In this document: piece after piece, positions 1 through 38,081 of the stretch
How positions within the stretch are numbered: position 1 is the first letter of the stretch
Layout: each line of letters opens with the position of its first letter
Source: Fischerella muscicola PCC 7414
GTDB lineage: Bacteria > Cyanobacteriota > Cyanobacteriia > Cyanobacteriales > Nostocaceae
Direction of reading: 5' to 3'
DNA: 38,081 nucleotides
NCBI RefSeq assembly: GCF_000317205.1
Contig: NZ_AJLK01000134.1
Span: 1 to 38,081 of the forward strand
Notes under the pieces: model-generated
Databases searched by the model: none
Seen by the model: only the letters and a program-made list of their open reading frames with translations
What the model was told of the DNA's origin: nothing
Translations under genes and position numbers: made by a program

Positions 1-513
1 ACATACACTACACTTTTTTGTCAAATTGCGAGTGTTTACTCGCAAACATAAGTTGACTAGGATAAGCGATCGCTCATAACTGCTCACTTTACACTTGAAC
101 TTACTTCAGTTTTAGGTAAAGCTTTATGCAGTAAACTTCTAATTATTAAAAAAATTACAAAATAAGATTTATCAAACATCTTTTGGGGATTTTTGCAAAA
201 TTTTAGCCATAAATTACTATTTTCTTTCTTTTTCATGCTTTCAAAGCTTATATTTGCATATAATTTAAATGTGCATTACTTATGACAATTAATATCTATA
301 GAAAAATATGACTTCAAGGCAACAGGCACTCTTGTAATAAGAAAGAAGCCTCTTCGAGAAATAGATCGTTTTTTCAAAAATCAAACAGGATTCCTGTCTT
401 AATCCATATCTTAATTTTCAAATCATTATAAAGTTTTTTAAATTACAAACTTAACGAAAACTTCATAAAAGATACAATTTATAGAAAAATGCATCAAGTA
501 TAACAATTTTTTG

Positions 514-527
514 GTAATAAATAATAC
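514..527 (+). promoter_or_regulatory. Possible NtcA-type box (GTA-N8-TAC)
   Basis: The sequence GTAATAAATAATAC matches the GTA-N8-TAC consensus of the cyanobacterial nitrogen regulator NtcA. It lies about 400 bases upstream of the first glycosyltransferase. A TATAT stretch follows about 16 bases later, not clearly at the usual -10 distance, and the surroundings are very AT-rich, so a chance match is quite possible. Confidence 0.2.
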
Positions 528-781
528 TTATTATCAAAAAAATATATCACCTTCAAATCAATATAAAGATTGTGTAAAGCTTTCTTGATCTCAGTGTAAT
601 TCTAAGTTCAGAAAGACTACATTTTTATTTAAAGGTGCGATAAAGCATTGATGAAAAAAACATAAAAATTTTTACGTGTTTGGGGAAGTAGAAGACTTGC
701 TCGGTTTTTATGCAAGAGAAATCTACTTTTGTGGCTAAGCGTAGGTATTTTATCAAGTTTCAAAATAGATCCTGAACACGT

Positions 782-805
782 AATACCACTATCGGAGGAA
801 TTCAA
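782..805 (+). pseudogene. Echo of the downstream glycosyltransferase N-terminus
   Basis: Twenty-four bases here encode NTTIGGIQ, exactly the peptide at residues 16-23 of the glycosyltransferase that starts at 929. Twenty-one of 24 bases match the gene copy (974-997) and the three differences are all at third codon positions. The upstream flank also resembles the gene (TTTTATCAA, then ATCCT) but with small insertions and stops. It is probably a decayed partial copy of a related glycosyltransferase start; chance convergence is the alternative. Confidence 0.4.
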
Positions 806-928
806 AAATCATCAATGTTTTTACATTTGAAAAAATACAGAACTGATGGAAGTAGGCAATATTTCTTGAGGGTTTGTGGAATTGCAAACACCTAATTAAT
901 TGCACAATAATTGTGCAGGGTGCATCTC

Positions 929-2128
929 ATGCGTAAGCCTGTTCTGACAATCTTTTATCAATTCAATCCTTGGAATACCACTATTGGTGGAATTCAGACA
1001 CTGATCAAAAATTTTATCAAGTACGCTCCCAGTGAATTTGAGGTGCGCTTGGTAGGAACAGGATGCAGTAGCAACCAACCTGTAGGTAAATGGCAAGAAG
1101 CAGAATTAGCTGGTAGGGTAATTAGTTTCCTGCCTTTATTTACATTGCACAATGACAATGTCAGAAGTTTTATACCTACCACATTGAAGTATACAAGCGC
1201 CCTTCTAGGACATTGCTTTGCTTCAGACTTCATGCATTTTCACAGATTGGAACCAACCTTAGCAGCCCTGAATTGGTGTGGGGAGAAAACTCTGTTTGTT
1301 CATAATGATATTCGGGCACAGATGCAGGCTGCGGGTGATCACAAGGCGATACTGTGGCGAAAATTTCCCCCAGCTTATTTTGCCTTGGAAAAATTTTTAC
1401 TTGGACAGTTCCATCACATTTTGTCATGTAACACTGATGCAGCAGAACTGTACCGACAGCGCTACCCAACAATAGCAGAACGTGTAACTTACATCAAAAA
1501 TTCATTTGACAATGAAATTTTTTATCCATTGAGTAAGGAAGAACGAGAAGCATCAAGATGCAAACTAGCATCTGATTTAGGGTTGGCAGAGGATACACGT
1601 TTTGTGCTATTCGCTGGCAGATTACACCCACAGAAAGACCCGATTTTGTTGGTACGTGCATTTGCGGCGTTGAACATTGCCAATGTTCATTTACTCTTGG
1701 CAGGTGATGGGGAGTTAACAAATATTGTGCGTGCGGAAATTGAGCGATTAGGCTTATCTGGGCAAGTAACCATGCTTGGCGCAGTAACTCAAACAGAAAT
1801 GGCACAGTTGCATCGTATCAGCAATGCATTTGTTCTTAGCAGTGCCTACGAAGGTTTACCTTTAGTGGCACTTGAGGCACTTGCTAGTGGAACACCTGTA
1901 GTTACGACTAGATGTGGTGAAACACCAAAAATTCTGGCTGCTGATACTGGAGTTGTTTGTGAAGAACGTACTCCCAAGGGTATAGCAGATGCTTTACAAA
2001 AAGTACTGCTGCATCCAGAGAATTATCCAACTGAGTCTTGTGTACAGGCTGCAAAGCCCTATGCTGCACAGACTGTCATTAAAGAAGTTTATAGCCAAAT
2101 GTGGCAACGCTGGAACGAATCAAATTGA
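929..2128 (+). CDS. GT4-family glycosyltransferase
   Basis: This 399-residue GT-B fold glycosyltransferase of family GT4 should transfer a sugar from a nucleotide donor onto the growing polysaccharide repeat unit at the cytoplasmic face of the membrane. The N-terminal acceptor half opens with a G-G-I-Q loop near residue 20. The donor half begins around residue 230 (LFAGRLHPQKDP) and carries the family's E-x7-E pair at about residues 308 and 316 (EGLPLVALE). I start it at ATG 929 rather than the upstream in-frame TTG at 911, because AGGG sits 8 bases before this ATG. It is the first gene of the locus and is separated by 200 bases from the next glycosyltransferase. The exact donor and acceptor cannot be read from sequence. 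Confidence 0.9.
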   Translation: MRKPVLTIFYQFNPWNTTIGGIQTLIKNFIKYAPSEFEVRLVGTGCSSNQPVGKWQEAELAGRVISFLPLFTLHNDNVRSFIPTTLKYTSALLGHCFASDFMHFHRLEPTLAALNWCGEKTLFVHNDIRAQMQAAGDHKAILWRKFPPAYFALEKFLLGQFHHILSCNTDAAELYRQRYPTIAERVTYIKNSFDNEIFYPLSKEEREASRCKLASDLGLAEDTRFVLFAGRLHPQKDPILLVRAFAALNIANVHLLLAGDGELTNIVRAEIERLGLSGQVTMLGAVTQTEMAQLHRISNAFVLSSAYEGLPLVALEALASGTPVVTTRCGETPKILAADTGVVCEERTPKGIADALQKVLLHPENYPTESCVQAAKPYAAQTVIKEVYSQMWQRWNESN

Positions 2129-2328
2129 CCGTGCCAATTTGAGATTTTGGATGCTTTTTTAGTTCATGTCTAGCCCATTGTGAGTGCGATCAATCAAAAA
2201 TCGCAAATCTGTCTTGAAAAGCTTTGATCGTCCCAAGCCCTAGCTCAAACTTTTCGCAAAATCCAAAATAGTTTGACTCTTATATCAAGAGGCTTGAGAG
2301 TACAAGGACAACTGATTGGTATGTTGGT

Positions 2329-3501
2329 ATGAAAATTGCCGTTATTGGTGCAAAAGGTCTACCTCCTAAACAGGGTGGTATCGAACATTACTGTGCAGAA
2401 ATGTATCCCCGCATGACAGCACAGGGTCACACTGTAGATTTATTTGCCCGCTGTTCCTATACCCAGGCTCCCTGGCTGGTTCATGATGATTTTCAAGGAG
2501 TTCGAGTCATCTCCTTACCTGGTTTGCAAATGAAAGGCGTAGATGCTTTTCTGACCTCAGCATTAAGTGCGATCGCTGCTGCTGGAAAAAAATACGATAT
2601 TATTCATTTCCATGCTCTTGGCCCATCTCTATTTACTGGTTTAGCTAGAATTACCACTACTGCCAAGGTGGTAGTCACCTGCCAGGGATTAGATTGGCAA
2701 CGCGCCAAGTGGGGTAGTTTTTCCACTCGCTTAATTCATATGGGTGAGAAAGCAGCAGTACGTTTTGCTGACGGAATCATTGTGGTATCAGATGCGCTGA
2801 AATCCTACTTTTTACAAACCTATGGTCGAGAGACAGTCTACATTCCTAATGCCCCAGCCAGGTATGGTGATTCAGATCCAGATTTCACCTACGGAAAACA
2901 GCTAGGCCTTGATAGGGGGCGCTACATCCTGTTTTTGGGCAGAATAGTACCGGAAAAACGTCCTGACTTACTAATCGAAGCCTTCAGCGCCTTGAAACCA
3001 AAAGGATGGAAACTAGTTGTGGCTGGAGGTGTTAGTGATACAAAATCCTTTACCGCAAGCTTGTTAGAAAAGATTGCTAGCAATCCCAATATCATATTTG
3101 CAGGCGAACTCAGGGGTGTTCGTCTATGGGAAATTGTTCGGGGTGCAGGATTATTTGTTTTGCCTTCTGATTTAGAGGGACTACCTCTAGCAATGTTAGA
3201 AGCAATGCACGAAGGTATACCAGTCCTGGCAAGTAATATCCCACCCCACCAGCAATTGATTAGTGGGGGACGGGGAATGCTTTTTGAAGCTGGAAATTTC
3301 CACTCTTGTATTGGTTCTCTAGATTGGGCAATTCATCACCCAACTCAAATGGCTGCAATGGCTGAGAATGCACAAAGACATGTACAACTTCACTACGGCT
3401 GGGATCGCATTACCTCAGAAACCTTAAAACTATATACAACCCTGTTGAACTCACCTGAACTAGTAGTCAATAGTCCAGAGTCAATGGTCAAGAGTCAATA
3501 G
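2329..3501 (+). CDS. GT4-family glycosyltransferase with repeat-derived tail
   Basis: This 390-residue GT4 glycosyltransferase starts with MKIAVIGAKGLPPKQGGIE, the glycine-rich acceptor loop typical of the family. The donor domain starts near residue 200 (ILFLGRIVPEKRPDLLIEAF) and has the E-x7-E pair at about residues 283 and 291 (EGLPLAMLE). It is expected to work in the cytoplasm on a lipid-linked repeat unit. The last dozen codons (3466-3501) are made of five tandem heptamers of the GTCAATA type that continue past the stop codon, so the C-terminal tail is probably repeat sequence that has become coding rather than part of the enzyme fold. The sugar specificity is unknown. Confidence 0.9.
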   Translation: MKIAVIGAKGLPPKQGGIEHYCAEMYPRMTAQGHTVDLFARCSYTQAPWLVHDDFQGVRVISLPGLQMKGVDAFLTSALSAIAAAGKKYDIIHFHALGPSLFTGLARITTTAKVVVTCQGLDWQRAKWGSFSTRLIHMGEKAAVRFADGIIVVSDALKSYFLQTYGRETVYIPNAPARYGDSDPDFTYGKQLGLDRGRYILFLGRIVPEKRPDLLIEAFSALKPKGWKLVVAGGVSDTKSFTASLLEKIASNPNIIFAGELRGVRLWEIVRGAGLFVLPSDLEGLPLAMLEAMHEGIPVLASNIPPHQQLISGGRGMLFEAGNFHSCIGSLDWAIHHPTQMAAMAENAQRHVQLHYGWDRITSETLKLYTTLLNSPELVVNSPESMVKSQ

Positions 3502-3544
3502 TTTGTTGGTTGTTGATTGTTGGTTGTTAGTCATTTGTCATTGG
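3466..3544 (+). repeat. Tandem heptanucleotide repeats (STRR-like)
   Basis: Five GTCAATA-type heptamers (3466-3500) are followed by four TTGTTGG-type heptamers (3503-3530) and two TCATTKG heptamers (3531-3544). The block spans the stop codon of the 2329 glycosyltransferase and the upstream region of the BY-kinase gene. Such seven-base short tandem repeats are characteristic of heterocyst-forming cyanobacteria. Confidence 0.8.
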
Positions 3545-3598
3545 TTATTCTCCCTTGTCCCCCTTCCCTTATCTCCGATCCCTGATGCCCAAAAAATT

Positions 3599-5749
3599 AT
3601 GGAAAAAGGCTTGTCATCTTTACCATCTATTTTGAAACGGCGTGCTTTACCTGCCCTAGTTACATTTGCTGCTGTCATTGGTGGAGCGATCGCCTACCTT
3701 CAGATGACCCCACGTCAGTATCAGACATCGACGCGACTGATGCTTGATCAAAAGAGGGTAAGCGTTTCAGAATTGGGCCGCGACCTGACACAACTCAGTT
3801 CAGATACACCTGGTGGTTCTAACCCCTTAGCGGATCAAGCAGAATTAATCAAGTCGCAACGGGTTCTCCAAAGAGCGTTGACTGAGGTTACGGCTGAGTC
3901 TGGATTTCGTTCACCAGAAAATGAACTTACTGTCGATCAGCTTACTCAAGGCTTGAAAGTCAAAATTGTTCCCGCTACCAACATTTTGGAGGTCAGCTAT
4001 CTCAACAAAGACCCTATACTCGCAACCAAAGTCGTCAATGCCGTTTCCAAGGCAATGGTTGAGGATAACACTCAAGTTATCCGTCAAGAAGCTGCTAACG
4101 TCCGCAAATTCTTAGAAACAAAGGTTCCTGATGCCCGCAAGCGGCTACAGGAAGCTGAGCAGAAGGAAAACAGATATAGACAAAGTAGCGGTATTGTCTC
4201 CTTTGATGAGCAAACCAAAAGTATAGTGGAGAGCTTGGCTACTTTAGAAGAGCAGGAAAATACTCTTTCAGCTCAACTTCAAGAATTGCGTTCCAAAGAA
4301 GCTTCATTGCAACAAGTCACCGATGCTAAAGCTCTCAATCAAGCTTATGCAGCTGTGCGTGGTGGTCAAGATGAAGAACTCAAAGCCCTACGCAATAAGT
4401 TAGCAGAGATAGAGACTCAGCTAGTTCAAGCTCGTTTGTCTTTAACAGATAATCATCCCACTGTCATAAATCTGCTGGGACAAAGAAACGGTTTACGTGC
4501 TTTGTATCAACAAGGACTAGCCCGCGTATCACCCAGAAATCAATCTATCTCTTCTGGCTCTGTTGCAGGCGATCAAATCAGTCAAGACTTGACCTCTCAA
4601 CTGATTATTAATGATGTTGAGCGCTTGGCAGTGGAAAACAAGCTAAAAGTTGTACAAACTAATCGGGCTAACCTCCAGGCTCGTCTAGCACAATTGCCAA
4701 TTCAACAGCAACAGCTGACTCCACTCACACGTCAACGAGAAGAGTCGGCGGAATCTTTGAAGTTACTGCAAAGCAAACTAGAAGAAGCACGAATTGCTGA
4801 AGCTCAACTGGTTGGTAATATCCAGATTATTGAAGCAGCACAACCACCAACTAAACCCTCCTTACCCAACAAAAGAAGCGTATTGGCGATCGCTACTTTA
4901 TTCGGGACTGCTTTAGCCACAGGTATTGTCCTGTTGCTAGAGTTGATGGATCACACTTTGAAAGATGCTTCCGAAGCAGAGGAATTACTGAGGTTGCCAT
5001 TGCTAGGAGTATTACCGTGTTTACCAAGTCGTGCGATCGCTTTGGAGCCATCCGTACGATTTTTAGATCATGTCGGCTTGGTTGAGCCATACCGTACCTT
5101 GTTTAAAAACCTAGAGTTTCGTAGTCGTGAATCGTTGCGATCGATTGTTGTTAGTAGCACCATTACTGGGGAGGGTAAATCTGTAGTTGCCTCACACTTA
5201 GCCGTGATTTCCGCGATGTTATCTCGACGGACACTGCTGATTGATGCAGACCTGCGTCGTCCCATCCTCCACACATTGTTTAACTTGGCTCCCCAGCCAG
5301 GAATTACGGATGTGATTGACTCAGAAAGATCGCTAGAGGAAACTGTGCAACAAACTAATATTGCTAACCTCTGTGTCTTAACTTGTGGCGAATTATGTGG
5401 ATATCCCTCACGGTTGCTAGAGTCAAATGCTATAAGTTCTCTACTAGCAGAAGCAACTCGGCAATATGATTGTGTAATTATAGACACTCCTCCTCTTAGT
5501 GCTTGTGCTGATGCACATACATTAGGGCGGCAAAGTAATGGAATTCTCTTAGTTACACGTCCTGGTTTCACAATTAAGGAAGTTCTCAAAAGAGCAGTAT
5601 CAGAATTAACACATAATCAAATACCAATCATAGGAGTAGTGGTCAATGGAATAACAAACCAGACTGAACAATATTACCGCTATCCCTTGAATGGATATAG
5701 ATTCCTATCATCCAGGTCTTTATCCAGAAATGATACTAGAAACTACTAA
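3599..5749 (+). CDS. Polysaccharide co-polymerase / BY-kinase (Wzc-like)
   Basis: This 716-residue Wzc-type protein should control chain length and export of the polysaccharide by cycles of tyrosine autophosphorylation. A first membrane helix lies near residues 18-36. A periplasmic Wzz/GNVR region with long coiled coils follows, and a second membrane helix lies around residues 425-450. The C-terminal BY-kinase domain has Walker A GEGKS (Lys about 527), Walker A' LLIDADLRRP (about 546-555) and Walker B VIIDTPP. The C-tail holds a short tyrosine cluster (EQYYRYPLNGYRF, with a last Tyr at the end), the usual autophosphorylation site. I use ATG 3599. A longer frame opens at TTG 3503, but the extra 32 codons are heptamer repeats and low-complexity sequence. 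The gene ends 6 bases before the polymerase-like gene. Confidence 0.93.
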   Translation: MEKGLSSLPSILKRRALPALVTFAAVIGGAIAYLQMTPRQYQTSTRLMLDQKRVSVSELGRDLTQLSSDTPGGSNPLADQAELIKSQRVLQRALTEVTAESGFRSPENELTVDQLTQGLKVKIVPATNILEVSYLNKDPILATKVVNAVSKAMVEDNTQVIRQEAANVRKFLETKVPDARKRLQEAEQKENRYRQSSGIVSFDEQTKSIVESLATLEEQENTLSAQLQELRSKEASLQQVTDAKALNQAYAAVRGGQDEELKALRNKLAEIETQLVQARLSLTDNHPTVINLLGQRNGLRALYQQGLARVSPRNQSISSGSVAGDQISQDLTSQLIINDVERLAVENKLKVVQTNRANLQARLAQLPIQQQQLTPLTRQREESAESLKLLQSKLEEARIAEAQLVGNIQIIEAAQPPTKPSLPNKRSVLAIATLFGTALATGIVLLLELMDHTLKDASEAEELLRLPLLGVLPCLPSRAIALEPSVRFLDHVGLVEPYRTLFKNLEFRSRESLRSIVVSSTITGEGKSVVASHLAVISAMLSRRTLLIDADLRRPILHTLFNLAPQPGITDVIDSERSLEETVQQTNIANLCVLTCGELCGYPSRLLESNAISSLLAEATRQYDCVIIDTPPLSACADAHTLGRQSNGILLVTRPGFTIKEVLKRAVSELTHNQIPIIGVVVNGITNQTEQYYRYPLNGYRFLSSRSLSRNDTRNY

Positions 5750-5755
5750 CTAACG

Positions 5756-7195
5756 ATGTTGACTAATCAACGTGCACATTCTTCTATTTTGTCCCTTTTG
5801 ATTGGGTTGTCAGGTGTAGGAATTGGAATATTTGCAGGATTTATTGCAGGTGCTAAACCCCTGTACTTATACTTACTTCTAGTGTCAGTACCTGTAGTTA
5901 TCTTCTTCTTTGCCAGGTTTGCGCAAGCTGTTATCGGTTTATTAATCCTGCGTAGTACCCTCGATCCTTGGTCTAGTCAGCAATTACCAGCAGCATTTGC
6001 AGTTGGGCTAGACGCTCTAACTTTGATGTATGTGACGGTGAAGTTGCTAACTGGACAGAGGGTGCATACCGATGGATTCTGGTGGTTCTTTGCTGGCTGG
6101 GTAGTAGTACAGGGACTATGGGTGATACTTCTACCTCTGGGAGGATTGGGATTAGATGCTTCGTTGTTGCCAGAAAGCATTCGTGAGTGGATTCGTCTTT
6201 TTTCGTGGCTGATGGTATATCTGCTAGTCATGCAGCTAAAGGAGCGACTTCCTCCTGAGAAAGTCATTTCTGGGCTGTTCTTGGCTCTGGTTATACCAGT
6301 CACAGTTGCATTGCTGCAAATATTTGTGCCTTCAATCCTACCTCCCTTCCTCGCGGCTGGTGGAGATGATGGTTCTCGCATCAAGGGAACTATTGGTCAC
6401 TCTAATGGTTTTGTAACCTTTTTGTTGCTATTTATCGGTCTAACCTACTGGAAGTTAAAGCAATCAAGACAATATTTGCCCTGGTTGTTACTGCTGGGTT
6501 TACTGGCTTTTTTGTATGTGAATACCAAAGCTCTGTTTGGTTTGATGATGGTTGCTACTTTTGTTCTGGTTTTGATTGCTCCTCGACTAAATATACCTAA
6601 CTTCATTGGTGGAGCCATATTTTTGGTGCTAATCATCGGACTATTTGCCAGTACAGAGTTTGGACGAGAACGCCTGAGTTCGATCGCTAACACACCGCTG
6701 TTAAACCCAGATATTGATGTATGGCGGGCAATTCTATTGTCTCAAGGTGATACTAACAGTTTCAACTGGCGGCTTGCCCACTGGAATTTACTTCTCAATG
6801 CTTGGCAACAGTTTCCAATTCTTGGTTACGGTTTGGCGAGTGCCCAAGCAATTGGTAAGGGATATCTTGCCCACAATGATTACATCCGGGCTTTAGTAGA
6901 AGGGGGAATTGTTGGTTTTGTAACTTTTCTTGTCTTTTTAGGCGTTCAGGGTATACGCATCATTCAGTTAATGCAGTCAGCACCTCGTGGAAGTGCAAAG
7001 CGTGACTTGTGTTCAATTATGTTGGCTCTTTTTCTATCTATACCCGTGGCAATGATTACTGAAAACATCTGGAGTCATACCACTCTCTTTTTCTACTGGA
7101 TGACTTTGATGGCAGTAGCCGGTTGGGATTGGAACCAGAGAAGTACTGTTTCGGTTAATCCTTCAGGACAGCTTTCATCATCATTTCCAAACTAA
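5756..7195 (+). CDS. O-antigen ligase/polymerase-like membrane protein (Wzy/WaaL family)
   Basis: This 479-residue protein has about ten to twelve hydrophobic helices and the family hallmark near residue 370, HNDYIRALVEGG, in the periplasmic loop before the last helices. Members of this superfamily either polymerise lipid-linked repeat units (Wzy) or ligate glycans to an acceptor (WaaL). Next to a Wzc-like regulator, the polymerase role is the better inference. Only 6 bases separate it from the BY-kinase stop, so the two are almost certainly co-transcribed. Family-level sequence is too divergent to say which linkage it makes. Confidence 0.88.
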   Translation: MLTNQRAHSSILSLLIGLSGVGIGIFAGFIAGAKPLYLYLLLVSVPVVIFFFARFAQAVIGLLILRSTLDPWSSQQLPAAFAVGLDALTLMYVTVKLLTGQRVHTDGFWWFFAGWVVVQGLWVILLPLGGLGLDASLLPESIREWIRLFSWLMVYLLVMQLKERLPPEKVISGLFLALVIPVTVALLQIFVPSILPPFLAAGGDDGSRIKGTIGHSNGFVTFLLLFIGLTYWKLKQSRQYLPWLLLLGLLAFLYVNTKALFGLMMVATFVLVLIAPRLNIPNFIGGAIFLVLIIGLFASTEFGRERLSSIANTPLLNPDIDVWRAILLSQGDTNSFNWRLAHWNLLLNAWQQFPILGYGLASAQAIGKGYLAHNDYIRALVEGGIVGFVTFLVFLGVQGIRIIQLMQSAPRGSAKRDLCSIMLALFLSIPVAMITENIWSHTTLFFYWMTLMAVAGWDWNQRSTVSVNPSGQLSSSFPN

Positions 7196-7227
7196 TGTGT
7201 ATAGTCCCCTAGTCGGAAAATATATTT

Positions 7228-8220
7228 ATGAATACCACAGCGACAACAAATTTTCCTCTCAAATTAACAACAAGTATTCAACAACTGCTTTGCTGTCCAA
7301 TTTGTTATTCTCGCTTGGCATTAACCCCATCTCAATTAGAATGCAAAAATTCTCAATGCAGAGCTTGTTTCCCTGTTATTAATGAAACACCTATTTTGAT
7401 CAATGAAATATCTAGTTTGTTCTCTATTAATGATTTTGTCAATTACAATCATAGTCATCTCAAACCCAAATCTAAGCTAGAAAGATTGCTCATAAATCTG
7501 ATTCCAGGAATTAACCTCAACATCACAACAAAAGCAAATTATCAAAAATTTATAGAACTTCTACTAGAGCAGAATCAAAATCCTCGGGTTTTAGTAATTG
7601 GCGGCAGTGTAGTGGGTAAAGGCATGGAACCTTTATTATCGGTTCCGGAAATTGAACTAATTGAAACAGATGTGGCTTTTGGTTCCCGTATATCAGTCAT
7701 CTGTGATGCCCACAACCTACCTTTTGAAAGAGGTTCATTTGATGGTGTTGTTGTACAAGCTGTCCTTGAACATGTAGTAGATCCAAACCGTTGTGTCGAA
7801 GAAATTTATCGAGTTTTAAAACCTCATGGTTTAGTTTACTCAGAAACTCCATTTATGCAACAAGTACACTTAGGAAAATATGATTTTACTCGCTTCACTC
7901 ATTTAGGACACCGACGTCTGTTCCGTAAATTTGCAGAAATTGATAGTGGTGCGGTTTGTGGCCCAGGAATGGCGTTAGCCTGGTCATATCAATACTTTCT
8001 TTTGAGTTTTGTTAGCAAGCCGTTAACTAGAGCATTGGTTAAAGCTTTCGCCAGAATAACATTATTTTGGTTAAAGTATTTTGATTACTACCTCATTAAT
8101 CAGCCTGGTACATTTGATTCTGCTTCTGGATATTATTTTCTGGGAATGAAAAGTGAGAAAATTTTGTCAGATAAAGAGTTGTTAACACTCTACAAAGGTA
8201 CACAGTCAAGTTCTTTTTAA
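7228..8220 (+). CDS. SAM-dependent methyltransferase with N-terminal zinc-ribbon-like segment
   Basis: This 330-residue class I methyltransferase begins with a Cys-rich segment (Cys 22, 23, 26, 39, 44, 47) resembling the Trm112-like zinc ribbon often fused to methyltransferases. The Rossmann core follows: motif I RVLVIGGSVVGKG near residue 122, an acidic strand-2 end (ELIETDVAFG), and the NLPFERGSFDGVVVQAVLEH region typical of Methyltransf_11. It sits 32 bases after the polymerase-like gene inside the polysaccharide locus, so methylation of a sugar or glycan end group is the likely role, but no substrate can be read from the sequence. The gene is noticeably AT-rich compared with its upstream neighbours. 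Confidence 0.8.
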   Translation: MNTTATTNFPLKLTTSIQQLLCCPICYSRLALTPSQLECKNSQCRACFPVINETPILINEISSLFSINDFVNYNHSHLKPKSKLERLLINLIPGINLNITTKANYQKFIELLLEQNQNPRVLVIGGSVVGKGMEPLLSVPEIELIETDVAFGSRISVICDAHNLPFERGSFDGVVVQAVLEHVVDPNRCVEEIYRVLKPHGLVYSETPFMQQVHLGKYDFTRFTHLGHRRLFRKFAEIDSGAVCGPGMALAWSYQYFLLSFVSKPLTRALVKAFARITLFWLKYFDYYLINQPGTFDSASGYYFLGMKSEKILSDKELLTLYKGTQSSSF

Positions 8221-8298
8221 AATTTTGACTCCAACGAATATTCAGGTTTCAGGATTGATTAGGTCTACTATTTTGAGCATGAAGCAGGGGATAAATTT

Positions 8299-9372
8299 AT
8301 GTCACAAAAAAGACTAAATCTTATTCAAGTATTTCGAGGGGTGGCAGCTATGCTCATAGTCTTTGCTCACACAGACCTTATATTTAATCAGAACCTAAAT
8401 CAAGATTTTTTATTTAAAATATTTACCTTTGGAGGCTCTGGCGTAGATTTTTTCTTTGTCTTAAGCGGTTTTATAATTTTTTATGTTCATCGATATGAGA
8501 TTGGTAAACCAAATAGACTTAAACCATTTTTACTCAAACGAATTACACGCATCTACCCACTTTATTGGATAATCTTATTGAGTAAAATTTCTGTTTCATT
8601 ATTTTTCGTTTATGATTCAGATATTAGCCAGCGTAGTATGGGAGAATTTGTCAAAGCTTTTCTCCTCTTTCCTCTAGACAGACATATTCTTTCAACAAGT
8701 TTTCTGGGAGTTAGCTGGACATTAACCTTTGAAGTTCTATTTTACATTTTGTTTGCGTTGTTAATTGGATTAAAGCCCAAGCTTGCTAGACCAATAATTG
8801 CCACTTGGTTATTAGGAGTAATTTTGCATTTTATTGGTGTATTTGAATTACCTGAAAATAATTTATTTCTTCAGTATCTTTTTGCAGATTACAATCTTGA
8901 GTTTGTTATGGGCTTTCTTGCTGCCTATGTTTTATTAAAATTTTTATTAAAATCAAAGATTAACTGGGAAATGCTTTTAATCTCTCTAGGAGCTTTTATG
9001 TATACCTTGTCAGCCATAAATTATTTCTATAAATTCATAGAAACATCTCCTGTAATGACATTTGGTATTTCTTCAACTTTACTTATTCTTGGTGCTACAT
9101 GCTTAGAGTTGAAAAAGACAATCAACGTTCCTAATCTACTTATATATATAGGTAACGCTTCATATTCTATCTTTTTAATGCACGGATTTTTCATTAATAA
9201 CGTGACAAAAATCTTGAATAAGTTACTCCCAGATATTTTTAGCAGTATTTTGATATTAAATATTTTAGGAGTCATCATTGCCATCATATCTATCATTTGT
9301 GGATACATTATTTATATGTATCTGGAAAAACCCTTGCTCTCAATTTTCAAGCCTAAAGTTGCTACAACTTAG
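8299..9372 (+). CDS. Membrane acyltransferase, acyltransferase-3 (OafA-like) family
   Basis: This 357-residue integral membrane protein has about ten helices. The acyltransferase-3 signatures are visible: the first helix carries FRGVAAMLIVFAHT with Arg13 and His24, and GVDFFFVLSGFIIFY follows near residue 48. Family members move acetyl or other short acyl groups from the cytoplasm onto sugars, so this one probably O-acylates the exopolysaccharide. It follows the methyltransferase by 78 bases and is also AT-rich, with many AAA and TTT codons. A purine-rich AGGGG lies about 10 bases before the ATG. Confidence 0.88.
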   Translation: MSQKRLNLIQVFRGVAAMLIVFAHTDLIFNQNLNQDFLFKIFTFGGSGVDFFFVLSGFIIFYVHRYEIGKPNRLKPFLLKRITRIYPLYWIILLSKISVSLFFVYDSDISQRSMGEFVKAFLLFPLDRHILSTSFLGVSWTLTFEVLFYILFALLIGLKPKLARPIIATWLLGVILHFIGVFELPENNLFLQYLFADYNLEFVMGFLAAYVLLKFLLKSKINWEMLLISLGAFMYTLSAINYFYKFIETSPVMTFGISSTLLILGATCLELKKTINVPNLLIYIGNASYSIFLMHGFFINNVTKILNKLLPDIFSSILILNILGVIIAIISIICGYIIYMYLEKPLLSIFKPKVATT

Positions 9373-9632
9373 CATAATCTAGTACTCTGGCAAGTCAACG
9401 CAAGCTAGATAAAGCAACTTCCTCTGTTTCTCTTCCTCTGCGTTCTCTGTATCTGGTGCGGTTTTTTATTTAACCTCTCAAAGTTAGGTTGCCAGATCAC
9501 TAACCATTCTAAATAATTCGGGAGATTAAACATAATTAAACCTAAAATGCCAACCAGTGAAACACTTATAGAAAGTAACTTTTCTCTCCTGCCTTCTGAC
9601 TTCTACTTAATTACTAATGGAGTAATTTAAGG
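9373..9632. other. Intergenic spacer with dispersed repeat
   Basis: No gene is visible. Bases 9421-9473 carry a CTCTGCG-rich element that recurs at 30551-30600 and, inverted, at 26395-26445. All three lie between genes. Confidence 0.6.
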
Positions 9633-10853
9633 ATGAGCCAACAATTAATTATTGGAAATAATAACACCCATATAAATCTACCGCGTGAAAAGCAACCTTA
9701 CCGAATTGTTTTAGTTCATCCGAGTGCAGGAGTTAACTGGAGTGGTGGCGCGGAAATCCTCGCGATCGAGCTTGCACGCCGTCTGAGTTGCTACTTTGAA
9801 GTAGAACTGCTGAGTGGCGCGAATTGTGGCTCTTTTAGCTACCCCATCAAATGTATTCCCCGTACCTATGCTTTTAATGCTGTACATCATCCTCTGATTG
9901 CTCCACTATTGGGTGGTTTCACAACTCCTGAAATTGTGCTGGAACACCTGACTAGTTTCTTTCCTTGCTTACTCCGCCTGTTAAGTAAACCTGCTGATTT
10001 AATCTTTCCCCATAACGACTATGGTGGGCTAGCTATGGCTGCTTGTGTGCGATCGCTCCAGGGAACCCCGATACTTTTCACCGAACACAATAGCTTATTG
10101 GGGAAAGGAGATGATGGTTCATTACTACAAAATGGTCAATGCTTGAAGCGGAATCTTCGCTTTTGTCCAGATCATTTGGTAGTGTTCGATGAAGCTACCG
10201 CTGCATTTACCCGTACTCTCAAACCAACACAACCAATCAGCATCATTCCCAATGGTGTAAATCTCAATCAATTTACCCCTAATGGCAACCAAATTGATCT
10301 AGGTTTGCCCAAACCCATAGTCCTGTGTGTCGCCTCGTTAAATTGTAAGAATCAAAAGCGAGTTGAACTAGCCATTCAAGCTGTGTCTCGCTTGAGGGAG
10401 GTTAGTCTTCTGATCTGTGGAGATGGCCCTGATCGCGCCTATTTTCAGTCACTATGTGAGCGTCTTTTGAGTGCAGAACGCTTTGCTATTCGCACCTTTC
10501 CCTTTGAGCAAATGCCTGAAATCTATCGCAGTGTTGATGTATTTACCCTCCCTTCTATCTATGAGCCGTTTGGACTTGTCTATCTAGAAGCAATGGCTAC
10601 TGGTTTACCTGTAGTCGCTACTGAGGATGAAATGCGGCGATATATCATCGGCGACGGTGGGATTCTCTGCGATGTCACCAATCTAGATGTTTATGCTCAT
10701 GCGATTAAAGATGCCTTGAGTGGCAGTTGGAGTGAGCGTGCAAAACAAAATGCCGCACGCTTTAGTTGGGATGCGATCGCGCTGCGTTACCGTGATCTGA
10801 TTCTAGAAATGATTTTGCAATCTAAGAAAAAATTGTCGCTACAAACTAATTAA
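9633..10853 (+). CDS. GT4-family glycosyltransferase
   Basis: This 406-residue GT4 enzyme has an N-terminal extension of about 20 polar residues, then the acceptor domain (YRIVLVHPSAGVNWSGGAE). The donor domain starts around residue 225 (IVLCVASLNCKNQKR) and includes the E-x7-E pair in YEPFGLVYLEAM. It should act in the cytoplasm on polysaccharide precursors. Its C-terminal half resembles the gene at 14422, since both have a FGLV-LEAM motif followed by an Arg-Tyr-Ile segment, so the two may share a donor type. A GGAG lies about 10 bases before the ATG. Its stop is 15 bases upstream of the truncated GT2 gene. Confidence 0.88.
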   Translation: MSQQLIIGNNNTHINLPREKQPYRIVLVHPSAGVNWSGGAEILAIELARRLSCYFEVELLSGANCGSFSYPIKCIPRTYAFNAVHHPLIAPLLGGFTTPEIVLEHLTSFFPCLLRLLSKPADLIFPHNDYGGLAMAACVRSLQGTPILFTEHNSLLGKGDDGSLLQNGQCLKRNLRFCPDHLVVFDEATAAFTRTLKPTQPISIIPNGVNLNQFTPNGNQIDLGLPKPIVLCVASLNCKNQKRVELAIQAVSRLREVSLLICGDGPDRAYFQSLCERLLSAERFAIRTFPFEQMPEIYRSVDVFTLPSIYEPFGLVYLEAMATGLPVVATEDEMRRYIIGDGGILCDVTNLDVYAHAIKDALSGSWSERAKQNAARFSWDAIALRYRDLILEMILQSKKKLSLQTN

Positions 10854-10868
10854 ATTAAGGAGTATATT

Positions 10869-11159
10869 ATGCCTAAAGTTTCTGTCATCATTCAAGCTTA
10901 CAATGCTATGAACTATCTCCCCAAAACATTGGAGAGTGTTCTGAAGCAAACTTTTACTGATTTTGAGGTATTAATTATCAACGATGGTAGCACCGATAAT
11001 ATTATTGAATGGGCATCTCAAATTACAGATCCGCGTGTGAAACTAATCTCTCAAGAAAATCAAGGTCAATCTGCGGCTCGCAACCTTGGTGTTGTTCTTG
11101 CTAAAGGAGATTATTTAGCATTCTTAAATGCAGTTAAAAAGCTAAGAAATCACCTTTGA
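10869..11159 (+). pseudogene. Truncated GT2 glycosyltransferase (first of a four-copy array)
   Basis: The 96-residue product matches the first 84 or so residues of the three downstream GT2 enzymes (MPKVSVII-AYNAM-YLP-TLESV). It breaks off exactly where they have AFLDADD: here it reads AFLNAVKKLRNHL and stops. The DxD metal-binding motif and everything after it are missing, so it cannot be a working transferase. It keeps a strong AAGGAG ribosome-binding site 6 bases before its ATG, whereas copies two and three have none obvious. Bases after the break carry dispersed cyanobacterial repeat sequence (cttggcg units near 11200-11220), a possible cause of the truncation. A translated regulatory stub is possible but less likely. 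Confidence 0.8.
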
Positions 11160-11300
11160 ATTTTCAAATTCAGGACTTAGGCACCTTCTACAAAACCTTG
11201 GCGCACTTGGCGCCTTGGCGGTTCAATACAATAAACGACACCCATTGTTTTGCTATTCCCTGTCTGCATGAATTAATTTAATTTTGCCCAACTACTTAAT

Positions 11301-12254
11301 ATGCCCAAGGTATCTGTCATTATTCCGGCATACAATGCAATGACTTATCTGCCAGAAACTCTAGAGAGTGTTTTACGGCAGACTTTCACAGATTTTGAAG
11401 TATTAATTGTTAATGATGGTAGTTCAGATCCTATCCTCGCATGGGCTTGTGGAATAGTAGATCCGCGTGTGAAACTGATTTCTCAAGAAAATAAAGGTGT
11501 ATCTGCGGCACGCAACACAGGCATTACCCATGCCCAAGGAGAGTATATAGCGTTTCTGGATGCTGACGATTTGTGGGAGTCAACTAAATTAGAGAAACAG
11601 GTACGTTGTCTGGAAGAAAATCCAGCAATCGGCTTGGTGCATACTTGGATAGTTTTAATTGATGAGCAAGGTAAATCTTCGGGTAGAGTCATATCCTCAA
11701 ATGCAGAGGGTAACGCGTGGAAGCAAGTAGTTGAACACAACCCTATCCAAACTTCCACAGTTTTAGTTCGTCGCTGTTGTTTGGAAACAGTAGGGGTATT
11801 TGACCAAAATTTACGTTCTGCTGAAGATTGGGAATTATGGGTACGTATTGCTTCTCGTTATCTATTGGCAGTAATCAAAGAACCTTTGGTTTTCTATCGA
11901 TTACATGCTGGTAATACAACTAAAAACTGGCGATTGATAGAACAAGGTCTGAGTCCAGTGATTGAGAAAGTGTTCCAATCAATACCACCAGAAGCTCAGT
12001 ATCTAAAACATCGATGCTACGCCCGTGACAACCTCTATCTAGCCTGGAAAGCCCTGCAAAGTGATGACAAAGACTGCAAGTGGGCACGTCATTTTCGGGC
12101 CTCAGCCGTCAAATACTATCCTCAGTTGCGTTACTCTCGCCAGTACATCCGTCTGAGTTTAGCGATCGCAATCATGGAATGGTTTGGGCCATTCGGCTTC
12201 AGCAGAGTGATGGCATTTATTTACATCCTGCGTCGCCGCGTATTCAGTCTATGA
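11301..12254 (+). CDS. GT2-family glycosyltransferase (array copy 2)
   Basis: This 317-residue GT-A fold inverting glycosyltransferase has the nucleotide-binding start PKVSVIIPAYNAM, the NDGSSD loop near residue 40, the DxD motif DADD around residue 91 that holds the metal and nucleotide sugar, and the ED catalytic-base region in RSAEDWELW near residue 178. It is a paralogue of the next two genes, very close in the first 120 residues and more divergent beyond. It should add a sugar to the lipid-linked unit in the cytoplasm. No clear Shine-Dalgarno precedes ATG 11301. Its relatives are typical of cyanobacterial exopolysaccharide clusters, but the specificity is unknown. Confidence 0.9.
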   Translation: MPKVSVIIPAYNAMTYLPETLESVLRQTFTDFEVLIVNDGSSDPILAWACGIVDPRVKLISQENKGVSAARNTGITHAQGEYIAFLDADDLWESTKLEKQVRCLEENPAIGLVHTWIVLIDEQGKSSGRVISSNAEGNAWKQVVEHNPIQTSTVLVRRCCLETVGVFDQNLRSAEDWELWVRIASRYLLAVIKEPLVFYRLHAGNTTKNWRLIEQGLSPVIEKVFQSIPPEAQYLKHRCYARDNLYLAWKALQSDDKDCKWARHFRASAVKYYPQLRYSRQYIRLSLAIAIMEWFGPFGFSRVMAFIYILRRRVFSL

Positions 12255-12425
12255 AGTAGGGGAGGTGGGGAACTCACCGGCCCCCACTCCCCCAAGGGAG
12301 TGGGGATTAGGGGCAGTGGGGAGTGTGGGGAGTATGAGGGGTGTGAGGAGTAAACAACTAACAACTAACCACTAACTACTAACAATTACCAATTACCAAT
12401 TACCAATTACCAAAAACTAAACTAT
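12255..12425. repeat. Hairpin plus tandem heptamer repeats
   Basis: A perfect 10-bp inverted repeat (CCCCACTCCC, 4-base loop, GGGAGTGGGG) lies at 12282-12305 just after the GT2 stop. It is followed by four CTAACNA heptamers (12358-12385) and four AATTACC heptamers (12384-12411). There is no T-run after the hairpin, so termination is doubtful. The block separates GT2 copies 2 and 3. Confidence 0.75.
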
Positions 12426-13385
12426 ATGCCCAAGGTATCTGTTATTATCCCAGCCTACAATAGCATGACTTATCTGCCAAAAACTCTAGAGAGTGTATTG
12501 AGGCAGACTTTCACAGACTTTGAAGTATTAATCATTAATGATGGTAGTTCAGACAATATCGTTGAATGGGCGTTGCAGATAGCAGATCCACGTGTAAGGC
12601 TGATTTCGCAACCAAACCAGGGTGTATCTGTTGCACGCAACACAGGTATTACCCATGCCCAAGGAGAATACATTGCATTTTTAGACGCGGACGATTTATG
12701 GCAACCAACCAAGTTAGAAAAACAAGTGCGTTGTTTGGAGGATAACCCAGCAGTAGGTTTAGTTTATACCTGGACGGATTTTATTGATGAATCAGATCAG
12801 CCTACAGGTGTATCCATTGTTTCCCACGCTGAGGGGAATGTATGGAAGCAAATTGTTGTCAGAGACATGATTTCTACAGGCAGTTCACCCATGATCCGCC
12901 GTGAGTGTTTTGCATCCGTGGGAGTATTTGATGCCAACATTAGTATTGGTGAAGACCGAGATATGTGGACGCGCATTGCTGCTCGTTATCCCTTTGCAGT
13001 GGTCAAAGAACCTTTAACTCTCTATCGTAGACATTCTAGAAATACAACTAAAAACAGCAAAAAAATAGTTCATCAACTGCGTCAAGTGATCGAGAAAAGT
13101 TTTCATTCTGCCCCACTGGAATTGCTGTATTTGCGAAACCAAAGTTACGGCTGGATGAACTTCTTTGCAGCTTGGTCTGCCCTACTAGACGAGAATAACT
13201 ACAAAGACGCTATTAATTACCGTCAGCAAGCGATTTTGCACTACCCTCAAATCCGCTACACATTCATCTACCTACGCCTAAGTTTAGCAATAGCAATCAT
13301 ACGCTGGTTTGGATCTCAAACTTATGAGGAAGTACGAGGACTGACCCGGACTTTGCGACGCCTGATGTTAGGTGCTGCTACCTGA
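12426..13385 (+). CDS. GT2-family glycosyltransferase (array copy 3)
   Basis: This 319-residue paralogue of its neighbours has the same order of motifs: PKVSVIIPAYNSM at the N-terminus, NDGSSD near 40, DADD near 91, and IGEDRDMW near 180 with the catalytic acidic pair. It is closest to copy 4: both share a long C-terminal half including LELLYLRNQSYGWMN. That suggests copies 3 and 4 separated most recently. There is no clear ribosome-binding site because the heptamer block runs almost up to the ATG. Role as for the other GT2 enzymes; substrate unknown. Confidence 0.9.
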   Translation: MPKVSVIIPAYNSMTYLPKTLESVLRQTFTDFEVLIINDGSSDNIVEWALQIADPRVRLISQPNQGVSVARNTGITHAQGEYIAFLDADDLWQPTKLEKQVRCLEDNPAVGLVYTWTDFIDESDQPTGVSIVSHAEGNVWKQIVVRDMISTGSSPMIRRECFASVGVFDANISIGEDRDMWTRIAARYPFAVVKEPLTLYRRHSRNTTKNSKKIVHQLRQVIEKSFHSAPLELLYLRNQSYGWMNFFAAWSALLDENNYKDAINYRQQAILHYPQIRYTFIYLRLSLAIAIIRWFGSQTYEEVRGLTRTLRRLMLGAAT

Positions 13386-13416
13386 TATTATTCTCTTTTT
13401 TTTCAGGAGTTTAAAC

Positions 13417-14376
13417 ATGACAAAAGTTTCTGTTGTGATTCCAGCCTATAATGCTATGACTTATCTGCCAGAAACTCTAGAGAGTGTTTTGAGGCAGACT
13501 TTCGCAGATTTTGAAGTATTAATTATTAATGATGGTAGTTCGGACAAGATTGTGGAATGGGCTGCTGGGATAGTAGACCCACGTGTAAAGTTGATTTCGC
13601 AACCAAATCAGGGTGTATCTGTTGCACGCAACACAGGTATTGCTCAAGCGCAAGGAGAATACATCGCATTCTTGGACGCGGACGATTTATGGGAACCAAC
13701 TAAATTAGAAAAGCAAGTGCGTTGTCTGGAAAATAATCCCGCAGCAGGCTTAGTTTATACCTGGACAGCTTTAATTGATCAGTCGGGCAACCCTATGGGT
13801 ACATTATGGGTTTCCGATATAGAAGGCAATGTATGGGAGCAAATTGTTGTCAAAGACATGATCTCTAATGGCAGTTCACCAATGGTTCGCCGTAGTTGCT
13901 TTGAAACTGTTGGGGTATTCGATCCTCAAATTAGGGGCGTTGAAGACAGAGAAATGTGGATTCGGATTGCTGCTTGCTATCCTTTCGCAGTGGTTAAAGA
14001 ACCCTTAACCCTATATCGTCGTCACCCTGGCAATATGACCAGCAACCGCCAAATGATAATTACAGAATTACGCAAAGTCTTTGAGAAAGCCTTTGAATCT
14101 ACTCCTTTGGAGTTGCTGTATTTGCGAAACCAAAGCTATGGCTGGATGAACTTGTTTGCAGCTTGGGGTTGTATAGAGGACGAGAAGAACTACAAAAAGG
14201 CAATGCATTACCGTCAGCAGGCTGTTTTGCATTATCCCCAATTACACAACACATCTACTTATATAAGCTTGAGTTTAAGAATAGCGACAATGCGCTGGTT
14301 TGGTCTTCAAGGCTACGAGAGAGTGCGAGGAATAACTCGTACTGTGCGTCAACTAATGTTAGGTACTGCTGCCTGA
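13417..14376 (+). CDS. GT2-family glycosyltransferase (array copy 4)
   Basis: This 319-residue GT2 enzyme starts MTKVSVVIPAYNAM. The frame is open from 13372, overlapping the end of copy 3, but ATG 13417 has AGGAG 7 bases upstream and aligns with the other copies, so I use it. NDGSSD, DADD and GVEDREMW are all present. It shares LELLYLRNQSYGWMN and the C-terminal arginine-rich helix with copy 3. The 31-base gap after copy 3 and its own good ribosome-binding site suggest co-transcription. Sugar and linkage cannot be inferred. Confidence 0.9.
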   Translation: MTKVSVVIPAYNAMTYLPETLESVLRQTFADFEVLIINDGSSDKIVEWAAGIVDPRVKLISQPNQGVSVARNTGIAQAQGEYIAFLDADDLWEPTKLEKQVRCLENNPAAGLVYTWTALIDQSGNPMGTLWVSDIEGNVWEQIVVKDMISNGSSPMVRRSCFETVGVFDPQIRGVEDREMWIRIAACYPFAVVKEPLTLYRRHPGNMTSNRQMIITELRKVFEKAFESTPLELLYLRNQSYGWMNLFAAWGCIEDEKNYKKAMHYRQQAVLHYPQLHNTSTYISLSLRIATMRWFGLQGYERVRGITRTVRQLMLGTAA

Positions 14377-14421
14377 TATAACTCTTTTTTCAGCTCTGCG
14401 CTTTTGACAGGAGCAATTATC

Positions 14422-15552
14422 ATGATTAAAGTGTTTATTCTCTCTTCAGGACTTGGTTATATTCAGCGTGGTTATGAATCTTTTTCTCAAGAACTTTTTG
14501 ATGCATTATCACAAAATTGCTCTTTAGATGTGACTCTTTTTAAAGGGAATGGCAAGCCATCCAGTAAAGAAATTGTTGTCTGGAATATACCATATTATGG
14601 CAAGCTAGCTCAAAAAATTAGCGAGTTTTTTAAAAAACCAGAGAGAAGAGATCCATACTTCACTCAGCAAGTCACATTTTTTCTCAGCTTTCTACCCCAT
14701 TTATATTTGAAAAAACCAGATATTATTTTCTTTACCGAGCCAAGTTTAGGTACTCTACTATGGCATTGGCGGTCTATTACAAAGCAAAGTTATCAGTTTT
14801 TATTTTGTAATGGTGGGCCTTGTTCACCAAATATATTTTATCGCTGGGATCGTGTACTGCAAGTAGCTCCTACTCATTTTCAATCTGCTTTAGATATAGG
14901 AGTAGCTGCTGAAAAACAAACTTTGATTCCTCATGCAATTCATATACCCTCTGAACCGATAATTCTTAGTGATAGGGAACGGGAGCTTTTACGCCATAAA
15001 CTTGGATTACCTGAAAAAAGACCATTGATTCTCTCGGTGGCAGCTATTAATAAATCTCGTAAGCGAATGGATTATGTAATTAGCGAAATTGCTCATCTGC
15101 CTGAACCACGTCCTTATCTTTTATTACTAGGTCATCAAGGAGAGGAAGCACGAGAAATTATTCAGCTTGGCAATAGCTTATTAGGTGTCGAGAATTTTCA
15201 GATTAGAACTGTTGATAAAAATGAGGTTGCAGATTACTACAAAGTTGCAGATGCTTTCGTTCTAGCTTCTCTATATGAGGGGTTTGGTCTAGTGTTTTTA
15301 GAGGCAATGTCTCACGGTCTACCCTGTTTAGCTCATGATTATGAAGTTCCTCGCTATATATTAGGCAAGGAGGGATATTTCGCTAATTTTGAATTGGCAG
15401 GTAGTTTAGCAAATTTAATACCTCAAGCTCTAGCAGAATCGCATGATATATCTAAACGACGTCATCGTCATCATACTGTCTACGAACGTTTTAGTTGGGA
15501 TAAATTGCGCCCAGAATATGTCAAATTGATTCAACAATGTGTTAACTCGTGA
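14422..15552 (+). CDS. GT4-family glycosyltransferase
   Basis: This 376-residue GT4 enzyme starts MIKVFILSSGLGYIQRGYES. Its donor domain opens near residue 205 (PLILSVAAINKSRKR) and has the E-x7-E motif in YEGFGLVFLEAM. The start is ATG 14422, with CAGGAG 8 bases upstream, rather than the in-frame TTG at 14404. The N-terminal half is rich in aromatic and lysine residues and probably touches a lipid-linked acceptor. It lies 45 bases after the GT2 array and before a 283-base repeat-rich gap, so it may close a transcription unit. Its relation to the 9633 gene is noted there. Confidence 0.87.
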   Translation: MIKVFILSSGLGYIQRGYESFSQELFDALSQNCSLDVTLFKGNGKPSSKEIVVWNIPYYGKLAQKISEFFKKPERRDPYFTQQVTFFLSFLPHLYLKKPDIIFFTEPSLGTLLWHWRSITKQSYQFLFCNGGPCSPNIFYRWDRVLQVAPTHFQSALDIGVAAEKQTLIPHAIHIPSEPIILSDRERELLRHKLGLPEKRPLILSVAAINKSRKRMDYVISEIAHLPEPRPYLLLLGHQGEEAREIIQLGNSLLGVENFQIRTVDKNEVADYYKVADAFVLASLYEGFGLVFLEAMSHGLPCLAHDYEVPRYILGKEGYFANFELAGSLANLIPQALAESHDISKRRHRHHTVYERFSWDKLRPEYVKLIQQCVNS

Positions 15553-15835
15553 TGAAGTATCTGTTTTAAAAATAGGGAACTCTTAACTCTTAACAGGGAA
15601 CAGAAAAGAGTTATTTTCATGTTTGATTATTACCAAAGTTCATGATTGACTGTCTTGAAAATAGCGATCAAAGATTGGAAATCAACTTAACAGCAAACCT
15701 ACAAACCATCTGTGTCCATCTGTGTTCATCTGTGTACCCTTCACCGAAGCCTATGAGCGCGTCTACGTTCAATTATTCATCCCCTAGTTGTGGGTGCGAA
15801 CCCGTGGGGGTCTAGTTAAATAACAAAACTTGATT
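15553..15835. other. Repeat-rich spacer
   Basis: No gene is visible. It holds an inverted copy (15575-15599) of the CCTGTTAAGAGTTCCC element found at 22260 and 23996, and three tandem 10-mers CATCTGTGTN at 15707-15736. A GC-rich hairpin lies near 15781-15810 (GGGT, GCGA loop, ACCC, with outer CCCC/GGGG). The 10-mers recur inverted at 21531-21560, on the far side of the next four genes. Confidence 0.65.
15707..15736 (+). repeat. Tandem 10-mer repeat, left copy
   Basis: There are three consecutive units of CATCTGTGTN. Their reverse complement occurs three times in tandem at 21531-21560. The two blocks face each other around the segment containing two related GT4 genes, the ABC exporter and a third GT4 gene. 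Confidence 0.8.
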
Positions 15836-17032
15836 ATGCACTTGATTGTTTTAGAACTAGAACCAACTTCTTGCCGGGGTGGACAAGAAATAGTCCTATT
15901 TGATGTTTGCCGTGGTCTTGCTCAAAGGGGACATACTATTAGTCTTGTTTATACGAAAGAAGGGAATTTACTTGAGCAGTATCAAAAGTTTTGTAGCCAT
16001 GTCATCAAGGCTAATTTATTTACTATTTATCCACCCCAATATAGTTTTCATTTTATAGCTGATATTTGGAATTTAAATAGCAATATTCCAGTCACTGAAA
16101 ATAGTGTATTGCTGAGTAATCAGTATCAAGATACTTTTTTTGCTCGTGCTTTATCTTTATCAAAAAATATACCCTTGGTATGTTATTTGCATTTACCTCC
16201 ATCTCATAGGATATTAGTTCGTCACACCGAAACAAAAAATGTCAAACAGGTTTTGAGAGAGTCATATATTAGGTGGCAGTGGCAAACTGGATTAAAAGGT
16301 GTGAAGCAGTTTATTGCTGTTTCCAATCAGACGAAGCAGGAATGGGTAAAAAATGGATATCCAGAAGATAGAATTGAGGTTGTACATAACGGAATTAACC
16401 TAGAAATAAACGCTTCTCCAAATAATTTTTATCTGAGGAGAAAAGAATGGAATATCCTTGAAGATACCAGAGTAATTTCCTATGTTGGTAGGTTAGATCC
16501 AGAAAAGGGATTAGAAACGCTAATTAAAGCATTTGCTATTTTGCTGAAAAGTGGTGCTAAAACTCAATTATTAATTGCGGGAAAGCCAATCAACGAAGAT
16601 GAGGAATATCAAAAATCCTTAGAACAGCTAACAATCGATTTGGGCATAAACAATTATGTCAGCTTTCTAGGTCATATAACTAATACCACCAATTTATATC
16701 AAGTAAGTGATGTAACAGTTCTACCTAGTCTATGGTCAGAACCTTTTGGACGGGTAATTGTAGAATCAATGGCATGTGGAACTCCTGTGGTAGCTAGCTG
16801 CATTGGAGGAATTCCGGAGATTTTGACAGGAGAGTTTCAAAAAGGATTGTTTGAGCCAGGAAATGAGCGAGATTTATCAGATACTCTCAATCAAATAATT
16901 AATTGGAGGGAGAATGACTCCCAATTAGGTAAAAGATGCCGTGAGCATGTGTTAAAAAATTTCAGTTTAGACAAAATGATTGATGGTGTTGAAAAAGTAC
17001 TAGAACGCCGATTCAGTTCAGCAAGGAACTAG
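15836..17032 (+). CDS. GT4-family glycosyltransferase (paralogue of the 20259 gene)
   Basis: This 398-residue GT4 enzyme starts MHLIVLELEPTSCRGGQE, with the glycine-rich acceptor loop right after. The donor domain begins near residue 213 (VISYVGRLDPEKGLETLI) and has the E-x7-E pair in SEPFGRVIVESMACGTPVV. I start at ATG 15836 rather than TTG 15830. It is clearly paralogous to the gene at 20259 (shared RGGQE, GNLLE-Y-KFC, DVTVLPS-WSEPFGRVI). A third, broken copy of this N-terminus survives at 18948. Only 5 bases separate its stop from the ABC exporter, so translation is probably coupled. Sugar specificity unknown. Confidence 0.9.
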   Translation: MHLIVLELEPTSCRGGQEIVLFDVCRGLAQRGHTISLVYTKEGNLLEQYQKFCSHVIKANLFTIYPPQYSFHFIADIWNLNSNIPVTENSVLLSNQYQDTFFARALSLSKNIPLVCYLHLPPSHRILVRHTETKNVKQVLRESYIRWQWQTGLKGVKQFIAVSNQTKQEWVKNGYPEDRIEVVHNGINLEINASPNNFYLRRKEWNILEDTRVISYVGRLDPEKGLETLIKAFAILLKSGAKTQLLIAGKPINEDEEYQKSLEQLTIDLGINNYVSFLGHITNTTNLYQVSDVTVLPSLWSEPFGRVIVESMACGTPVVASCIGGIPEILTGEFQKGLFEPGNERDLSDTLNQIINWRENDSQLGKRCREHVLKNFSLDKMIDGVEKVLERRFSSARN

Positions 17033-17037
17033 GAATT

Positions 17038-18906
17038 ATGATATTTACTGCTGTAGGAAATTATATACATTTTAAACTGGCAATTCCAATTTCTAGACTG
17101 TTAAAAGCTACGAGTTTTTGGCAAGATAACTATTTCATCTTCCGAGAGTTCAAATACTTTCCTCGGATGGCTATTTTGGCTCTGGTATGTCTGCTCATAG
17201 CAGCAGTTTTAGAAGGATTTGGTATTGGTTTTATTCTGTCGTTTTTACAAAGTTTGACCAATCCCACCGCACCACCAATCCAAACAGGTATTACCTGGTT
17301 TGATGTTTGGATATTGGGAGTAAATGCTCCTGCTGCCGAGCGCATCTATCGAATATGTGCGCTGATTATCATGACAACATGGTTACGTTCACTCTTTAAT
17401 TACTTAGGACAGGTTTATAATCAAAAAACTCAGTTGCATCTTGCCGATCGCCTGCGTAGACGAGTTTTTGAACAATTGCAAGCATTAAGTCTGAGTTATT
17501 TTGCTAAGACGCGTTCTGGTGATTTAATCAATAGCATAACTTCTGAGATATACCAGCTAATACAAGCTTTTAATGTAATTTCTTTTGTTTTTACCAAGAG
17601 TTCAATTCTATTGGTTTATATAGCGTCAATGTTATTACTATCGTGGCAACTAACGCTGATTTCTGTGATGCTGTTTAGTTTGCTATCGGTAGGGATGACA
17701 ACATTATTAGGACGGGTACGGGAGGCTAGTTTTGAAAGGACAAGCGCTGGTAGCTGCTATACTTCAGTGGCGCTGGAATTTATCAATGGTATCCGTACAG
17801 TTCAGGCATTTGCAGCGCAAGACTATGAGCGCAGACGGTTTTATGATGCTAGTACAAAGCTTCTACAAAGTGCGACCAAATCTGTTTCAGCGATGTCATT
17901 GATAGAACCTGTCTCAGAAGGGGTTTCGATCACACTGCTTATTGGGATGCTGATAATAGCATTTAGGTTTCTCATTCAGAATGGACTGTTGGAATCAGCT
18001 TCGCTGTTGACATTTTTATTCGTCTTATTGCGTGTTGCGCCAAATGTGCGTGCGATCGATTCAGCGAGAGCGCAGTTTAACAATTTTCAGGGAGCATTCA
18101 ACAATATTAAGGAGCTGTTGAGAACTGACAACAAAACTTACTTACAAAATGGTAAAGTCCAGTTTTCAGGATTGCAGCAAGCCATTAGGTTTGTAGGTGT
18201 AGATTTTGGCTACGATGCTAATGAATTGGTATTACATAATATTTCTCTAACTATCGAACGGGGAAAAATGACAGCACTAGTTGGAGCATCTGGTGCTGGC
18301 AAATCAACACTAGCTGATTTAATTCCACGATTTTACGACCCAACCAGAGGTAAAATTCTCATAGATGGTGTAGATTTGCGAGAGTATGAGATTAACTCGC
18401 TGCGCCGCAAGATAGCTGTCGTCAGTCAGGATACATTCATTTTTAATACTTCTGTCCGCAATAATATTGCCTATGCAATGGAAGAGGTAGATGAAGCTGC
18501 AATTATGGAAGCAGCTCGATTGGCTCATGCGCTGGAATTTATTCAACAGTTGCCTGAAGGCTTTGATACCCAGCTTGGAGATCGAGGAGTGCGGCTATCT
18601 GGAGGACAACGTCAGCGTATAGCGATCGCTCGTGCTTTGCTGCGTGATCCAGATATTCTGATCTTAGATGAGGCGACGAGTGCTTTAGACTCTGTGTCTG
18701 AAAGGTTAATTCAAGAGTCTTTAGACAAGCTTGCTGTTGGTCGAACAGTGATTGCGATCGCTCATCGCCTTTCAACAATTGTCCGAGCAGATAAAGTCGT
18801 AGTGCTTGAGCAGGGACGCATTGTAGAAGAGGGGGGATATCAAGAGTTATTGGCACAGCGCGGCAAACTCTGGAAATATCACCAGCTTCAGCATGAATTG
18901 GGTTAA
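17038..18906 (+). CDS. ABC exporter, fused permease-ATPase (MsbA/HepA-like)
   Basis: This 622-residue half-transporter has an N-terminal six-helix ABC membrane domain (about residues 40-340) and a C-terminal ATPase. The ATPase has Walker A GASGAGKST (Lys about 422), signature LSGGQRQR near 520, Walker B ILILDEATSALD and the H-loop IAHRLST. It should work as a homodimer in the cytoplasmic membrane and flip or export a lipid-linked glycan or glycolipid. In heterocyst-forming cyanobacteria the HepA exporter, also about 600 residues and also set among glycosyltransferases, is needed for the envelope polysaccharide. The length and context fit that group, but I cannot prove orthology. It starts 5 bases after the 15836 glycosyltransferase. 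Confidence 0.9.
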   Translation: MIFTAVGNYIHFKLAIPISRLLKATSFWQDNYFIFREFKYFPRMAILALVCLLIAAVLEGFGIGFILSFLQSLTNPTAPPIQTGITWFDVWILGVNAPAAERIYRICALIIMTTWLRSLFNYLGQVYNQKTQLHLADRLRRRVFEQLQALSLSYFAKTRSGDLINSITSEIYQLIQAFNVISFVFTKSSILLVYIASMLLLSWQLTLISVMLFSLLSVGMTTLLGRVREASFERTSAGSCYTSVALEFINGIRTVQAFAAQDYERRRFYDASTKLLQSATKSVSAMSLIEPVSEGVSITLLIGMLIIAFRFLIQNGLLESASLLTFLFVLLRVAPNVRAIDSARAQFNNFQGAFNNIKELLRTDNKTYLQNGKVQFSGLQQAIRFVGVDFGYDANELVLHNISLTIERGKMTALVGASGAGKSTLADLIPRFYDPTRGKILIDGVDLREYEINSLRRKIAVVSQDTFIFNTSVRNNIAYAMEEVDEAAIMEAARLAHALEFIQQLPEGFDTQLGDRGVRLSGGQRQRIAIARALLRDPDILILDEATSALDSVSERLIQESLDKLAVGRTVIAIAHRLSTIVRADKVVVLEQGRIVEEGGYQELLAQRGKLWKYHQLQHELG

Positions 18907-18947
18907 TTCGGATAGAACAGTCTGAAATTGCAAAAACCTGCAAATCT

Positions 18948-18996
18948 ATGCATCTGATTGTTTTAGAAAATGAACCGTCTTCTTGTCGTGAAGGAA
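18948..18996 (+). pseudogene. Vestigial 5' end of a GT4 gene
   Basis: From ATG 18948 the sequence encodes MHLIVLENEPSSCREGN and then a stop. It matches the starts of the GT4 genes at 15836 (MHLIVLELEPTSCRGG) and 20259 (MHFIGLENELSSFRGG), with features of both. After the CRE/CRG point the frame is lost, although AGACAAGA still echoes the GGACAAGA of the 15836 gene. It looks like the stub of a third copy whose remainder was replaced by the unrelated GT4 gene that follows. It is too short to be functional; a leader peptide is a less likely reading. Confidence 0.7.
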
Positions 18997-19044
18997 ACTA
19001 GACAAGATTACAAAAATAAAAAATTAAGGAGAATTTCTCAGTCT

Positions 19045-20211
19045 ATGCATCTAGCATATGTTACTAGTTATAATGTCTTAAACCACTCAGATTGGCCTGA
19101 AAGTTTAGTAGGACTTCGAGGAGCAGGTTATCATTTAGCACAACACTTAGAAAAGCAATCTGTACAACTTGATTATATAGGGCCATTAAAGCAAGAATAT
19201 AGATTTCTGAATCGCTTTAAGAGGAAGTTTTATAGAAAATTTTTGAAAAAAGTTTATGCCTGCTGGGCAGATCCAGCAGTGATTAGAGACTATGCAAAAC
19301 AAGTCTCTAGAAAGCTATCAAGTTCCACCGCAAATATAGTCTTATGTCCAGAGAATGCTCAAACAATAGCATATCTCGAATGTAAGCAGCCTATTGTTCT
19401 TTGGACAGACGCACCTCAGACAGTATTAATTGATTTTTACTCTATTTTTAGTAATTTCTGTAATGAATCTAAAAGACACGTATATGCATTAGAGAAAGCA
19501 GCATTAGATAGAAGTAAATTAGTGATATTTTTATCAGATTGGGCTGCTGAAAATGCTATTAAAATTTATGGAATTCAGCCATCTAAGGTGAGAGTAGTTC
19601 CTTGGGGAGCAAATATAGAATGTAATAGAACCTATGAGGATATTCATAATATAGTTGAATCTAAAGATACACGTTATTGTAGATTGTTATTTATTGGAGT
19701 TGACTGGTTAAGGAAAGGAGGAGATACGGCGGTGGAGGTAGCTAAAGAATTAAATGAAATTGGCTTGAAGACAGAATTAATAGTAGTTGGTTCCGAACCT
19801 CCAATCAGTGAAACTTTTCCCAACTATGTCAAATTTCTTGGTTTTATTAATAAATATACAACAGAAGGTATTAAGCAAATCAATGAATTATTTTGTACAT
19901 CCCATTTCCTCATTGTACCTTCCAGAGCAGAAACCTATGGACACGTTTTTTGTGAAGCAAATTCTTTTGGACTTCCTTCTTTAGCTACAAATGTTGGCGG
20001 GATACCAACTATTATCAAAGATGGTGTCAACGGAAAAACTTTTTCAGTTAACTCGAGAGTGGAAGAATACTCTACTTATATTGCTGATCTCATGTCTAAT
20101 TATAGTGAATATAAAAGATTAGCTTGCTCATCATTCCATGAATATCAATCTCGTTTAAATTGGCTAGTAGCTGCAAAAACTGCAAAACAGTTAATTATGG
20201 ATCTAGTTTAG
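19045..20211 (+). CDS. GT4-family glycosyltransferase
   Basis: This 389-residue GT4 enzyme starts MHLAYVTSYNVLNHSDWP. The donor domain begins around residue 210 (LLFIGVDWLRKGGDTAVEVA) and contains the E-x7-E motif in SRAETYGHVFCEANSFGLP. The frame is open from 18970, but those first 25 codons overlap the vestigial GT4 stub. ATG 19045, with AAGGAG 13 bases upstream, gives a normal N-terminus, so I use it. It is not closely related to the flanking 15836 and 20259 genes, which suggests it was inserted between two members of a duplicated pair. The role is presumably in the same polysaccharide; donor unknown. Confidence 0.87.
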   Translation: MHLAYVTSYNVLNHSDWPESLVGLRGAGYHLAQHLEKQSVQLDYIGPLKQEYRFLNRFKRKFYRKFLKKVYACWADPAVIRDYAKQVSRKLSSSTANIVLCPENAQTIAYLECKQPIVLWTDAPQTVLIDFYSIFSNFCNESKRHVYALEKAALDRSKLVIFLSDWAAENAIKIYGIQPSKVRVVPWGANIECNRTYEDIHNIVESKDTRYCRLLFIGVDWLRKGGDTAVEVAKELNEIGLKTELIVVGSEPPISETFPNYVKFLGFINKYTTEGIKQINELFCTSHFLIVPSRAETYGHVFCEANSFGLPSLATNVGGIPTIIKDGVNGKTFSVNSRVEEYSTYIADLMSNYSEYKRLACSSFHEYQSRLNWLVAAKTAKQLIMDLV

Positions 20212-20258
20212 TGTTCAAAAAAAGTTGCTAATAATTTGAAAATAAGTTTGGTAATTTT

Positions 20259-21428
20259 ATGCATTTTATTGGTTTAGAAAACGAACTTTCTTCTTTCCGT
20301 GGTGGACAGGAATTGAACATGTTTGAGATATGCAATGGACTATCTCAGCGCGGACATGATATTAGTCTGATTTATTTAAAAACAGGAAATCTTCTGGAAG
20401 AGTATCGGAAATTTTGTAATTATTTAGCAAAGGTGAATAGTTATGAATTTAATCGGTATAAAATTAATGAAATATTGTATTTCTTATCTGGAATTTTTAG
20501 TACCATAAATATGCCAGTCACAAAAAACAGTGTTGTTTTTTGCAACGCCTATGATTTCATTTTTTTTGGTTATGTTTTATCTCTACTGAAAAATATCCCT
20601 TTTGTCTGTTATTTTCAAATTCCGCCTCTTAGTAACAATTTTAATTATCAAAAGGTACTAGGTTTTAAGAATGCAAAGAGATTTATTTCTGTATCCAATA
20701 AAACAAAACTTGATTGGGTAGAATGTGGTATTAAAGAAGATAAAATTGATATTGTATATAATGGTACTAACACCGAAAAGTTTAAGCTTTCACAAAACTT
20801 CTTCTGTCTTAGGAAGAAATGGAAGATTCCTGAAAATATTAGAGTAATTTCATATGTAGGAAGACTGGATAAAGATAAAGGATTAGAAACGCTGATTGCA
20901 GCCTTTTCTTTACTTATACAAAATGGTATTAATGCCAAGTTATTGATTGCTGGAAATCCTATACTTCACTTTGCTGCTGATGGTAAAGAACATCCTGAAG
21001 AAGGCGAAAAATACAAGCGTTCCTTAAAACAGCTATCAATAGATTTAGGTATAGAAAAGAATGTGGATTTTTTGGGACATGTAGCAGATACAGTCTCCCT
21101 TTATCAAGTCAGTGACGTCACAGTTCTACCTAGCCAATGGTCAGAACCTTTTGGCAGAGTCATTATTGAATCAATGGCTTGTGGAACTCCTGTGGTAGCT
21201 AGCAGAATTGGGGGTATCCCCGAAATTTTGACAGGAGAATTTCAACAATTGCTATTTGAACCTGGCAATCAACAAGATTTGGCAGATACTTTGAATCGGA
21301 TTATTCATTGGAGAGACTGCAACTCTCATTTGGCTTACAGGTGTCGTGAACATGTTTTAGGCAAGTTCACTATAGACAAAATGATTGATGGTATTGAGAA
21401 AGTTATATTGCAGGTTACTAAACACTGA
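20259..21428 (+). CDS. GT4-family glycosyltransferase (paralogue of the 15836 gene)
   Basis: This 389-residue GT4 enzyme starts MHFIGLENELSSFRGGQE. The donor domain opens near residue 200 (VISYVGRLDKDKGLETLI) and carries SEPFGRVIIESMACGTPVV. Compared with the 15836 paralogue it has an insertion of roughly ten residues after the LLIAGNP strand (around HFAADGKEHPEEGE). Long tracts such as DVTVLPS and VASRIGGIPEILTGEFQ match the paralogue closely. The 5' half is very AT-rich. It is the last gene of the polysaccharide locus in this window and is followed by inverted 10-mer repeats. Confidence 0.9.
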   Translation: MHFIGLENELSSFRGGQELNMFEICNGLSQRGHDISLIYLKTGNLLEEYRKFCNYLAKVNSYEFNRYKINEILYFLSGIFSTINMPVTKNSVVFCNAYDFIFFGYVLSLLKNIPFVCYFQIPPLSNNFNYQKVLGFKNAKRFISVSNKTKLDWVECGIKEDKIDIVYNGTNTEKFKLSQNFFCLRKKWKIPENIRVISYVGRLDKDKGLETLIAAFSLLIQNGINAKLLIAGNPILHFAADGKEHPEEGEKYKRSLKQLSIDLGIEKNVDFLGHVADTVSLYQVSDVTVLPSQWSEPFGRVIIESMACGTPVVASRIGGIPEILTGEFQQLLFEPGNQQDLADTLNRIIHWRDCNSHLAYRCREHVLGKFTIDKMIDGIEKVILQVTKH

Positions 21429-21693
21429 AAAATTTTGTATTCATGAGAATTTTCAGGAATAGAAATTGGCAAAAAAACAAGGCTCTAAATATTAGATTTA
21501 CTGCAAAAATCAGGATAATTCTTAATTACGAACACAGATGAACACCGATGAACACAGATTGTAGATGCGAGTATTTCATTGAGCAAATGTACCGCACATC
21601 CCACGAGCATTGTATCTAAAAAATTATAACAATACTATCTTGGGTTACTGGGAATAGATGATAAACTAGGGAAGATTTCTTGAGGAAGTGTTG
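21429..21693. other. Spacer at the end of the polysaccharide locus
   Basis: No gene is visible. It holds the inverted 10-mer block at 21531-21560. A TGAGGAAG just before 21694 serves as the ribosome-binding site of the next gene. Confidence 0.6.
21531..21560 (-). repeat. Tandem 10-mer repeat, right (inverted) copy
   Basis: Three 10-mers (AACACAGATG, AACACCGATG, AACACAGATT) form the reverse complement of the CATCTGTGTN block at 15707-15736, about 5.8 kb away. Confidence 0.8.
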
Positions 21694-22086
21694 ATGCCAC
21701 GGACAAACGGGTTAAAAAATGAAACATCAGCGGAAGTTTCACCGGAGATTTTAAATTCTGAAGATACAGCAGCAATTAAAGACTCGTCTGAACAAGTGGA
21801 AGAGATCCAGGATATTGATGACATACTGAATTCTCTAAAAACTTTACTAAGTACTGTAGAAAAGCTTCAAAAAGTCCGGCAGGAAGTGGGTGACATTAAA
21901 CCTTTACTGATGCGGATGCTTGATGGAGAATTGCTTGTTGGTGAAGAACTTGAGCAAATCAAGTCAGGTGTCAGTGGTCTTGTTCGTCTGGTTCGTACTT
22001 ATAGTGAACATCAAGCAGCGTTGGCGAAAGCACAACCTGCTAGAAACCTGCTAGATCAAGTGTTAAAAGGGAATAAAGCTGATTAA
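21694..22086 (+). CDS. Small acidic helical protein of unknown function
   Basis: This 130-residue protein matches no family I recognise. The first 45 residues are polar and acidic (runs such as SEQVEEIQDIDD) and probably disordered. Residues 45-125 look like two or three amphipathic helices with regular Leu spacing (LNSLKTLLSTVEKLQKV and EELEQIKSGVSGLVRLV), which suggests a coiled-coil or self-associating protein. There is no signal peptide, membrane segment or cysteine. I start at ATG 21694 with GAGGAAG 5 bases upstream; GTG 21688 is in frame but overlaps that site. It stands alone between the polysaccharide and lipid regions. Confidence 0.75.
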   Translation: MPRTNGLKNETSAEVSPEILNSEDTAAIKDSSEQVEEIQDIDDILNSLKTLLSTVEKLQKVRQEVGDIKPLLMRMLDGELLVGEELEQIKSGVSGLVRLVRTYSEHQAALAKAQPARNLLDQVLKGNKAD

Positions 22087-22728
22087 AAGTTGTACTTAGC
22101 GATCGCCTACACCTTGATAGATAACAGGCGCTTTTACAATGGGCTAAAAATGTGCAATGTAGGCAATTGCAACCAAACTTTATTTTACTAGTATAATTTG
22201 AGATTACGTATAAATTATTTCATGTAAACCGAAGAGCCTTCTTTCCTAGTGTAAGAGTGCCTGTTAAGAGTTCCCTATTCCCTATTGCCTACCTCTACGA
22301 TTAATTCCACAAAATCAAAGTGGACTGCTATATCCTCAAATCGTTAGATGATGGTTCGATACAAATAAGCTATATTTATTAGTACAAAGATGCACAATAA
22401 CTTTTAAAACCTAAGTTTTGAGACCTAACAAATTTCTGAATCAATTTGTATCAAGGTTTCAAGACGCAAATTGCTGATGCTAACATTTTTACATAGGTAG
22501 AATTGATGCTTAATTTGGTAAATGCCGTAAAGCAGCGACCAAATGGTAAGAGCATATCTACTCAGGTAAAATCTTAACTAAGTAATAGCTGATTAGTTGT
22601 CATAATTTGTAGCAAAACTTTAGCGATCGCTACATTACAAAGGCTACTAATTGCAGGAACTACAACCAAAAAACTCCAATTGCGTCTTGAGCCTAAATTG
22701 TAGAAAAACGCATTTGGTAGGTACAGCA
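22087..22728. other. Gene-free spacer upstream of the hydrolase
   Basis: No gene is visible. It contains HIP1 octamers near 22099 and 22623 and a CCTGTTAAGAGTTCCCTATT element at 22260-22284 that recurs at 23996-24020. The hydrolase frame is open back to a TTG at 22651, but that part lacks a ribosome-binding site. Confidence 0.55.
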
Positions 22729-23628
22729 ATGACACACATCGAAGGAACCTTCGCAGGAGCAGGAGGGCTTAATCTTTATTATCAAAGCTGGCAGCCAGAG
22801 GGAGAATTACGGGCAATTATTGCTATAGTACACGGCTTGGGAGCGCATAGCGGATTATTTATTAATGCCGTGCAGCATTTATTGCCCTTGGGTTATGCTG
22901 TCTACGCTTTTGATCTAAGAGGACATGGGCGATCGCCTGGACAACGAGGGCATATAAATTCTTGGGCAGAGTTGCGAGAAGATTTGCATACCTTTTTGAC
23001 ACATATTCAGGAACAAAGTTTTGGCTGTGCATATTTTTTGTGGGGTCACAGTTTAGGCGCAGTCATAGCTGTAGATTACGCCTTACGCTTTCCTCAAAGC
23101 TTGCAGGGATTGATCCTGACAGCACCTGCTTTAGGAAAAGTTAACCTGCCTCTGTTAAAAGTGGCATTAGGGCGAATGCTTTCACAAGTCTGGCCAAACT
23201 TTAGTCTGAAAGTAGGTTTTGATAAGGGTAAAAATTTGCGAGGCCAGAATTATCTCACCATTCAAGACCCATTAAGGCATGAGTATGGCAGTGCGCGACT
23301 GGCTGCGGAGTTTTTTGCCACTGAAAAATGGGTTGAAACTCATGCTTGTGAGTTACAAGTGCCTTTGCTTATTCTCTATAGCAGTGAAGATAAGATCGCA
23401 CCGCCAGAAGGTTGTGTAGCGTTTTTCCAAAAAATAGCCTTTCCTGACAAAGAAAGCTATGAGTATCCCGGTGACTACCACGACTTTCACCTGGATCTCA
23501 ATTACCAAAAGATACTTGTAGATTTGGAGAATTGGCTAGAAAGACATTTGGATGGAGAAATAGAAAATCAATCATCAAGGTGTCTGATAAAAATACCTAC
23601 TTTTAAGACCAAACCTTTGACTCGTTAG
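22729..23628 (+). CDS. Alpha/beta hydrolase, monoacylglycerol lipase-like
   Basis: This 299-residue serine hydrolase of the Hydrolase_4 (lysophospholipase/monoacylglycerol lipase) group has the oxyanion segment IVHGLGAHSG near residue 36, the nucleophile elbow GHSLG near 106, the acid in SSEDKIAPPEG near 223 and the histidine in YPGDYHDFHLD near 250. It probably releases fatty acid from a monoacylglycerol or lysolipid. I prefer ATG 22729 (MTHIEGTFAGAGG), which matches the usual family start, over the TTG at 22651. Lying upstream of acyl-activating and beta-oxidation-type genes on the same strand, it may supply free fatty acid to them. Direct repeats at 22260 and 23996 flank it. Confidence 0.85.
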   Translation: MTHIEGTFAGAGGLNLYYQSWQPEGELRAIIAIVHGLGAHSGLFINAVQHLLPLGYAVYAFDLRGHGRSPGQRGHINSWAELREDLHTFLTHIQEQSFGCAYFLWGHSLGAVIAVDYALRFPQSLQGLILTAPALGKVNLPLLKVALGRMLSQVWPNFSLKVGFDKGKNLRGQNYLTIQDPLRHEYGSARLAAEFFATEKWVETHACELQVPLLILYSSEDKIAPPEGCVAFFQKIAFPDKESYEYPGDYHDFHLDLNYQKILVDLENWLERHLDGEIENQSSRCLIKIPTFKTKPLTR

Positions 23629-24066
23629 ATGGGTTTCTTTGCGAAAAAGATACAAAGCTTGTCGTTGATCCCCAGCATGGTCTACATTATTATTAGTACA
23701 AAAGACCTTAGTTTAAGACATGTAGGCATGAAATAAGCCTAAGCCTTAAACTGAGATGAATTCTATTTTTAATAGATACAAACTTGAAAGGAGAAATTTA
23801 TTAATTTTCAAGACTTAGGTATTCAAAGTCTGCATCTTAAATGTACCTAATTTGGCATTAATTTTAGCCCAACAATCTTGAGATAATTGATTATCCTTCC
23901 TATTTCATAGGAAAAGAATATATTGGGAACTAGGCAAATATTTTCCTATCTCACAAATGATTTAGGATTGCTGGATGGAACTAGTATTTGATTTTCCTGT
24001 TAAGCGTTCCCTATTCCCTTTCTTACTGATAACGAGGGGAAGAGTCAGAAACTCTTCTTGGAGAAA
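23629..24066. other. Spacer with a long stem-loop
   Basis: No gene is visible. It contains an imperfect stem-loop at 23707-23755 and the second copy of the CCTGTTAAGNGTTCCC element at 23996-24020. Confidence 0.6.
23707..23755 (+). terminator. Stem-loop downstream of the hydrolase gene
   Basis: CTTAGTTTAAG pairs with CTTAAACTGAG (11 bp with one G-U). Inside this, TAGGC pairs with GCCTA around a 9-base loop. A T-run (ATTTTT) follows about 10 bases later. It could terminate the hydrolase transcript or stabilise its 3' end, but the stem is AT-rich and the T-run is offset, so it is not a textbook terminator. Confidence 0.4.
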
Positions 24067-26364
24067 ATGTTATGTACAAATCAGATTTATAAAGCGCCTC
24101 CCAACTCTGGAGAAGTAGTGTTAGGGCGTACTTTGCCTTCCTTATTAGATGAAGCGTGCGATCGCACTCCCAACTCCCGCGCTTTCAATCAAGTTACACA
24201 AACAGGCTGGCAAGCTTTATCTAATCACGAATTTCGCACGGCTGCGACAGAATTGGCATTAGGCTTGCTGGATTTGCAACTAGAAGCAGGCAATCGCATT
24301 GCTTTACTCATGCACAGCGATGTTAATTTTTGCATTGCTGACATGGGTTCCTTGCTTGCAGGTTTGGTGAATGTGCCAATTGATTTAACCCAAACAATTG
24401 AACACATTATTTTCATTTTGCAGCACACAGAAGCCAAGGCGCTGATTATTTCTGATCTAGACTTGCTCTCTCAAATCATTCCTTACCTGCAAAATGCTAC
24501 CCATCTCAAAACAGTAATAGTTGCTGATGTGCCTATTGAGTGGCATCAAAGGCGACAACAATTAACCTGTCAACAAAGTGGGGAATATGAAAAGATACTA
24601 AATGATCAAAATAAGATTATTCCTGATAATCTTTGTTTGTCGCTACCAACCTCACACTCACCAGCAGCGGCTGCACAATCAGTTATAGATATTCCGCAAT
24701 GTATTCAAGTTTTTTCACTAGAGGAAATTCGCTCTCAGGGACGGAAAAAAAATTCTGAATTTAGTTTTCAGGAACTGAATACCAAACTGATAGCTAATAA
24801 CCTTGCCACGATTATTTATATTCCTGGAACTACTGGAGAACCTCAAGGGGTAATGCTTACCCATGAAAATCTCTCTGCTAATGCATTGGCAATGTTTACA
24901 GGAATACCTGATTTGGGATTGGGGACAGAGGAAATAGTTCTTTCTTTTCTGCCATTAACCCATGTTTTTGCTCGTGTCCTTGTCTATGGACATATTAGTT
25001 ATGGTCACAGCATTTATTTCAGCAATTCTAATCGGGTATTAAAACACCTAAAAGAAGTAAAGCCAACAATATTTGCTACAGTTCCTTTGCTCTTAGAAAA
25101 AATTTATCACAAGCTTTTAGAAGCAGGAGAAAAAAATCAGGAACAGAGCAAAAAAGAAAAACATCTACGGGTAAAATTGCCCCGTCCTAATATTACATTG
25201 TCATCCTTAAAGTTTTCTACCAACTGGGTGAGAAAAACCTCGCTTGCTACTTGGCGAGAAGCCACTGTTCGGTTATCTACTACAGGGAGAACCCTAAAAA
25301 CCCATTTACTTTCGCCACACAATGCTATTTCTGCGCGTCAATTCTATCTTCTCTTATCTCAATCGGTGATGAATTGGGCAATCAAAATAGCCCAAAAATA
25401 TGAATTAGGAAAAATACCACAACGTCGATATGCTTTGATGTTGAAATTGGCAGATAGGTTCGTATTTTCCCAGTGGCGTGCTGTCTTTGGTGACAATATC
25501 AAATACCTAATTAGCGGAGGTGCAGCTTTAAAAGCAGAAATTGCGAATTTATTTGCGGCTGCGGGAATAAAAATTTTACAAGGCTATGGTTTAACAGAAA
25601 CTAGTTCTGCCGTAACTTGTAATCGTGGTCAATTCAATCGTGCTGGAACTGTTGGTGTAGCGATCGCTGGCGTAGAAATTACGATAGCCGAAGATGGGGA
25701 AATTCTCACCAGAAGTCCTTACATTACTCAAGGCTATTACAAAAACCCACAAGCTACCCAGCAACTAATCGACACTGAAGGTTGGTTACATACAGGCGAT
25801 TTAGGGGAATTTACTTCTGACGGTTTTCTCAAGATTACTGGTTTGAAGAAAAGCCGTTTTAAACTTTCTACAGGTAAGTATGTCACACCGCAACCAATAG
25901 AAAGCAGGCTAGAAAAATCTCCTTTAGTAACAAAAGCTGTGACTGTCGGGGCTGATCGTAAGTTTTGTGCCATGCTGATTTTTCCTAATTTAGATAATTT
26001 ACAGCAGCAGGCTTTATCAATAGGAATTGATTTACCAATTGAAGAATTACTGAAGCATCCTTGCATCGTTGCTTTATATCAAGCGTTGGTGGATGAAGCG
26101 AATTGTCATTTACCTCATTGGTCAACGGTAAAAAAATTTCGGCTAATTTATGCCAAATTCACTGTTGAGAATGGAGTAATAACGTTAAATCAGGAGGTAA
26201 ATAGAGGCAAAATTTTAGAAGTATTTACTGAAGAAATTAATGCAATATATGAAGATAAGAGGATGCAAAAACATGAGAATGTCACAATAGAACAAATAGA
26301 TAATTTATGTCCGGTGAATCAGAGGTTTTCATGTCCTGCGTTTGCTCAATCTCTGAGTTCTTAG
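24067..26364 (+). CDS. Long-chain acyl-CoA synthetase-like protein (divergent active site)
   Basis: This 765-residue member of the adenylate-forming long-chain fatty acyl-CoA/ACP synthetase family would normally activate fatty acids with ATP. The N-terminal domain has a P-loop-like IPGTTGEPQGVMLTHE near residue 251, YGLTETSSAVT near 505, HTGDLGE near 574 and LSTGKYVTPQPIE near 605. Several canonical residues are changed: the P-loop PKG is PQG, the hinge motif expected as D/G-R-x-K reads GLKKS, and the C-terminal catalytic lysine of the LTPTLK motif aligns with Glu710 in ITLNQEVNRG. It may therefore be inactive or specialised. ATG 24067 is a tentative start; TTG 24058 is also in frame. It is the first gene of the beta-oxidation-like set. 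Confidence 0.82.
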   Translation: MLCTNQIYKAPPNSGEVVLGRTLPSLLDEACDRTPNSRAFNQVTQTGWQALSNHEFRTAATELALGLLDLQLEAGNRIALLMHSDVNFCIADMGSLLAGLVNVPIDLTQTIEHIIFILQHTEAKALIISDLDLLSQIIPYLQNATHLKTVIVADVPIEWHQRRQQLTCQQSGEYEKILNDQNKIIPDNLCLSLPTSHSPAAAAQSVIDIPQCIQVFSLEEIRSQGRKKNSEFSFQELNTKLIANNLATIIYIPGTTGEPQGVMLTHENLSANALAMFTGIPDLGLGTEEIVLSFLPLTHVFARVLVYGHISYGHSIYFSNSNRVLKHLKEVKPTIFATVPLLLEKIYHKLLEAGEKNQEQSKKEKHLRVKLPRPNITLSSLKFSTNWVRKTSLATWREATVRLSTTGRTLKTHLLSPHNAISARQFYLLLSQSVMNWAIKIAQKYELGKIPQRRYALMLKLADRFVFSQWRAVFGDNIKYLISGGAALKAEIANLFAAAGIKILQGYGLTETSSAVTCNRGQFNRAGTVGVAIAGVEITIAEDGEILTRSPYITQGYYKNPQATQQLIDTEGWLHTGDLGEFTSDGFLKITGLKKSRFKLSTGKYVTPQPIESRLEKSPLVTKAVTVGADRKFCAMLIFPNLDNLQQQALSIGIDLPIEELLKHPCIVALYQALVDEANCHLPHWSTVKKFRLIYAKFTVENGVITLNQEVNRGKILEVFTEEINAIYEDKRMQKHENVTIEQIDNLCPVNQRFSCPAFAQSLSS

Positions 26365-26394
26365 ATATTAGGTTTGTGGTGAAGGAGCTAAGAT

Positions 26395-26445
26395 TTAAAT
26401 GAACCGCAGAGGCGCAGAGGACACAGAGAGAAGAGAAAGAGAAGG
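26395..26445 (-). repeat. Dispersed CTCTGCG-type element (inverted copy)
   Basis: The reverse strand reads CTCTTCTCTCTGTGTCCTCT and continues into GCGCCTCTGCGGTTCATTT. This matches, with small changes, the elements at 9421-9473 and 30551-30600, and is a common style of cyanobacterial intergenic repeat. It lies between the synthetase-like gene and fadN. Confidence 0.6.
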
Positions 26446-26531
26446 AAAAATTTGTTTAACTGAACTGTATTGAATTATTTTTAGGTATTCAATCAATCCA
26501 AAATCCAAAATTGAAGAAGGAAGGGTGATGT

Positions 26532-28901
26532 ATGTATAAGCCGTTCCAAAAAGCCGCAGTATTGGGTGCGGGAGTGATGGGTTCACAAATTGCCGCCCAT
26601 TTAGCTAATGCGGGATTAACAGTTCATTTATTAGATATTGCGGCTCAAGGCGACAATAAAAATGATGTTGTAGAAACAGCTTTTAAAAAGGCTATTAAGC
26701 AGTCTCCACCGATTTTATTTACAGAAAAAACAGCCCGTCGTGTTATTTTGGGGAATTTTGACGAGCATTTTCACCGCATTGCTGATGTTGATTGGGTAAT
26801 AGAAGTTGTAGTTGAAAATCTCGCTATTAAACAAGATTTGCTGGCGCGGGTAGAAAGTGTAATTAGGGATGATACTGTAGTGTCTACTAATACTAGTGGT
26901 CTACCTGTTCATGAAATTGCTCAAGGACGTTCTGAGTCTTTTCGGAAGAGGTTTTTAGGAACTCACTTTTTTAATCCGCCGCGCTACTTAAAGTTACTAG
27001 AGTTAATTCCGACACCGGATACTGAGCCGCAAATCCTGGAAAAAATGCAGTGGTTTGCTTGGATGCATCTTGGTAAAGGCGTAGTAGTAGCCAAAGATAC
27101 CCCCAACTTTATAGCCAACCGCATAGGTATGTATGCAACTATGCTGGGTATCCGGGGTGTGACTGAGCAAGGTTACACAATTGAAGAAATTGATACATTA
27201 ACAGGGGTGATTGCTGGACGACCGAAATCAGCGACATTTCGCACGGCTGATTTGGTGGGGTTAGATACTTTGATGTATGTAGCACGCAACCTTTACCCAG
27301 CTATTCCCCACGATGAAAGCCAGGAAGTCTTTCGAGTGCCAGAGTTACTGAAGAAACTCGTAGAAACTGGGTCGTTAGGAGCAAAAACAGGTCAAGGATT
27401 TTACAAAAAGCAAGGTAAGGAAATTCTCTCGATTAATCCGACGACACTGGCTTACGAAGCAGCGAAACCGCTTGATTTAGGGGATATTGAGGCAATTGGG
27501 AAAATTGATGATTTAGGCGATCACTTACGCAAACTCTACCATGATTCTAGTCGTGCTGGTGTATTCTTCCGCAAATTAACCTTAGAAATTCTGGGTTACA
27601 GCGCCCGTCGCATCCCGGAAATTGCCGACAGACCAGCAGATATTGACCGGGCAATCCGGTGGGGTTTTGGCTGGGAACTCGGCCCGTTTGAAATTTGGGA
27701 TGTCTTGGGCTTTGAAACTGTATTGGCAGATATGAAAGCGGCTGGTATATCTGTGCCTGAGTGGGTAGAAAAGATGCACGATTCTGGTGTGCAAAGTTTC
27801 TATCAAAAAGACCGACTATCTTGGGCTGAACAAAAGGTAGTTGATGCTTGTGCAGTCTGCATCAGCGAACAGCCAAAAGCCCCAACAGATGAAATTCAGA
27901 TAGCAGCCATTAAAGAAGATGCCAAAAATATCTTGTGGCAAAACTCAGAAGCTTCTTTGTTGGACTTGGGCGATGGAGTTGTTTTGTACGAGTTTCATTC
28001 CAAAGGCAATACCCTGACTTTAAAAGTAGTAGAAGGCTTAGCCAAAGTATTAGATATTGTCGAAAACGGTGATTATCGAGGATTAGTCATAGGTAACGAC
28101 AGTGCCAACTTCTCTGGAGGGGCGAATTTGGCAGAAATGGCCATGTTAGCCCAGACAGATAACGGTAAAGGCATCGCCGATTTAATCGTCAAATTCCAAA
28201 CCTTACTGCAACGCATGAAATATTTCCCGAAACCAATTGTCGCCGCAATTGTCGGACGAGTTTTAGGCGGAGGTTGTGAGTTAGTCTTGGCTTGTCCTCA
28301 TGTAGTCGCAGCCGCAGAAACTTACATCGGACTGGTAGAACTCGGCGTCGGTTTGATTCCTGGAGGCGGTGGCATCATGCGGATGGTGACTTGGGCAGCG
28401 GATAAAGCCGCCAGCGAATCACCACAAGATATTCAACCCTTCCTGCGAAAAGTGTTTGAAACTGTTGGCATGGCCAAAGTTTCCAGTAGCGCCCATGAAG
28501 GGCAAGAATTAGGCTTCCTCTCACCCACAACCAAAATTGTGATGAATGCTGACCGACTTTTGACTGTAGCGAAAGCGGAAGTGCTGTGTTTAGACCGCAT
28601 AGGTTACATGCCACCACCAAAACGTAACGCCGTCATGGTGCTAGGTCTTCCAGCACGGGCAATGTTGGAACACGCCGCATATGTCATGCAGCAGGGAGGT
28701 TTTATTTCGGAGTATGACAGTTATTTAGCTAGTCGCTTAGCTTATGTGATGACAGGCGGAGAATTGACTGTACCTGCTTTGGTTGATGAAAACTACTTAT
28801 TGAGATTAGAAAGAGAGGCGTTTTTGCCACTATTACAGCAACCAAAAACGCAAGAACGGATTGCTTATATGTTGAAAACGAAGAAACCTCTCAGAAACTA
28901 A
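26532..28901 (+). CDS. fadN: 3-hydroxyacyl-CoA dehydrogenase/enoyl-CoA hydratase fusion (FadN-type)
   Basis: This 789-residue bifunctional enzyme catalyses hydration of enoyl-CoA and NAD-dependent oxidation of 3-hydroxyacyl-CoA. The dehydrogenase comes first: NAD loop GAGVMGSQIAAHLANAG near residue 11, NTSGLPVHEIA, catalytic His145 in GTHFFNPPRYLKLLEL and the Asn of PNFIANRIG. The crotonase domain follows from about residue 480, with GGGCEL (Glu583) and GLVELGVG (Glu603), the two glutamates spaced 20 residues apart as in active hydratases. This order and length match Bacillus FadN rather than the reversed E. coli FadB. GAAGGAAGGG lies 6 bases before ATG 26532. It is followed by fadA and fadE genes on the same strand. 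Confidence 0.92.
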   Translation: MYKPFQKAAVLGAGVMGSQIAAHLANAGLTVHLLDIAAQGDNKNDVVETAFKKAIKQSPPILFTEKTARRVILGNFDEHFHRIADVDWVIEVVVENLAIKQDLLARVESVIRDDTVVSTNTSGLPVHEIAQGRSESFRKRFLGTHFFNPPRYLKLLELIPTPDTEPQILEKMQWFAWMHLGKGVVVAKDTPNFIANRIGMYATMLGIRGVTEQGYTIEEIDTLTGVIAGRPKSATFRTADLVGLDTLMYVARNLYPAIPHDESQEVFRVPELLKKLVETGSLGAKTGQGFYKKQGKEILSINPTTLAYEAAKPLDLGDIEAIGKIDDLGDHLRKLYHDSSRAGVFFRKLTLEILGYSARRIPEIADRPADIDRAIRWGFGWELGPFEIWDVLGFETVLADMKAAGISVPEWVEKMHDSGVQSFYQKDRLSWAEQKVVDACAVCISEQPKAPTDEIQIAAIKEDAKNILWQNSEASLLDLGDGVVLYEFHSKGNTLTLKVVEGLAKVLDIVENGDYRGLVIGNDSANFSGGANLAEMAMLAQTDNGKGIADLIVKFQTLLQRMKYFPKPIVAAIVGRVLGGGCELVLACPHVVAAAETYIGLVELGVGLIPGGGGIMRMVTWAADKAASESPQDIQPFLRKVFETVGMAKVSSSAHEGQELGFLSPTTKIVMNADRLLTVAKAEVLCLDRIGYMPPPKRNAVMVLGLPARAMLEHAAYVMQQGGFISEYDSYLASRLAYVMTGGELTVPALVDENYLLRLEREAFLPLLQQPKTQERIAYMLKTKKPLRN

Positions 28902-29183
28902 GAGGAGGCAGAGGGCAGGAGGTAGAGGGCAGGAGGCAGAGGGCAGGAGGCAGAGGGCAGAAAGCTTTCAAATTAAGAAGTAAGAATTGATAAAAAATTA
29001 ATCTTCTAACGCTTACTTCTTTCTTCGACTATTTAGTTTCTTCGTTAATTATTCCCTTGTACCCTTGAAAATCGATCATCTGCCTTAATTATTCCCTTCA
29101 GCCCTCATTCTTTTCCTTCTGCCCTCTGCCTCCTGCCCTCTGCCTTAATGATCAACACATTTAAACATTGGTCGGAGTTATTT
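28902..29183. repeat. fadN-fadA gap with 29-base perfect inverted repeat
   Basis: GGCAGAG/GGCAGGA heptamers at about 28904-28962 reappear as their reverse complement at 29117-29145. The segments 28934-28962 and 29117-29145 are perfect inverted copies over 29 bases. A shorter inverted pair (AGAAGTAAG at 28976 and CTTACTTCT at 29012) is nested inside. The transcript between fadN and fadA could fold into a large hairpin. Confidence 0.8.
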
Positions 29184-30365
29184 ATGAAAGAAGCTTATAT
29201 AGTTAGCAGTGTCCGCACACCTGTAGGAAAAGCGCCACGGGGTACGTTACACAATATGCGTCCGGATGATATGGGTGCAGTTGTTGTCAAAGCAGCCATT
29301 GAACGAGTTAAAGACTTAGAGCCTGTATACATTGATGATGTAATTATGGGTTGTGCTTTTCCGGAAGCAGAACAGGGATTTAATATCGGGCGGTTAATTG
29401 CCCAACGTGCAGGTTTACCTGATTCTGTAGCAGGTATGACTGTAAATCGATTCTGTGCTTCGGGGTTGCAAAGTATCGCAATCGCAACCCAAGCAATTAC
29501 GGTAGGACAGGCGGAAGTCATTGTTGCGGGTGGTGCGGAGTCTATGAGTTTGATTCCAATGGGAGGACATTATTTGGCCCCCAACCCAAGAATGATGATA
29601 GATACGCCCAAGGTTTACTGCACGATGGGTATTACAGCCGAAAACGTCATGCAGTACTACGAAATCTCCCGCCAAGAACAGGATGCTTTTGCTTTACGTT
29701 CCCATCAAAAAGCTTTAGTTGCCATTAGGCAAGGTCGGTTTACAGAAGAAATCGTACCACTCGAAGTCCGGGACATCCTCTATATTGATGGCACTCCACG
29801 ACCGGTAGAAAAGGTCTTTACGGTGGATGAAGGGCCGCGTCCTGATACCAGTATGGAAGCCTTGATGAAATTATCGCCTGTATTTCGTGTGGGCGGTGGT
29901 GTGACAGCCGGTAACTCATCGCAAATGTCAGACGGTGCAGCAGCAACAGTGGTAATGAGCGATCGCATGGTGCGGATGCTTGATCTCCGTCCGATGGGTA
30001 AGATGTTAGGCTATGCGGTTGCGGGTGTAGCACCAGAAGTGATGGGTATTGGCCCGGTGGAAGCTGTACCTAAAGTTTTAAAACAGGTGGGTTTGACTTT
30101 AAATGACATTGGCTTGATTGAACTCAATGAAGCCTTTGCTGCCCAAACCTTGGCTGTGATTCGCAAACTCGGACTTAACGAGGAAATTGTCAATGTCAAC
30201 GGTGGTGCGATCGCCCTTGGCCATCCTCTCGGTTGCACTGGTGCGAAACTCACAGCTACTCTCCTCCATGAAATGAAACGGCGTAGTGTCCGTTATGGTT
30301 TGGTAACGATGTGTGTTGGTGGGGGAATGGGTGCAGCAGCTGTGTTTGAGAATTTGATGATTTAG
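29184..30365 (+). CDS. fadA: Acetyl-CoA acyltransferase (thiolase), FadA-type
   Basis: This 393-residue thiolase performs the last step of beta-oxidation, cleaving 3-ketoacyl-CoA with CoA to release acetyl-CoA. The catalytic set is complete: nucleophile Cys91 in [10 protein letters not shown], His347 in [11 protein letters not shown] and Cys377 in CVGGGMGAA, plus the NEAFAAQ motif near 311. The biosynthetic direction (acetoacetyl-CoA formation, for example for polyhydroxyalkanoate) is chemically possible for the family, but the fadN and fadE neighbours favour degradation. I start at ATG 29184, with GGAG 6 bases upstream, rather than ATG 29148, which lies next to repeat sequence. The protein length is normal for the family. 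Confidence 0.93.
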
Positions 30366-30366
30366 G

Positions 30367-30528
30367 ACAGAAGGCAGGAGGCAGAGGGCAGAGGGCAGAG
30401 GGCAGAGGGCAGAGGAGGCAGGAGGCAGAGGGCAGAGGGCAGAGGGCAGAGGGCAGAGGGCAGGAGGCAGAAGGCAGAGGGCAGAGGGCAGGAGGCAGAG
30501 GGCAGGAGGCAGAGGGCAGAGGGCAGAA
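30367..30528 (+). repeat. Tandem GGCAGAG heptamer array
   Basis: About twenty near-perfect heptamers (GGCAGAG, with GGCAGGA and GGCAGAA variants) run in tandem directly after the fadA stop. There are no spacers between units, so this is an STRR array and not CRISPR. Related heptamers lie at 28904-28962, 29117-29145 (inverted) and 33043-33070. Confidence 0.85.
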
Positions 30529-30550
30529 GGAATAAATTGTTATATTTTAT

Positions 30551-30600
30551 ACTCTATTTCTCTACTCTGTGCCTCTGCGTCTGGTGCGTGAGTTCATTTT
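30551..30600 (+). repeat. Dispersed CTCTGCG-type element
   Basis: Contains CTGTGCCTCTGCGTCTGGTG followed by GTTCATTTTA. It is similar to 9421-9473 in the same orientation and to 26395-26445 inverted. It sits just upstream of the fadE-type gene. Confidence 0.6.
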
Positions 30601-30621
30601 ACAAATAACGGTGAAATTATA

Positions 30622-33075
30622 ATGAACCTTATTCATCCAACCGTAGTTATTTCTACGCTAATTTTCCTACTACTATTACTTGGTTATATCGGTGTTCCTT
30701 TGTGGGTTTGGTCGGTTTATTTGGCAGCATTGCTAGTATTTTTTCAGACCCCGATCTGGATTTGGGTGATTTTTGGTGCGATCGCTTGCATATTCAATAT
30801 CCCTATTCTGCGGCAAAAGCTGATCACATCCCCATTGATTAAAGCCATTAAAGCCTTGAATTTATTACCAAAAATCTCTGATACTGAACGGGCTGCAATT
30901 GAAGCGGGAAATGTTTGGGTAGATGGAGAATTTTTTTCTGGGAAACCAGACTTCCAAAGAATTAATCAAGAACCATATCCCCAAGTCACACCAGAATTGC
31001 AAGCATTTCTCGATGGCCCGGTGGAACAAGTTTGTCGCATGGTGAGTGATTGGGAAATTTACCGTCGCAAGGATTTACCGCCGGAAGTTTGGGACTATCT
31101 CAAAAAAGAGCGGTTTTTGGGGATGATGATACCCGAAGAATATGGCGGTTTGGGATTTTCTAACTTTGCCTACAGCAATGTGATGACGAAGTTGGCATCT
31201 CGTTCTTTTACCCATATCGCAACTGTGGGGGTGACAAACTCATTGGGCCCGGCAAAATTATTACTCCGCTACGGTACACAGGAACAGAAAAATTATTACC
31301 TACCGCGCCTGGCACGGGGTGAAGAAATTCCTTGTTTTGCGCTGACAGAACCAACTGCCGGTTCAGATGCAGCCAGTATCAAGTCTGAAGGAATCGTGTT
31401 TAGAGGCGAGGATGGCAAGCTTTATTTGCGTCTGAATTGGAAGAAGCGATATATTACCTTAGCTGCGATCGCCACTCTCTTAGGACTAGCTTTCAAATTA
31501 CGTGATCCGGAAAATTACTTGGGTAAAGGTAAAGAAGTTGGCATTACTTGCGTTTTAATTCCTACCGATACACCAGGCGTGAGCATGGGTAGGCGCCACG
31601 ATCCGATGGGTGTGCCTTTTTACAATTCCCCCACGGAAGGACATAACGTTGTCGTGAGCGTTGACCAAATTATCGGCGGTGTAGAACAGGCGGGTAATGG
31701 CTGGAAAATGCTGATGCAAACTTTGGCAGCAGGTCGGGGAATTAGCTTCCCGGCTAGCTGTACGGGAGTAGCAAAATTAGTAGCGAGAGTTACAGGGGCT
31801 TATGCTGTAGTCCGGCAACAATTTGGTTTGTCGATTGGTCGTTTTGAAGGTGTAGAAGAACCTCTAGCACGCATTGGCGGTCTCACCTACTTAATGGAAG
31901 CTGTGCGTACTTATACCTGTGGTGCAGTAGATCAAGGAGAACAACCAGCAGTCATTTCGGCGATCGCTAAATACAGTTTGACAGAACTCTCCCGCAAAAT
32001 TATTAACGACGGCATGGATATTATGGGCGGTGCAGGGATTTGTCGCGGCCCCAGAAATTTATTAGCAAATATTTATACAGCCACCCCAATTTCGATTACC
32101 GTCGAAGGCGCAAACATTCTCACCCGCACCTTAATGATTTTTGGACAAGGAGCGATTCGCTGTCATCCTTATATTTATCAGGAGATTACAGCGCTGGATC
32201 AATCAGATGTCACAGCCTTTGATCAAGCTTTCTGGCATCATCTTGGACTGACGGTACGTAATACTTTTCGCGCCTTGATTCTCAGTATTTCCCGTGGGTA
32301 TTTCGCACACTCTCCCGTCCCAGGTGCAACAGCTAAATATTACCGCAAACTAGAGTGGGCATCTGCTACCTTTGCCTTACTGACTGACATCACTATCTTT
32401 TCCTTTGGTGGCACATTGAAGCGACGAGAAAAGCTGACAGGCAGGTTTGCGGATATTCTCACCTGGATGTACTTAGCAACTGCAACCCTAAGACGCTTTG
32501 AAGCCGAAGGGCGAAAACCAGAAGACTTACCTTTTGTTCACTGGGTAATGCAGTACGCTTTTGCTCAAATCCAGTCAGCCTTTGAGGGAATTTTCCAGAA
32601 TCTCTCTGTACCAGTTCTAGGTACACTGTTTGCTGGGCCTGTAAGTTGGTGGTGGCGACTGAATCCCATTGGTTCCCTACCCAATGATAAACTTGGCAGT
32701 GAAGTTGCCCGGAAACTACAAACTCCCGGACAAATACGCGATCGCCTCACCGCAGGAATTTATATTCCTACTAGTAGCGAAGAAGCATTGGGACGTTTAG
32801 AAAAAGCTTTCATCTTGTTATCCCAAGCTGAACCACTACTCAAAAAGCTCAAAAATGCCAGCCACACAGAGAAACTACCACAGCAAAAACCCGACGAACT
32901 GATTGCAGCCGCCCTCCAAGCCGGAGTGATTAGTAACAAAGAAGTTGAACTCATCTGTGAAGCAGAGTTTGCCCGTAATGATGCAATTCAAGTAGATTCC
33001 TTTACTTTGGAGGAATATTTGCAAGGCAGTCAGGAGAGCAAAGGCAGAGGGCAGATGGCAGAGGGCAGAAGGTGA
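30622..33075 (+). CDS. fadE: Membrane-anchored acyl-CoA dehydrogenase (FadE-type)
   Basis: This 817-residue flavoprotein should catalyse the first oxidation of acyl-CoA to trans-2-enoyl-CoA. It has the architecture of E. coli FadE (about 814 residues). Two or three hydrophobic helices lie in the first 60 residues, then a characteristic SDTERAAIEAG-VWVDGE segment. The acyl-CoA dehydrogenase core has CFALTEPTAGSDAA near 238, and ITVEGANILTRT near 493, whose Glu495 sits where related enzymes have their catalytic base. The long C-terminal domain of the FadE subfamily is present. The last 11 or so residues (GRGQMAEGRR) are encoded by GGCAGAG heptamers and are probably an accidental extension. The electron acceptor is not evident; no ETF genes are nearby. 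Confidence 0.93.
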   Translation: MNLIHPTVVISTLIFLLLLLGYIGVPLWVWSVYLAALLVFFQTPIWIWVIFGAIACIFNIPILRQKLITSPLIKAIKALNLLPKISDTERAAIEAGNVWVDGEFFSGKPDFQRINQEPYPQVTPELQAFLDGPVEQVCRMVSDWEIYRRKDLPPEVWDYLKKERFLGMMIPEEYGGLGFSNFAYSNVMTKLASRSFTHIATVGVTNSLGPAKLLLRYGTQEQKNYYLPRLARGEEIPCFALTEPTAGSDAASIKSEGIVFRGEDGKLYLRLNWKKRYITLAAIATLLGLAFKLRDPENYLGKGKEVGITCVLIPTDTPGVSMGRRHDPMGVPFYNSPTEGHNVVVSVDQIIGGVEQAGNGWKMLMQTLAAGRGISFPASCTGVAKLVARVTGAYAVVRQQFGLSIGRFEGVEEPLARIGGLTYLMEAVRTYTCGAVDQGEQPAVISAIAKYSLTELSRKIINDGMDIMGGAGICRGPRNLLANIYTATPISITVEGANILTRTLMIFGQGAIRCHPYIYQEITALDQSDVTAFDQAFWHHLGLTVRNTFRALILSISRGYFAHSPVPGATAKYYRKLEWASATFALLTDITIFSFGGTLKRREKLTGRFADILTWMYLATATLRRFEAEGRKPEDLPFVHWVMQYAFAQIQSAFEGIFQNLSVPVLGTLFAGPVSWWWRLNPIGSLPNDKLGSEVARKLQTPGQIRDRLTAGIYIPTSSEEALGRLEKAFILLSQAEPLLKKLKNASHTEKLPQQKPDELIAAALQAGVISNKEVELICEAEFARNDAIQVDSFTLEEYLQGSQESKGRGQMAEGRR
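33043..33070 (+). repeat. GGCAGAG heptamers inside the fadE 3' end
   Basis: Four tandem heptamers (GGCAGAG, GGCAGAT, GGCAGAG, GGCAGAA) lie in frame at the end of the fadE-type reading frame, 3 bases before its stop codon. Confidence 0.8.
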
Positions 33076-33534
33076 AAGAATTATACCTGAGAAACACTCT
33101 GCGTAACTCTGCGCGTACGGGCGAAGCATTTGTGTAGAAAGATGATTATTTTAGCTATAAATATTGACACAAATGCTACTCTGCCTTGAAGCCGCGCAAA
33201 GCGCGTCTACGCCCCTACCGTCCCTTTGCGTTTAAAGAAGAAAAGTAAACGAATCTAAAATCCTCTTACCTCCTGTCTACTGTTGTGAAGAATTAAAACA
33301 GCTATAGATATTAACACTTACTCATGGTGATATGGTTAAATCCAAACTCTAAATAAGTTATATCAAGTCCGGCTAACTGCTTAGGATATTATTCTGACGC
33401 AGTCGCGGATTGGTTTTTCCCATTACCAATTACCCATTACCGACACGGGCGAATAATACAAGTGTTCAAGCGGACATGATATTTAGTGTCTCTCTTTACC
33501 TGGGAAACTCAGCGAGATCAAAAGGAGAACACAC
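33076..33534. other. Spacer upstream of pntAB
   Basis: No gene is visible. It contains a short GC-rich palindromic segment near 33192 (CCGCGCAAAGCGCGTCTACG), whose GCGCGTCTACG part also occurs near 15757, and three ATTACCN heptamers at 33422-33442. AAGGAG at 33522-33527 is the pntA ribosome-binding site. I could not fix a promoter. Confidence 0.55.
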
Positions 33535-35118
33535 ATGAAGGTTGGTATTCCCAAAGAAGTTTACCCTGGCGAACGTCGTGTAGCTGCTACACCAGACACA
33601 GCCAAGCGTCTAATGAAGCTTGGTTTCGATGTACTAGTTGAGAGGCGTGCGGGCGCAGATGCAAACTTTGCAGATGAAGCATATATACAGGCTGAATGCA
33701 CGATTGTTCCAGATGCTCCCACTCTATGGGCACAGTCAGATATTGTACTTAAGGTTCGTCCACCGCAAATGCACCCGGAAGTCGGCAAACATGAAACCGA
33801 ACTACTGCGTGAGGGAGGTACGCAAATCAGTTTCATCTGGCCAGCCCAAAACCCGGATTTACTCGATAAACTAGCAGCACGTAAAGCCACAGTTTTAGCA
33901 ATGGATGCAGTACCGCGCATTACTAGGGCACAAAAGATGGATGCCCTAAGTTCAATGGCAAATCTTGCTGGCTACCGCGCTGTAATTGAGGCTGCTAACC
34001 ACTTTGGACGCTTCTTTAACGGACAGATTACGGCAGCCGGAAAGGTGCAACCTGCGAAGGTACTGGTGATTGGTGCTGGTGTAGCTGGACTAGCAGCTAT
34101 CGGTACCGCCAAGAACTTAGGTGCAATTGTTCGTGCTTTTGATACGCGCCTTGTAGTTAAAGAACAGGTACAGAGTCTAGGTGCAGAGTTTCTAGAACTG
34201 AATTTTGCTGAAGATGGCACGGGTGAGGGCGGCTACGCCAAGGTCATGAGTGACGAATTTATCAAGGCTGAAATGGAATTGTTCGCCGCTCAAGCTCAAG
34301 AAGTAGACATTATCATTACGACGGCGCTGATCCCAGGTAAGAGAGCGCCTGTACTGATTACACAGGAAATGGTCGAGAGCATGAAGGAGGGATCGGTCAT
34401 TGTTGATATGGCCGCAGAACAGGGCGGTAATTGTGCCTGTACTCACCCCGGTGAAATTTATTGTTACAAGGGAGTGACGATTGTTGGTCTGACTGACCTA
34501 CCCAGCCGTATGGCCCAACAAGCAAGCCAGCTTTATGGCAGCAATCTTTACCATCTTCTGGAAGAAATGGGAGGAGCGAAAAACTACAAAGTCGATCTCG
34601 AAAACGAGGTGATTCGGGGTACTTTAGTAGTTCATCAAGGAGAGATTACCTGGCCGCCACCGAAGAAAGCAGGGGGCGCAGGAGGACAACAGAAGCAGGA
34701 GGAAAAGAAGAAAGAGCCTACCCTTGTCCCTCCATCTCCCCATCTCCCTGTCCCATCCCCTACTTCTAGTTCCTCAAAGGGTAGTAGTAACCTGCTATGG
34801 CTAATCTTTGTTGGTTTAGCCCTCGTCGGTATTGGTATAAGTGCGCCTGTTTCATTCTTATCTCATTTGATTGTGTTTGTTCTGGCTTGCTTTGTTGGTT
34901 GGCAGGTGATCTGGAACGTTAAGCCTGCTCTCCATACACCACTGATGAGTGTCACCAATGCGATTAGCGGCATCATTATTATTGGTGGTATGCTGCAACT
35001 GTCTGGGGTATCAAGTTCATCGACTATCTTAGGAGCGATCGCTATTTTCGTCGGGACAATCAATATTTCTGGTGGCTTCCTAGTCACGCAACGGATGCTC
35101 AGGATGTTCCAAAAGTAG
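33535..35118 (+). CDS. pntA: NAD(P) transhydrogenase alpha subunit
   Basis: This 527-residue PntA forms, with PntB, the proton-translocating transhydrogenase that exchanges hydride between NADH and NADP+. Domain I opens with [20 protein letters not shown] and has the NAD loop [20 protein letters not shown] near residue 178, followed by AFDTR. Four membrane helices fill the C-terminus from about residue 420, including a [12 protein letters not shown] helix. In some cyanobacteria and other bacteria the alpha subunit is split in two; here it is one chain joined by a proline- and glutamine-rich linker (residues about 375-418). The [10 protein letters not shown] part of this linker looks like translated intergenic repeat. 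AAGGAG is 7 bases before the ATG. pntB follows after 13 bases. Confidence 0.95.
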
Positions 35119-35131
35119 AGAGAAAAGAATT

Positions 35132-36616
35132 ATGTCGAACAATCTACTGACAGTCGCCTATATAGTGGCTAGCGCCTTATTTATTCTCAGTCTCGGGGGA
35201 CTGTCTAATCAGGAAACTGCTCGCCAAGGTAATGTTTACGGCATAGTTGGTATGCTGATTGCTCTGGTTGCTACCGCATTCTCTCTAGACGTAACTACAT
35301 ACGGCATCCTCACGTCAATTGTCATCCCAGGAGCCGTCATCGGTGCAATTGTGGCTTCTCGGGTAGCGATGACCTCGATGCCAGAACTAGTGGCAATTCT
35401 ACACAGCTTTGTAGGGATGGCAGCAGTTCTGGTGGGCATTGCCAATTATCTGCAAGAGTCGATAGAACTCACCCCAGTTGAGTCTACAATTCACGAAATT
35501 GAAATTTTTGTGGGTGTGTTTATTGGTGCTGTCACCTTCACAGGTTCGGTGGTTGCCTTTGGCAAACTGCGGGGTATCATCAGCAGCAAACCTCTGCTTT
35601 TGCCAGGGCGACACTTGCTCAACCTGGGGATGATTGCGGCTTCTGTATGGCTGGGTTTCGAGTTTTTGACAACAGCACATCTGAGTGGACTGCAATCGCT
35701 GTTAGCGATGTTTGTGATCTCTTCAATCTTGGGCATTCATCTAGTGATGGCGATCGGTGGTGCTGATATGCCAGTGGTGATCTCCATGCTCAATAGCTAC
35801 TCTGGATGGGCAGCCGCCGCCGCTGGTTTCATGCTATCGAACGATTTGCTGATCATTACGGGGGCGCTGGTGGGCAGTAGTGGTGCTATCCTCAGCTATA
35901 TCATGTGTAAGGCCATGAACCGTTCCTTCCTCAGCGTGATTCTTGGGGGCTTTGGTGAGCAAACAAGTGCAGCAACTCCTAGTGGAGAGAAATTGGAGGG
36001 TAATGTCACTACAGCAACAATTGAGGATACCGTGCAACTGTTGCAAAATGCCAAGAGTGTCATCGTTGTCCCTGGCTACGGTATGGCAGTAGCTCAAGCC
36101 CAGCATACCGTATCAGAACTCACAAAGTTGCTGCGCGATCGCGGCGTCCAGGTTCGGTTTGGCATCCATCCGGTAGCTGGTAGGATGCCTGGACATATGA
36201 ACGTCCTTCTGGCTGAAGCTAATGTACCCTACGACATCGTCCTAGAAATGGATGAGATTAACGAGGACTTTCCCAAAACTGATGTGGTGCTGGTGATCGG
36301 TGCAAACGACACTGTTAACCCCAGTGCTTTGGAAGATCCTCAGAGTCTGATTGCTGGTATGCCAGTCTTAGAAGTCTGGAAAGCTGGTACTGTCGTAGTC
36401 ATGAAACGGAGTATGGCTAGTGGCTACGCTGGTGTTGAGAATCCTCTGTTTTATAAAGACAACACCCGGATGCTATTTGGCGATGCGAAGAAAAATCTGG
36501 ATGCGATCGTAGCAAAACTTGTACAGTTAAGTGAGGGAAGTGTAGAGTTGCGCCAGCCTGCATTTGATGATGTACCGTTAACAGGCAAAGTATTAAACCT
36601 CTTGCATGAATCCTAA
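35132..36616 (+). CDS. pntB: NAD(P) transhydrogenase beta subunit
   Basis: This 494-residue PntB provides most of the proton channel and the NADP(H)-binding domain III. Eight or so membrane helices fill residues 1-265. Domain III follows with [13 protein letters not shown] near 312, the [20 protein letters not shown] loop near 343, [10 protein letters not shown] near 390 and [17 protein letters not shown] near 430, all characteristic. It is 13 bases downstream of pntA and surely co-transcribed. The stretch between the last helix and domain III ([20 protein letters not shown]) is typical linker. The pair links the NADH and NADPH pools through the proton gradient of the thylakoid or cytoplasmic membrane. 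Confidence 0.95.
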
Positions 36617-36630
36617 AAACCCCTGTTCAT

Positions 36631-36660
36631 CCCCTCATAAACGAGGGGAAAATTTTGTAC
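36631..36660 (+). terminator. Possible terminator after pntB
   Basis: CCCCTC, a 6-base loop and GAGGGG form a perfect 6-bp GC-rich stem 14 bases after the pntB stop, followed by AAAATTTT. The T-run is short and offset by four A residues, so this is a plausible but weak factor-independent terminator. Confidence 0.45.
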
Positions 36661-36747
36661 ATGAAGATTTAACCTGAATCGCAAGTAAGCACGGGCGATC
36701 GCACCTCAAACACTTGAACACTCTACTAGATGAAAGGTTGTTAACCG

Positions 36748-37101
36748 CAGAAAATCCTGGTTTTGGCAGCGTCGTCTAGTTCAACCTGTGTTTCACCAAA
36801 AGCAGATTATAAGGATACGGCAAAATAATGGTGGAGTACACCGACCAGATGTTGCAAACCTGACACGATGACGAAGTTCATGATATTCACGCAGATATAA
36901 TGTGCCTGAGTGGATAATGCATCGCCATGCTAAATACTTCGATCATCCCGAAGTCTTCCAAACCGAACGTTGTACAGAGGATTTTGAAAGGCAACTACCC
37001 AAAGATGTATATATTTCCTTTGGTGATGGTCCTCGCATTTGTATGGGTAAGGGTTTTAACCTCTTGATTCGTACGGCGCCGGAGGGTGCGCGTGTCAGCT
37101 A
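36748..37101 (+). pseudogene. Decayed cytochrome P450 (CYP110-like)
   Basis: Pieces of one P450 are readable in order but in different frames. QRRLVQPVFHQKQII near 36767 is the C-helix region. EYTDQMLQT, a stop in place of the expected Trp, and then HDDEVHDIHADIM follow near 36834. From 36905 comes the C-terminal part PEWIMHRHAKYFDHPEVFQ with the heme-ligand loop FGDGPRICMGKGF. The I- to K-helix region is missing, and after GKGF the frame runs into unrelated sequence and stops. At least one frameshift, a nonsense codon, an internal deletion and a 3' loss make it non-functional. Cyanobacterial CYP110-type enzymes hydroxylate fatty acids or terpenoids, which is a thematic but unproven link to the lipid genes upstream. 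Confidence 0.8.
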
Positions 37102-37239
37102 ATGACACTCAAGCCAGAGACACTACCTGCTGATTTGAAGTTGCAGAAGTTGGTGGATGGATATTTCTTTAATTGCAACTATCAGTCATTTCCAGCCATG
37201 GAGGATCAAGCCAAACCTAATTATAACGTGTCTGTTTGA
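37102..37239 (+). other. Short open frame after the P450 remnant
   Basis: A 45-codon frame starts MTLKPETLPADLKLQ, directly after the P450 remnant. It has no ribosome-binding site and matches no family I recognise. It may be more debris rather than a gene. Confidence 0.15.
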
Positions 37240-37287
37240 ATACTTACTACTGTGGTTTAGGCTGGTAATAAGTTCAATTACTATAGT

Positions 37288-37758
37288 TTACTGGTCTAGA
37301 GGTGAAGTTGGAGAATTCAATAGAATTTCCTGTTGCGGTTCTCGTACCTCCCACTGACACCTTCTTTCATTCGGTTGGTTGTAATTAATTGCCATTGTGA
37401 AATTGCGAGATTGGACACTATTGTTGCGGAGATTTACGATCGCCTGGGTATAGTTTCCTCCAGCAACGGCTGTCCATTGCAACACATTTGTCGCATTAGG
37501 TTGGTCGGGAACGAAGCGCATTTTATACCTAACTCGCTCTAGAGAATCACCAGGGCGGACGAAAACTAAACCCTGAACAATATCTGCTACCCGTTCTAAG
37601 AGATCGGCAGACATAAAGCTACAACTATTAGGTGTATCTCCTTTAACTAAAGCCAAGTAAGGGCGATCGCGTAAAGACTCTACTTGTTGAGCTTGCGCTC
37701 CAAAGTTGGAGGAAAAGATGAGGGTAATAGGCAGTATCAGAAAAACAGTTTTTCTCAT
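37288..37758 (-). CDS. Small secreted protein of unknown function
   Basis: This is the only convincing minus-strand gene. The 156-residue product starts MRKTVFLILPITLIF with a classic signal peptide that probably ends at the AQA-QQ site near residue 24. The mature part has just two cysteines (in NSCSFM and RRCQWE), which could form one disulfide, and looks beta-rich with polar repeats such as NLRNNSVQSRNFTMAINYN. I start at ATG 37758, with GAGAAG 8 bases upstream; ATG 37779 is in frame but would put charged residues before the signal. I do not recognise the family. It is convergent with the pnt genes and the P450 remnant. Confidence 0.7.
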   Translation of the reverse strand: MRKTVFLILPITLIFSSNFGAQAQQVESLRDRPYLALVKGDTPNSCSFMSADLLERVADIVQGLVFVRPGDSLERVRYKMRFVPDQPNATNVLQWTAVAGGNYTQAIVNLRNNSVQSRNFTMAINYNQPNERRCQWEVREPQQEILLNSPTSPLDQ

Positions 37759-38081
37759 ATTAATAACTTCTCGCTCCATGTCTGACTCTAGATAACTATA
37801 AAATAAATTTCCCTTAATTCTGGGAATAGCTCAAGCGTATACTGTATCCGACTATCTTTGTCAGCGCGAATGGCGATATTAGCATCCGCAATCATTTGTT
37901 GATCTTATTGTGTTTGCAAATCATCTAAGCACGTTATTGGAATTGATACGCTGCCACCTCTGTGACTTTTATCAACATACAGCTAGCGAATGGGGGGTTA
38001 AACCCCTCAAGAAACCCCAGAATAAAAATCAGGTAGTTGTAACTAACGTCCAAGCATTTGTAACGACAGCTTCTAAGTGGG
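37759..38081. other. Right edge with a partial open frame
   Basis: A + strand frame is open from 37883 to the window end (about 66 codons, including LSTLLELIRCHLCDFYQ and VVVTNVQAFVTTASKW). It has no ATG and I do not recognise it. It could be a decayed gene or the interior of one that continues beyond the window. A near-palindrome GGGGTTAAACCCC lies inside it near 37995. Promoter elements for the minus-strand gene could also lie here but none stands out. Confidence 0.25.

Follow-up and report, generated by a model that had tools for sequence, protein, structure and literature searches.

Cyanobacteria are described as lacking a complete beta-oxidation pathway in the available text of a review (PMC7181335) and, for Synechocystis, in that of a further paper (PMC11973298), as the first-pass annotation of the DNA analyzed here had also stated for most cyanobacteria. 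Beta-oxidation genes have nevertheless already been named in print for one cyanobacterium, since the accessible part of a study of Chlorogloeopsis reports that four of them were induced about 10-fold under far-red light (PMC6424891). These genes (UYEDRAFT_05553-05556 of Chlorogloeopsis fritschii PCC 9212, a strain for which rfpBC mutants exist) are probably the module described below, and strain PCC 6912 carries the module at our locus L043. The same part of that study says nothing on electron transfer flavoprotein (ETF), motif loss or spread. It was the only paper found in the open-licence literature that names cyanobacterial beta-oxidation genes by locus; an 'ACOX1' measurement is reported for Nostoc flagelliforme in the available portion of PMC9222375, and those of PMC5217662, PMC13101131, PMC12214013 and PMC3446811 hold nothing on the subject.

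Among the described systems closest to this locus are a Bacillota gene order and E. coli FadE. Plasmids of the Bacillota Priestia megaterium and Paenibacillus cellulositrophicus carry fadN-fadA-fadE in the same order, with FadN 42-44% identical to the protein studied here; their FadE is of a short type (594-aa class, 28% local identity), whereas ours is long, and the Paenibacillus plasmid has, alongside, genes for ETF alpha and beta and for an ordinary fatty acid-CoA ligase, in contrast to the motif-less ligase encoded here, where ETF was not found. E. coli FadE is of the long type. Two papers, PMC11495604 among them, raise as an open question how such a FadE is re-oxidized, the electron acceptor used in E. 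coli included. The available part of PMC11495604 reports that E. coli FadE makes H2O2 and likens it to acyl-CoA oxidase; it also treats this H2O2 as leakage and considers direct reduction of quinone possible.

Organization of the Gene Cluster

The window, i.e., the whole stretch of 38,081 nucleotides from Fischerella muscicola PCC 7414 that was analyzed, carries at positions 22729-33075 of the + strand the five genes that the first-pass annotation had listed, in the order given there: hydrolase, acyl-CoA-synthetase-like protein (acs), FadN, FadA and a long FadE of the E. coli type. The features are as follows.

22729..23628, + strand: alpha/beta hydrolase, monoacylglycerol-lipase-like (Hydrolase_4, 198.9 bits)
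23630..23727, + strand: conserved non-coding block separating the hydrolase gene from acs and containing a promoter-like pair TTGATC-17-TATTAT at 23665-23693
24058..26364, + strand: acyl-CoA-synthetase-like protein, probable pseudo-synthetase (AMP-binding, 201.3 bits; AMP-binding_C_3, 51 bits)
26532..28901, + strand: FadN, 3-hydroxyacyl-CoA dehydrogenase then enoyl-CoA hydratase (His145, Glu583, Glu603)
29184..30365, + strand: FadA thiolase (Cys103, His359, Cys389, numbered on the ORF from 29148)
30622..33075, + strand: long acyl-CoA dehydrogenase of the FadE type (Glu495); its N-terminus is hydrophobic, and it has an ACDH_C domain
33535..35118, + strand: pntA (TIGR00561, 788 bits), a neighbor, probably outside the module
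35132..36616, + strand: pntB (NF006974, 715 bits), a neighbor, probably outside the module

The cluster genes of the window have no internal stops. Comparison of 23 cyanobacterial loci (the window, two sets of 16 and 5, and one plasmid locus) bore out the co-occurrence and adjacency that had been proposed as a check: the order acs-fadN-fadA is kept in all 23, fadE follows in 22, the sequence of L050 ending before the fadE position is reached, and the hydrolase gene lies directly upstream in 20. This conservation of gene order exceeds chance. In L080 the hydrolase and the synthetase-like protein are fused in a single frame of 1021 aa. Of the 22 loci compared, only 2, the window and L039 (F. thermalis PCC 7521), have the pntA-pntB pair (33535-36616 in the window) directly after the cluster, and the pair was therefore rejected as part of the module. 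Broken copies also occur, with acs split over two reading frames in L045, L047 and L112 and fadN broken as well in L112, and these count against a functional module.

The Core Enzymes Retain Their Catalytic Residues

Catalytic residues are retained in the hydrolase, FadN, FadA and FadE, so that acyl-CoA dehydrogenase, enoyl-CoA hydratase, 3-hydroxyacyl-CoA dehydrogenase and thiolase are all present with them. The hydrolase nucleophile is Ser134, numbered on a 325-codon ORF starting at 22651 (the start at 22729 is an ATG 26 codons inside this mechanical ORF); the Ser is present in 20/20 loci having the gene, and of the 16 PDB entries matched at 1e-10, 14 carry the name monoacylglycerol or monoglyceride lipase. 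FadN is a fusion with the dehydrogenase domain first and the hydratase second over its full length, residues 6-789 matching the nearest named model, NF052272, with 689 of 999 bits, and the three catalytic residues assigned to it at first pass were confirmed. Those assigned to FadA (Cys91, His347, Cys377) are likewise correct and correspond to Cys103, His359 and Cys389 of the mechanical ORF, the earlier numbering running from the internal ATG at 29184. The scores of FadA were 563 and 537 bits for two models of acyl-/acetyl-CoA thiolases, each below the curated cut-off, 402 bits for E. coli FadA and 281 bits for PhaA; a PhaA-like biosynthetic thiolase is disfavored, by these model scores only.

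FadE is a long FadE by its match to NF007000 (1066 bits, above the cut-off of 600) and ACDH_C (341 bits), and its score against NF038187, the model of E. coli FadE proper, is 915 bits, below the cut-off of 1300. E. coli FadE is 47% identical to it over 97% of the protein and has in common with it the ACDH_C domain, the hydrophobic N-terminus and the catalytic Glu, whereas the cyanobacterial FadE proteins form a clade of their own (100/100). Hydropathy analysis showed a hydrophobic N-terminus in the copies of the window, L082, L112, E. coli and Legionella; that of L085 is under the threshold. An AlphaFold model of FadE was too poor (mean pLDDT 47, pTM 0.47) and was discarded.

A Synthetase-Like Protein Lacking Adenylation Residues

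Adenylation by enzymes of the acyl-CoA synthetase fold is generally taken to require a P-loop Lys, an A8 Arg and an A10 Lys. In the window protein Gln263 replaces the P-loop Lys, Leu596 and Ser599 stand in A8 and Glu713 replaces the A10 Lys, while GYGLTE at 509 and TGD at 579 are retained. Among 20 cluster rows the P-loop Lys is present in 2, the A8 Arg in 0 and the A10 Lys in 0, as against 15/15, 15/15 and 14/15 reference synthetases. With these residues lost in 18-20 of 20 rows, the ATP-dependent activation by a cluster synthetase that belongs to bacterial beta-oxidation was not recovered, and the protein looks like a conserved pseudo-synthetase. The name given to it at first pass thus holds for the fold, but not for the residues of adenylation. 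Cyanobacterial Aas has a similar AMP-binding fold and is encoded in the same genomes, but it retains the adenylation motifs, and an Aas orthologue was rejected since the 20 cluster rows separate from 9 Aas proteins with support of 100. The nearest outside relatives in the plasmid collection are long-chain fatty acid-CoA ligases of Rhodococcus, Nonomuraea and Halocatena plasmids (27-37% identity), which group with the cluster protein with support of 90 and, unlike it, retain the P-loop Thr/Lys, A8 Arg and A10 Lys (4/4). Another active synthetase may be encoded elsewhere in the genome, where the search for further synthetases used the divergent cluster protein as query at E <= 1e-30 only. Retention of this protein with the module after loss of the adenylation residues raises the question of how acyl chains get to CoA.

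Electron Transfer and the Fate of Acetyl-CoA

ETF (PF01012) was found in 0/20 cluster-bearing genomes of the oxygenic class (0/6 and 0/14) and in 10 of 14 controls; the alpha and beta subunits of ETF-dependent beta-oxidation were thus not recovered. The genomes covered do not include that of L049. The ETF:QO family PF05187 was found in 0/20 cluster genomes, yet also in only 3/14 controls and in neither of two ETF-positive genomes, which makes its absence a weak result. The full pathway announced at first pass is therefore borne out for the core cycle, but not for activation, where the synthetase looks inactive, nor for ETF. Because ETF was found in none of these genomes, FadE must use another electron acceptor, and, given its hydrophobic N-terminus, we favor the plastoquinone pool as the likeliest one. 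E. coli, included as a control, encodes ETF homologues, whereas the cluster-bearing cyanobacterial genomes yielded none; a long FadE kept where ETF was not found is free of a confounding factor that E. coli presents.

For isocitrate lyase, the genome of F. muscicola PCC 7414 gave a partial match of 55.7 bits only, so that fatty-acid use linked to the glyoxylate cycle was not recovered, and a full enzyme was found in 4/20 cluster genomes (1/6 and 3/14). The glyoxylate shunt was rejected on this count as a constant partner of the module.

Distribution and Inheritance

Full-length FadN was found in 19/217 genomes of the family, so that about 1 in 11 has the core, and the assumption that beta-oxidation is absent underlies fatty-acid engineering in cyanobacteria. 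Long FadE and full-length FadN occur in the same six of 386 same-class genomes. This scattered distribution and the presence of the cluster on an Acaryochloris plasmid speak against the lineage-specific ability that had been suggested.

In the trees, which leave out rows below 600 aa (FadE, FadN), 300 aa (FadA) and 550 aa (synthetase: L045, L047, L112), FadA, FadN, the synthetase-like protein and FadE each form one cyanobacterial clade. The neighboring branch of FadE comprises G001, G007 and G016, from other classes of the phylum (100/99, tree unrooted); a first tree with two short distant rows had its root inside the cyanobacteria, the final tree was built without them, and the last FadE tree leaves out L060 and L115. 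A long-FadE match was found in 1/77 genomes of the myxobacterial phylum. The trees place FadN and FadA closer to Bacillota or Legionella/Azospira types, on long branches flagged as unsafe, and a donor of the module was not found. Fifteen comparisons of cluster genes gave dN/dS of 0.08-0.23 (synthetase-like protein 0.12-0.23). Between the window and the Nostoc, Tolypothrix and Mojavia copies, dS was 0.55-0.73 for FadN and 0.58-0.70 for FadE, as against 1.58-2.91 and 1.12-1.93 for other copies; aas gave 1.34-1.64 in four other genomes, which differ from those of the FadN and FadE comparison. These dS values are no more than suggestive of exchange of the module among Nostocales.

A Probable Re-Wired Catabolic Module

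The first-pass interpretation stands as to a degradative core that is not a contaminant, but not as to a lineage-specific or full pathway; the likeliest reading of the cluster is a catabolic module that works, has been re-wired and has spread horizontally. We consider it probable, from comparative sequence analysis, that this is a functional module for fatty-acid breakdown whose core is normal and whose ends are unusual. The retained residues, the order in 23 loci, the L080 fusion, the low dN/dS, the single clades, the co-occurrence of FadE and FadN in six genomes and the published induction of beta-oxidation genes argue for function; the difference in ETF between cluster genomes and controls and the motif losses argue for re-wired ends. 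The hydrolase would free acyl chains from mono- or diacyl lipids, and ATP-dependent activation would fall to another enzyme, for example Aas, which is encoded separately, or a further synthetase. The synthetase-like protein probably binds or hands over acyl chains, since its adenylation residues are lost though it is inherited with the module. Judging from families and kept residues, FadE would form the 2-enoyl thioester, FadN would hydrate it and then oxidize the product with NAD, and FadA would release acetyl-CoA, which is probably respired or re-used, as the organism's own genome is without a full isocitrate lyase. The electrons of FadE would pass to the plastoquinone pool. The module would likely be used when energy is short and membranes are being turned over, as in the report on Chlorogloeopsis under far-red light. 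Use in the dark, in heterocysts or on storage lipids would be conjecture, the one physiological report found being that of far-red induction.

Ordinary beta-oxidation, in which the cluster synthetase is active despite its unusual residues and supplies acyl-CoA to FadE, would agree with the constant adjacency of acs and fadN, the kept GYGLT and TGD motifs, the P-loop GTTG readable in the window and L039, and the constraint on the synthetase-like gene; the loss of the adenylation residues in 18-20 of 20 rows, relative to the references, makes it unlikely. We are similarly doubtful that FadE acts as an oxidase, passing electrons to O2 and forming H2O2 so that a quinone is unnecessary: the absence of ETF matches and the H2O2 reported for E. 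coli FadE would suit such an enzyme, but the hydrophobic N-terminus fits a membrane acceptor, and the leakage and possible quinone reduction described for E. coli point the same way. If acyl chains were trimmed or recycled to supply a special lipid or a secondary product instead of energy, this might explain why 16/20 cluster genomes are without full isocitrate lyase and activation is absent in-cluster. Such a role appears distinctly unlikely, with a thiolase closest to acyl-CoA thiolase models and not to PhaA, no biosynthetic gene common to at least 4 of the 22 loci compared, and induction reported under energy limitation in the available part of PMC6424891.

The loss of activation and ETF could also mean a decayed pathway. 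The window assembly is a draft of 270 contigs, two ordinary links are missing and the L112 copies are broken, yet contamination or a decaying relic is highly improbable in view of the intact window genes and the dN/dS range. Contamination, which had been named as a possible refutation, is itself refuted for the cluster by the same neighbors in F. thermalis PCC 7521 and by its presence in G529, a genome of the same genus in a single contig, and the gene order recurs in named cyanobacterial isolates. A bolder form of the re-wired module, to which we give a low probability, would dispense with both an ATP-driven synthetase in the cluster and ETF: lipase and pseudo-synthetase would transfer acyl groups straight to CoA, taking them from lipid or from the acyl-ACP that Aas makes, a membrane FadE would reduce plastoquinone, and the module would move between phototrophs. 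If this were true, fat burning and photosynthesis would use one quinone pool.

A Conserved Block Upstream of acs

The non-coding block at 23630..23727 was aligned over 16 loci: a model built on 6 of them matched the equivalent place in 10 more (E 2e-20 to 2e-4) and gave no match in the remaining 7 of 23. The promoter scan overall returned 9 sites against 24.1 in shuffles, i.e., fewer than in shuffled sequence, and the candidate pair at 23665-23693 is only promoter-like. In addition, a 32-base pattern at 23641-23672 was present in 15/17 cluster-bearing sequences and in 0/3 others.

Gene content of the cluster

ORF and Pfam/NCBIfam domain analysis confirmed the first-pass annotation of five genes at 22729-33075, in the following order on the plus strand.

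Genes of the cluster and their domains (Pfam/NCBIfam)
Probable start 22729, +, hydrolase, 325-codon ORF: Hydrolase_4
+, acs, synthetase-like protein, 768 aa: AMP-binding, AMP-binding_C_3
+, FadN dehydrogenase/hydratase, 789 aa: 3HCDH_N, 3HCDH, ECH_1
Probable start 29184, +, FadA thiolase, 405-codon ORF: Thiolase_N, Thiolase_C
+, FadE acyl-CoA dehydrogenase, 817 aa: three acyl-CoA dehydrogenase domains, ACDH_C (long FadE)

Among PDB sequence matches to the hydrolase (cut-off 1e-10), 14 of 16 are named monoacylglycerol/monoglyceride lipase. All six catalytic residues that had been claimed for FadN (His145, Glu583, Glu603) and FadA (Cys103, His359, Cys389, counted from the ORF start at 29148) are in place in the window, as are FadE Glu495 and hydrolase Ser134 (ORF from 22651). 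Across the 20-23 gene-bearing loci the catalytic residues of these four proteins are invariant with the sole exception of FadN His145 in locus L112, in which fadN is broken. The cluster is better termed 'core complete' than 'complete': of the full degradative pathway proposed earlier the core stands, and its enzymes likely serve catabolism, but activation and electron exit are unexplained.

The suggested check on co-occurrence and adjacency was run on 23 loci (the window, 16 from a FadN peptide scan, five further and one plasmid), and showed acs, fadN and fadA in all 23, fadE in 22 and an adjoining hydrolase gene in 20. The hydrolase was absent from the examined stretches of L053, L079 and L082; L053's genome has it ~18 kb from the cluster, on the same strand. 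No further family was common to at least 4 of 22 loci, save ORFs antisense to cluster genes. Contamination of the F. muscicola PCC 7414 assembly (6.9 Mb, 270 contigs) was checked and excluded by matching loci in the same genus: Fischerella thermalis PCC 7521 has a FadN 95% identical to that of the window and matching neighbouring genes, and two same-genus genomes carry the cluster at 95-97% identity, one of them a single contig.

Distribution and ancestry

Among 386 genomes of the phylum, some FadN match was found in 35 and some FadE match in 45. Full-length FadN was present in six genomes of the window's class (G000, G334, G060, G193, G211, G185) and, outside it, in G047 and G053 (42-46%), while full-length long FadE was present in the identical six and in G001, G007 and G016 of other classes. 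Members of the window's class are oxygenic phototrophs, which those of the other classes are not known to be. In a family-level sample, 21/217 genomes gave a FadN match, 19 of them full length; partial FadN was seen in G517 (a 62% fragment that contains a stop and lies at the end of a contig) and G598 (a 44% piece, assembly 85% complete). The FadN scan (six short peptides, one genome per species) yielded 23 loci, with cyanobacterial-type clusters in 16, L045 among them. Plasmid pMB02 (276,907 bases) of Acaryochloris sp. 'Moss Beach' also bears the cluster, with fadN unannotated and acs split. The module is therefore patchy (19/217 family genomes) and mobile (plasmid copy), and not the lineage-specific ability that had been supposed.

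In trees, four of the proteins each formed a single cyanobacterial clade (support: FadA 99, FadN 100, synthetase-like protein 100, FadE 100/100). Since the neighbours of FadE are long FadE proteins from other classes of the phylum, and FadN and FadA are closer to Bacillota and Legionella/Azospira types, the module looks composite in origin. Bacillota share the fadN-fadA-fadE order, but FadE is short there. Copies in Nostoc, Tolypothrix and Mojavia differ from that of the window by a low dS, which hints at exchange of the module among Nostocales.

Plasmid NZ_CP039041.1 of Piscirickettsia salmonis has, in the match listing, FadN-type (35%) and long FadE-type (43%) matches close together and in the same order, so the pairing is not limited to cyanobacteria. 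L045 (JAAUUT010000127.1, labelled Candidatus Gracilibacteria) holds a cyanobacterial cluster nearly identical in trees to the Hydrococcus copy L052 and is probably a misbinned contig. FadN and FadA of L054 (BNCN01000006.1) adjoin Myxococcus vastator in the trees, the branches being very short, and the genome has 9 Mb; its designation as Comamonas sp. KCTC 72670 is probably mistaken. Four cyanobacterial genomes without the module (G125, G167, G278, G352) have adjoining stand-alone 3-hydroxyacyl-CoA-dehydrogenase and acyl-CoA-dehydrogenase genes (~30% identity), perhaps part of a biosynthetic pathway.

The synthetase-like protein

Adenylation by AMP-binding synthetases depends on P-loop, A8 and A10 residues. 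We aligned 20 cluster proteins with 15 references, comprising nine genomic acyl-ACP synthetases (Aas), two FadD-type proteins and four plasmid long-chain ligases. The P-loop Thr and Lys were found in 3/20 and 2/20 cluster proteins, respectively, against 15/15 references each; the A8 Arg in none against 15/15; and the A10 Lys in none against 14/15, with a shifted row as the only exception. At the A8 acidic position all 20 cluster proteins have Ser or Ala (references: Asp 11, Glu 3, Gln 1), while the A5 Glu (18/20) and A7 Asp (20/20) stay. The dN/dS of acs (0.12-0.23) is the highest among the five genes, yet well below 1. Because the adenylation residues are lost and the gene is nevertheless kept in every locus, in one clade and with dN/dS well below 1, the product is most simply read as a probable pseudo-synthetase that binds or transfers acyl chains or acts as a scaffold. 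The gene is split over two reading frames in L045, L047 and L112, and in L080 its product is fused C-terminal to the hydrolase in one 1021-aa frame. A separate Aas is encoded in 9/9 genomes examined, as searched with the divergent cluster protein as query (E <= 1e-30).

Electron acceptor and fate of acetyl-CoA

With profile PF01012, which covers both ETF subunits, no ETF was found in the 20 cluster-bearing genomes of the window's class (0/6 and 0/14; L049's genome set aside), in four class genomes without the cluster (G019, G022, G024, G167) or in G047, and ETF was detected in G001, G400, G401 and 10/14 controls. Paenibacillus, in contrast, has ETF genes near fadN-fadA-fadE. The ETF:quinone oxidoreductase profile PF05187 also matched 0/20 cluster-bearing genomes, a weak absence since it matches just 3/14 controls and neither G400 nor G401. 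Long FadE is retained although ETF was found in none of the 20. Its N-terminus is hydrophobic in the window, L082, L112, E. coli and Legionella copies, and below threshold in L085. For E. coli FadE, two papers give no known ETF partner and direct quinone reduction as possible (PMC11495604, PMC9329746). In the cyanobacterial module, plastoquinone is the proposed acceptor of the electrons of FadE.

A two-part isocitrate lyase match above 150 bits was obtained in 4/20 cluster genomes (G334, HT-58-2, Chlorogloeopsis fritschii PCC 6912 and a Hydrococcus assembly). G334 was the sole such genome of the window's class in the search that included the window's genome, which gave only a 55.7-bit partial match.

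Conserved block and reported expression

A non-coding block just 3' of the hydrolase gene (23630..23727) is alignable across 16 loci; a model built from six loci recovers it at ten further loci, and the remaining seven gave no match. It contains TTGATC-17-TATTAT, followed in several loci by GTAC-N3-GTAC. A 32-base pattern from the block (23641-23672; <=3 mismatches) occurred in 15/17 cluster-bearing handles (13/15 counting two same-coordinate pairs once) and in 0/3 others, and the reversed control pattern was found nowhere. Where present, the pattern occurs once per genome, apart from the genome of L053, in which one of the copies sits 3' of the displaced hydrolase gene. The block probably serves acs and the fad genes as their promoter. 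In Scytonematopsis (G398:C34 203711-221411; L162, L163) the hydrolase gene is ~18 kb from acs with the block at both ends, as if an insertion had occurred at the block.

Beta-oxidation genes of a cyanobacterium are already named in print: UYEDRAFT_05553-05556 of C. fritschii PCC 9212 are reported to rise ~10-fold after 48 h of far-red light (15- to 70-fold in rfpBC mutants), and the authors of that study tied the rise to energy limitation (PMC6424891). These genes likely belong to the present module. The literature searched held no account of the module's spread, plasmid copy, conserved block, missing ETF or motif-less synthetase.

In intergenic regions 28902-29147 and 30366-30560 of the window, a GGCAGA/GGCAGAGG-type repeat recurs in runs, far longer than in L039 (F. 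thermalis PCC 7521) and nearly missing from the loci of Nostoc, Tolypothrix and Mojavia. Glycosyltransferase, polysaccharide-export and methyltransferase genes form a long run at 911-21428, with three similar family-2 glycosyltransferase ORFs consecutive at 11301-14376.
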